This document shows, in pieces, positions 1 to 64,000 of a DNA stretch of 64,000 nucleotides; position 1 is the first letter of the stretch; each line of letters starts with the position of its first letter. The translations under genes were made by a program, and so were the position numbers. This stretch comes from Ascaris suum (lineage: Eukaryota; Nematoda; Chromadorea; Rhabditida; Ascarididae), in contig CM024168.1 in NCBI GenBank assembly GCA_013433145.1, positions 7,758,184 through 7,822,183 on the forward strand, given 5' to 3'. The notes beneath the pieces are model-generated. The model had not been told where the DNA came from. It worked only from the letters and a program-made list of their open reading frames with translations, and searched no databases.

Positions 1-2470
1 TTCATTTCGTACAGTGCGCCTAACAAATGAAATACTTTCCTTATGGCTAAAGCTCAAACGCCGACGTAATATAATAATCTTTATTCGGGTCTGTCCATTT
101 AAATTTAAGATGCTTGACAAAGGTCTAAAATTTTCGACTTCTTTATGTAACTCTGCGGAATAACACATGTAAATCTATATCGGTTGTACGAATTGCGATG
201 GGACGGGTGCGAAAGTGTGCCACAGAATCCTACTCTTCATGCGTTTTCATAGTTCTGCTCACCCGGCTAACCAGTATCGTGAGCCACCAACAAATAATCA
301 GACGTGTGTGGTACATGTAATGTCGCATTCTTTCTATAAATGATCAGTTGCTTGTGCACGTCGTCCACGAACGATTCGTTTTTTTTAATGTTCCGGCAGG
401 TGTAAGATGCATCAAGTTTTCACTTCAAGAATCCTCCTGGTCTTAATTCCTACAAAGAAGAAATTTTTGCAAGAGTGCACATTACGAGGAGCCGGATAGG
501 GTTATTTTCTCTGAGCATCTTTTAATTCAGTTTCATGAATAGCTTCGTAAAACTATTCTGTACTGCTGATTCTGTACTGCCTTACCAAAAGAAGTTAATT
601 TTTATATCACATCAGCTGCCGGCGGTGCAAGACAAATTTCTCGGAGTGTCCAATAAGTGCCTCAAATGGCCTCAATCTGCAATTGCAACTTAGTGATAGT
701 ATCACGCATTGCTGATTTATCAGTAAACTTCTTTGTCTTGTAACTGATATAAAGAATAAGTTTTCGATTTATTAAAAACCATTTCTATTCGATGATCAAT
801 GAGGACTTTGTCCGAAGAGTGGAGGAAACCCTCGACCTGTTGTTACTCACCGGGCGAATAGTCCACTTGTCATAGCTGTTCTCCGTTTACAGGCGAGGAT
901 TCCAGTAGTAATCAAAGAATAATTATCACTGGAGTCTGAGCCAAAGCAAAATATTTGGATGTAAAATAGTGCGATAACCATTACAGACTTTTGCTACCAG
1001 TTAGTTGAACTCTCCGGTTTCATAAATTTGATTTTATTCTCAATAACTAAAATAAATTTCTGCTTACAATCTTTTAGAGTTAAAAGATTATAATTGATTA
1101 TAGTATAATTATCACCTTATGTGTAATAAAAATATTTTATCAAATAGGAATGATTTATATTAGATCAAATTCGTATAGCCAGAGAGTTGTTTTACAGATA
1201 AAAGAACTGTTTTACCAGAAGTATAAAATGGTGGTATGTGTCACCTTTTCTAGCAAGTTTTTTCATTTGTTGGTTTCTTCGCATGGGCTTCATTGGGTAT
1301 ATCTATTTCTCCCTTCCCCCATTCCTCCTCTCTCTCCCGAAGCAGACAATTGTTTACGCTATAGCAGTGGATTTTCGTGCAGATTTGTATATCTTTGTCA
1401 ACTGTTGGGAATGGGAGACGATGATTTGAACAGGAAAGGTGAGAGTTTGTGGGAGAATCGCAGGTGAGGTGTCGAGTTAGCACTGATTACGAAACAGCCA
1501 GCACTTCCGGATGTGGAGTGTTTGTGCTCCACAAGTACGAATTTGCGTTTACGGATAGATTCATCCAGCTGGATACAGGAACTAATGAAAAAAGCGCAAA
1601 TGGATTGCGTCTACGCAAGTGAACTCATTTTATGGAAAATAAGCATTATTTCAGTTCATGGCTAGATTAATGTTGAAAGACGTCGTCGAGTTGCGAAAAC
1701 ATATTGCGACGCTATGAAATATTCGACTTACAATTGGCTGCAAGTTTTTTATTGGAATTTCAGTTATTGGTGAATTGTGTAGGTACTTCCGAATAGCTGC
1801 ATGAGTTCTGTAAAAATAAAGCTGCTGCAGGTCGTCAGTGGATTCAGTTTCCTTTGCAAAATGAAGAAAATATTAAACAAGTGTTATATGAAAACAAGCA
1901 TTTTCTCTGAAGAATAATGTATGAAATTAAATTTTTCCTAAGAGTTCAGTGGACAGTGTTGTATGTTTTGGTGCTGAATGGTCATAGTCCTGCTTAAGGA
2001 ACTTAACGGCAAGAAACATTCCCATATTAATTTACGCAAATATGCAAATTCCTCGCTACTGCTCATTGAGTTGTGCAGCTATCTTTTCTTCGCTCTTACG
2101 CAAATGAAGTCATCAGGATGTGAACGGCCCATTGAACACTTTCTCCAAAACGTTGTAGGTTTGTTCCAAGACAGAAAATAAGTTTCATTTTGCAAACAAA
2201 CGGTTAAAGTCCTGTGCTGTAGCGAAGTTTTTTGGTGTGGGTGAGACTCAGACGAAAACCATGATCTGGTGATATGTGGGACTAGGCGATTGAAAAACTG
2301 AGCAAAACGATTCCCTTAAGAAATCGTCGACGACTTGAAATCGTACACTTTGATGAAATTCATCGACGGTTTAAAAAAAGATTGACTGGGTTCAGTGGGG
2401 GTTCATACAGACAGTCCTCAAAATATGCCTGAATTTTTCATTTCCCCAAATGGTTATATTTTACTTTCAG
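1..2470. other. Intergenic or intronic, no gene assigned
   Basis: AT-rich sequence with short open frames only. The longest, 1150-1467 on the plus strand, has no recognisable domain and is overlapped by open frames on both strands. If the candidate terminal exon at 2471 is real, upstream exons of that plus-strand gene should lie here or left of the window, but I could not identify one with matching phase. Confidence 0.4.
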
Positions 2471-2554
2471 TATGTACAGTTAACGCAAGCTGGCTTTCAC
2501 CATCATTTCGACTGGCTTGAAGATCATCTCTTCGATTGGCACACTAATGTGTGA
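2471..2554 (+). CDS. Possible terminal exon of an unidentified plus-strand gene
   Basis: A TTTACTTTCAG acceptor is followed directly by 27 open codons and a TGA. The peptide is rich in aromatic and acidic residues (it includes AGFHHHFDWLEDHLFDWH). An AATAAA poly(A) signal follows at 2562-2567, eight bases after the stop. Acceptor, stop and poly(A) signal in the right order is what a last exon looks like. I do not recognise the protein and found no upstream exon, so chance remains a serious alternative. Confidence 0.3.
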   Translation, partial: YVQLTQAGFHHHFDWLEDHLFDWHTNV

Positions 2555-2567
2555 TGACATTAATAAA

Positions 2568-5421
2568 AGGCGGCTCAGGCAAGGTGGCGTTACTCTGAAA
2601 GATTTTAACCATCCAATTCTATACTTGCTAACTAGAAACAAGTGGAGAGGCGTACCAAGGAAACTGATAACCTTAGCAGTTAGATGCTATGTTTCTTCTC
2701 TATAAACGCGAATGAAAATTATAATGTTTGAATAGCATTCAAGCTCGCGCGTTAAACTCAAGTCGTGTTTTAAAATTTTCTTGGGCATAGGAAAGGCGAA
2801 CCTGCACATAACAGCCCTTCCTAGCTCTACTACTTCGGATGTTCCAATCGTCAAACGACACCGAGAATTTCAAAACTGTTCAGATCATTGCTAAATCTTA
2901 CCACTGCGTGTTTCGACCGTGGAGATGCCGAAAATAACGACCCCTTTGAACAATATGGTTCCGATGCATGATGTTTTTTGATCGAACAATCGCCGTTTTC
3001 GTGCGAAGACGCACGATAACCGATAACGTCGATTAAGATGTGTTTGTTAGATCTTGCACTGTATCAGGTGCAGTGACTCAGTGCAAGGTATGACCAGCAT
3101 GCATTAGTTAACACCGTCTTCTTAATGTTAATGAGTTAAATAAATCCGCTGGCAAGATTAGGACCTTGGAAGTCTGAAAAAAAGTATTTTTGGCAGTATC
3201 GCGATTGAAAACGCTTAATGGCGACCTCAGCAGTTTTTAGAACCTCCACTTCACCTCAACGACTGGTAATCTCGCTTAAATGTTAGGTGGCCTCGAAAAT
3301 AAAGGATGTTCCGACGCAAGAAATCTGGACAACTGTAATCAGGCTCAAACACTAAATTTTTATTTAAAGCAGGCATCGTTCGGCCAACATGCTGTAGGCA
3401 TCATGGAACGAGCGAATTTGTCACCTGTTTTTAAAAATTTTAGTCCTCTGGAGGGCGATGAACTGTCGGGAGGCAAGTTAGGCAATTTCTACGTTCGCGT
3501 CATAACTGAATCATTCATTTCAAAGAAAACAACCAATGCAGCGGAAGCTACTGGAAAGATCTGACAGTATGGCGAGGCAGGAGAAGATTTCACACTCGCG
3601 ACTCGTCCAGTTTCTATAGCATGATTCCTTAACGTGTAGTTCTTGAAGCAGGATAATATCTCTTCTGTTCGCCAATGATGGTTGCCAAATCCGCAGCATC
3701 TAGCGAATGATCTCACGTTCACCAAGGTAGCGCTGCACTGTAATTATTCCACCGCATGGCAAGAAGCTGTATCGAAATAGTTCGGCTATGGAGCACCAAA
3801 AATCACCGTGGACTTCCGCGTCCACATATTTTGCGTTCTCGCAGTTGTCGCAGGAGTTCACCTCCGGGAAGCCACTGGAAGATCGTCTGTTATCGTGGAT
3901 AAGCCCATTTTTCATCGCAGTCCTCAAACACTCCGCCAACTGATATCAATTTGAGAAAAACAGTTCAAAAACGATAACGACGTGGGTACTGCTTCCTAGC
4001 AGTTCATCACCATCACCTTTACAGAAGCATATCTGTTGAAAGGGGAAATAAATTTATTTGCCGCATTTTGGCGACAAAGTGTCAGTGATGCCTATTTTGA
4101 GAAAAAAACGCGCCTCGGCCGAATTCGGTATATTCAAATTTTTTCACTCTTGAGTCAACCTAGTTGTCAAAAGCTGCACGAAGATTGCTGAGTCCATACA
4201 GTTCACAATCGTTCATCCTCTCAACGAGATAAGCAGAAATAAGACGTACTTCATGGGTCGCCTTGCATCTGCACGTAAACAAAAACAATTTAATGCGTGC
4301 CTTTCATGGCGATAGCTAACACTGAAACATGCATGCACGGTTAGGCTCAGTCCAAATAAAGGACAATTAAGGACGCTGAATGTAATGGTGGTACACTTCA
4401 AAGAAAACGACATTTCCTTGAAAAAACAAACTGTGTAGCCCGCTATGCTGAACATTCCTTCTCTAGTTTCCTGGAACCCTTTTCATTCTCACGTTGCATT
4501 ACAGCAAGAAGCATGTAAAGATTTACTCTCATTTCCAATAAACGTTCGTTGACGAACTGCCAAATAAAGCAATCACGTTCCATCGCAAAAACATTGTGCA
4601 AAATTTCAGCACAGCTTTGGATTCAAAAGAAACTAGAAAACACCGTGGTGCCACCGTTTCAAATTTATCAGAACACGATGCAGAGAGAAAAAAAGCCGCG
4701 CATGACGCCTCCATTGCGTATTTCAATAATCACAAGTCATATAACTGCTCCACCAATGTCTTTCGCGGATCATCCAACTCGCCTCGTTGCAAAAGGCCTC
4801 TTAGCGCTGCAAAACTACATAAATCGAAAAACGTTATGATCATTACGCTGCGTTCGACATCAACCAGCAAATGAACTTAAAATCTTTATAAGTTCCACAC
4901 TCAAAATATGATTTCTGTGAGTAGGAAATGTCCTTGGACGTTTGAAGCTTATTCTAGCCACCAGAACTTCCATGGCCAGTATTAGCTGCACACTTAGTGG
5001 TCGTTTCCTTTTAATTCGTGAAAGCAGCAGTCTTCTTCTTTCAGCCATAGATGACGCTTCGTCTAGACCACAAAGCTTTCAACCAACGTCACTGTTGCAT
5101 AAGAAAGCAACAGCAAATAAGAGTGTTCAAGAAAAGTCGCAAATTCCCGTCTCCCATATCTATGCTATCCACTTGGTCGGTCACCCATCTGGTTGCCAAG
5201 TCAAGCCAGCAAACGCAGTAATTGTAGCCGTGTCTACTTGTGGAAGCCAACTGAACCTTTATGTAAATTCACTCGCATATTTAATAGAAATTCATTTCAG
5301 ACAGTTGCCTCCTTAAATGCTAGGTCAACTGGTAGACACAAACCCTTCGAATGTTCGGCTTAGAGCTGTGCTGGCATTAGTCATTTATGGTCGATTCTCA
5401 GTAGCCAAAAAACATCGATAA
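2568..5421. other. No gene assigned
   Basis: This lies downstream of the 3' end of the RPAP3-like gene. Open frames at 3280-3564 (plus) and 3489-3939 (minus, two frames) overlap on opposite strands. None shows a domain I recognise; they could be relics of a mobile element or chance. The 3' UTR of the RPAP3-like gene should lie just left of 5422, but no clear AATAAA was seen on the minus strand. Confidence 0.4.
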
Positions 5422-8400
5422 CTAAAATATAGTTGGGTCGTTACCTTGCTTATCATCAGCATCGAGAAACATTGAAGCGATATCGAACCTCGGCACTGAG
5501 CTCAACTGCACCAAGGAGTCGATAATTCTCAAGAAGTTTTCAGAAGTGAGTATCCTATGATAGCCTTCAACCAATACGCTGATCATATCCGTCTCAATCA
5601 CCTCACCGAGGATCGCTTTATAGTCAACGCTACGGATTGACTGAAACTGGTCACCAGTGTGCTTACAATAGGAAAAATTCCTCAGGAAATCCCCATGTTT
5701 GAGAAGCCTTACTTCTTTCGGCAGTTCCGAGGCTCATAGAACCCTTGTCTTAGAGAACGATTGAGGATCAAGTAGCTGCAACTTGCTGCGGAATTCTTGC
5801 GCATCAAGAATTCTCAAAGCTGTGGAATTCACCATTTTCGAGAACGTCCGACTTCAATTTGTGAATTCGCGCTGTTAGGGAATTCCCGGATGTGAGAGAG
5901 CCCAAAGCTCGATAGTACCCGATGTCATCCGATCTATTAAGGAAATTCCAAATCTCATGAGCCGGTGTGGCAAATCTAAATACTACTGTGGTAAATGCTA
6001 GTGGAACTTGTCCGAAAAAAACAATGATAATGAGAGAGTTCAGTTTTCTCTATTTTTTGTTTTCCAAAGAACTTCAAAGTGAACTCAGACGAAATTGGTC
6101 AAACGTTCCTTTTTTTTACATGTACTTTCTCAAGGCTGCTGAATGTCGGGATGCTCTAAACATCCTTCTTTCATTCTGTCATGAAATTGGGTTCAACGCT
6201 AGGGGCCAACAAAACATAAGTTCAATTGCGACGCAACCAACGGCAGAGGTCGGACGAAGCAGTCGGATGAGTGAATAACAGAAAAGGAGAAGAAAGAAAT
6301 GGACATGGACTGCATCACATATTATCGATGAGAAGTATGACTTTAGAAGCAGGAGCAAAGAGCCAAAGGAGGAGGCAATGCGCATTTGTATTCCTCTCAC
6401 TTGACCAATCCATGTTGTAAATTACCAAGAAATAACAAATACGCAAAGTAAGCCTTCCATTTCTCAACAACCGGACCGCACAAATTTATTACTAAATATA
6501 AGCCTTTATTGCCACTTTGATTGGGTTTGCAAAAGTGCGCCTTCGCGACATCGTGCCCGTCTGTTGTCTGTCTGTCCATCCAACTCGGGAACCAGTGAGA
6601 CTAGAGTTACAAAATTTGTGCATATAATGTGCATCACAAGGTGAACTCCTATCTCATGATTCATTCTAATCGATCAATTTCGAACGAAGTGATATCTAAA
6701 CCGGCTAAAAAACTGCGCCTATTACAAGCCCATAGAGCCTTCACCTTACGTTTCAGAAGATTCGCATATTTGGTTAGACCGTTTTCAGTATGAAGCATCA
6801 TTCTTCACATTTTGTTTCTTCGCTGATAACCAGTGAAACTGATTGGGTGGAGGAGAGCAGTGTTAAAGTGTGTATCTTCCCAGCCCCCTTGGCACGCTCC
6901 TCCACATCCTCTGTAATCTCAGTCGATACGAAAAAAAATTGACCACTGTAAAGTGCATGCAAATTTTCCTCACCTTTGAACATCTGTAACTTCTTTCGAA
7001 TCCGACGGGTCAACGTTAAATACGGTACAGAAGACCATCTTATGGTGTCCACTATATAAATCAAATCTCGTTTCTCTAGCTTCAGTGGCTCCTAAGTTGA
7101 AATTAACTGATAGGCAGACAGAGAGACAAATCATGCACAGGTACGAAAAGTCATCTTGTATGTTTTCGCAAAACAAATGTGGAAAAAAGCACGCGAAAAT
7201 TCATAGCTTATCACAACGTGACCTTTGCAATGGCGTGTCGACAGTTTTCCAAAAATAGGTGCGCCTTTATTAGATTTTGTTATCCACCCGCTGGAGCTAC
7301 TGAAAGCGCAATTCATGCGTCATCTCATGGATTAATTCTCATGGATTAAAGCGCTTTGAGCATCGGAGATGGACTCAATTATTCACCGCAATCAGCCCTT
7401 TTCAACAACTATATTGGTGAAAGGCAACTTCGGCTTGCGTGCCATATAAAGTTTGGATGCTTACTGAAAATGTTTTTTAACAGGCTCATTAAACAAATCG
7501 CTCCATGGAGCAAATATGTGCACGTTGCGTTGGTGTAAGTACACTATTTGTCGCCATATGGTGCCTCAGCTGGAATTTCCCGTGGTTTTTTCAAATATCA
7601 AAGCATTTTTTTCACCACTCGTGCGGTTTGAGCATAACAGCTCTGTGTTGCCAGGAATAAATATTTATAAAAGAGATAAGCGAAGCACAGCGCCACGATT
7701 TAACCTGCAGCCACAACGGTCCGACTCAGTGTGCATCGCAAATCAAGCAGTGAATCTCTTAAAACGTACAAGTATGTATTTCTCTTGCCAGCATAATGCT
7801 CGCTTGACCATACTGCACAATCAGCCAACCTGGCAGAAATAAACTAACCAAGAAATATTCAGCAAACATTTCGGGCAACGTCTTTAAAGTTGTATAATCG
7901 AAAAGGAACTGGTAGGAGGTACAAGGTGACGGAGGGATTGTGTTCGGCAGAATGCGCAGTGGCAGAGCCTGCAAGTATGAATCAGGTCAGATCTACACAC
8001 CTGATGAGCAGTTATTCGATCATTGACGTAGCAGCCGTTTAGTTTAAAATTTATTTCTTGTTTCTAATGTGTTCCTTTCACTGCTTCAGTGTACTCAAAC
8101 CTGGTGCAATTCATCGTATGCTTCCAGTATATACAGTTCATCATGTACCGCTGATGAGCAGATGCAAAGGAGGCCGAAAAACCTACCAGTGGCCTAAAAA
8201 TGAAATGTCAGAAATGAGGCACTCAGAAAACAATAGAAAAGCTTTCGTATCAGCGGCATTTATCCTGTACCTAATAAATGTAGTTCACCAACTTTGCCAG
8301 TTAAACGAAATGATAACCTGTGCATCGACTTTTGATGGTTTCTCCTTTTTAATAGAACCAACGACGCGAACTTCAGTTAATTCCTTGAGTGGAACCTCCG

Positions 8401-11400
8401 AGCGAATTGTATCGCACTTGTCCACGCACGCCAGTCTCACTTCCTTCGCATTCTTCTGTAGTACTTTTCTTTGATGCAACCGTGACACAAACTTAGAGTA
8501 TGACCAATCTATTAACAGCCGCTGGCACAAATGGTATCTTCAGCCTGTAACTACTTATGACTTTAAAGACACACATCTACTAACACTCATCAGCACGAAT
8601 GCCCTACGTCCCGAACAGAAGTCTATCATTCGAAATCACGCGGTAAACTAGGGTCCAAATTTGGAGTCCTGTCATTTGAGGTAGTACGAACAAAAGCATG
8701 CAAACCAAAACATCCAATACACTACTTTTATTAGTTTTGTCGAAAACGAAAAAGATATTCAAACAATTCAAAGTGTTTGGAAAATCATAAACGGCGGCTA
8801 AGTATTATCTCTCATAAAGCCGAGTGAACGGTAAAAAAGCCCCCACACTTCGTTATTCGTTATGCTCAAACGCTGAAAGCCTAGAACACTGAAGAAAACG
8901 ATGCGCAAAGCAGTTTCCAAAAGGAACACACCTTATCCTTAATGGCCTCTTTCAGTCTGAGTGTTTCTTTGTTTTTCGGGTCGATCTCAAGAATCTTCTC
9001 TAAATCGTCGAATGCCATTTCGTAGAGCTCTAAGTTAATTAAAGCCATCGCATGCCTGAAATTTAATAAGTTTTAATCATGCGTAACGCGTGCAGAAGTA
9101 GCATAATTTCATTTGGTCCATTTTACTTACATTTCTACAAGAAAATATTAAGATGTAGTCGACAACAGACGAAGAAGGGTGAAAATCACGATCTAACATG
9201 AACTACTAATACTGCATCATTGAAAACTTCCTACTGCGGTCCTACTCTACCACTACGTAAAAACATGCTGCATAAATAAGCTGAGTGAATTTATTCCGTA
9301 GACTCATGAAAAGAATTAACGTAACACATGAAAGCTTGCGCATGCGTCTCGCTTCGAACGACTTTTCCCAACAAATACTATACACGAAAGATTTCTGTTA
9401 AAAAAAGACAAAAAATACGAAGAAGTAAGTGAAGAAAAAGGTTGAGATGCCTTATGCACTCTTTCACTCATTAGTACAGAGGCCATCATAATCAAACAAG
9501 TGAGGAAATACGCCATAGGAACTACCCAACATAATATGAGCTTTCGTACGCGACTCACCTGAACAACGAATTTCATAAACTCCTGACAAGTAATTAAACG
9601 TGTATACGAACGCTTTCATGTCTTAATCGATCGAAAGCTTTTGTAGACCGATTACAGGGAATTTTTTTTTTCTTTTTTTGCAATTCAATCCGTGCAATAC
9701 GGAAATCCGATCCACTGCAAAATACATGCAAGTTCTGAATGACCTTCATCGGATTTTTTTGAAGCATATGGGTCAACCTGAATATTGGTGTATGATATCA
9801 TGCTGTGCCATACATATCCCAGAAATTTATTACCGCTACTTTCAATTGTATCCTTGTCTCAAACCGCACGATTTTCATATTGAATAGTTTCGGGCAGGGA
9901 AAAGCAACCTTTGCCTACCCATACAATTCAAAAGCAGACACACTTCTATTGCGGAATCAGTATTCTATCCAATACTTCGAGCTATTTCCAATGGTTATCG
10001 CAACATTCTTTCCTCTATGTAATAATTCAACGCTCACTGCTTCATTGCAAGATCACAGATGAACGACAAAGTGTCAGCATTATGTGTTCGCTCCTGCAGC
10101 AAGTTGAGATCATCACGCCAAAAACGCCACATGAAAGCAAAGCAAGGGGAAAGGCTTGGATGAATTTACGGCGGGAGAGGGGACGCGATAAAGCGAAGCA
10201 TTTTTCTTTGCCAAAACAAGTGCAGAACACAATAAAGAGGGCTAATATCAACGTTTTCATATTATAGACCATTGGGCGATAAAGCCGTCTTCAAACGGCG
10301 AACAAGATTTCATTTCACCGATTGCTTCCGAGTAAGAAGTCATGCCAGCAAGTTCCACATTAAAAAACACACAAAACTTTCAAAATGAAGCAAATATCCG
10401 AACACGCTAGAACAATTGCAAAAAATCAGAGAAAGGGCAAGCAGAAGCACGTTTTCCATGACAAAACGAAAATGTTAAAGAAGAAAACGGAGCAAACAAC
10501 TTTTCTTTTAAAAAAGCGTACAGCACGCAAATTGAACTCCTGAAGGAAAGACTGTAATCTAGTCTCTGATGACTATCGAATCACGGAAAATGAAATACAA
10601 ACCTATATCTGCCTTTGACAGAAGAAGGATCCATCGCGATAGCCTTCCGAGCATCCATTAGTGCTTTCTCGTTCCTGGAAACTTGCAAAAATTGAGAATT
10701 TTCCGAAACAAAGACTGCAAGGAAAAACAACATAACGACAGGAATTTCGGTAAAACCGGAACGAATACTGTAAGAAACAACGAAAAATTTAGCACAACAC
10801 GACGACTTCAAAAGCTCATAAAGAGTGATATATTCAATGCCCAACTAATTCCACAAAACAATACAGCACAGACAAATTTCGCAGGTAGCAAAGAGCTGTT
10901 TCCATCGACAACTTTCATTGCTCCATACGACCACGTTGAGGCGCGTTCATCCATATCGCAACCCACATGCTAAGATTTAGTTTCCTTGCATAAGGCAGGC
11001 TCTTGACGCTGCCATTAGAACATCAAATACGGAGAGGGTTACATTACGAAAAAAAACTTCGTTTCCATCATCGCTTCCCCCAAATCCAGCAACCTCAGGG
11101 CTATGCGACCATCATATCGCCATCAACTATGTTTTCGTACTACTTCCTTCGAGGCAAACGCTCCTTGCAATGCAAAGTAACACGGAATCCCGTTAAGTAA
11201 TGGTCAGGAAACTGATAGTGATAGCAGCGAGTGGTTTCGATCCACCGACCTCTGGGTTATGGGCCCAGCACGCTTCCGCTGCGCCACGCAACCTCTTGAT
11301 ATGTGTCAGTGTCTTCAAGAGAGGAGCATCAAACACTCCTTGCAATGCAAAATAACGGGAGATACGGTTCCGTAATGGTCAGGAAAGGGATAGTGATAGC

Positions 11401-14400
11401 AGCGAGTGGTTTCGATCCACCGACCTCTGGGTTATGGGCCCAGCACGCTTCCGCTGCGCCACGCTGCTTGGCTAATCTTTTGATATGTTCAGTGTCTTCT
11501 TCGAGAGGAGCATCAAACACTCCTTGCAATGCAAAATAACGGGAGATACGTTCCGTAATGGTCAGGAAAGGGATAGTGATAGCAGCGAGTGGTTTCGATC
11601 CACCGACCTCTGGGTTATGGGCCCAGCACGCTTCCGCTGCGCCACGCTGCTTGGCTAATCTTTGATATGTTCAGTGTCTTCTTCGAGACAGGAGCATCAA
11701 ACACTCCTTGCAATGCAAAATAACGGGAGATACGTTCCGTAATGGTCAGGAAAGGGATAGTGATAGCAGCGAGTGGTTTCGATCCACCGACCTCTGGGTT
11801 ATGGGCCCAGCACGCTTCCGCTGCGCCACGCTGCTTGGCTAATCTTTAACATGTTGGTCTCTTCGAGACAGGAGCACAAACATTCCTTGCAATGCAAAAT
11901 AACGGGAGATACCGTTCCGTAATGGTCAGGAAAGGGATAGTGATAGCAGCGAGTGGTTTCGATCCACCGACCTCTGGGTTATGGGCCCAGCACGCTTCCG
12001 CTGCGCCACGCTGCTTGGCTAATCTTTTGATATGTTCAGTGTCTTCTTCGAGGCAGGAGCATCAAACACTCCTTGCAATGCAAAATAACGGGAGATACGG
12101 TTCCGTAATGGTCAGGAAAGGGATAGTGATAGCAGCGAGTGGTTTCGATCCACCGACCTCTGGGTTATGGGCCCAGCACGCTTCCGCTGCGCCACGCTGC
12201 TTGGCTAATCTTTTGTATGTTCAGTGTCTTCTTCGAGGCAGGAGCATCAAACACTCCTTGCAATGCAAAATAACGGAAGATACGGTTCCGTAATGGTCAG
12301 GAAAGGGATAGTGATAGCAGCGAGTGGTTTCGATCCACCGACCTCTGGGTTATGGGCCCAGCACGCTTCCGCTGCGCCACGCTGCTTCTTAACCTCTTAA
12401 CATGTTCAGTGGTATCTTCGAGAGAGGAGCACGAACGACTCCTTGCAATGCAAAATAACGGGAGATACGGTTCCGTAATGGTCAGGAAAGGGATAGTGAT
12501 AGCAGCGAGTGGTTTCGATCCACCGACCTCTGGGTTATGGGCCCAGCACGCTTCCGCTGCGCCACGCTGCTTGGATAATCTTTGGTATGTTCAGTGTCTT
12601 CTTCGAGGCAGGAGCATCAAACACTCCTTGCAATGCAAAATAACGGGAGATACGGTTCCGTAATGGTCAGGAAAGGGATAGTGATAGCAGCGAGTGGTTT
12701 CGATCCACCGACCTCTGGGTTATGGGCCCAGCACGCTTCCGCTGCGCCACGCTGCTTGGCTAATTTTGATATGTTCAGTGTCTTCTTCGAGACAGGAGCA
12801 TCAAACACTCCTTGCAATGCAAAATAACGGGAGATACGGTTCCGTAATGGTCAGGAAAGGGATAGTGATAGCAGCGAGTGGTTTCGATCCACCGACCTCT
12901 GGGTTATGGGCCCAGCACGCTTCCGCTGCGCCACGCTGCTTGGCTAATCTTTGGATATGTTCAGTGTCTTCTTCGAGACAGGAGCATCAAACACTCCTTG
13001 CAATGCAAAATAACGGGAGATACGTTCCGTAATGGTCAGGAAAGGGATAGTGATAGCAGCGAGTGGTTTCGATCCACCGACCTCTGGGTTATGGGCCCAG
13101 CACGCTTCCGCTGCGCCACGCTGCTTCTCGAACCTTTGACATGCGTGGTATTCTTCAAGAGAGGAGCATCAAACACTCCTTGCAATGCAAAATAACGGGA
13201 GATACGTTCCGTAATGGTCAGGAAAGGGATAGTGATAGCAGCGAGTGGTTTCGATCCACCGACCTCTGGGTTATGGGCCCAGCACGCTTCCGCTGCGCCA
13301 CGCTGCTTGGCTAATCTTTAACATGCAGTGTCTTCTTCGAGGCAGGAGCATCAAACACTCCTTGCAATGCAAAATAACGGGAATACCGTTCCGTAATGGT
13401 CAGGAAAGGGATAGTGATAGCAGCGAGTGGTTTCGATCCACCGACCTCTGGGTTATGGGCCCAGCACGCTTCCGCTGCGCCACGCTGCTTGGCTAATCTT
13501 TGGATATGTTCAGTGTCTTCTTCGAGACAGGAGCATCAAACACTCCTTGCAATGCAAAATAACGGGAGATACGGTTCCGTAATGGTCAGGAAAGGGATAG
13601 TGATAGCAGCGAGTGGTTTCGATCCACCGACCTCTGGGTTATGGGCCCAGCACGCTTCCGCTGCGCCACGCTGCTTGGCTAATCTTTGGTATGTTCAGTG
13701 TCTTCTTCGAGACAGGAGCATCAAACACTCCTTGCAATGCAAAATAACACGGAATACGTTCCGTAATGGTCAGGAAAGGGATAGTGATAGCAGCGAGTGG
13801 TTTCGATCCACCGACCTCTGGGTTATGGGCCCAGCACGCTTCCGCTGCGCCACGCTGCTTGGCTAATCTTTGTATGTTCAGTGTCTTCTTCGAGAGGAGC
13901 ATCAAACACTCCTTGCAATGCAAAATAACGGGAGATACGGTTCCGTAATGGTCAGGAAAGGGATAGTGATAGCAGCGAGTGGTTTCGATCCACCGACCTC
14001 TGGGTTATGGGCCCAGCACGCTTCCGCTGCGCCACGCTGCTTGGCTAATCTTTGATATGTTCAGTGTCTTCTTCGAGACAGGAGCATCAAACACTCCTTG
14101 CAATGCAAAATAACGGGAGATACGTTCCGTAATGGTCAGGAAAGGGATAGTGATAGCAGCGAGTGGTTTCGATCCACCGACCTCTGGGTTATGGGCCCAG
14201 CACGCTTCCGCTGCGCCACGCTGCTTGGCTAATCTTTGGTATGTTCAGTGTCTCTTCGAGAGGAGCATCAAACACTCCTTGCAATGCAAAATAACGGAGA
14301 TACGGTTCCGTAATGGTCAGGAAAGGGATAGTGATAGCAGCGAGTGGTTTCGATCCACCGACCTCTGGGTTATGGGCCCAGCACGCTTCCGCTGCGCCAC

Positions 14401-17400
14401 GCTGCTTGGCTAATCTTTGGTATGTTCAGTGTCTTCTTCGAGACAGGAGCATCAAACACTCCTTGCAATGCAAAATAACGGGAGATACGTTCCGTAATGG
14501 TCAGGAAAGGGATAGTGATAGCAGCGAGTGGTTTCGATCCACCGACCTCTGGGTTATGGGCCCAGCACGCTTCCGCTGCGCCACGCTGCTTGGCTAATCT
14601 TTTGTATGTTCAGTGTCTTCTTCGAGGCAGGAGCATCAAACACTCCTTGCAATGCAAAATAACGGGAGATACCGTTCCGTAATGGTCAGGAAAGGGATAG
14701 TGATAGCAGCGAGTGGTTTCGATCCACCGACCTCTGGGTTATGGGCCAGCACGCTTCCGCTGCGCCACGCTGCTTGGCTAATCTTTGGTATGTTCAGTGT
14801 CTTCTTCGAGACAGGAGCATCAAACACTCCTTGCAATGCAAAATAACGGGAGATACGTTCCGTAATGGTCAGGAAAGGGATAGTGATAGCAGCGAGTGGT
14901 TTCGATCCACCGACCTCTGGGTTATGGGCCCAGCACGCTTCCGCTGCGCCACGCTGCTTGGCTAATCTTTTGATATGTTCAGTGTCTTCTTCGAGGCAGG
15001 AGCATCAAACACTCCTTGCAATGCAAAATAACGGGAGATACGTTCCGTAATGGTCAGGAAAGGGATAGTGATAGCAGCGAGTGGTTTCGATCCACCGACC
15101 TCTGGGTTATGGGCCCAGCACGCTTCCGCTGCGCCACGCTGCTTGGCTAATCTTTGATATGTTCAGTGTCTTCTTCGAGACAGGAGCATCAAACACTCCT
15201 TGCAATGCAAAATAACGGGAGATACGGTTCCGTAATGGTCAGGAAAGGGATAGTGATAGCAGCGAGTGGTTTCGATCCACCGACCTCTGGGTTATGGGCC
15301 CAGCACGCTTCCGCTGCGCCACGCTGCTTGGTAATCTTTGGTATGTTCAGTGTCTTCTTCGAGACAGGAGCATCAAACACTCCTTGCAATGCAAAATAAC
15401 GGGAGATACGGTTCCGTAATGGTCAGGAAAGGGATAGTGATAGCAGCGAGTGGTTTCGATCCACCGACCTCTGGGTTATGGGCCCAGCACGCTTCCGCTG
15501 CGCCACGCTGCTTGGCTAATCTTTTAATATGTTCAGTGTCTTCTTCGAGACAGGAGCATCAAACACTCCTTGCAATGCAAAATAACGGGAGATACGGTTC
15601 CGTAATGGTCAGGAAAGGGATAGTGATAGCAGCGAGTGGTTTCGATCCACCGACCTCTGGGTTATGGGCCCAGCACGCTTCCGCTGCGCCACGCTGCTTG
15701 GCTAATCTTTGGTATGTTCAGTGTCTTCTTCGAGGCAGGAGCATCAAACACTCCTTGCAATGCAAAATAACGGGAGATACGGTTCCGTAATGGTCAGGAA
15801 AGGGATAGTGATAGCAGCGAGTGGTTTCGATCCACCGACCTCTGGGTTATGGGCCCAGCACGCTTCCGCTGCGCCACGCTGCTTCTCGAACCTCTTAACA
15901 TGCGTGGTATCTTCAAGAGAGGAGCACGAACGATTCCTTGCAATGTAAAATAACGGGAGATGAAGTTCCGTAATGGTCAGGAAAGGGATAGTGATAGCAG
16001 CGAGTGGTTTCGATCCACCGACCTCTGGGTTATGGGCCCAGCACGCTTCCGCTGCGCCACGCTGCTTGGCTAATCTTTTGTATGTTCAGTGTCTTCTTCG
16101 AGGCAGGAGCATCAAACACTCCTTGCAATGCAAAATAACGGGAGATACGGTCCGTAATGGTCAGGAAAGGGATAGTGATAGCAGCGAGTGGTTTCGATCC
16201 ACCGACCTCTGGGTTATGGGCCCAGCACGCTTCCGCTGCGCCACGCTGCTTGGTAATCTTTTGATATGTTCAGTGTCTTCTTCGAGGCAGGAGCATCAAA
16301 CACTCCTTGCAATGCAAAATAACGGAGATACCGTTCCGTAATGGTCAGGAAAGGGATAGTGATAGCAGCGAGTGGTTTCGATCCACCGACCTCTGGGTTA
16401 TGGGCCCAGCACGCTTCCGCTGCGCCACGCTGCTTGGCTAATCTTTTGATATGTTCAGTGTCTTCTTCGAGGCAGGAGCATCAAACACTCCTTGCAATGC
16501 AAAATAACGGGAGATACGGTTCCGTAATGGTCAGGAAAGGGATAGTGATAGCAGCGAGTGGTTTCGATCCACCGACCTCTGGGTTATGGGCCCAGCACGC
16601 TTCCGCTGCGCCACGCTGCTTGGCTAATCTTTGGTATGTTCAGTGTCTTCTTCGAGGCAGGAGCATCAAACACTCCTTGCAATGCAAAATAACGGGAGAT
16701 ACGTTCCGTAATGGTCAGGAAAGGGATAGTGATAGCAGCGAGTGGTTTCGATCCACCGACCTCTGGGTTATGGGCCCAGCACGCTTCCGCTGCGCCACGC
16801 TGCTTCTAATCTTTTAACATGCAGTGTCTCTTCGAGACAGGGAGCATCAAACACTCCTTGCAATGCAAAATAACGGGAATACGTTCCGTAATGGTCAGGA
16901 AAGGGATAGTGATAGCAGCGAGTGGTTTCGATCCACCGACCTCTGGGTTATGGGCCCAGCACGCTTCCGCTGCGCCACGCTGCTTGGTTAATCTTTGGTA
17001 TGTTCAGTGTCTTCTTCGAGGCAGGAGCATCAAACACTCCTTGCAATGCAAAATAACGGGAGATACGTTCCGTAATGGTCAGGAAAGGGATAGTGATAGC
17101 AGCGAGTGGTTTCGATCCACCGACCTCTGGGTTATGGGCCCAGCACGCTTCCGCTGCGCCACGCTGCTTGGTTAATCTTTGGTATGTTCAGTGTCTTCTT
17201 CGAGGCAGGAGCATCAAACACTCCTTGCAATGCAAAATAACGGGAGATACGTTCCGTAATGGTCAGGAAAGGGATAGTGATAGCAGCGAGTGGTTTCGAT
17301 CCACCGACCTCTGGGTTATGGGCCCAGCACGCTTCCGCTGCGCCACGCTGCTTGGCTAATCTTTGGTATGTTCAGTGTCTTCTTCGAGGCAGGAGCATCA

Positions 17401-20400
17401 AACACTCCTTGCAATGCAAAATAACGGGAGATACCGTTCCGTAATGGTCAGGAAAGGGATAGTGATAGCAGCGAGTGGTTTCGATCCACCGACCTCTGGG
17501 TTATGGGCCCAGCACGCTTCCGCTGCGCCACGCTGCTTGGCTAATCTTTTGATATGTTCAGTGTCTTCTTCGAGGCAGGAGCATCAAACACTCCTTGCAA
17601 TGCAAAATAACGGGAGATACCGTTCCGTAATGGTCAGGAAAGGGATAGTGATAGCAGCGAGTGGTTTCGATCCACCGACCTCTGGGTTATGGGCCCAGCA
17701 CGCTTCCGCTGCGCCACGCTGCTTCTCTAATCTCTTTACATGCGTGGTATCTTCGAGACAGGAGCATCAAACATTCCTTGCAATGCAAAATAACGGGAAT
17801 ACCGTTCCGTAATGGTCAGGAAAGGGATAGTGATAGCAGCGAGTGGTTTCGATCCACCGACCTCTGGGTTATGGGCCCAGCACGCTTCCGCTGCGCCACG
17901 CTGCTTGGTAATCTTTGGTATGTTCAGTGTCTTCTTCGAGGCAGGAGCATCAAACACTCCTTGCAATGCAAAATAACGGGAGATACGTTCCGTAATGGTC
18001 AGGAAAGGGATAGTGATAGCAGCGAGTGGTTTCGATCCACCGACCTCTGGGTTATGGGCCCAGCACGCTTCCGCTGCGCCACGCTGCTTGGCTAATCTTT
18101 GGTATGTTCAGTGTCTTCTTCGAGGCAGGAGCACAAACACTCCTTGCAATGCAAAATAACGGGAGATAGTTCCGTAATGGTCAGGAAAGGGATAGTGATA
18201 GCAGCGAGTGGTTTCGATCCACCGACCTCTGGGTTATGGGCCCAGCACGCTTCCGCTGCGCCACGCTGCTTGGCTAATCTTTGGTATGTTCAGTGTCTTC
18301 TTCGAGGCAGGAGCATCAAACACTCCTTGCAATGCAAAATAACGGGAGATACCGTTCCGTAATGGTCAGGAAAGGGATAGTGATAGCAGCGAGTGGTTTC
18401 GATCCACCGACCTCTGGGTTATGGGCCCAGCACGCTTCCGCTGCGCCACGCTGCTTCTCGAATCTTTTTATGTTCGTGTCTTCTTCGAGAGAGGAGCATC
18501 AAACACTCCTTGCAATGCAAAATAACGGGAGATAAGTTCCGTAATGGTCAGGAAAGGGATAGTGATAGCAGCGAGTGGTTTCGATCCACCGACCTCTGGG
18601 TTATGGGCCCAGCACGCTTCCGCTGCGCCACGCTGCTTGGCTAATCTTTTGATATGTTCAGTGTCTTCTTCGAGGAGGAGCATCAAACACTCCTTGCAAT
18701 GCAAAATAACGGGAGATACGTTCCGTAATGGTCAGGAAAGGGATAGTGATAGCAGCGAGTGGTTTCGATCCACCGACCTCTGGGTTATGGGCCCAGCACG
18801 CTTCCGCTGCGCCACGCTGCTTGGTTAATCTTTTGATATGTTCAGTGTCTTCTTCGAGGCAGGAGCATCAAACACTCCTTGCAATGCAAAATAACGGGAG
18901 ATACGGTTCCGTAATGGTCAGGAAAGGGATAGTGATAGCAGCGAGTGGTTTCGATCCACCGACCTCTGGGTTATGGGCCCAGCACGCTTCCGCTGCGCCA
19001 CGCTGCTTGGTAATCTTTTGATATGTTCAGTGTCTTCTTCGAGGCAGGAGCATCAAACACTCCTTGCAATGCAAAATAACGGGAGAACGTTCCGTAATGG
19101 TCAGGAAAGGGATAGTGATAGCAGCGAGTGGTTTCGATCCACCGACCTCTGGGTTATGGGCCCAGCACGCTTCCGCTGCGCCACGCTGCTTGGCTAATCT
19201 TTGATATGTTCAGTGTCTTCTTCGAGACAGGAGCATCAAACACTCCTTGCAATGCAAAATAACGGGAGATACGTTCCGTAATGGTCAGGAAAGGGATAGT
19301 GATAGCAGCGAGTGGTTTCGATCCACCGACCTCTGGGTTATGGGCCAGCAGCACGCTTCCGCTGCGCCACGCTGCTTGGCTAATCTTTGGATATGTTCAG
19401 TGTCTTCTTCGAGGCAGGAGCATCAAACACTCCTTGCAATGCAAAATAACGGGAGATACGGTTCCGTAATGGTCAGGAAAGGGATAGTGATAGCAGCGAG
19501 TGGTTTCGATCCACCGACCTCTGGGTTATGGGCCCAGCACGCTTCCGCTGCGCCACGCTGCTTGGCTAATCTTTTGATATGTTCAGTGTCTTCTTCGAGA
19601 CAGGAGCATCAAACACTCCTTGCAATGCAAAATAACGGAGATACGTTCCGTAATGGTCAGGAAAGGGATAGTGATAGCAGCGAGTGGTTTCGATCCACCG
19701 ACCTCTGGGTTATGGGCCCAGCACGCTTCCGCTGCGCCACGCTGCTTGGCTAATCTTAACATGTTCAGTGTCTTCTTCGAGGCAGGAGCATCAAACACTC
19801 CTTGCAATGCAAAATAACGGGAGATACGTTCCGTAATGGTCAGGAAAGGGATAGTGATAGCAGCGAGTGGTTTCGATCCACCGACCTCTGGGTTATGGGC
19901 CCAGCACGCTTCCGCTGCGCCACGCTGCTTGGATAATCTTTTGATATGTTCAGTGTCTTCTTCGAGGCAGGAGCATCAAACACTCCTTGCAATGCAAAAT
20001 AACGGGAGATACCGTTCCGTAATGGTCAGGAAAGGGATAGTGATAGCAGCGAGTGGTTTCGATCCACCGACCTCTGGGTTATGGGCCCAGCACGCTTCCG
20101 CTGCGCCACGCTGCTTGGCTAATCTTTTGTATGTTCAGTGTCTTCTTCGAGGCAGGAGCATCAAACACTCCTTGCAATGCAAAATAACGGGAGATACGGT
20201 TCCGTAATGGTCAGGAAAGGGATAGTGATAGCAGCGAGTGGTTTCGATCCACCGACCTCTGGGTTATGGGCCCAGCACGCTTCCGCTGCGCCACGCTGCT
20301 TGGAAATCTTTTGATATGCAGTGTCTTCTTCGAGGCAGGAGCATCAAACACTCCTTGCAATGCAAAATAACGGGAGATACGTTCCGTAATGGTCAGGAAA

Positions 20401-23400
20401 GGGATAGTGATAGCAGCGAGTGGTTTCGATCCACCGACCTCTGGGTTATGGGCCCAGCACGCTTCCGCTGCGCCACGCTGCTTGGCTAATCTTTGGTATG
20501 TTCAGTGTCTTCTTCGAGGCAGGAGCATCAAACACTCCTTGCAATGCAAAATAACGGGAGATACGGTTCCGTAATGGTCAGGAAAGGGATAGTGATAGCA
20601 GCGAGTGGTTTCGATCCACCGACCTCTGGGTTATGGGCCCAGCACGCTTCCGCTGCGCCACGCTGCTTGGTTAATCTTTGGTATGTTCAGTGTCTTCTTC
20701 GAGGCAGGAGCATCAAACACTCCTTGCAATGCAAAATAACGGAGATACGGTTCCGTAATGGTCAGGAAAGGATAGTGATAGCAGCGAGTGGTTTCGATCC
20801 ACCGACCTCTGGGTTATGGGCCCAGCACGCTTCCGCTGCGCCACGCTGCTTCTCGAACCTCTTAACATGCGTGGTATCTTCGAGACAGGAGCACAAACAT
20901 TCCTTGCAATGCAAAATAACGGGAGATGACGTTCCGTAATGGTCAGGAAAGGGATAGTGATAGCAGCGAGTGGTTTCGATCCACCGACCTCTGGGTTATG
21001 GGCCCAGCACGCTTCCGCTGCGCCACGCTGCTTGGCTAATCTTTGGTATGTTCAGTGTCTTCTTCGAGGCAGGAGCATCAAACACTCCTTGCAATGCAAA
21101 ATAACGGGAGATACGGTTCCGTAATGGTCAGGAAAGGGATAGTGATAGCAGCGAGTGGTTTCGATCCACCGACCTCTGGGTTATGGGCCCAGCACGCTTC
21201 CGCTGCGCCACGCTGCTTCTCGAATCTTAACTTGCAGGGTCTTCGAGCAGGAGCACGAACCGACCTCTTGCAATGCAAAATAACAGGGAGATAATGGTCA
21301 GGAAAGGGATAGTGATAGCAGCGAGTGGTTTCGATCCACCGACCTCTGGGTTATGGGCCCAGCACGCTTCCGCTGCGCCACGCTGCTTGGCTAATCTTTG
21401 GTATGTTCAGTGTCTTCTTCGAGGCAGGAGCATCAAACACTCCTTGCAATGCAAAATAACGGGAGATACGGTTCCGTAATGGTCAGGAAAGGGATAGTGA
21501 TAGCAGCGAGTGGTTTCGATCCACCGACCTCTGGGTTATGGGCCCAGCACGCTTCCGCTGCGCCACGCTGCTTGGCTAATCTTTTGATATGTTCAGTGTC
21601 TTCTTCGAGCAGGAGCATCAAACACTCCTTGCAATGCAAAATAACGGGAGATACGGTTCCGTAATGGTCAGGAAAGGGATAGTGATAGCAGCGAGTGGTT
21701 TCGATCCACCGACCTCTGGGTTATGGGCCCAGCACGCTTCCGCTGCGCCACGCTGCTTGGCTAATCTTTGGTATGTTCAGTGTCTTCTTCGAGGCAGGAG
21801 CATCAAACACTCCTTGCAATGCAAAATAACGGGAGATACGTTCCGTAATGGTCAGGAAAGGGATAGTGATAGCAGCGAGTGGTTTCGATCCACCGACCTC
21901 TGGGTTATGGGCCCAGCACGCTTCCGCTGCGCCACGCTGCTTGGCTAATCTTTGGTATGTTCAGTGTCTTCTTCGAGGCAGGAGCATCAAACACTCCTTG
22001 CAATGCAAAATAACGGGAGATGACGTTCCGTAATGGTCAGGAAAGGGATAGTGATAGCAGCGAGTGGTTTCGATCCACCGACCTCTGGGTTATGGGCCCA
22101 GCACGCTTCCGCTGCGCCACGCTGCTTCTCGAACTCTTAACATGCGTGGTATCTTCGAGCAGGAGCACAAACGATTCCTTGCAATGTAAAATAACACGGA
22201 ATGAAGTTCGTAATGGTCAGGAAAGGGATAGTGATAGCAGCGAGTGGTTTCGATCCACCGACCTCTGGGTTATGGGCCCAGCACGCTTCCGCTGCGCCAC
22301 GCTGCTTGGCTAATCTTTTGTATGTTCAGTGTCTTCTTCGAGACAGGAGCATCAAACACTCCTTGCAATGCAAAATAACGGGAGATACGGTTCCGTAATG
22401 GTCAGGAAAGGGATAGTGATAGCAGCGAGTGGTTTCGATCCACCGACCTCTGGGTTATGGGCCCAGCACGCTTCCGCTGCGCCACGCTGCTTGGCTAATC
22501 TTTGGTATGTTCAGTGTCTTCTTCGAGGCAGGAGCATCAAACACTCCTTGCAATGCAAAATAACGGGAGATACGGTTCCGTAATGGTCAGGAAAGGGATA
22601 GTGATAGCAGCGAGTGGTTTCGATCCACCGACCTCTGGGTTATGGGCCCAGCACGCTTCCGCTGCGCCACGCTGCTTCTCTAATCTTTGACATGTTCAGT
22701 GTCTTCTTCGAGACAGGAGCATCAACACTCCTTGCAATGCAAAATAACGGAGATACGGTTCCGTAATGGTCAGGAAAGGGATAGTGATAGCAGCGAGTGG
22801 TTTCGATCCACCGACCTCTGGGTTATGGGCCCAGCACGCTTCCGCTGCGCCACGCTGCTTGGCTAATCTTTGTATGTTCAGTGTCTTCTTCGAGGCAGGA
22901 GCATCAAACACTCCTTGCAATGCAAAATAACGGGAGATACGGTTCCGTAATGGTCAGGAAAGGGATAGTGATAGCAGCGAGTGGTTTCGATCCACCGACC
23001 TCTGGGTTATGGGCCCAGCACGCTTCCGCTGCGCCACGCTGCTTGGCTAATCTTTGGTATGTTCAGTGTCTTCTTCGAGGCAGGAGCATCAAACACTCCT
23101 TGCAATGCAAAATAACGGGAGATACGGTTCCGTAATGGTCAGGAAAGGGATAGTGATAGCAGCGAGTGGTTTCGATCCACCGACCTCTGGGTTATGGGCC
23201 CAGCACGCTTCCGCTGCGCCACGCTGCTTGGCTAATCTTTGGTATGTTCAGTGTCTTCTTCGAGACAGGAGCATCAAACACTCCTTGCAATGCAAAATAA
23301 CGGGAGATACGGTTCCGTAATGGTCAGGAAAGGGATAGTGATAGCAGCGAGTGGTTTCGATCCACCGACCTCTGGGTTATGGGCCCAGCACGCTTCCGCT

Positions 23401-25575
23401 GCGCCACGCTGCTTGGCTAATCTTTGATATGTTCAGTGTCTTCTTCGAGGCAGGAGCATCAAACACTCCTTGCAATGCAAAATAACGGGAGATACGTTCC
23501 GTAATGGTCAGGAAAGGGATAGTGATAGCAGCGAGTGGTTTCGATCCACCGACCTCTGGGTTATGGGCCCAGCACGCTTCCGCTGCGCCACGCTGCTTGG
23601 CTAATCTTTTGATATGTTCAGTGTCTTCTTCGAGACAGGAGCATCAAACACTCCTTGCAATGCAAAATAACGGGAGATACGGTTCCGTAATGGTCAGGAA
23701 AGGGATAGTGATAGCAGCGAGTGGTTTCGATCCACCGACCTCTGGGTTATGGGCCCAGCACGCTTCCGCTGCGCCACGCTGCTTGGCTAATCTTTTGTTA
23801 TGTTCAGTGTCTTCTTCGAGGCAGGAGCATCAAACACTCCTTGCAATGCAAAATAACGGGAGATACGGTTCCGTAATGGTCAGGAAAGGGATAGTGATAG
23901 CAGCGAGTGGTTTCGATCCACCGACCTCTGGGTTATGGGCCCAGCACGCTTCCGCTGCGCCACGCTGCTTGGCTAATCTTTTGATATGTTCAGTGTCTTC
24001 TTCGAGACAGGAGCATCAAACACTCTTTGCAATGCAAAATAACGGGGATACGGTTCCGTAATGGTCAGGAAAGGGATAGTGATAGCAGCGAGTGGTTTCG
24101 ATCCACCGACCTCTGGGTTATGGGCCCAGCACGCTTCCGCTGCGCCACGCTGCTTGGCTAATCTTTTGATATGTTCAGTGTCTTCTTCGAGACAGGAGCA
24201 TCAAACACTCTTGCAATGCAAAATAACGGGAGATACGGTTCCGTAATGGTCAGGAAAGGGATAGTGATAGCAGCGAGTGGTTTCGATCCACCGACCTCTG
24301 GGTTATGGGCCCAGCACGCTTCCGCTGCGCCACGCTGCTTGGTTAATCTTTGGATATGTTCAGTGTCTTCTTCGAGGCAGGAGCATCAAACACTCCTTGC
24401 AATGCAAAATAACGGGAGATACGTTCCGTAATGGTCAGGAAAGGGATAGTGATAGCAGCGAGTGGTTTCGATCCACCGACCTCTGGGTTATGGGCCCAGC
24501 ACGCTTCCGCTGCGCCACGCTGCTTGGTTAATCTTTGGTATGTTCAGTGTCTTCTTCGAGGCAGGAGCATCAAACACTCCTTGCAATGCAAAATAACGGG
24601 AGATACGGTTCCGTAATGGTCAGGAAAGGGATAGTGATAGCAGCGAGTGGTTTCGATCCACCGACCTCTGGGTTATGGGCCCAGCACGCTTCCGCTGCGC
24701 CACGCTGCTTGGCTAATCTTTTGATATGTTCAGTGTCTTCTTCGAGACAGGAGCATCAAACACTCCTTGCAATGCAAAATAACGGGAGATACCGTTCCGT
24801 AATGGTCAGGAAAGGGATAGTGATAGCAGCGAGTGGTTTCGATCCACCGACCTCTGGGTTATGGGCCCAGCACGCTTCCGCTGCGCCACGCTGCTTGGCT
24901 AATCTTTTGATATGTTCAGTGTCTTCTTCGAGACAGGAGCATCAAACACTCCTTGCAATGCAAAATAACGGGAGATACGGTTCCGTAATGGTCAGGAAAG
25001 GGATAGTGATAGCAGCGAGTGGTTTCGATCCACCGACCTCTGGGTTATGGGCCCAGCACGTTTCCGCTGCGCCACGCTGCTTGGTAATCTTTGATATGTT
25101 CAGTGTCTTCTTCGAGACAGGAGCATCAAACACTCCTTGCAATGCAAAATAACGGGAGATACGGTTCCGTAATGGTCAGGAAAGGGATAGTGATAGCAGC
25201 GAGTGGTTTCGATCCACCGACCTCTGGGTTATGGGCCCTGCACGCTTCGGCCGCGGCACGCTATATGATGATGTAAAAGTGCCGAGAAAAGCTTTTCAGC
25301 ATTACACGGTCTCAGATTCATGACGCTGATGTGGGTGACAGTTCGGAACAGGGAGGGATGATGTGGTTCGGAGACTTAATAACAGTGAGAAAGGAGAAAC
25401 AAGAAACTTACTGTTTTGTGCAGAGATAAGCCTGTGCTCTATTCGAGAGTGCTTCGGCTGTGAGGCGACATTGTAATGACTTGGTGTACGCGTTTACTGC
25501 GTTGTGGTAGCGCTTTGCACGGAAATGGTCATTGCCTTCCAAACGCAAGGCATCCGCTTCATCGCTCGTTCCCAT
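5422..25575 (-). CDS. RPAP3-like TPR co-chaperone, six exons
   Basis: Exons, in transcription order: 25412-25575, 10603-10674, 8932-9055, 8318-8455, 7849-7968, 5422-5640. They join in phase to 278 aa. The ATG at 25575 has an in-frame TGA directly before it, so it is the start unless a splice site intervenes. Residues 5-110 form a TPR domain. The carboxylate-clamp positions that grip the Hsp90/Hsp70 C-terminus are kept: R11 (usually Lys), N15, N45, K75, R79. Residues about 167-278 resemble the RPAP3 C-terminal domain: a Pro-rich lead, then a helical block ending DIASMFLD, at the same spacing as human RPAP3. The human protein has two TPR domains and about 665 residues, so this is a minimal version. 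Known relatives work in the R2TP complex, which assembles RNA polymerase II, snoRNPs and PIKK kinases with Hsp90. SPAG1 shares this layout and is the main alternative. Intron 1 (14.7 kb) contains the tRNA array. There are no frameshifts or internal stops. Confidence 0.88.
11222..11293 (-). pseudogene. tRNA-iMet unit 1, degenerate edge copy
   Basis: The 3' part matches, but the first four bases of the tRNA (AGCA) are replaced by GGTT, apparently by a deletion joining the tRNA to the spacer. The acceptor stem would have two G-U pairs and one mismatch. Its trailer is also the most diverged in the array. Confidence 0.8.
11397..11468 (-). tRNA. tRNA-iMet(CAT), unit 2
   Basis: First full-consensus copy. 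A box at 11451-11461. The first T4 run on the coding strand lies at 11349-11352, 44 nt past the 3' end. Confidence 0.96.
11580..11651 (-). tRNA. tRNA-iMet(CAT), unit 3
   Basis: Full consensus. Confidence 0.96.
11764..11835 (-). tRNA. tRNA-iMet(CAT), unit 4
   Basis: Full consensus; its 5' flank is a variant spacer (taacatgttggtctcttc). Confidence 0.96.
11944..12015 (-). tRNA. tRNA-iMet(CAT), unit 5
   Basis: Full consensus. Confidence 0.96.
12130..12201 (-). tRNA. tRNA-iMet(CAT), unit 6
   Basis: Full consensus. Confidence 0.96.
12315..12386 (-). tRNA. tRNA-iMet(CAT), unit 7
   Basis: Full consensus; 5' flank of the variant class (cttaacctcttaacatg). Confidence 0.96.
12500..12571 (-). tRNA. 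tRNA-iMet(CAT), unit 8
   Basis: Full consensus. Confidence 0.96.
12685..12756 (-). tRNA. tRNA-iMet(CAT), unit 9
   Basis: Full consensus. Confidence 0.96.
12869..12940 (-). tRNA. tRNA-iMet(CAT), unit 10
   Basis: Full consensus. Confidence 0.96.
13054..13125 (-). tRNA. tRNA-iMet(CAT), unit 11
   Basis: Full consensus; variant 5' flank (tctcgaacctttgacatgcg). Confidence 0.96.
13236..13307 (-). tRNA. tRNA-iMet(CAT), unit 12
   Basis: Full consensus; shortened 5' flank (taacatgcagtgtc). Confidence 0.96.
13418..13489 (-). tRNA. tRNA-iMet(CAT), unit 13
   Basis: Full consensus. Confidence 0.96.
13604..13675 (-). tRNA. tRNA-iMet(CAT), unit 14
   Basis: Full consensus. Confidence 0.96.
13788..13859 (-). 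tRNA. tRNA-iMet(CAT), unit 15
   Basis: Full consensus; trailer has the cacggaat variant also seen at units 1 and 61. Confidence 0.96.
13970..14041 (-). tRNA. tRNA-iMet(CAT), unit 16
   Basis: Full consensus. Confidence 0.96.
14154..14225 (-). tRNA. tRNA-iMet(CAT), unit 17
   Basis: Full consensus. Confidence 0.96.
14335..14406 (-). tRNA. tRNA-iMet(CAT), unit 18
   Basis: Full consensus. Confidence 0.96.
14519..14590 (-). tRNA. tRNA-iMet(CAT), unit 19
   Basis: Full consensus. Confidence 0.96.
14704..14774 (-). pseudogene. tRNA-iMet unit 20, one-base deletion in the anticodon arm
   Basis: 71 nt. One base is missing from the GGGCCC run that spans the anticodon stem and the start of the loop. 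The copy loses either one of the three initiator G-C pairs or one loop base, so it is probably not functional. Confidence 0.75.
14887..14958 (-). tRNA. tRNA-iMet(CAT), unit 21
   Basis: Full consensus. Confidence 0.96.
15072..15143 (-). tRNA. tRNA-iMet(CAT), unit 22
   Basis: Full consensus. Confidence 0.96.
15257..15328 (-). tRNA. tRNA-iMet(CAT), unit 23
   Basis: Full consensus. Confidence 0.96.
15441..15512 (-). tRNA. tRNA-iMet(CAT), unit 24
   Basis: Full consensus. Confidence 0.96.
15627..15698 (-). tRNA. tRNA-iMet(CAT), unit 25
   Basis: Full consensus. Confidence 0.96.
15812..15883 (-). tRNA. tRNA-iMet(CAT), unit 26
   Basis: Full consensus; its right-hand spacer is a strongly variant type nearly repeated after unit 60. 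Confidence 0.96.
15995..16066 (-). tRNA. tRNA-iMet(CAT), unit 27
   Basis: Full consensus; trailer carries the tgtaaaata and tgaagttc variants. Confidence 0.96.
16179..16250 (-). tRNA. tRNA-iMet(CAT), unit 28
   Basis: Full consensus. Confidence 0.96.
16363..16434 (-). tRNA. tRNA-iMet(CAT), unit 29
   Basis: Full consensus. Confidence 0.96.
16549..16620 (-). tRNA. tRNA-iMet(CAT), unit 30
   Basis: Full consensus. Confidence 0.96.
16733..16804 (-). tRNA. tRNA-iMet(CAT), unit 31
   Basis: Full consensus; variant 5' flank (tctaatcttttaacatgcag). Confidence 0.96.
16913..16984 (-). tRNA. tRNA-iMet(CAT), unit 32
   Basis: Full consensus. Confidence 0.96.
17097..17168 (-). tRNA. tRNA-iMet(CAT), unit 33
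   Basis: Full consensus. Confidence 0.96.
17281..17352 (-). tRNA. tRNA-iMet(CAT), unit 34
   Basis: Full consensus. Confidence 0.96.
17466..17537 (-). tRNA. tRNA-iMet(CAT), unit 35
   Basis: Full consensus. Confidence 0.96.
17652..17723 (-). tRNA. tRNA-iMet(CAT), unit 36
   Basis: Full consensus; variant 5' flank (tctctaatctctttacatgc). Confidence 0.96.
17834..17905 (-). tRNA. tRNA-iMet(CAT), unit 37
   Basis: Full consensus. Confidence 0.96.
18017..18088 (-). tRNA. tRNA-iMet(CAT), unit 38
   Basis: Full consensus. Confidence 0.96.
18199..18270 (-). tRNA. tRNA-iMet(CAT), unit 39
   Basis: Full consensus. Confidence 0.96.
18384..18455 (-). tRNA. tRNA-iMet(CAT), unit 40
   Basis: Full consensus; variant 5' flank (tctcgaatctttttatgttc). 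Confidence 0.96.
18566..18637 (-). tRNA. tRNA-iMet(CAT), unit 41
   Basis: Full consensus. Confidence 0.96.
18750..18821 (-). tRNA. tRNA-iMet(CAT), unit 42
   Basis: Full consensus. Confidence 0.96.
18936..19007 (-). tRNA. tRNA-iMet(CAT), unit 43
   Basis: Full consensus. Confidence 0.96.
19119..19190 (-). tRNA. tRNA-iMet(CAT), unit 44
   Basis: Full consensus. Confidence 0.96.
19303..19376 (-). pseudogene. tRNA-iMet unit 45, anticodon arm rearranged
   Basis: 74 nt. The anticodon stem region reads gggccagcagcacg on the plus strand instead of gggcccagcacg: one C lost and three bases gained. The 5' side of the anticodon stem is disrupted. Confidence 0.75.
19491..19562 (-). tRNA. tRNA-iMet(CAT), unit 46
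   Basis: Full consensus. Confidence 0.96.
19675..19746 (-). tRNA. tRNA-iMet(CAT), unit 47
   Basis: Full consensus. Confidence 0.96.
19858..19929 (-). tRNA. tRNA-iMet(CAT), unit 48
   Basis: Full consensus. Confidence 0.96.
20044..20115 (-). tRNA. tRNA-iMet(CAT), unit 49
   Basis: Full consensus. Confidence 0.96.
20229..20300 (-). tRNA. tRNA-iMet(CAT), unit 50
   Basis: Full consensus; slightly shortened 5' flank. Confidence 0.96.
20411..20482 (-). tRNA. tRNA-iMet(CAT), unit 51
   Basis: Full consensus. Confidence 0.96.
20596..20667 (-). tRNA. tRNA-iMet(CAT), unit 52
   Basis: Full consensus. Confidence 0.96.
20779..20850 (-). tRNA. tRNA-iMet(CAT), unit 53
   Basis: Full consensus; variant 5' flank (tctcgaacctcttaacatgc). 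Confidence 0.96.
20961..21032 (-). tRNA. tRNA-iMet(CAT), unit 54
   Basis: Full consensus. Confidence 0.96.
21146..21217 (-). tRNA. tRNA-iMet(CAT), unit 55
   Basis: Full consensus; the most diverged internal spacer in the array lies to its right. Confidence 0.96.
21316..21387 (-). tRNA. tRNA-iMet(CAT), unit 56
   Basis: Full consensus; its trailer lacks the cgttccg block, making this the shortest unit spacing (170 bp). Confidence 0.96.
21501..21572 (-). tRNA. tRNA-iMet(CAT), unit 57
   Basis: Full consensus. Confidence 0.96.
21686..21757 (-). tRNA. tRNA-iMet(CAT), unit 58
   Basis: Full consensus. Confidence 0.96.
21870..21941 (-). tRNA. tRNA-iMet(CAT), unit 59
   Basis: Full consensus. Confidence 0.96.
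22055..22126 (-). tRNA. tRNA-iMet(CAT), unit 60
   Basis: Full consensus; right-hand spacer resembles that of unit 26. Confidence 0.96.
22235..22306 (-). tRNA. tRNA-iMet(CAT), unit 61
   Basis: Full consensus; trailer carries the tgtaaaata and tgaagttc variants shared with unit 27. Confidence 0.96.
22420..22491 (-). tRNA. tRNA-iMet(CAT), unit 62
   Basis: Full consensus. Confidence 0.96.
22605..22676 (-). tRNA. tRNA-iMet(CAT), unit 63
   Basis: Full consensus; variant 5' flank (tctctaatctttgacatg). Confidence 0.96.
22788..22859 (-). tRNA. tRNA-iMet(CAT), unit 64
   Basis: Full consensus. Confidence 0.96.
22972..23043 (-). tRNA. tRNA-iMet(CAT), unit 65
   Basis: Full consensus. Confidence 0.96.
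23157..23228 (-). tRNA. tRNA-iMet(CAT), unit 66
   Basis: Full consensus. Confidence 0.96.
23342..23413 (-). tRNA. tRNA-iMet(CAT), unit 67
   Basis: Full consensus. Confidence 0.96.
23526..23597 (-). tRNA. tRNA-iMet(CAT), unit 68
   Basis: Full consensus. Confidence 0.96.
23712..23783 (-). tRNA. tRNA-iMet(CAT), unit 69
   Basis: Full consensus. Confidence 0.96.
23898..23969 (-). tRNA. tRNA-iMet(CAT), unit 70
   Basis: Full consensus. Confidence 0.96.
24083..24154 (-). tRNA. tRNA-iMet(CAT), unit 71
   Basis: Full consensus. Confidence 0.96.
24268..24339 (-). tRNA. tRNA-iMet(CAT), unit 72
   Basis: Full consensus. Confidence 0.96.
24453..24524 (-). tRNA. tRNA-iMet(CAT), unit 73
   Basis: Full consensus. 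Confidence 0.96.
24638..24709 (-). tRNA. tRNA-iMet(CAT), unit 74
   Basis: Full consensus. Confidence 0.96.
24824..24895 (-). tRNA. tRNA-iMet(CAT), unit 75
   Basis: Full consensus. Confidence 0.96.
25010..25081 (-). tRNA. tRNA-iMet(CAT), unit 76, D-stem substitution
   Basis: One substitution against the consensus: G22 becomes A, turning the C13-G22 pair of the D stem into a C-A mismatch. It may still fold, but it is the first step in the decay seen at this edge of the array. Confidence 0.8.
25194..25265 (-). pseudogene. tRNA-iMet unit 77, degenerate edge copy
   Basis: The T arm and anticodon loop match. The 5' half is altered: one anticodon-stem base, three D-arm bases and the first bases of the acceptor stem are changed. 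It sits closest to exon 1 of the host gene. Confidence 0.8.
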
Positions 25576-28545
25576 TCAGCGCTTGAAAGAGACATTAAAC
25601 TCGACAATGATTCACATATTAGAGCATTCTACAATCTTCAGTAGGAACTATTTCTTCGTTTTGAAATGGCGCTCCCGGACTCCCGTTTAGAGCAAGTGAT
25701 GACATTCCCCTTACGTAATCTACCGCAGTAAGAAACTTGTCATGTCCGGAATTCATAATTGGCTATCGCCATCTGCTGCAAAAGTATGCTTATTTTGAGG
25801 GCCAGTAGTGAATATCTGAAGGGAGTTAGAAGATCGTGACTTCTTTTGAGGATCCTAAATTAGGAAAACATAACGCCTCCACCAAATCCCTTGTTCTCTA
25901 AGATCAATTTTGTTGAACCATTTCTTTCTGTGTTATAAACGTATCCCCTTCCTCTCCTACGCTGAGCTGTGTAATTATCCTTCAGAATTCAAGACCTGGT
26001 GCTAGCGATGTTTCCGCTCAGGACGGAGACACTTTTGTTATATTTGCGGAATCCTTTTCTATAACTTCTAGCGGTGTGGTGTTTAAACTCCTTGCTACTC
26101 GGGCTTGTGGTTTTCGTTTTCTTTTTTTTTCGATCAGCGTTTGCTTGGACCAGCATGCAAATATGATTCACGCGACGGCAGAGAACGCAGTTTACTTCTC
26201 AGCCAGTTTTGATAGAATTTGTGAACTAGCTACTCAGATCCCTCCGCATTTCACTATCAGTATCTTTCCGCATTAACCGAGACCTCACTGTCTCCAACTT
26301 CCTGAGAAATTACCTACTCTAGTGCGAATACTATGATCACTTCCCCCCCCCCCCCCGGACGCGAACCACGACCTCGAATAGCACAAAATTCTCCATGAAA
26401 ACATACCCCTCGGCAGTTTTTCTCGAATATATTCCCCACTTCCCCTTCGCCGCCTTCTCGAAAACACGCCCACGTCTGAAAACTGCGAAGGCTGCATGGT
26501 TCGAAGCTTGTAAACACGGCGAAATGGTAAAATTAGACTGTCGAACGAACATTTATGTGGGAAGTTTTAACGCTACTTCCAGGCAAAGATGTTGATGAGG
26601 ACGCCTATGCATTCGCAGCATTGAACAGCGAGTGAACTTCCGCAGAAATGTCGGTAAAAGCCTAAGGCTCATTTAAATTCCTGTCCCGGTTCTTGCTTGA
26701 ACTTTGATGGCACACATCGCAAAGTTACGGGAAGTGGGAGAGTGGTAGTGAGTATACGAAGCTCGTTAAATTAAAAAGCGAACGTACCAGCGCCTCCACT
26801 GATCGAAAAAAAAATAAACGAAAACACAAGCCCGAGTAGCAAGAAGATGAAACACCACGCCGCTTCATCTTCGCTACAGCAGTACTGTACTTAGCTCTAA
26901 GATGGGAGCTTTAGCTTCGCAATAATCCCTCCGAAACCGTAAGGTTCTGTCGCGTGAAAATAATCTGGGCTGTCTATCGAAACAAACGGTACCAATTCCG
27001 ACCATAATAAGATGGTTAGGTTATAACGGCAAGTGGGTCGCACTGGAAGTTCAGTTTCCAAGTGAAAGCAATAACTGTCGCATATGACGACATTCAACAT
27101 AACTTTGCAGAAGATAAAGAGAAGGTTTATTTCAAAAGTCAGATGTAATAACAACAGCAGTAACTGCTTCAAAAACACACGCACATAGCACAAACACTGC
27201 AGAACAACGACCTACTCCTCTATGAATAAAAACGTTCAGAATCGGAAACTTGGAGATTTCCTCATCAAAAATCCTTCTTTGCTCAAATTGTCACTTCTAC
27301 CAACATAACAATAAGTAGAGGAAACTTCGGTTTTTAAGCAACCTCTGCAGAACTAAGTTCGATATATAACTATTCAAGCCATATTTAAACGTCTCTAAGA
27401 GGAAGGAATGCATATCTCTCGCCTCTCTTTGGGTAAGTCCATTGAGCAGCAATATAAGATCACCTTCAGCGTAATATACCTTCGAACTTGCTCAGTTTCC
27501 TATCAACAGCACAACAGAATGGATTTCAACTTAAAACGTAAGGAATTAGCAATAAACTGTGAAAAATAAGATGAAAGTTGGCAAAAGAGAAATGTGAAAG
27601 TCGCTTGTGAGCAGAATAACACGCCCATTCACAAGCAGAACAACTGCTGGCATCAAAACGCACAAAGTAAGCAAACAAAACCTACAACGACTCTAAATGA
27701 GCTCTACTTCCTGGTGCAATGCCTGCTGGCGGCGGAATGTAGTGTAGCAATCTTCCATATTTAGCTGCTTATCCACTCAGAAGAATCATTTGATGGTTGT
27801 GTAAGCATCGAGCAATCACTAATAAGTTGAAGTTGAAAGTAACAACTACTAATCATCAAACACATAAACCTGTAAAATGAGGTACGCAGATTAGAAGCAA
27901 TACGCAAGTTAACACGGTCGCATACCCGCAATGATTTGCCTGCTCGAGCCTTTTCATTATGCATTACTGATGCCAACCAAGCAAGTAGTAACTGCCTAGT
28001 AACTGCCTCCATTTCAATAAAAAAGCGCAACACAACCAAAATTACAAAAGGGTGTTTGAAAACTACAATTTCAATTTAAACAAGAGAAAATGTTTTAAAA
28101 AAATAAATTAAAGCCCTTCACCATCGCAAATAACCGCGGAAGCCATCAAAGGAATTTTCATGCAACTCCAAAACTGAACCACTTCCTATGTTCCTCTCAT
28201 TATAAAAAAGTGATCGACTTGCAGCAATATGCAATACTTTCGAAAAAAATTTTCACACTCCACCCTAAGCGACTAATAAAGGTAGCGATGCTTATTTTTT
28301 AAAAAGCTGCCATTCAGAGATCTTATTACGGTAAACTGCGAAACAGATGAATTGGAAGAGTACAAGTAAAAGCAATAATTGCGTACTCCAACCATGCTCA
28401 AAACCTCAAAGTCATATAAGGCAAGGGGTTCCGAGGTACCAAGGAGAACTGTGAACAGCAAGAGACAAATGAATAAATCGAATGTGGTCCCGTTCTCAAT
28501 AAAAATCAAGCACGATAGAGTAAATACTTCCAAATGAAACAAGAT
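25576..28545. other. Spacer between the RPAP3-like gene and sec-10
   Basis: About 3 kb between two genes on the same strand, so it should hold the sec-10 3' UTR and the RPAP3-like promoter or trans-splice site. CTCTTTCAAG ending six bases before the ATG at 25575 could be a trans-splice acceptor. A run of 14 C lies at 26343-26356. A minus-strand frame at 27297-27491 is open for 64 codons but unrecognised. Nothing else is supported. Confidence 0.5.
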
Positions 28546-31500
28546 TTAAATCACGTTTAGATGTAGACGCGCTGAACGATAATCGACTCGTAGTTGAATG
28601 AAATTATTGACCATCGATCGATCTATATCTGCCTGTAATCATATTCCTTAGCAACTTCACAACAGAAATAAGAATAAGAATTCGTCTACGCCCAGAAGGG
28701 AAAACGACACATTTTCACAATCATTGACAAAACTTTTCGACAAACCTCCTGAGTAAAAAGCGAACAATGTTTTCCACCGCTGTTGCAGCAAAAGATGCAG
28801 AAGCGGTTCCTGCGAGCAAAGACGCAACAGGTGGAACAGAACCAGAACAGTGGATAAAAACCTATTCCTTGCGACCCTGCTTGTCAAATCAACCAATCAC
28901 CTTCACAAATTATCAACAAATAATAAAAGACGTGCAACAATGCAGATGCATTTTAACCTAATTAACATAGCCCAACCGGTTACAAATGCAAATCTGATAG
29001 AGTAAAATGAGATCCGATCAATGACATCCGATCATTTACAGGCTCACATATTTTAAAGGTATGGATGAGTTGGAAAAGTGGCGTAAGGCTGTCAAAAAAT
29101 GATCCACTTCTTGTGCTGTGGTTTACAAATGCCAAATTCGGTGACTTAGCTTTACAGGTACCCTAGAGGAAACTGCCGGACAGACAGACAGATATTTACA
29201 TACGAGCACGGAACAACAGTCTTGGCATGATGCACCTTGCAAATCAAACGCTGCCAAAGCGCGCTAAAAGAGATCGGAGGTCTTCAACGCGATCACCGTA
29301 TAATTCGACCGATAGTAAAAACGGCACAGTAATTACCAACCGGAAGCTTTTCCCACCCACCTTCATTTTGGGGAGGAGGGGAAGGAGAAAGAAGGCTTTT
29401 GAATTGAATTTTCAACCAGGAAAAAGGTAGATGCTTCGTCAACAAATTATAAATATAAAAATTTTGAAAAACACGTGATGGAAAGCAACGAGATTGAGAA
29501 ATCTCTGTTCGCTAGAACATTGTCAACATTATCACCATAAAACTGCTATCTTTCGGTCGTGGAAATTCGATGGATCTTCTCCCCCCCCCCCCCCCCCCCC
29601 CCCAGAGAACACCTTATGTTTTCTTTTTCGTGCATCGTGAAAATCGCTCAAGCACTACTGTCAAAAAACATGACATCCACCCTCCCCTCATTCCACACAA
29701 CTTATGCTTTCCTTAAAATGATCATGTCTTTTTTTCAAAACTCCGTTACTTTACTCCTTCCGCATCTCCATGAGCATCAAAAATGTCTCCAACCTCCAGC
29801 TTTGTCTGTGTGTCTGTCTATTTGTCTCTCTTTCTCTTTATCTCCCATCACTTAACACATGTTTGGTATTGATAACACTGTAGCGTTTTAACAGGGTGTT
29901 GAAGTGATCCTTTTTCCTGCATTAGCCTCTGTCGCGGCTGCACGCGAAAATGGCACAAAGAGTGATTTGTCTTCAAACTATATGAAGGCACAAAGCTGTC
30001 ATAAGCACGTCATAAAAGTTATGCGCGAATGAGTAAACAAAGTGGGAGTTGATTTAAGGCTGCAAATGTTTTGCAGGAGTGGGTAATGATGGGATCAAAG
30101 CGAACAAAGATTGGGGATATTGACAGGCTAATCATATATGTTGTGATGGGCGTCAAATTAGCAAAACAACCTTTGGGGTCAACCAACGGCACATAGAAGG
30201 GGCGGGCCAAAAGCATCAGGAAGTGTTAACAAGACGGCTATATAAATGAGCCCAAAGGTTCGCAACACAGTGACTTGGATCGGAGTTGCAACTCCGACGT
30301 TTGGCTTCGATGTGTTTTTAATGCCCCTTCGTTCATGTCTAAATAATGTAAGTGTGCCTTTTAGTTGAGTAGTAATGATATAGAACATCACTTGAGGTTT
30401 CTTCGGTTTTGAATTTTATTCCATTCTGTACGTCGATGAAAGAAAAAAGTAATTACTTGCGTTTACTGGCTAAATGAAGTAAGCGTGCCTTTTAGCCGAG
30501 CTGTAACGCTATAGAATATCACTTGAGTTTCTTCGAATTTTGATTTATCCCATTGTGAGCATCTTTGAGAGAAAAAAGTGTCCCCACTTTGCGTTTATTG
30601 GCTAAATAAAGTAAGCGAGTCTCTTAATGGGTTGTAATGTTATATGAAGTCCTTGGACTTCTTCGGCTTTGATTTGATCTCATTGTGTGTATGTCGTTGG
30701 CAATTAATTGTTACTTATAGAATATCACTGAATTTCTTCCGCCTGATTTTTATCTCATTGTGCATGTAGTTGAAATTTAAGTTTACTTCGTCGCGTTTTA
30801 TTGTCCAAACGTGATAATAAAGGCTTAATTACCCAAGTTTGAGGTGGGTCCACAAAGCAGTGGAAAAATACACCAGGTCATTGCACAGCAGAATCTGATA
30901 TTTGTATTGTAAGACGAACTACCTCAACGTCAAGAGTGTACTCTTGGGTAACTGGCAGAGGCAAGGAAGATGATCGTTGACGAGTGGAGAGCGTCAATAT
31001 TTGGAGCAGCGCAACAACTAGGCCGGTTGCAGCAGACGGGAGCTCAGTGATTGGAATCGTCGACTCCAACGGTGGTCGCGGTTGGATCGACACCAGTGGA
31101 TAAAGAGACGGATCAACAGTGCATCAGGAACGCCAAGCGTCAACTCAGAGCTGACTACGGCAGACAGCGGACAACGAGCGGTGACTCAGTCGACAACGAG
31201 CAACAACAAGGACGTAGGCTAACTTTTAACAGTGGTAATTTTTCTTGCTTTCTTTTTCCTTCTTCTTTGTTTATATTGTCTGTTCACGAATCTTTGGGAA
31301 CAAACTATTATGTCAAAATATTGACCATCTTCACACCTTCACTAACACAACAACCAAGCCATAAGGTGAGGAAAGTGTGAGCGGTCAATACAGCCTCTGG
31401 ATTCTCCAGCGCCCGATTTTATTCGTTATTTGGTAGTGATTAACGAAGTGGATTGGGAACTAAAGAATATATTTGAATTAAAGAACCAGAAACATCGTGA

Positions 31501-34500
31501 AATTCAGCCCTTCGCAGCTACTTAGCAGATTAGCGAAAATTGCCTTATGAGCTAAACCTGGGGGACGTTAGTGACGTAGAAATAGATTGTTTCAAAAAAT
31601 TAGATGAATGAAATATAAACTGACTAGTAGTTGGGAAGAGCATGCTTCATTCAAGTTTTCGGGCACAACGACCAGAAGATTGGCCAACGCGTGCAGAGAC
31701 TCGAATTTCTTGCTCACTTCTGCGACCTTCCAATTCATCGCACACTTTCTGGAGCAAATATAAGACATAAAAGAAAAATACCACACCTCAATAGTGGTCA
31801 TCCCCATCCTCGACCTTGGCGCTATGTGCAAAGGTGGGCGCAGGTGAAAATTTTTGGTGGGACACTCTCGAATAACGAAAATGCACGAGTGCATATAATA
31901 ATGCACTTGCAGGGATTTGTGTTCGCAATACAAAATTGCGATAATAAGTTTATTACATACAATGAGCTATGGAACAACACATCGAAGGGCTGGGAAACCA
32001 CATATCTGTGAGCAACTTATTGAAAATTTGCATCAGTCTTAATTTTAGAAAACATTATCGCTGGGAAAAACGCATTCTCTCGTCTAAACCAGCGAATTTT
32101 AATGCATACGTGTAAGACTTTTTATCGCTAACCATGCGTTTTTTAATCGTAACGTCTCGCCACTCGTCAAATCAAAAAACCCTAGTTCCTATCTTCTACC
32201 GACACGACGGAGAACGAAAAATGCATATGAAATTAAAGTTTACAGCCAACGCGACTAGTTATTTCCCATTTTAAGGTATTTAACCGAAAAGAAATTCCAT
32301 TTTAGCACCTTTTCGAATCCAAACTGATGTCTTCACCTATCAAATTTTCGCCTACCTAGTATACTTTAACCTGCAGAAATTTATTTTGATATACATGTTA
32401 GTATAACTCATTTTCTTAAGGATCATCACAACCCTTCAGCGACATAACGATGTTCCCATTTATAACAACCCAGCCGTTGCTTATATGTTACCATACAACC
32501 AAATTTCATCTGTTGGGAGTGCATTAACCTTCCAAGTCATGCAAGTTTTCAAGGTGGCTGTTGAAAAATTATGCGTGTCAGGTAGGGAACAGTTTCACTG
32601 AAGAGACACTCCATTCGAGGATACAACTCTTCCGCACTGTCTTCTACTCCGTAGCGCTCCGTCATTTCTACGAAAAGGATGCATATAGTTACACAATAAA
32701 AAACTTTTTCCAACCTTTTTAACGCGAAAGTCTGCAAAGGTTTCCGTCATTTGCTTATCCCAAATATTCAGCACCTGCTTGAAATTACTGGCACTGGTTG
32801 AAAGTCGGTCATCCTAAGTGATAACGACGTTCTACAGCATGCTCATATCTCAAAATGAACACCTGCATACTATGTGGCTACAAACACAACTTTACATATT
32901 CACTACAACCGGCACGTTATTATAACCAATATTCAAAGACCCTAGGACTTTTAGCGACCACCTAAAAGTCAGGTGCCATCTAGCTCTATAAACAGAGAGC
33001 TGAAATAATGTTTTTAAGCTTGTGGCAACTTTCCCAATGAAAAGGTCGAGCGTTTTCAGCAATTCAGGTTTGAAGTGAAACAAGTAACCTCCTCTTTGCG
33101 AAGATGTGCATTTTAACATTACGCAGCAAGTGAGAAATGAGGAACGTTATTATAAAGTTAACTCAAATCGCGTAAGAACGTTCGAAATTCCAGCAAAACT
33201 TTCTCAAAAAATTGGTCGTTTATCCTAAAAGGACTATGAGGTATGAACGCTTACTCTTTGACTTCAAGCAGCATGTAAATGATATTGGATACTTGTAGAA
33301 TCATGCTCAAATAAGTTGGACCTTTTTGAAGTATTAGGCAAAACACCTCACGAACCTACCACTCATCTCCAACTAACAATTTTGTACGAAAATCCATCAT
33401 CGGCCGACTTCAAACCCAACAGCTTCAAGAAGGGAGGAATTCGAAGAGCTAAAAAGCAGCAGAGTATGCAAAGAACATAAAAAGCATAGCCGAGAAACCT
33501 TTGTCTACAGGTCAATAAGCAGCATTGCTGAAAATCTGCAAGTCTCAGAAATTGGCATGGGAGTTTTTCAGCATAAGGGATGTCCAGCTGTGCACAAACT
33601 ATGAACGCCGTCCCCTCTTTCTCTTAATTTCTTGCTTTCGACTGCGGTTACAGGTTTTGGTTCTTCGCTTGCCAAAACAAGTTTTCGCCTTTTAGTTGCG
33701 GAATGAACTGCAGCTGCGTGGAGGAAGAGCAACAATCGAATTAAAGGGACAGATGAGTGCAACGAGTCCACGTAGGCACAGGACTATTCTTTCGCGACTG
33801 AATAATTTCGAGCAAATGAAAAATGAAGTAATACAAGACCTGTATTCATTGATGTCGCATAGAAGAAGCATGGCGCCTTGCGAATTATAGCTGAATTGGT
33901 AGATGTGCGCCAAGACGGCACGGTAGAACCTTTCACCCAGCTCGCCCATTATTGCCCTCAGGTTGCCTCCATCTACGCTCTCAGCAATCACTGTCGCCTC
34001 AGCCGTTATATACTTCACAACCAAGGAGCACGCCTAAAAGCATAGATTCTGCACCGAATCTCCATGCAATACAGAATAAAAGATTTTATCAGCGAAGCAT
34101 AAAGGGTAGAAAAGACTACCTGACAGTTGAAAACGTTTTGTTAAAAGGCCAGCTATATGTTGAATATTAGTCCCTTTACACAGCCAAGAAATCTGTACCC
34201 TCTTCATCTTCGTGTCCCATCCAACATAAAAGAATCAATATTCAAAACGGCAAAAAAAAGGTAGCGCAAGGAAATCAGAAGTGCGACATAAATACGATCT
34301 TGAGAACAGGGGAAGATTTGAAAGACCATCCCAAATATAAGTTCCCCTTTCCTTTCATTAACATAAGTCCCACTTTCGATACGAAGGCTACAGAACTTCA
34401 TAAGCTGGCGGACTTATGCTCAAGAGTACAGCACAGACTAAAATATAGGAAAGCAAATGACCTATACTATAACTGCAGACCCATAACTGCATTTAACTGC

Positions 34501-37500
34501 TTTCAAGGGAATTGCATCTCTTAAGGAGCTGAGTATGATGGAGTATACAAGTGCGCTACTTTGATGGCAGGAATAACTGACAAGTGCCTCAAGTGTGCAA
34601 TTAAAACAGCACTTTAGATTTAAGCCATGAAGGCGCTCAACATGACCAGAACACTCTCAACAGACCAACAAATTCATTTCCGATGGAGGTGCAGTACACC
34701 GATGCAGGTGAAACAGCACCTCAAAGAAGATGAGAGAAAAATGCAATTGGAAAGGGAAAATATACTGGGAATACAGTCCAAACCCGTATTTCTAGTACGT
34801 GGTGCGCGCTTCATATATATCCGGAAATCAACTACTCTTTAGAAGTCGCCGACTGTGAACAATAATAGCTCCTTCTTCTTCTCTTTGTGCAGTGGACGAA
34901 CGGAGGAGAGGAAAAGATTTTACAAGACAATGACCAGAATATCGACAAATCAAATTTCCAGTTGTTGCACAAAACAATGGTTTCCTTAGAAAACGGCAAA
35001 GGGGAGGGAGGTGGATATGGAGGAAGATGCAAAGGACAGCAGGAGAATGCGCACTTGGCATTTGTACTAGATAAGTTCAACAAGCTCGTCTTCCAGATAA
35101 TGCTAAGAACATCGAAATAAATGAAGCAAAACTGCACTCACGTTTGACATAACGGTGACCTGCTGATTCTCATCATCCGGACGGAAGTCGGACTTCTTTT
35201 GCTCGCTCGACAGCAGGAAACGTACGTAACCAATCAACGCATTCAACTGCCTTTCCAGACCAAGATTGAGACGTCCTTCAACGCTATGAAGACAGTCGTC
35301 TCGCTTCTTCGTACAACTCACTTCCACTTGTGTGTCCCTCAATCGGCTCTCTTTTAATAAACGCTCCCTCCACGACGGTCGCTAGCTGCCAATATCTATG
35401 TTACTTTTACTACAGACAGTTGTTAAATAGTACTAGGAACTCGTTTGAGCGAAACTTGTCTCCGCAAAGACCCGCTCAAGAAAATGATGGTAACAGGCTC
35501 ATTGAACAGGAGAATTCATCTTCAAATTACTGATTAGTGCACTGGAAGAGATTTGCCAACTGTGGAAAACAACCAAACTTTGCGAACATTCTGAAAAATA
35601 CTGCGCTGTAAGGGAGCACGGAAATAAAAGCATTTCAAGCAATATCCACTGAAGGGATACCTCCTTTCCCTTCCGAGTTCTGCAAATTTCTGTGAGATTC
35701 ATTTGAGATCAAAAATTTATGACCCACTAAATTCGAATTAAAAATACATGCAAGCATCGGAAATTCCACGCTTAGAGGAAAAGAGCAGTTTAGTTTAAAA
35801 CTGTCGCATTTTCAGTTAACACCACTCCCTTTTAGTATCTAATTACAAGTTATTCATCGAGAAACCCGAAATGTGCGAGTTATCCACCGCAAATGGCATG
35901 CGGTTTGCAACGATTTGGCACTGTTCAGTTGGAACTCCGTTCTAATAAGTACTCTGCATTCGACTGTCTGCAAAACCGCTATTTTGTTGTACGCCGCTAC
36001 TCACTGTAACATATATCTTCATAGGGCTCAGCAACTACAACCGTTCGTAAGGGATGACGATACTTTGGCTGCCTATCTGCACTCACTCTCACCTTCTCCT
36101 TTCCTACTGACCAATGAAGAAAAATGCCAACGCAAAGTAATATCGCGAACACTTCGATATGCACATTTGCTAAAACATTTTAACATTTTATGACTAGAGG
36201 CCGCACACAACACTAAGTTGCGTGCACCAGCCGCCTGGTAGGATATAGACGTAAGGCTGGAGAAAGGGGAGCGGGAATCAAGGAAAACATAAATACCGCA
36301 GACGACGAAACGTTATCCCATACAAAAAGATCTCTACCAACTGTTCTCTTCCTTATCGTGTCACCGCACAATTTGTTCGCAACGCTGCTATCATTAGGTC
36401 GTTAACAATTACGCTTAACCATGTATGATGATAACTCAACCTCATTTAGCCTATGTATGATCCACAGGTAAATCAAACAACGGAAATTGAAGGGAAACAA
36501 ACTTGATCAGCGGATATATAGAGTCTTCATATTGTTTGGCGAAGAGATGTGTGATGGCACCTGCCTGCTGCACCACTGAGAAGAAGTAATTTGGTGGCTC
36601 CGACTTGGGCTCCGCAAGTGATATGCCTAGCAACCACGGTCGATTTCAGTGTCGTTTCAAGGTGAAGTCCCATTGTTAAGTTAAGTATATCGCTATTAAT
36701 GTCTTAGATTCATAGGCCTTTAAAATACAAACCAATGGGTGAAATGTTATGCGGACACGAACAAGCTTACATACGTCGACCATAAATAGTTTGTCCCTGA
36801 GTGAGGAATCGAATAGAATGCGGACAACTTTTCATGTTGCTGAGATCGTATTCGGCATTTCCGGGAGTGGATTACGAACAGGACGAAAAAGCAAGGATAT
36901 GAACTCGGATTCGCACATTCTCGGCAACGAATTACTGTGAACGACAATTTGAATGTTTTGTGCATGCTCAGGCACTAAATAATATGGGAATAAGTAAGTA
37001 TAAGCGGAAGTGATGAAGGTATTTCCCTATATGTCCTCCTGCCCCTCTTCGATGACCCATATAAAAGAGCAACAAACCAGCAAGGGATAGGTCGATGGCA
37101 TAATCGACATGCTCCGTATAGAGATAACGAATAAGAATATCAAATATAGTTTCGCTCATTTTCGACGCATCGTCCTTCTCGCACAGCTGCAAACTAATAA
37201 GACTAAAGACGTAGCGAATCACCACAATTGAAATATGGCCAAACGAATATAGCTATAAGAGAGCGCTATTACAACGTACAGGTTTTGGGGTGGCGCGTGT
37301 GGTGCTACGGTGGAACAGTGAACAATGCACATTTTGAGATTAGCGCTGAAAAACGACGATCGAATTTGGGACGACGCATGTTATTTGAAAGCAGTGCACC
37401 TAAAATGCAGATCCTACTGCCTAAACACTCTAGTGTAACGATGTCGAAAGGTCGCTGACCTATCTCAGCCGGCTTACTAGGCAATTCTCAATATCGTAAC

Positions 37501-37890
37501 GAGTGGTTTTTCCACCTTAACATGCTAATAACATGTGGAACAACGAAAGAGAACGCCAAATCGACATCATGAAAGGATCAACGAAAAGCTTCACGGGATG
37601 TGAAAAGAGAGAAATATCCTAAATTTGTAGCCATTCAGAGGGGTGAATTTCACTGCAGACGATATAAAACACTTAGCATCGTCAGTGGTTATATATTCGA
37701 TTATCATATTGCATGTTCTTGAAATTGTCCTTTTGCAGCCTCGGATTTTATTACTGTATTACGCTTCAAGCGCACACTGTCGATCGTGTTTTGATAGACT
37801 GCATGTGCTCAACGTTAGAGCAGACAATGACTGATTTAATTAAATCCTCCACAAAAATAGATGAAATTAATAAACGGTAAGCATGGTAGC

Positions 37891-37963
<73 letters not shown>

Positions 37964-40900
37964 GACAGCCCATCTAATAAGAGCTTGCAAATCTGCGATT
38001 CATTAGAAATAAAATCTGGAAACCTTTGGGGAGGAAAAGAAGGGGAAAGAAGGAGGAAAAGAAAAATAAGCATGAAGATACCAGAAAGGCGCCTTGGCGA
38101 GCATTTTCTTTTCGACAACACTCAAAGAGCATTGTGAAAGTTGAAAATTCTCAAATCCGGATGAAAAAATCACTTAGAAAAACAAAACTTTTTGCTTTTT
38201 ACATCAATAACACCAGTATCATGCAAATATATTTGACTACAATGATTCAGAGCAACGATTCAGTCGATATTTCTGGCAACCTCCCAAGCCATCTTGGAAC
38301 CATAATAAATTATCAATAAATTATCGACAGTCGAAATTCGAACTAAAGTTTTTTCCCGAACACTCAATCCAGATCCATAATGACACACTCATGGCAGACT
38401 TCATAGTAAGGCAACGCTCAGCTCACTAAACTTTCTCCACATGCAGTAAGAAAGAGACTCGCACTCACAACCACAATCATGCCACTGGATGCAATTTTAT
38501 ATTCCTTCTATGTGTATGTGCTCTACTCTGGTATGTGCCAAATTACAGCTTTGAAAGTTGAACAGAAAAAGAGTGAAAGTTTGATAAATTTGAACAAAAA
38601 TAAATCGGATATATCCTAGACAAGGCTGTTATCTCAATACTAGTTGGCGATAAAATAGTAATCTTTATAACGCCTCTTTTGACGTTTAACCAAACGACAA
38701 CTCCACTCTTGTGAACAAAGAATTTCTTCATCTGAAATTACTTCCGCTTTTTTGGTTCCATAATGCCGATATTAGCTGTCAGCGTGCGAAATGCTTGCTC
38801 CTTTTTCGCTTACTAGCCAACTGTTTGATTCAATAACATAGCCTCATTTCTCAGACGGTAACGTGCATGTAGAGAGAATAAGAAGATCGTGGTTATGAAT
38901 ATAAGTTTCATTACTTAATGTACGTTTTAGCATAAGTGTATATCGCATACTGCATATGTCACAATCCTTGTTCACACACCACCCTCAGATGCAAGAACAA
39001 GTGCTGCATTTCACAAATTTGTCAACGAAAAGAAGAGAACAGAAAAAATCGGACAAACCAAATGACATCGCTGGAAAGCGTTCTTCGTTTCTTGAAGGAT
39101 ATTTATGGCCAACTCCTCAGAAAGAAACGTCTCTCCGCCATATGTATCGACATTCAACAAACGAGCCTGGATATCGCGTTTCAAATCCTGGAGTCTGCAA
39201 GTTTTTTTTCACTTAGAGATATTCCCCGGAACAAGTTCTTTTGCAACCCTCACTTATCATCAACGACTGTTTTAAGAAAGCCAGTGAAACAGGCAAAAAT
39301 AACTATGCCGGTAATTACGGCAGTACTCTTGTTCTGGCTTTTGGGTCACTCTGCACGAGTCACATTCAAGCACCCTTTTGCATACACAGTCTTCAGCATG
39401 AAATAATTCTTTCCCAACTGCATTCCATTGGAATAAATTCAATTATAAAGTGGTCAGCGAAGTGTCTAGCCTCTCTTCAACTCTGTGACTTATAAAACAC
39501 AAAAAGAACGAACCCGCCACTTGTTATCTGTTTTTTGTGATGACCTTTCGACTCATAAAATCGGTTAAGAACACCTTTGCACTGCTCACATAAAAACTGT
39601 TGCTCGTATCTGCAATAATAATACACTATGAACGACGTTTAGAAAGAGCAAAACCACCGATTATAAAAACAACTGCAGCTTCAGTAAGGTCAATCAAGAC
39701 CCCCCACAGCAAGCAGTGGCCATTTCCTTGAGAAAAGTAAAGCTTCTTTTGAGTAAAAAGGATCGAATAGAAATAGAACTTACTTAGGATAACTTTCCAG
39801 GTACCTTGCAAATACAGAGTGCACAAGTGCCGGCAGAAAGTGTACATCGGAACCAGCGACTTTGAAAGACGACAGACTGTTCACCAACTTTTGCGTACTG
39901 AAATTAGATGCAGCACATATGCAGAATGCATGCGAAAACAACGGTATTTCTTTGTGTTACAAAGATAGGTCCAGACTTTGTTTCCTTAATCATTTTGTTT
40001 ACACTCTGGGAACTACTGGCGATTATGCACTAGAAAGACCTCAGTTCAAAACAAATATGGTCACCGGTCACTTGTCTTTTCCCAGTTGTATCGCTGTGCT
40101 TTCAGACAGAAACATGTCCACTGAAGTTTCTTTTTCTTGGATTCCTTTCAAATGTACCAGCGTGGCCTATTGAGTAACTTTTAATTTTTTACTAAAGAGG
40201 CGGGGCTATTCTTTAATATATCTACTTGCTATTTGCTGAGATTACAAAAGACTAGACTGCAACTGCTATTACTTATTTTGTATTAGACTGCCTTTTAAAT
40301 TATTGCTCGTCAGCGAGCGATCCTCAATTTGCTACGCAAACAGTCCCCTCTTCACCACCTCTCAGAGCGAACTGGCAGCGTTTCAATACCGCCAGTCCAC
40401 TTAAACAATTACAAGATATGGTCAACAATATGACTTGAGGTGTGAGGCAAGTCCTCTGAATGTTGATTTTCAGAGGACTTGCCTCACACCTCAAGTCATA
40501 CGCAAACATACGCAAACAAAGAAAAAGGTACATTGGATGTGGCTGACAATACATAATGATGCAAAAAAACCATTTATATGTAAATTAAATGCTCGTTTAA
40601 ACAACACTGGCATATTCAAGACCTCACTTGACGAGTGCGCCGACTGCAATAACAGCATATAAGCCTCACCGTGAATATAAGTCATAGAGATTGGTCAAAT
40701 AGCTATCGAGATCATTTTCTGTATCGCTCAATTTTGTTGACAACGTCTCCTGAAATTTGCAATCTGTTCATGTTAGCAAGGGTGCTATGTAAGCACAATC
40801 ACAGCCTAATGAAATGAAAGAATGCCGTGTTGACGTTTATAAATGTCATACATTTTGCTGATATAAGTTCGCAAAGGAGGGGAAACAGAATGCAGATTAG

Positions 40901-43900
40901 CATCCGATCTTTTTCCCTTCCCCTTCCCCCTTACCTCAACCTCCTCTCGCACCAGCTTTTAGCCAACTTTTCAAAAAAATTGCCTAGTTTCACTGAGGAA
41001 ACAACTGATGCAGTTGCAAAAACGAAACCCTCTACGCACCCAATTTTCCATACACAAAATCATCGACCATATGGATCAGCATCGCTTTACTTACGCCAAA
41101 TAGCTTTGTCTAAAGCAAAAGTAAACGAGGCAAGAACGTACCTGAAGTTTGCCGTGAAAGAAGTTCAACACCAACTTTGACATCACTTGTTGAGGATTGG
41201 GAAATATTTCATTCAACATTGGCTGTGTTTTCTGGCACAGCGTCAGCATGTCGTCGAATACGTCTGCACCACGGAAAGCGTTGATTTGCATGTGCTCCAC
41301 AAACGCATCCAAACATTGCGAATAACCCTTAAGATGCATCAATAATCATTAATTCTTTTTTAAAACGAAGTTTGCAAGAGAATAAAGCAATAACATGAAA
41401 CGAAGCTACATAAAAGTTTACTCTAGGACATTTTCTGCTGCAGGTGAATGGGGTGCATCGAATGGGTGATAAAGATCGACATTTGCCTCCTGCACGAATG
41501 ACTTATGAAAAGGTGAAGTGTACAAGGGGTAAATAGCATACAGTTCATCGAAGCTAACCTGAAGTGGTATTCAAACGGACATGCTTCGGGTTTATCTTGG
41601 GCTCCATCAAGTGATCACAAAGATTCTGCTCAGGAATGTGAAAATTGCGCCTGTAACTGCAGCAACACAGACGATTAATATGGCTTTCTCGATCGTTGAA
41701 TATTGCCCATCTCTGTTTTCAAATAATAAAAACAAATGCAAAGTGCTTCTGTCGTATGCAAAACCTTTATCGCATTTCTCTAAACATAAGAGTCCCCCTA
41801 TGCGACGTCAAATTCTGCGAGCTCTCTTCCTCCATTACGATTTATAGTGGCACTACTTCCATGAGTATGATAATTGGATTATATTGGAGAAGAACGTGAA
41901 GTAACTTGCTCTCTATGCAAAAATTCGTCTGCTGAACAAAATGTAGACAAGTAATGAAAGATGAAAGGCTCACATATGAATAAACTCTCAGTTTTATGGG
42001 TCTCTTTCTTGTAAATGAGCCCTTTTTCAAAAATACATTTAACTTGTGACCATAAGTCCTGGGGTTCAAACTGAATGGTTTAGGCAAACTTTAGCAACGC
42101 AAATATTTATTACCGTTTACTCTAATCCTTACAGAAAGACAGGATTTGTATGACTCTACAGAACATACATAATAATGAGAAACTTAAGTGGGAAGGAAGT
42201 AATCAAAGCAAATGTTAGAGCAGGCAGCTGAAATAGCATATACACCGTGAACCTCGAGCTCTAGTGGAACCCTGAGGGTAAAAAACACGCCATAAGGGCT
42301 TTCTGAGCACTACTTCAAACGATGTGAGGAGAACGAAACCTGTGCTCTATAATTGGTAGTTCCACCCAGCTACCTAGCATTGAGGGCAATAAAACCTACG
42401 CTCCTACATGAAAGGGCAATTTGATCATCGAAGAATGTCTATTACTCTTCTTCCTCGATATGCGATTATAAACAAGCCTTGAATTCGGAAAGGATTGCCG
42501 CAATACGCTTCATCTTTTGTCGGTCGCCAAGCCTATGTGCTCTGACGAATTCTTCGATCATCAAACGTTCTATCTCGTCGTATTTGTGGGCGATTCGGAT
42601 CTGCACCGTACTGTACTTCTCCTTGGACAGTTCTTGAGATATCGACGAGAGTTTCTGAATCATTGCGGCCGACTCCAACAGCTAAAAGAGAAATAAAGCA
42701 TTTCCTGATGGCCATAAACATATAGCACGAATGCTGTGTACTTCTTGCAGCAAACTTGCAACCAGCTATACGTACCAAGTAGAAGTGGCTCTTTTATATT
42801 TTGCTGTTCAGCGGCTATATCAGTTTGCTAGGAAATGTTAATTTATATGTATTGGCGGTGTGCACTGCAGCAGTATGAACATGTTAAGCATGAGCTATTG
42901 TGTTACAAGTAGGTGACTGCATATCGCAAACATCACTTCTCTAAATTGGAAAGCAAAAACACAAAAAAGGAGATGCGAACACTGTTGCGCTTCCTTTTCG
43001 AGAACAAATCTACAACGGCTTACTAAAGCTATCAGAGTATGATTAGCACGCCCACTCGGAAATAAAAACCGAGTTAAGTCAATCATCCGAATTGCTCGAA
43101 AACACTTTTCACATAGTAACAAGTGCATGTTTCCGAAACCACATATGTTTGTTTAATTGTGATCTCTAAACAATGTTGGGTATTATCAAAGCAAATAGAT
43201 AAGCATCGCTCATATATTTATTATTCAATACGCATTCCAACAAAAGCATGCATGAACAAACCAATGCCTACTCGGTCAGGATCGGTGAATATCTCAGAGC
43301 TGAGCGGTTGATCAGCAAGAAACTCATCGAAATGTTTGATCAACTGCAATGCCTCATTGGCACGCGCTCTTGGCACATGAACGCTTTCGAGTTGATCACC
43401 CAAGTGAACAACCTTTGTTGATACCGACTGCATTGTGCTATCCAATTGCTAAATCAAAATTACCTTTTTCAACAGATTATTCAAATAGTGATTGGCATTT
43501 CGTATTGGAAAGATATGGTTACTAGGTTTGGCACCAAAGTGAGAATTTTGGGGGTGCGATCTCATAGGTACTGCTGCAAGATTAAACAACTTCGTCGATT
43601 ATTGGGTATTTTCTGGAATTTGGGTTCACAGGATGTCCCATCTACAGAATTCCTCCGATATATTGCAATGGATTTAGAGTTGATATTACAGGCAGATGGA
43701 CAGAGCAGCTGAAAACACAGTGCGGGGACGAGAACATGGTGGCAAATGAATGAACTAAAAAGTACACGAGATGTTTGCAGCAGAATGGAGGCAAAACGCA
43801 AAAATCAGGTACGGACAGTGGCGGAGTCAGATCTCTTACTAGGACAGAGAAAGCTTTTTTTTTCAATGCAGGCAAGAAAACAGTGGACGATCTCCATCGT

Positions 43901-46900
43901 GTGTGTTAACTGTGCCTAAGGTGGATAGCACGTTTGTATCACAAAACAGTAATGGGATCGGATCATCTGCTTGTCTTAGAGGGATCGTCCCTGAAGAGAC
44001 CTTAAAATGTGTCCAGATCGTCCGAAATTGGACGCACCGGAGGGGGGAGGGAAATAGGGTAGAGCAGAGAGGGCAGTGAAATGCTAAGAACACCTTAGAG
44101 ATCCTTGTTTTCATTTTCTCGAGCAACAGGGTAGAGCTGATAATAAAGTTCCTCGCCGTCATTTGAACTCCCAAATGAACGAACCTTCAGCTTATCGAGT
44201 GCATCTGCATTCTGATCATGTAGTCTGTGCAGTGTGTCCAAATAATCCCTTTTATCGCTGTTGCATTGTTGCTCCAACGAGCCAATTTTTGACTAAACAA
44301 AACATTCGTTGAGAAGAGTTCGTCCACTCGTATCATATCAACAAATCATAAAGTTATCGAACCGTGTGAATTGATTCTATGAACCGAATAAACAGAAGAG
44401 ACTGCAACTGAGAAAGACGAAATGAAGCCGCACCAAAGATGAGATTCAAAGAGTGCCGCATGTCAACGAAACTGCATTCCAGTTACTACTCCTCACGCAA
44501 GCGTTCCCTTTGTCTAAACACTCATCATCGTACCATATCGTAATGAACAGTTGTTGTATTTTCAACGTCGTAGAACTCTTACAATAATACAACAAGAGAT
44601 CAGTTTCACCGATTCCATCGAAATTTACAATATGGATGCTCAGGTCCATTCTGGAATAAAGTCGTCCCCTCTTTCGCGATCTCATAGTTTTATGAGCCCT
44701 CAAAATTTCTCATTTTCTGAACGTCCCAATTTAAATTGCGCTAGTGAGAAAAATATTTACTTCATAAAGAAAGCGAAATTTGCAGGATGAGATATTGGCT
44801 TTTCCTTTTGGCTTTCGCCTGGTGAATCCAGCACGTGCCACAAAAACGATAGCAAGGATAAGCCTACTTTCAGAACGCTGCCAAAAAGCTTCAAAGATTC
44901 AAACAAGCCCTTTTTGCAACTGGAAAGTGTTTTGTAAGAAAAGAGCTAGAGTCCGCTTTTGCCAACGATATCAGACAGCATCCGCAATTTTTGGATCAGT
45001 GCTAATAATTTTCTGCGCCAAACAACCTTTGCTTTTATGCAGCAATGCCCAAGAAATCTGATATCAAGAGGTTGATTAAAAATTACTCTTATTCACGGAG
45101 TCACTGAACTATATTTCTGTGACAGCCCGCCAAGGGTGGCTCGGTGCTATCTCTTATGCTTGAGGAGCTGCTCTGTACAAAGCACTACTACGCCCCACCG
45201 TTTAAGACGCTCTTTTACTTGCGCCATTTGTTTAAGAGAAAAGTTTTGTTAAGTAAAGGTTCTAATAATATTTAGGAACTCTAGAAGTAAGGGTGGCAAA
45301 GGAGATGGCGCGCTACTCAACTCTAGTGAACTTCCACCACAATCAGAGCAAACGCTCTTCCGGCGCATATGACTGGCTTATCAAGTGGTCTCCTGTTTGT
45401 GGAGGCATCAAACACTTCGTTAGCAATTAATTCATCCGATCAAAAGACAGATGACACCCATGGTGTGCAAATCTCTGCGTCGCAATTAGGAGCCCTGAAT
45501 TTTTCTCGCCTCAATATTTTCCCAGTCTTCTTAATTTTTTATTCTTTGTCCTTTACGATATTTTTCGCCAACCCCCCCCCCCCTCTTGCCCCATTCCACT
45601 ATCAGAAATTCTGCGAACGATTGTTGAAGTTCGATAAGAGAAAGAGGGAAAGCTCCTCTATTTGTCATCTTACACACACTATAACAAATGACTACATTTT
45701 GCAAAGCGTTCAGTAAAGCATGAAAGTATTCACCTGAAATTGATCGCTAAGCATCTGCAGATTTCCGATTTCCTCCTCGAATTTCGTCTTCAAATCGAGC
45801 ACATCGATATCATCACTGCCACCTGTCAAACGCCATGCCAAACGTTCCACAAAATCGATCGCATCGAATGGTTCCTTAAGTTTTAGCATAAGGAGTCATT
45901 GAAAGACACAGGTTCAGACGCATCACATCAATATACGCAAATACTGTGATACAGTCGCGGAATGGACAGTTGGCGTGATGATATCTTCTCTCCTTCACTG
46001 TTACGTTCGACAAGCGCAAACGCACTGTTCAGTCTCAATCCCCTCTTGAACTGCTTCGGACTGAAGAAAATTATCTGACACAACAATTAGGTGGAATAAT
46101 ATTCTCCAGTACTCCAAGCTCGGGAGTTAAGAAACTTTCCGGACAAGACTCTTGTTAAGGACAAAAGAGTCTCTAAAATATGAAGGGAATATTTCTTGCA
46201 TGCAATATCTTTGCACACTTCTCATATGTATTCCTGTACGCTTATTAGGCGACCGAATGGAGCTGCAGCACATAACAAAGCATCGACAATAAATGCAAAG
46301 CATTCCCGAGCACTGAATACAAGAATGGGGCGGGATTTCGAAAACTGATTCGCATATGCACAGCTCTCAAACACATTAATAAAATTCAGGCCGCGCATTA
46401 TCTTTGTCGAGATCTCAACAACAACCTTCTGCAATTGGCAATACTTCTGTCTTCAAACAAAGCAATGGCTCATGCCGGGTATTCAAATAAAAAAGCTTGA
46501 TTCTTTCTGTTAGAACTGAAGTTGTCACTTTTCGATAAATCAGCGACCTGCTCTAAACATATTTGTAGAATCTTATGATAGAGATCGGTCCAGAAATGAA
46601 TGATACAGGTAGGTCCCCTGGAACATAATAAGACAAATGGAAACTGGGGACGAGTGAAAACGATGCCAAAAGGCTGTAACTTCGTTCCCGCAACAAACTA
46701 TACAGGAAGGGGATGGGAGGCTTTTTCACTGTCATCAGGCGTCATGATTAGGGAGTCAGGACTGACGAAGAAAGTAATGGGAGATGATTCCCAGTCAGGC
46801 GAGGAACTGTTAAGGTATCGCTGGAAAAGTGGATAGCATAACATGCCACCTCCCTCATCTGCATAATTGCCTTCCCCTTCCCCTCGTCTATAGAACTGCT

Positions 46901-47137
46901 TAGATATGAACAGGACAACAGCAACAGAACAAGCTCAAACACTGCTGTTCTTTAGTCCGATTGACCATCTGTTCTTTAGTCTGACCATACAGACGTCCAG
47001 CAGCGTGCCTCCATCAGCCTATTATGGGTGTATCTGCGAATGGAATAATGCAAATGTTTCAAATGAGGCAAGTACATGTTGAGTTATCGCACCTGCTCCA
47101 AATCTTGAACATAAGTGGAAAAATACTGATTCGTCAT
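28546..47137 (-). CDS. sec-10: Exocyst complex subunit Sec10 (EXOC5), 16 exons
   Basis: Exons in transcription order: 47093-47137, 45734-45874, 44185-44292, 43272-43448, 42478-42681, 41142-41327, 40670-40749, 39784-39897, 39514-39609, 39059-39194, 37078-37186, 36503-36626, 35142-35337, 33840-34033, 31625-31748, 28546-28632. They join in phase to 706 aa; human EXOC5 is about 708. Collinear matches to the family run end to end: EPFDAIDFVERLAWR near the N-terminus, VVHLGDQLESV, the ILSEFK/GYSQCLDAF junction, NAFQRCHL, LYTEHVDYAIDLSLAG, SEQKKSDFRPDDEN, LHALANLLVVVPENL, and QLRVDYRSARL just before the stop. Sec10 is a core rod subunit of the exocyst, which tethers secretory vesicles to the plasma membrane under Rab and Rho GTPase control. 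The first six exons carry the coiled-coil N-terminal part. Exon 5 ends AAG|GCTTGT, so intron 5 appears to be GC-AG; the others are GT-AG. No frameshift or stop interrupts it. The start is the first Met before the EPFD block; exon 1 codes only 15 residues. Confidence 0.95.
29581..29603. repeat. Poly-C tract, 23 bases
   Basis: Uninterrupted C run in the last intron of sec-10. Shorter C runs occur at 26343-26356 and around 45572-45583. Such tracts often vary in length and are prone to sequencing error. Confidence 0.9.
30238..30246 (+). promoter_or_regulatory. TATA-like element upstream of the 131-bp repeats
   Basis: The string ctatataaa lies about 100 bp before the tandem repeats and about 580 bp before the SL1-like 22-mer, on the strand antisense to sec-10. 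It could be a promoter of an inserted element; in AT-rich DNA it could be chance. Confidence 0.2.
30339..30830 (+). repeat. Diverged tandem repeat, period about 131 bp, 3.5 copies
   Basis: Units start at 30339, 30470 and 30602, each opening with ctaaat(a/g)a(a/t)gtaag. They share blocks such as tatagaa(c/t)atcacttga, tttcttcg and gcgttta(c/t)tgg. A partial fourth copy starts near 30717 and runs into the SL1-like sequence. Copies differ at many positions, so the tandem is old. It lies in the last intron of sec-10. Confidence 0.75.
30822..30843 (+). other. SL1 spliced-leader-like 22-mer
   Basis: The 22 bases match the nematode SL1 leader as I know it at all positions except the third (C for T), and the next two bases are GT, as in an SL RNA donor. 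The following 100 bp do not match the rest of the SL1 RNA that I recall, and no clear Sm site (A-T4-6-G) is visible. It may be a diverged or truncated SL RNA gene, or a leader carried in by a retroposed trans-spliced transcript. It is antisense to sec-10 inside its last intron. Confidence 0.65.
37894..37956. repeat. (AT)n microsatellite
   Basis: About 63 bp of uninterrupted AT dinucleotides in the sec-10 intron between exons 37078-37186 and 39059-39194. Confidence 0.95.
40429..40500. repeat. Perfect 32-bp inverted repeat with 8-base loop
   Basis: Left arm 40429-40460 and right arm 40469-40500 are exact reverse complements; the loop is tgttgatt. Pairing stops immediately outside. It lies in the sec-10 intron between exons 39784-39897 and 40670-40749, so it would fold in the pre-mRNA. 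A foldback element, a hairpin RNA precursor or a palindromic assembly artefact are all possible. Confidence 0.9.
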
Positions 47138-50100
47138 CCTGTTCGTTGTTTCTTCAAGCTTCACTGATACCACCGAAGCGTTCAACAGAGCGGCGCTATA
47201 ATCGACAACAACATCAGACGGCACGGTTCCGAACGATAACGACGACGATGGCACAGGTGACACGCAGAATGCGATCGCGCGGATGGAAAACTTCTAAAGC
47301 AGAGTCACTTTTAGCGTCCGGATTTTTACAGAGTAACAAGAAGGTATAAAACTTCATCTAAAGATCGCAGATAGTACCCAGTTCACCGTCAAAAAATTCG
47401 TGCGACCTCTGTTCACTACGCTAAATCAACTGTACATCAGTTACCACCTTCGCTTCTAATTGCACCTGTTTAGCGGGTTAGGCACCTCTGAGCAATTCTG
47501 CAATCACTGAGGAAGAAAGAGGTGGAGAGCAAGACTCAGGTCGAGAGACGATTGGGGTTGGATTTATTCCTGTTCATAAGAGAGAGAACACGGGGGTGCC
47601 GAGTGTGTCGGTATGACGTCTAAGCAAATAAAAATAATAAGCAAAAGAATAGAGTGAGTTGCTTTTTTTGCACCGCTCACACTACGACTGCGGCGGTTAT
47701 GTTATTGAGATGTTATGGGTTGGGGTTGCGTTCACATAAGACCGCTTCAAAGCTATTCAGTTCTGTTTGAAGTTTATTTGGTATTTCCTTCATACTTGTG
47801 CATCATAAATAAGTAAGTACGCAGCACTGATGGAGGTGAGCCTCATTAATTAAAGTCATTCAACAAAAGACAACAGTTCGCAAAAGGCCATGCTACTTTT
47901 ATGAAGGTTGCACATAAACTAGTGCTAGAAACAAATTCCATCGTCGGGAAATGCAGCCATAGACGATACTGCACGAAATTACTAAGTGCGCCAGTTGATC
48001 CCAGGTGCAAGCGCGAGCACGGTAAAGTTGCCGCTGCGAAGCAACGGCTAATTAGCGAAATCGTCGCTTCGTGCAGCTCTAAACCGGCTTGGTGATTGTG
48101 AGCAGGTTGCTTCCTCGCCGCTCTACCGGCTCGTGTTAACATCGCACAAGTTTAATAAAAGCGATACGAACGAATTTACATGGAAAATAGTGAGTACCAA
48201 GTCTCTCTCAATAATTTCTCTCATTCGAAGTCGCCAAAGCATTTGAAATGAGGGAGCGCTGCTGCACTTGCAGCGGCAACTTCACCGATGGCCACATTTG
48301 CAAACATTTAAACACCGCGATGCAGCCGTTATCACCGCAACGTCTATTGTTGTCAGCGTTGATAGGAGTGCAGTAATTGTTTCATCCATTTAATTGACCG
48401 TTTCGATTCGCTTTCGCGACTGCAATCATTTCGATCGATTAAGTAAAGGCTCAGGTCCTACAGGTAAAATGGGATATCAAATTTAAGACACCTCCTATAG
48501 CAAAGAGCAGGTCATTTTTTCAATTTTTTTGCCGTGAACAGGTTTATTGAGTGCAACTGTGGAAGGGGCCGACAAGTACTATCACTCTGTCGGCTGCTGA
48601 TTTATTGTGGATACATTGTTTCCTGTGAAAAAGTCGCATGGGCACTCAATCTGAGCATTTTTTTAACTTCCGTTATTTTCGAAAAATCACACCTGCCAGG
48701 TATCCGCAGGTAAGATTTTGGTAAGCGATTGCTGACGAATGCACTGATGTTAACCACAGCAATGCGATTATTATTTTTCTCAGTTCTCATATAATTGTGT
48801 AAAATTTCACCTACACAATGTTGCCCGAATTATTTTGATTTAAGTAAAAGCGTTCATTTATATAAACGTTTTGATGCTTTCGTTTCGTTATTCGAGTTTA
48901 CACCACCCTTTCTTTTTAACGTTCTTTTCTTTAGCAGTTTTTATGCAATTTGTTTTGAGGGAGTAAAGAGAACAAGCTGGCTTACTCGAACGTCGAGGAG
49001 TGTTCCGATATGTTTTCCTCACATGAAGGACAAAAGCGCGGCCTTCTCAGGTTGGGTGACCTTTGACCTTCCATTCCAATTGTTATTTTCGATTATTTTC
49101 AATGCCTGATGGAGGAATGTGTATTGCAGTAAAAAGGCGATATCCTCTCAATTTGGTCAACGTTGTGCAATATAAACAGGGAGGTTTAGCAGAGAAGTTG
49201 TTATGCGTTTCTCCATTTTGGCCCCTGATGCCAGCCAGTTGTCGAAATAACCGCGAACGTCAGAAAGCTTCGAATAATGCGTCTTCCTGAAGCGAATCTT
49301 CAATCAAAGAATCGTTCTGGCAAGTACTCAAGAATGCTGCTTTTTACAAGCATGCACTTGCAGATTTTTTCTTTCTATCTGCAAATTTTTTTCTACACGT
49401 GCAAATTATTCACCGCTTTTTTATACCAATAGCACCTACAGGATTAGCGCTGAAAGTGCAGTCGGCTTTACGAGATCATCATCCATCAGTTAAATTGTTC
49501 CCATCAAAGCTTACGGACTGAATCTACCCAACAGGTAGACACATAATTACGCAAATAAGTTGAGTGGCCATGGCCTGATCAAAATGAGCCTTGGCCGGAA
49601 CATTCTAGCTAAACGGGCTAAACGACAGCTCTTGCAGAAATTTGCAAAAGCTCACATTGATTCTTACCGCTCAACTACAGTTATCAGCGTGGAGATAGGT
49701 GAGGGCGGCTTTAACCTCGGTAGTCGGTTCTCCTCGATGATTGATGGTTGCCATATCCTTTCTGTCTTTTTCCACCGTTAAGTTGTGACATTGGATGTAT
49801 TGGGAAATTCCAGTATTTCTCGAAGGTCATCAGAAACGAGCTTGTTTGAGTTGGTCATCAGGAAATCGAAGGTGTTTGAGTTGCAGTGATTTCCTTATTG
49901 AGGCAATGGTTTATTGATGCGAGAGCTACAGCTTTATGACATTGCCAAATCGGGGGCATTTCTTGAGGGGGCCATTCGTTAATCCACATATTTTCACCGC
50001 TTCGGATTGGCTTGTAAGCCAATGTTTAATAATGAAGTGCAGTAACAACAACATTCAGCGCATTTCAACTCTCAGTTAGGTAATTATGTCTATTTGTTAA

Positions 50101-51300
50101 TAAGTGATCGACAGTATGAAATATTTTGTGGACCAAGACTAAATGTGATTTTACGACAGCCGATCTCGGGATGAATGCGTGAAGAGGTGTATTTTGTGGT
50201 TAATCAGTTTCCTAGCACAGTGTATTGCCGTATAGGTTTACAGGAGAAACTGTCCCGGTGATGAGATGCCGTTGTGGTCAGCAGGTCTTTCGTCTTCCCA
50301 CAGAGTTCGCACTTTTCCACTTCCTTTAACAGCATTCTTCTTGTACGTTGTGGAATTTCAGCGTATAATGCATAGGTTATAACGGATGTTTACAAGGGCA
50401 ACATAATATGTTTGAGTGAAAGGAAGTCGATGCCCACGATTGAGGCGGGTCGCGCGCATGTGTGCAGAGAGTCGCGTGCATTTTAGTGTCGTTTTATCGT
50501 GCCCCTACTTATTCCTTCCCAGGTGAAGCGTTTTCCGTATGGCGATCCCCACTAATTGAACGACTTCATGTCTTCAATTCACTACCTCTTTTCCACTTTA
50601 TCAATTTAACCTGCACTAGGGTATGATCGTATACTATTAACTGAATTGAATCACTATATAGAAACAACTAAAAATTTGGCCAGTGTATAATGATAAATTC
50701 CAATCATATTAATATAATATAACCTTAGATCGAGGTGGTAGCTCCGAATCGAACAACTTTAAGGGCATGAAAGTAACGGGAGAAGCCTGCTTACGATATG
50801 ACGTTCTGGCTGATAGAGCGAGCATCCAAAAAGTTGAGCAGTTGTTGTAACTCTGTATTTGTGGCCGCCACTGTTATAACTCTGGAAGCGACGACGTGAA
50901 GAGGGAGGTCGAGTCGAACGTGAGGGGACACAAACATAGTGGAACTAGTTTATTGGGGAGCACGACAGCTCCCAAGAACGAGTAGAACAGCGAGATGGGA
51001 GCGGTAACAAGGAAAGTGAAGACTGGCAATGAAGACCGTAGAATGGAGAAGACTGACTGTGACGGGTTGAAGCCCGATTTACATAAGCCTCAGCTATCGC
51101 CTGGGGCAGCACAAGAGCACATAAGTCGATCAGTGACATATGTGAAGAACAACGAACGAAAATTGACTACACGAGCAGAAGTGATCACTGCAATGTTACA
51201 TCAGAAGCAGTTATCGTGGGTTGACTCATCAGCGCCATACCCAACATTAATTAAGTTCTGATGACGTTGTACTTTTTGTTGTTAATGCAATCATTTGCAG
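47138..51300. other. Divergent intergenic region
   Basis: Lies between the sec-10 start (minus) and the first recognised exon of the GOLM-like gene (plus), so promoters of both should be here. The missing first exon of the GOLM-like gene, which must end in phase 2, should also be here; I found no convincing candidate. Open frames at 49560-49781 and 50995-51261 are not supported by splice phase. Confidence 0.4.
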
Positions 51301-54300
51301 GCCTTACGGAGCGACTCATGTTGGTCCAGTGTTTCGTAATTTGCCGTTGTTTGGATTTCTGACTGGTCTAGTGATTTTCTTCTATGTATTCTATATCTAT
51401 CAAGCACAGAATGCCGAGTTGACACTCATGCGGGAGGAGTACAGTATCCTGCAACAGCATCTATCAAAGCTGAAAACCGAAAATGTCGGTTAGTGTGTTT
51501 GCACGTTAGGTTACATCATTGAGTTGTTGTGTCAGTGCCGAATGGCACCGAAGAATATTGTCCCTGTGAAGATGAACACTTATCTCTGCTTTGAATGCAA
51601 CTCCTCCAGCAAGTTGATGCAAAGCTGCTTTCTTAATTTAATATAGCTTCGTCCGGCTCTCGCCTGCGCGTTGCTTAGCGGAACATAGCATTTGAGTCCG
51701 AGAATCAGTGTTCGCTTCCGAAAGGAATGTCGCATATGAAACGTTTCTTGTGGCGGCGAAGTTAACTCGCCGCTGATGCGATGATTTGCGGAAGTTTTAA
51801 CAAGTCAAAATATGATGGGAGCACGCAGGTGGTAATAGGTATTGCTCGTGCAGTTGGCATGTGTTGACTGTTTCTTTTCTTGGTTATTAAGGGGATACGA
51901 AGGGAAATAACGAAGTGACTTTCTTGCAGACATGAAGGCGAGTCTGGAAAGTTGCAAAGATAACGAGAAATTACTCCAAGGAGAGAAATCTGATACAAGC
52001 AAGAAATTAGAAGGTTTTTTTTTTCATGTCGAATTATATGCAGTGCTTTCAGTGCCTGTTCGGTATCTCTAGGTGGAGCGGTGCAATTTTCCGGTGATCA
52101 GAATCGTTACCTTGAAATCGTGGAGCGACTATAAGCAGTTTTTTTTTTTTTGCTTTTTGCCATAAGTGCAGTGGAATGAGCTTGTTCTGCAGGCTGAGAT
52201 TATGGAAGAACGTTGCCTTATTCCATAAAGTTGATTAGATTTAACTTGCCACGTGTTTTTCGTTATGAATTATATTTCGTGAATCAGTAGACAACAGCAG
52301 AAGGCACATCTGGTCACTCAGTACGTTATTTTTGGCTCATATTGCAAGTCAAAGATTTTGATAATCGTTTCTTATAGAATAAGGCTTCGGTATGGATGTC
52401 GGTTGTAGCTTTTGCCACAACGTGCTAGCACCTTTTGATGTTTCAAAATTTTTCATATCTTTTTCCGAGACCAATTGTAGTTGGATTAACGCCGACTGAT
52501 CGATCCTCTCCTCGCACGTCTCACACTCTTCGCATCGTAATTAGCCATGATAAAGAAAAGGGTTGGCGAGTTTGCACGCTAAAAGGAGGGGGTGACATTT
52601 ATTCCATCTCAAAATGGTGCATAGCATTATGGGCCCGTTCGGCCGGAAATGGCTACTGCTTATTCGTTTTTGAAATAATTGAAGCTCTCTGATGTATGAC
52701 CTATTCAGAGATGAAAAGACTGAGAGACTCTTTTTCTCATTTTCCCTTGCCCACTCTTCAGATACTTGTTTGCTATCGCTGTATTCCTTCCTAAATTCTG
52801 CTAGCGATGCATGCAGTAATACTGTCTCGCATAGGCATTACTGCTTTATTTTTGCTCCTTATATATAAAATCGTTCCCATTTCACATTGTATCTCTGTTG
52901 TCTTTGTTGGTCATAACGCCACAGTATCTATTTGTTCACTTCGTTTTGCATCTGCTTTTGACGAACTTCGGATGGGCACGCTTTGGATTCATTATTTTGA
53001 AATAGCGAGTGGACCTGAAGTAGCCCCCTCCCCCCACCTCCCCCACCTTCGTCGAAAGGATTCAGTGGGCATCTATTTTCACAGTTGCCTTGTTCAGAGA
53101 GGGGCGTGCTGATGGGCTGTATGTCAAACGTGTTTCGCTCAATAGTTCTGTTATAAATAAAGGAAGTTTTTAATTGCAGAATGTAGTAGCAACTTGCGAA
53201 GCGAAAAAATGCGAGCTGAGAGTCAAAAGCGTGAGGTTGCAAAGGTGGAAACCGAAAAAGCGTAAGTGCCTTTATAACATCTGTTTATTGAAGAGATAGG
53301 GCCCGTGAATTCAAAAGGTTAGGGTCTCACCTGTACGTTTTGGCGTAATTGGAGGAAATCGTTTAAAGATTCTGTTGGATTTTCTTCTCATTTTTAAAAA
53401 TCAATTGAATTTTCCTCCGATCTTTTTCTCTCTTTATTTTCACAGATGCGAGATGGTCTTTCTTGTCTTCATGAGTAAATTTTCCGGCAGTAATGATTCC
53501 CCCCAAAAGTTTTTTCTTCTTACCGTGGAAAATGCTGCTGACGAGACGAAAGCATTTTTTGGATTGCACTCTTCGCCATCTTCCTCCTACTAACCAGAAT
53601 TAATGTCATGGCATCTTTCAGCATCTATTAGATGTATTCCTTACTAGGCATCCCTTACATTCTTGTTCTGCAACCGGATATGTTATTGGTTTACTTCACT
53701 TCATTGCAATATCTTCCCCGTAACTCTGTTTTGACCGTCCAGGTATGGACTTCCTCATCGAGAAATATTTGAAACCTGCTCAAGTTTGACTCTGAAGATG
53801 AATGCATTGTTCTGAACCGCTAATGGTCATCGTTTTGGAGTGATGAACCAAGCTTCTGCAGTGTTGTGCATTTTGCAGGATGAAGAACAATGAGAAAGGA
53901 GTCTGACGATTGGCTATATGAGATTTAATTCGGAATTAGTGTTAACTTGAGAGGTTGTTGGAAAGTACCCACATTCCAAGTTGTGATGGTACATGTGAAT
54001 TTCCAAAGGAAACGGTAGGAAGGAGTGGTGGGTGGAAGAAGAGAGCAATTAAAGTTTTGGTCTTCATTTAGTCATTTTAGTCTTCTGCAAGACCACCTTC
54101 TATCATACTTCTTGTATCCTTTTTTTCATCATTCAAAGGCTTTATTTTGATGTTATGTTTATGCAGTTAATTGTTTAGCAGCGGCCGATATAATTATCAC
54201 TCCAAAAGCCTATAAGCCCTGAAATGATTCGGCTGTTGACATAGCAGTTGAGCTGCGTAATGGAGGCGTTGCATGTATAGGCGATTTAGAGTATGCATTT

Positions 54301-56810
54301 ATTGCAGAGAATGTTCAAGAAGGCTCGAATCTGCGCAGTCCGAGTTGGTAGGTCATATTTTTCGTTTATAATTAATTATGTTTAACTTTACTAACAACCT
54401 CATTTCAGATTCATTGGCGCTTTCGCACTATCAAGTTGTCTATCGATTCGATCACTAGCATCTCTGGAAGTCTTTGAGAGTTATATCCCTAAGAATCGTT
54501 TAGTTAGGAATGATGCCCCTCCTTCAGTCAGATAACTGCTCGTGGTGTTTCGCAGAACTGTGTCCCTTATGGAACTATGTATCGGAGGTGAAAGAAGGTC
54601 ATGGAAATGCTTGAATGCAAAGATAGCATTTAAATGTACTATTGAGAGATGTGAGATCCAGGGTATTAAGTAAAAATGTGCGAAAACATCCACGGTAACG
54701 CAAGTACTTCATAGAGGCTATTAAGATATATTTCTTATATAGTCTGAGAGACAAGGATATATTAAAGGAATGGGGGAGAGGGAGGAAAGGGTGGTAACGA
54801 GGCATTGAAGCTGCCTAGTGAATAGGACTTTCTGTTCTTTGGGACAGCAAATACAGTGGATGATCTTTCTGTTCACTTCTCTAAATGAAAGAAACAAGTG
54901 ATTGTTGCAGTTACGTTTGAATGGAACAATGGCAGCGATACATGCTGTTGGAGTGGACAATCAGGCACTTGTTATAACACTCAATAGTACTGTCAACCAG
55001 TAAGTTCCTTTTGGCATTATGTTACAAGGTTGTTATCGAGCTGTTTGCTAGGCACATTGCACATAGGCTCTTTTATTAATCGACTATGCTACTTTGGTTA
55101 TACGAAGTTGTGTTGTAAGTTTATAGACGTGGTATGAACTCTTGATGTTGATATGTAGAGACATTACTCTTGAGTTGGAGAAAGGGATGGCGCGTTATAT
55201 CTCACGATGCAGTTCTGTTTCATTGATATCTTCCTACGACGTTTATCGCAATGGACAATTTGCATAACATTTTAGAGTCACATCGATAAGACCTCTTTGC
55301 CCACTGCTCTTGACATCGTTAACACGTAAACAAAGGGGCTGGAGGGAGTTCTTGCAGAAACAGTGACCACTTTTCTTCGCTCAATGCAGTTCCACACTGA
55401 AGATCTTCCATATGAAAAAGGGAGGAGGGGATTTGGGCTTATTGCCGCAATGAGGGAATGGCACCTTGTTGAGAGTAGCGTTAAGAAATATTTGAAAATT
55501 TGTTATTCCACATAAAAAATAATACTGTTCTGATTTCTTTTTCTCGATATTAAAAAAATTTCACGAAGATTGCTAACGTTTTCGTTTCACTGAAATCAGA
55601 CAAAAGATCTTGAATCTGCACCTCTCCTGTGTTCTTCCGCAGACCGTTGGTTGCACAGAGCTTACATTATTCGTAGTTTAGTTCCGTCACATTTAGTGAC
55701 ATGTTTTGAGGAACAGCTGTCATAAAAGTGAAGGGAACGATTGCTAACTATGTTGTTTACGCTGGAGCAGTGCGGCCGATGCGGTTGGACAACAGAGTCG
55801 TGCAAAGCATTGAAGATAGGCCCTATGAGGGCTGTCTCGAGAGAAATAGTGAAGCTGATGAGTTTCGGAGAGGCAGTATGCGAAGTTCATACCTCAAGAA
55901 GATAGTGAAGTACCGATTATTAGAATTTGTGCTTCCCGCTCGAATTTTTGTTGTTATTTTGCCTTTCAACTCTTCGTCCTTAGCTCCTGAACTTATCCGG
56001 ATGACACATCGTAAAAGAGGAGTTTTACTTAAAAAACCTTCAACCTTTGGCATATGTTTATGTTGACTGAAAAAAATATACTGTTTCTGACCGTAGTCCT
56101 GAGACGGTAATCAGCCTTTTTTAATTTAGGTTGAGAGCAGAATTAGCGCGCTTGAAAACAGAGGGACATGCGGAGAGTGCAGTTCACTTCGCAAACGAAC
56201 TTATTCAGGTTATCGTTTCAGTTACCTACTTTAAGGGGCAGATGCCCTCATTTTAGCAGAGTAATACATATCCGCCAGCTATAGCATAATTGAAGGTAAT
56301 TAAGCGGGATGTTTGCACAATTTGCAATATTAGTGTTGAAATCAATGCGACATGTTCACAGAATAGAGAGGTCGTTTGATGAGTGACTGTTGTTTGTGGC
56401 AAAGATTGTGTGTGTTTGTCTATTTCATTGTTGATCTGTGATTTTCTGATTTGACCTCACAGGTGAAATTCTCTTTAAGCGTTTCAATTTGTTAATAATT
56501 AATACACATTTATTGCTTAAATCATTTTTTAGTTTTCTACCGTTTAATTGCCGTAATTTCATCGTTTGCGGCGAGTATATGAATCGCGATAGATGCTTCA
56601 TTTATAGCATACTTGTTTAGTCCAAGACTGAGTCAGAGCAGAGAGATTGGATGACAACACGAAGTACCATCGCATATCACGTACATATGAGGGAAGCTGT
56701 CAGGTCATTTCGATGTTGGAGTCAAGATGCGAAATATTGCCGGAACATTTCAGCTGTTCTCGTTTCGACACACATCAAATCATGTCACATTTATACATAC
56801 ATGTACTATA

Positions 56811-56893
<83 letters not shown>

Positions 56894-59800
56894 ATGCATA
56901 ACACATATACACTACATACGTTCGCATATTTCTTGCCCAATATTGTTCAAGATAACTTCAGTTCAGCAGCAGCCATTTTTGTAATATATTTTTGCGGATG
57001 GAGGGTGAAAGGAATATCCCTTGCCATAGTCGTTGTGATAAACAAGCTGTTTAAAGGAAGCCTCACCAAAAGCGAAGATGCACTCACCCATCGTTCCGCA
57101 GATTCTAGCGCTTGGCAAGGGCGATCATGATAAAGGTAAGAAGTGTTACTGCATGCAAGGTGCATGATACTGTAGCCTCGTCTCTGTTATTTATTTACTA
57201 GGTGCTATATTGAGAGTTGTTATTTTTGACTCTGTGGAATTCCACAAATGGTCAATTCAAGTGGGCAAAGTTGCGCGATTTGTTGTCTGATGGTGCTTTT
57301 GCGCTTTTATTTTCTGATTTTTAATCGAGCTCATCTTTAATGAGGAAATTGTTGAAAAGATTTTCATTTTTCGTGTATATCTAAAAAGCAATTAATGGCT
57401 AGATCTTACCTCTGCAAATCTGCATATGCGACGATCCGGCCATTGCCAAATCCTTGTAGATGTTCCCTTTATTCGGGATGGTTGCGGGTGCCCATCGGAA
57501 CTGGGCTCTGGTGACTTTCTCTAACAATATTAACTCTAGTTTCTGTGCCGGCAAGGGTTTTGAGCATTTTGGACGCATTTTATGAATAATCAGATCGAAT
57601 TGGTTCATCGACAACGCCTTCGGAAAAGAGCGAATCGTTTGTGGGTTTCTACGAATGCTAGGTTCGGCCAAAATATGCGCTCGTAAATGCATGTGTTTTA
57701 TTGTTTCCTGGCGATCGTGATACTGTGGTACTAGTTGGACTGATGAGCGAGTTTGCTAAAGCGCGTCATACCGGTTTATTTGATCACAATTTCATCTTTA
57801 TTTCCTTGCCTCACCTCTGGAGAGAGGCGTTTATGTGAATTCTTTAAAAACGAGAGGAGAAGGGTGGTGAGCGAGAGATGGATTCTTCTCAACCAGAAAA
57901 AAATGGAAAATCCATTTTTCAATAAAGGTTAAGAAAATTGCAATCGTCTTCGCTCCCTGTTAGCACCCTGCGTGCAAATTTTTGCAAGTTTTTAAAGCCA
58001 TTCCGCATTTTCCTTGTAAATGCAGTTTTCGCTATTTTCCAGTCATGATACGAAGATGCACTGGAACACTTTAATCTTCTTTTGTTCTCGTTCCTAGCAA
58101 AGCCTCGTCGGCATTGTATTTTAAAAGATGCAAAATTCGAACTGGGGATTGGTGACGACGAAAGAAATTGAAGGGAAGAGAGTGTGGAAGCATTCAGCTT
58201 GTTCGAGCAATCGCGGTAGAGGAACATCCTTCGAGAGCAATCGAGTTTAGCTAAAAGAGCGATTGTAGTCAGTGCGAATGTTTACGTTCCAGATGAGCAT
58301 GCGAAGTATATACATACCTGTAGGATGCAGTGAATGCTGTACGGATAGGAACGGCTGTGCACAGTGTTTCTTCGTATTGGCAGCCGTCTGTTGCTTGGTG
58401 TAATGGACATGAGGTGTCTAGACTATGAAGGCCATACTGTTACGGTGTTTTTCATAAGAACTCGGAGACACGAATCGTCGCCGAACAGAAGTAAATTTAA
58501 AGAAGAATTCGTATGAAATATTCCACAGGAAGTTTGATCGAATGAACCACATCATGTTTTTCTTCCTTCTTTGCTCCACTTTCCGTCCATCTGCATTATT
58601 AAATGCAAACTTTTTTTCAGAAACGGTCAAAGAAAATGCTCAAGCATTACCAGCAGATGAGAAGAGGGCAGCCCTTTTGCTACCTCACGTCAGAGGAGAC
58701 GATGCAAAGGTGACTGTGGCATTAAGTACCACACAGAGCAATGCGGGTGCACAGCCACATCCTCTCGGTAATTTCGGCTCATAATATTCGCTGATCAGAA
58801 TGAATAATGCTGTTGTTCTTGTGTTGTGTGAGGATGTATGAACACTAGAACGACGGGACAGGTCTAGGTGACCGTTGCTTTCGACCTTTCCTCAATAATT
58901 TGATCATGTTTTGTCTTCGTCTTGCAGTCAACGTCATTTTTATGAATATCTCGACTTGTCTCAGTGTATTTACCTCATTATTTAGGGTTTTTTGCTCGCA
59001 CCGGAAGTCATCGGTTAAATTACGTCATTTTTGACCTTCATAGAGCCATTGCCTCCGCTAAGCACTTCGCTGCTGATTCAGAAAGTGGCATGTCCAGTTC
59101 AGAAGGTGATCTAGTGTCAGCAACACGTGAGGGTGAAGACCTTAATGTTGGTGAGTTGCCAGCGAGGAAAGATGCGAGTGCTAAGCCACCGTAGTCTTCG
59201 CAGCAGCCATCTCTGCACCTCAGTCATGTGCTGTATAGTGAAGATGGCCGCAGGGAGACAGAACCGAGTTGAAGCTCGCCATCTCGGCGTCATCTGCATC
59301 GAGGACAGCTGGAACGTGAAGGGAGAAGGACCAACTAGTCCAACTAGTGTGTTGTCATCACGTGGGCGATTGTGTCATCAGTGCCTTCCTTCTGTTTGTT
59401 GACGAAGCGACACTTTATTTTACGAAGAATTGCAGAATGAAATGCTCAGGAAGAAGTCGAAACTTCGAGTTTTTTCGTAGAGAACTTCGGAGAAACGATC
59501 ATTGTTATCATGAACAATTTGCCTTTTTTGCGAAAGGTATCTTCCTCTGTGGTCTTTGGATGTGGCTTATGTTCATACGTGCTTTACGCTGTCTTGAACT
59601 TCTGGTTCCTGTTGGCTTGGGGTCGGGGCTCCTCGTCCTTCCGTCCCCCTCCCTATCTGTTCCTGCCCTTTTCCCCTCTCCGGTCTCCGAAGAAGGTTTT
59701 CCAGGGTTCAGTTAGCTATTTTTCTCTCAGAATACAACGTCCAAATTTGGTTCAGTGCCTTAACGAAGTTATTCCTCTCTCACTAGGCTTGTAAGCTTGC

Positions 59801-62294
59801 TCATAACAGCTCATGACCAAGCCATAACTGTCGTGAGAAAACTTTCTGCAGTAATACTCTTACCGATTAAATTTTTAAACCAAGGCAAGAAATTGAAATG
59901 GCAATGAAAATGGGTTTACTGTGAAGCATTTTTTCATGTGAATGCACTTCTACATATATGCGCTGTGAAGCAGTTGCGACCGAGAGTGTTGATAGGAGCA
60001 CTTTGATGATAGGTAATCGGTTCGCGCTTCATTCCCATCACTGTTCTATCACTTCGCAGAGTGGGTGCATGAAAGCAATTTTTGACAGGAAAGGTCATAG
60101 AAGAAATTTTGTTCGCTTCGATAAGCCTGATTTTGTTTTTGTGGTTTTTGTTTATTTTTTTGCTTGTGCGGTGTTTTTGCTTGTGGGGCTTTGCTACTTT
60201 GAGTGGATTCTGAGCAGGTGTGGCGAAAGTGGACGATGCACTAGACATGGATCGCCCCGCCGGACCTGGTGACCGAGTCAAACTCGAAGATAGAAGAAAT
60301 CAGCAAGACGAGGACGACGGTAGATTGGTGATGCCTGGAGGCGAGTATGCTAACAGCCTGGGTAGGCGTGCTGAAATGCTTTGAATTACTGTTTCACCAA
60401 TTTAAGAAAAGAACGGTTGACAAAAAACACATGGTGATTAGTATTTACTATGGTGTCTCTAGAAAGAGGAAGTCAGGTCTCGTAAACCGTAGATCTGTTC
60501 AAGTAATTAGAATTGGGAGCTAGCCTTAGCAAGCGGGAAATAACGTTTCGACAGTGCAGTAAAAAAGATTTCTAGGTTAAGTTCAAGCTGCATAAAGCAT
60601 TTGCTTAGGGTTTTATTGCGTCATTCTAGATGCTTCTGTTTGAAAAACACCGGCTCATTCTCTTATTCGTTGCCTTGTTATTTCTCAGTTACCTCACCTA
60701 TTTCTTCAACGGAAACAATCATTCGTAGTTGATCTGTTGGTAAGGGCCACAGTTAGAATGTTCGTTTGTGAAGATTAGCACCTTGCTCGTTGAATGTAAG
60801 TGGGACTGGTTAGAAGCGAAGTAGTGTGCTGTGGGGACCTCTTTTTTCTGTTAGAGTCTTCCTCCTTACCAAAGCACCGTCCCGTCGGTAAACCACTGTG
60901 CTGTTTTTTAATCTGATTACTTCGGCCAAGTCGCCTCCTAGTAGGGACTGCCCCTGCCTTGTAAAACATCAAACCTGCTTTTGTGTTGCAGCCAGCTTTT
61001 TTCTCCTAGACTTTCTTGTTGAGCAGACTTCCGGTGAGATTGCTCCCCGCCGATTCTTTCTCATCGAACCGCCTCCCAGCGATTTGATAGACTGCAGTGT
61101 CCTTTCACTCCAAGCTTTCAGCGACGTCTGTTCACAGCATCTCCCTCCCTCCTCCTACCTCCCTTTTTCTTGGCAAAGGTCTCCGTAACATGCGAAGTTG
61201 AAATGTTGTAGAATTTATGTTTTCAATAATCTTTTGAAAGTTTTTATCGACTGATAAAAACGAGTACTGCTTGATGCGGAAGTGCATGCGCTTTTGCATA
61301 GTTGATGCAAGAAATGCTTTTACAAGCTCCCGTAACCATCCATAAGCGATGATAGCAACACTTATCGGGTGTCCGTTGACTTTTCATCAGGGAAGAAGAA
61401 AAAGGATCAAAACTGCTTTCATTCGGCGAGGGTGTTCACTCGTTTACTGGTTCTTAAAAAGAGGAAGGAGGCATGGTGGGGTGAGAGAGAGTAGGATGAT
61501 TCATTAGGTCTTTAGGGGGCTGCTGCCACAATTACCACGCATTGGATGAGCATCTTGCGGTTGTTCACCTCTTCCTGGTTATCTTTTTCGAAGAGAGGTG
61601 CAGAATCGTGAGGAAATATTCATATCAAAAGCGATTGTTTCGGTTGTTTTGTCCGCAAATTATATAAATAAAAGGGCGAACCGAGTTCATCGCTTTCGAT
61701 GTCTTTTAGTGTTCCAACAGATGAATTAGTTCGGTGAGGTGGGGAGTTCGTATCGCTTGAATTTTAATCGCAAATTGAGATGTTTCAAGCATGATTAAAT
61801 AGCGGCAGTAAGATGGGTTGCGAACCGAGTGGGTCGTAGGCAGTTCATGACTATGTGTCGTCTAGTCCACTCCTGACTTTAAGCGGCGACTGCAAGGTGA
61901 TTCGGTAGGCAGCTCGAATTGTCCTCTCGCTTAAGTATCAAAAGCGATGAATCGGGTCAATTATAAATTGATTCGAGCGAATGATGTTCAAGAGTGCAGA
62001 GATGGAAATCTTGTAGGAATGTTTGATTTCTATGTATTTTCAAGGATTTCAGTCATAAATATTCATTTATAAGGTCACAACATTAAACATTGACATCATC
62101 GGGAAGCAATAATGCAGAGTGATCACTTTCCCAGCGAGAATAAATCGATGACGCTTATCTTTCCTTCATATCGTATCATGAGGATTGTTAATGAAGATGT
62201 TATTCCAGAACAAGGCACATTTGCACGCCACAGCAACGAGGCTGCTCCAGATTTCGAAAATAGCGAGAAGAAGGTCAACGAACGTGAAGTTTGA
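51301..62294 (+). CDS. Type II membrane coiled-coil protein, GOLM1/CASC4-like (5' exon missing)
   Basis: Exons: 51301-51488, 51930-52013, 53180-53261, 54308-54347, 54911-54999, 56130-56208, 57102-57135, 58621-58767, 59046-59150, 60218-60361, 62209-62294 (TGA). All 11 join in phase to 358 residues plus one base of an upstream codon. The first exon carries a short cytosolic stretch and one hydrophobic helix (GFLTGLVIFFYVFYIY). Charged coiled-coil sequence follows (LMREEYSILQQHLSKLKTEN, SNLRSEKMRAESQKREVAKV), then two N-glycosylation sequons in exon 5 (NGT, NST), fitting a lumenal side. The C-terminal third is Asp/Glu-rich and looks disordered (AADSESGMSSSEGD, NQQDEDDGR). This order and length match the GOLM1/CASC4 Golgi family (GOLM1 about 401 aa). 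The primary sequence match is weak, so the family call rests on architecture. The 34- and 40-nt exons, the acceptor at 59046 and the final acceptor at 62209 rest on phase and splice motif. The N-terminal exon is not identified. Confidence 0.62.
56812..56890. repeat. (TA)n microsatellite
   Basis: About 79 bp of TA dinucleotides in the intron between exons 56130-56208 and 57102-57135 of the GOLM-like gene. Confidence 0.95.
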
Positions 62295-64000
62295 CCGTTG
62301 CTGGTCGCATTCGTTTTAGCCTTTAGTACAGCTTGCAAGGAGCTGCTGAGGTTGAGGTTGAGGTTTGATGAATGAAATAGTGCAAATTGGGCGTATGGGT
62401 CTTCGGCACATCACGCTCGTTAGCCAGCTTTTATCAAGTTTTGTTTTGCGCCTTCTTGCAACATTTTCGTGCTTCCTTTATATAATTGACCAGCTGCCAT
62501 ATATATTCTTCTCTAAAAAAGGAAACGCAGAAAGAGGAGGTGGCAAAACGAAGGTTACAAAAGCATACCCACGGGCGTTGATGAAATCTAAGATATGAGA
62601 GTAGATCGTTGATTTAAGGGGTTTAAAGAGAACGAAGATAAGGGATAAGGCACATAAATTCCTTAAAACAGCTTTAAAGCGCCTTCATGTTGAAACACAC
62701 TATATCTGCGAAGGCGCCCGTCGATCTGTGTTTATAATATAGCTTGGGCAGTTATGAAAGAATAGGTTTTGCGTTTCTAATTCTGCGATCACGTAGTTTT
62801 TGGGGCCCTACGCTTTTACTTCGTTGTTTCAGAATAGTGGAACAGAAGACCCCAGCCCTTATCCTTCTTTTCCTCTCCTCCCTATAACCCACCACCCTCA
62901 TATTGTTAAAAGAATTTGTAAATAGGTTCAAACGACGAGGATGGAAATCAGCTACGGCCTTTGAGCTGTTTATAACATTGTCTTCCTTCCACACTAATTG
63001 AGCAACTGACAGTCCATTGCGTTCATGTCCCTTTAGTGGCATTTCCTTCACTGACGTCAACCCTTGGTACTTCTATTTTTATTTTTATCCGTTATTTACA
63101 TTTGTTGTTCACAAATCTTTTCACTTCCGTTCTCACGATTTCGATATGTTCGATAAATTTAGCAGCTCAAAAATTGTATATGGATTTTGTGTCATTGCGA
63201 AATTACAGTGGTCTTCGTTTTTCGTTAAACTGTCCACTGTGACTCTTCCTTCGTTCGTTTTGAAGAAATCAATTTGTTTCAATTGTTTGAGGTGCTCAAA
63301 ACTGCTGATAGAATTGTGGCAAAACAGTCATACTGCCTACAGTTGGAGGCGGTGAGCTAGGAGCCTTGAGGTAACAATCCTCAGGGTTTTCACTGAGGAT
63401 GTCCACACAAAAATGCACTTCTCGGCGCGAATGGTGAAGACCATTTTCAGCTTTGAACGTGCGTCATCTTTTCCATAATGAACTGTTGCACAAATAATAT
63501 AATTGGTATTATTTTGTGCGAAGCAACTGCTCAGGCGCTTTGGGTTGCCCGTTCAGGACTGCGATACTAAATTTGCGCTCTACGCGAGTGTCGATGTTGC
63601 TTTCAAAAAACGACGAATGCATTTTATTTGTGAGTTATAATATATCGGTTTCATATGTCCGTTTATTGTGCCTCAATATTCTCATCTTTCTATGCTTCTT
63701 TTCACGGATTTCTGAGCCGCAGTGGTGGATTCCTCCTTAAAGTGTTATTGCGACCTTACAAAGTGTCCATATTTGCTTCACGGCACGAAAACTTTCATGC
63801 AGCTAGAAAAAGATTCGATTCCATTCGATGCACCTGTCCCGTTAGCGGACGCATGCGTGCCCTATGTCATTACCCATCCGCATTTGCTGACTGAAGTCCC
63901 ATAAGAAGTAGTGCGAGGGGATGGATTTTCGGGTGGCGTGAGATCTGCTGAGAACTTGGGCTCCTTATTCCGTGTAACTTCGGCAACTCCTAAGTGAGAG
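62295..64000. other. 3' flank, no gene assigned
   Basis: Follows the stop of the GOLM-like gene. A small direct repeat (gaggtt, three times) lies near 62350-62366. The plus-strand frame at 63722-63904 ends in a peptide that reads like real protein (DSIPFDAPVPLADACVPYVI), but no acceptor, upstream exon or family was found. Confidence 0.4.

Follow-up and report, generated by a model that had tools for sequence, protein, structure and literature searches.

A tandem array of 77 initiator tRNA-Met genes in Ascaris suum, one of several single-identity tRNA gene arrays in the genome and likely a dosage array

The stretch of Ascaris suum DNA analysed here (the window; 64,000 nucleotides, lying on the 18.8-Mb contig C1) belongs to an assembly of 277.8 Mb in 97 contigs and contains a head-to-tail array of initiator tRNA-Met genes in which each unit consists of a 72-bp gene and a spacer of about 113 bp. 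The array genes lie on the minus strand, a point on which the original prediction was silent, and on the same strand are the protein-coding exons recognised on either side of the array by a six-frame Pfam scan of window positions 1-10001 and 25300-35300. The features of the locus, in window coordinates, are listed below.

5449..5691, minus strand: exon encoding the RPAP3 C-terminal domain (Pfam PF13877, E 4.9e-7), on the opposite side of the array from the Sec10 gene
11155..25265, minus strand: initiator tRNA-Met tandem array, 77 units of about 185 bp (TRF, ARAGORN, unit dissection)
11222..11293, minus strand: unit 77, an edge copy with 3 substitutions in the 5' strand of the acceptor (Infernal, 47.2 bits)
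11349..11396, minus strand: example of a predicted Pol III trailer (48 nt, with T4 at its end), belonging to the gene at 11397-11468; its nucleotides 1-24 are nearly invariant across units
11397..11468, minus strand: example of the consensus gene, initiator tRNA-Met(CAT), present in 72 identical copies (Infernal, 55.8 bits, model positions 1-71 complete)
14704..14774, minus strand: unit 58, lacking one G of the anticodon arm, anticodon read as 'cata' (44.4 bits)
19303..19376, minus strand: unit 33, 74 nt, its anticodon arm lengthened by a 2-nt insertion; neither ARAGORN nor Infernal calls it
25010..25081, minus strand: unit 2, with one D-arm substitution (Infernal, 51.0 bits)
25194..25265, minus strand: unit 1, at the array edge, with 7 substitutions in the 5' half of the gene, missed by ARAGORN and Infernal alike
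33818..34033, minus strand: exon of an exocyst Sec10 gene next to the array, another exon match lying at 35139-35291 (Pfam PF07393, in two frames, E 3.7e-24 and 2.8e-6)

The original prediction had claimed 77 tandem units of about 184 bp, 72 of them with the full 72-nt consensus, and both counts are borne out. TRF reports a single array at window 11155-25262, with a period of 185, 76.7 copies, and no short repeat within it. When units were delimited by an exact anchor, namely the last 22 nt of the gene, 77 followed one another in unbroken succession, and 72 of these carried the exact consensus gene. In the window, ARAGORN called 75 tRNA genes, all on the minus strand (74 as tRNA-Met(CAT) and one as 'tRNA-???'), and Infernal with Rfam likewise returned 75 matches above the gathering score, 72 of them at an identical 55.8 bits and the others at 51.0, 47.2, and 44.4 bits. 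Chance is excluded as the origin of such an array. An A1-T72 pair, a CAT anticodon, a GGG/CCC anticodon stem, and an ATCGAAA T-loop are marks of the eukaryotic initiator tRNA-Met, and the array gene carries all four, as had been stated, within a complete cloverleaf (exact in 72 of the 77 units). With 72 exact copies and 75 Infernal matches above the cut-off, the genes look like genuine initiators rather than pseudo-tRNAs. The five defective genes are not evenly placed, three of them (units 1, 2, and 77) being terminal (hypergeometric P 1.4e-4, the end units having been chosen post hoc); array ends are a usual site of decay where exchange keeps arrays uniform.

The gene and its spacer differ sharply in how much variation they carry. 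Across an alignment of 76 units, each comprising a spacer and the gene following it (the gene of edge unit 1 being left out), the gene shows 7 deviations (4 substitutions and 3 indel positions; 0.13% per site, with 5 of 72 sites variable), whereas the spacer shows 445 (302 substitutions and 143 indel positions; 5.2% per site, with 64 of 113 sites variable), a difference in variable sites with a Fisher P of ~1e-12. Adding the gene of unit 1 with its 7 substitutions raises the gene value to about 0.25%, still roughly twenty-fold below the spacer. Pairwise, spacers differ by 8.5% on average and by 42% at most. The contrast between 0.13% and 5.2% indicates that the array genes are constrained. Within the spacer, positions 1-24 of the trailer and the region of the T4 run are nearly invariant, whereas variation is found at trailer positions 25-40 and over most of the ~50 bp that precede the gene. 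The T4 run, a putative terminator, starts +36 to +45 after the gene in 76 of 77 units, and the single unit without one within 112 nt downstream is apparently unit 77, judging by its spacer. A and B boxes, as defined for Pol III type 2 genes, are internal to the near-invariant gene and the T4 run stands downstream, which together make up the layout of that gene type. A further block, GCATTGCAAGGA, at window 11337-11348 and at the equivalent place in other units, is nearly invariant over ~12 nt past the T4 run, outside the predicted transcript. A structured trailer RNA was also considered and is rejected on predicted folds, in which gene plus trailer (120 nt) is no more stable than shuffled sequences (z -0.17) and the 113-nt spacer is less stable than the shuffle average (z +1.03).

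Variation among the spacers also bears on how the array turns over. As many as 63 of the 76 spacers are distinct, similarity between units shows no decay with distance along the array (Mantel r -0.01, P 0.55), and of 91 pairs of common variable columns, 66 show all four gametic combinations. The absence of distance decay, taken with the four-gamete combinations, suggests that variants are mixed by long-range exchange or conversion within the array. The original prediction had offered, among other possibilities, a tRNA-derived satellite spreading by unequal exchange; its exchange component fits these patterns, and its spreading component does not. A 37-mer from the trailer, searched through the whole genome with up to 3 mismatches, gave 40 matches, every one of them within the initiator array (the other 37 array units go unmatched because their spacers have indels or more mismatches). 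With this trailer pattern found nowhere else and a strongly constrained gene, only 0.13% deviant, a satellite or a tRNA-derived SINE is rejected for the initiator locus.

Outside the array, initiator genes are few. A 28-mer covering the initiator anticodon arm, allowed up to 3 mismatches, has 77 matches genome-wide, 75 in the array (units 33 and 58 being missed owing to their indels) and two dispersed, at 6.369 Mb on contig C1 and 4.956 Mb on contig C18. Over their 72 nt these two copies match each other perfectly, and their flanks are unrelated. Both carry T at base 16, where all 77 array units have C, and conversion by the dispersed genes is accordingly not supported as the cause of uniformity among the array genes. 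In the dispersed genes a T5 or T4 run begins close by, 5 and 8 nt past the gene. The cluster had been called exceptional, and 75 of the 77 anticodon-arm matches in the genome do indeed fall within it; it is, nevertheless, no lone exception, since at least six other tRNA identities, namely Lys, Arg, Cys, Gly, His, and Leu, are in tandem arrays (identities beyond the window were checked on sampled units), and some of these arrays are larger.

These other arrays came to light through two kinds of search. A genome search for the tRNA family, in which 63 of 14,580 candidates were scored, located at least 29 tandem tRNA-Lys(TTT) genes at C1:3.395 Mb, at least 24 tRNA genes at C22:4.188 Mb, and at least 5 genes of a second Lys array at C1:3.588 Mb. 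ARAGORN read five Lys loci as Lys(TTT), two of nine copies in the second Lys array being called '???', and it identified 13 Arg(TCT) genes in 2.6 kb of the array on C22. Additionally, pairs of B boxes 152-212 bp apart number 945 genome-wide compared with 17 for the reversed pattern, and 406 compared with 0 when the boxes are restricted to GGTTCGAV; these patterns count box pairs rather than tRNA genes, and their places are those of the first 100 listed per search. This survey spans spacings of 152-212 bp, and the Lys arrays are the longer-unit arrays covered. Applied to six of the listed B-box clusters, ARAGORN recognised tRNA genes in five, namely Cys(GCA), Gly(TCC), His(GTG), Leu(TAG), and a degenerate Ala cluster, and no tRNA in the sixth, at C5:9.249 Mb. 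In every array stretch read, there is one tRNA gene per unit.

Gene-specific patterns give a more direct view of three of these identities. For tRNA-His(GTG) there are 160 matches genome-wide, and among the first 100 listed, 98 lie in one array on C3 and 2 elsewhere; this array, which occupies C3:10367477-10387099 and extends beyond, is larger than the initiator array. tRNA-Leu has 139 matches genome-wide; of the first 100 listed, 99 belong to a single array on C5 and one, a TAG match, lies elsewhere on the same contig. The Leu array (C5:11464763-11485482) interleaves anticodons in otherwise identical 48-nt stretches, 31 with TAG and 68 with AAG among the first 100 listed, and tandem Leu(AAG) genes also occur ~40 kb past it, at C5:11525001-11525450. 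The 45 genome-wide matches for tRNA-Cys comprise 36 in an array on C1, 6 in a small array on C24, and 3 dispersed. The 5'-most copies of the two Cys arrays (C24:6675203-6676245 and C1:1444347-1451398) share the same two-mismatch variant, which suggests that one array may have been copied from the edge of the other. Not every tRNA is arrayed, given that tRNA-Thr(TGT) has two copies genome-wide, both dispersed and neither in an array.

The contrast between invariant gene and variable spacer recurs in other arrays. In the Lys array at C1:3.395 Mb, none of 73 gene sites varies over 28 units, compared with 60 of 280 spacer columns, and in the Arg array 10 units have 0 deviations in the gene and 57 in the spacer. 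Some arrays are less clean, with defective copies in both the second Lys array and the Ala cluster: the gene columns of 8 units of the former contain 10 substitutions and 10 indel positions, and one of three copies in the latter is miscalled. In the second Lys array (C1:3587950-3590523), the gene copies depart from consensus mostly by short deletions, reflecting either real decay or uncorrected sequencing errors. The acceptor of Lys genes reads AGAAGGC in the array and AGAGGGC in the dispersed copies read. Termination signals are less uniform. The T4 run starts at +147 to +181 in the Lys array and, for 12 genes of the Arg array, at +13 to +15; where a single spacer per array was sampled, the start is +3 for Cys, +15 for Ala, +17 for Leu, +34 for His, and +75 for Gly, and in the five dispersed genes examined (two initiator and three Lys) a T4 or T5 run starts at +5 to +8. 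A distal T4 run therefore marks some arrays and not all. A regulatory motif shared by the sampled spacers of eight arrays was also sought and is rejected, the best 9-letter word occurring in 5 of the 8, when 29 of 30 shuffles reach 4 and one reaches 5.

Taken together, we consider it likely, at a probability of roughly 0.6, that the 77-unit initiator array, a single locus among at least six other arrayed identities, is an rDNA-like dosage array in which each unit is transcribed separately by Pol III. RNA polymerase III would be directed by the A and B boxes inside each gene, and the transcript would extend ~45 nt beyond the gene to the T4 run, the trailer then being trimmed. Unequal exchange and gene conversion would alter copy number and mix variants, and purifying selection would maintain the intact gene because a large share of the initiator tRNA in the cell would come from the array. 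A separate founder gene seems to lie behind each array, as suggested by the lack of any motif clearly beyond chance in the sampled spacers of eight arrays and by the base that separates the dispersed initiator and Lys copies examined from their arrayed counterparts. The chief doubt about the dosage reading concerns the need for such copy numbers. With tRNA-Thr(TGT) represented by two dispersed genes, high copy number is no general requirement, and the authors of a study of the tRNA arrays of Entamoeba argue against a supply role on like grounds (PMC2652664). Furthermore, the distal T4 run of the initiator and Lys arrays, set against the near T4 or T5 run of the dispersed copies, implies that the arrays may be read through or poorly transcribed. 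The defective copies of the second Lys array and the Ala cluster also count against the dosage reading, as does the tandem tRNA cluster of Arabidopsis, which is silent in most tissues (PMC12308677).

One alternative is that the array is mostly a silent reserve, held in repressed chromatin and active only in some tissue or stage, while the dispersed copies do the everyday work. There is a precedent in the Arabidopsis Ser/Tyr (SYY) tRNA cluster, which is described as heterochromatic, silent in most tissues, and productive in root cap cells (PMC12308677). The distal T4 run of the initiator array beside dispersed genes that keep theirs close, along with a Thr-TGT tRNA that manages on two genes, would also agree with a reserve. 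Against it, 72 of 77 genes are intact and identical beside diverged spacers, suggesting selection on many copies, and the scanned flanks carry conserved protein exons, those of Sec10 and of the RPAP3 domain; we regard this alternative as unlikely.

A role as a chromatin boundary or architectural array, in which the chromosome would be partitioned by a multitude of B boxes bound by TFIIIC, with the tRNA itself of minor importance, appears distinctly improbable. The B-box region is intact in all 77 units, although the exact 22-nt 3' anchor by which the units were found itself contains most of the B box, and a boundary function has been implicated for a tandem repeat of tRNA genes in human (PMC4041453). 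Constraint, however, spans the whole gene and part of the trailer rather than being limited to the two promoter boxes, and across the sampled spacers of the eight arrays no shared motif stands clearly above chance. A neutral tRNA-derived satellite, amplified recently and without function, whose genes are intact only through the youth of the array, is slightly more improbable still: tandem structure, degenerate edge units, and a second Lys array with indels in most of its 9 complete copies read are what such a satellite could leave behind, but spacers have diverged by up to 42% while the genes have not, and the trailer pattern is confined to the initiator locus. Inflation of copy number by an assembly artefact, for which the mostly indel differences among the second Lys array genes could be cited as consensus errors, is very improbable, since 63 distinct spacers among 76 without similarity structure along the array speak against a block multiplied by the assembler, and the array lies inside an 18.8-Mb contig with protein-coding exons on both sides.

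Arrays of tRNA genes as such are already known from Entamoeba, Arabidopsis, fish and Nematostella, and human. In Entamoeba, near-uniform tandem units carry many tRNA identities, some tRNAs are low-copy and dispersed, and the function is unresolved (PMC2652664). The likeness to the present genome is close in that head-to-tail units are found here for several identities (initiator Met, Lys, Arg, Cys, Gly, His, and Leu). There are nonetheless clear distinctions: the host here is an animal; a unit in Entamoeba may contain as many as 5 tRNA genes, in some cases together with 5S RNA, whereas the sampled arrays here have one gene per unit; E. histolytica and E. dispar have short tandem repeats between genes, whereas TRF finds none in the initiator array; and almost all tRNA genes of E. 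histolytica are arrayed, whereas here at least Thr-TGT is not (Entamoeba features from PMC2652664). As Thr-TGT, among the identities surveyed, is dispersed only, the array system is not classed as Entamoeba-type.

Other known cases are more distant. The Arabidopsis SYY cluster likewise places tandem tRNA genes at one locus beside dispersed genes, but it combines two identities, Ser and Tyr, whereas each unit here has one (PMC12308677). The human 1q23.3 repeat, a tandem repeat bearing tRNA genes in an animal, has 9-43 units per allele, and its 7.3-kb units, of which tRNA genes make up less than 6% and which include a CTCF site, differ from the 185-bp units here, 39% of which is gene (PMC4041453). 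Teleost fish and Nematostella have clusters of at least 50 tRNA genes in which most neighbouring pairs are parallel, yet neighbours in zebrafish and Nematostella are mostly heterogeneous, in contrast to the single-identity arrays here, the initiator included (PMC2888827); the word 'initiator' has no occurrence in the main text of that paper. The total for C. elegans is given as 609 tRNA genes (PMC4999229). Among the papers listed by our literature searches, none described arrayed tRNA genes in a nematode or an array consisting solely of initiator genes.

A broader proposition, which we advance tentatively and place somewhat short of an even chance, is that the bulk of several cytoplasmic tRNA genes, the initiator included, has moved into rDNA-like single-identity arrays whose units (roughly 185-325 bp) number from tens up to around a hundred or more, each array derived from one founder and with its dose set by unequal exchange; the dispersed genes would then be ancestral remnants, and the whole would represent an independent animal invention of the Entamoeba-type array organisation. 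Gene copy number is a frequent proxy for tRNA supply, and 77 initiator units and 160 His matches beside two Thr-TGT genes offer a direct test of that proxy. The test is feasible because arrayed and dispersed genes differ by one base (C16 or T16 in the initiator; AGAAGGC or AGAGGGC in Lys) and can thus be separated by tRNA sequencing. The genome is also a naturally occurring model in which to examine how repeated RNA genes of very small size are held uniform by selection and exchange.

Another small RNA gene, the spliced leader, was searched for in the same assembly. The 22-mer of SL1, the nematode spliced leader, has 251 exact matches in the genome, with 0 for the control, which by itself makes a nematode host very likely. 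SL2 has 0 matches genome-wide at up to 2 mismatches, a result that speaks against a nematode of Caenorhabditis type. On contig C7 (C7:3652283-3681526), five SL1 matches lie ~7.3 kb apart, suggesting a 7.3-kb tandem repeat that includes the spliced leader.
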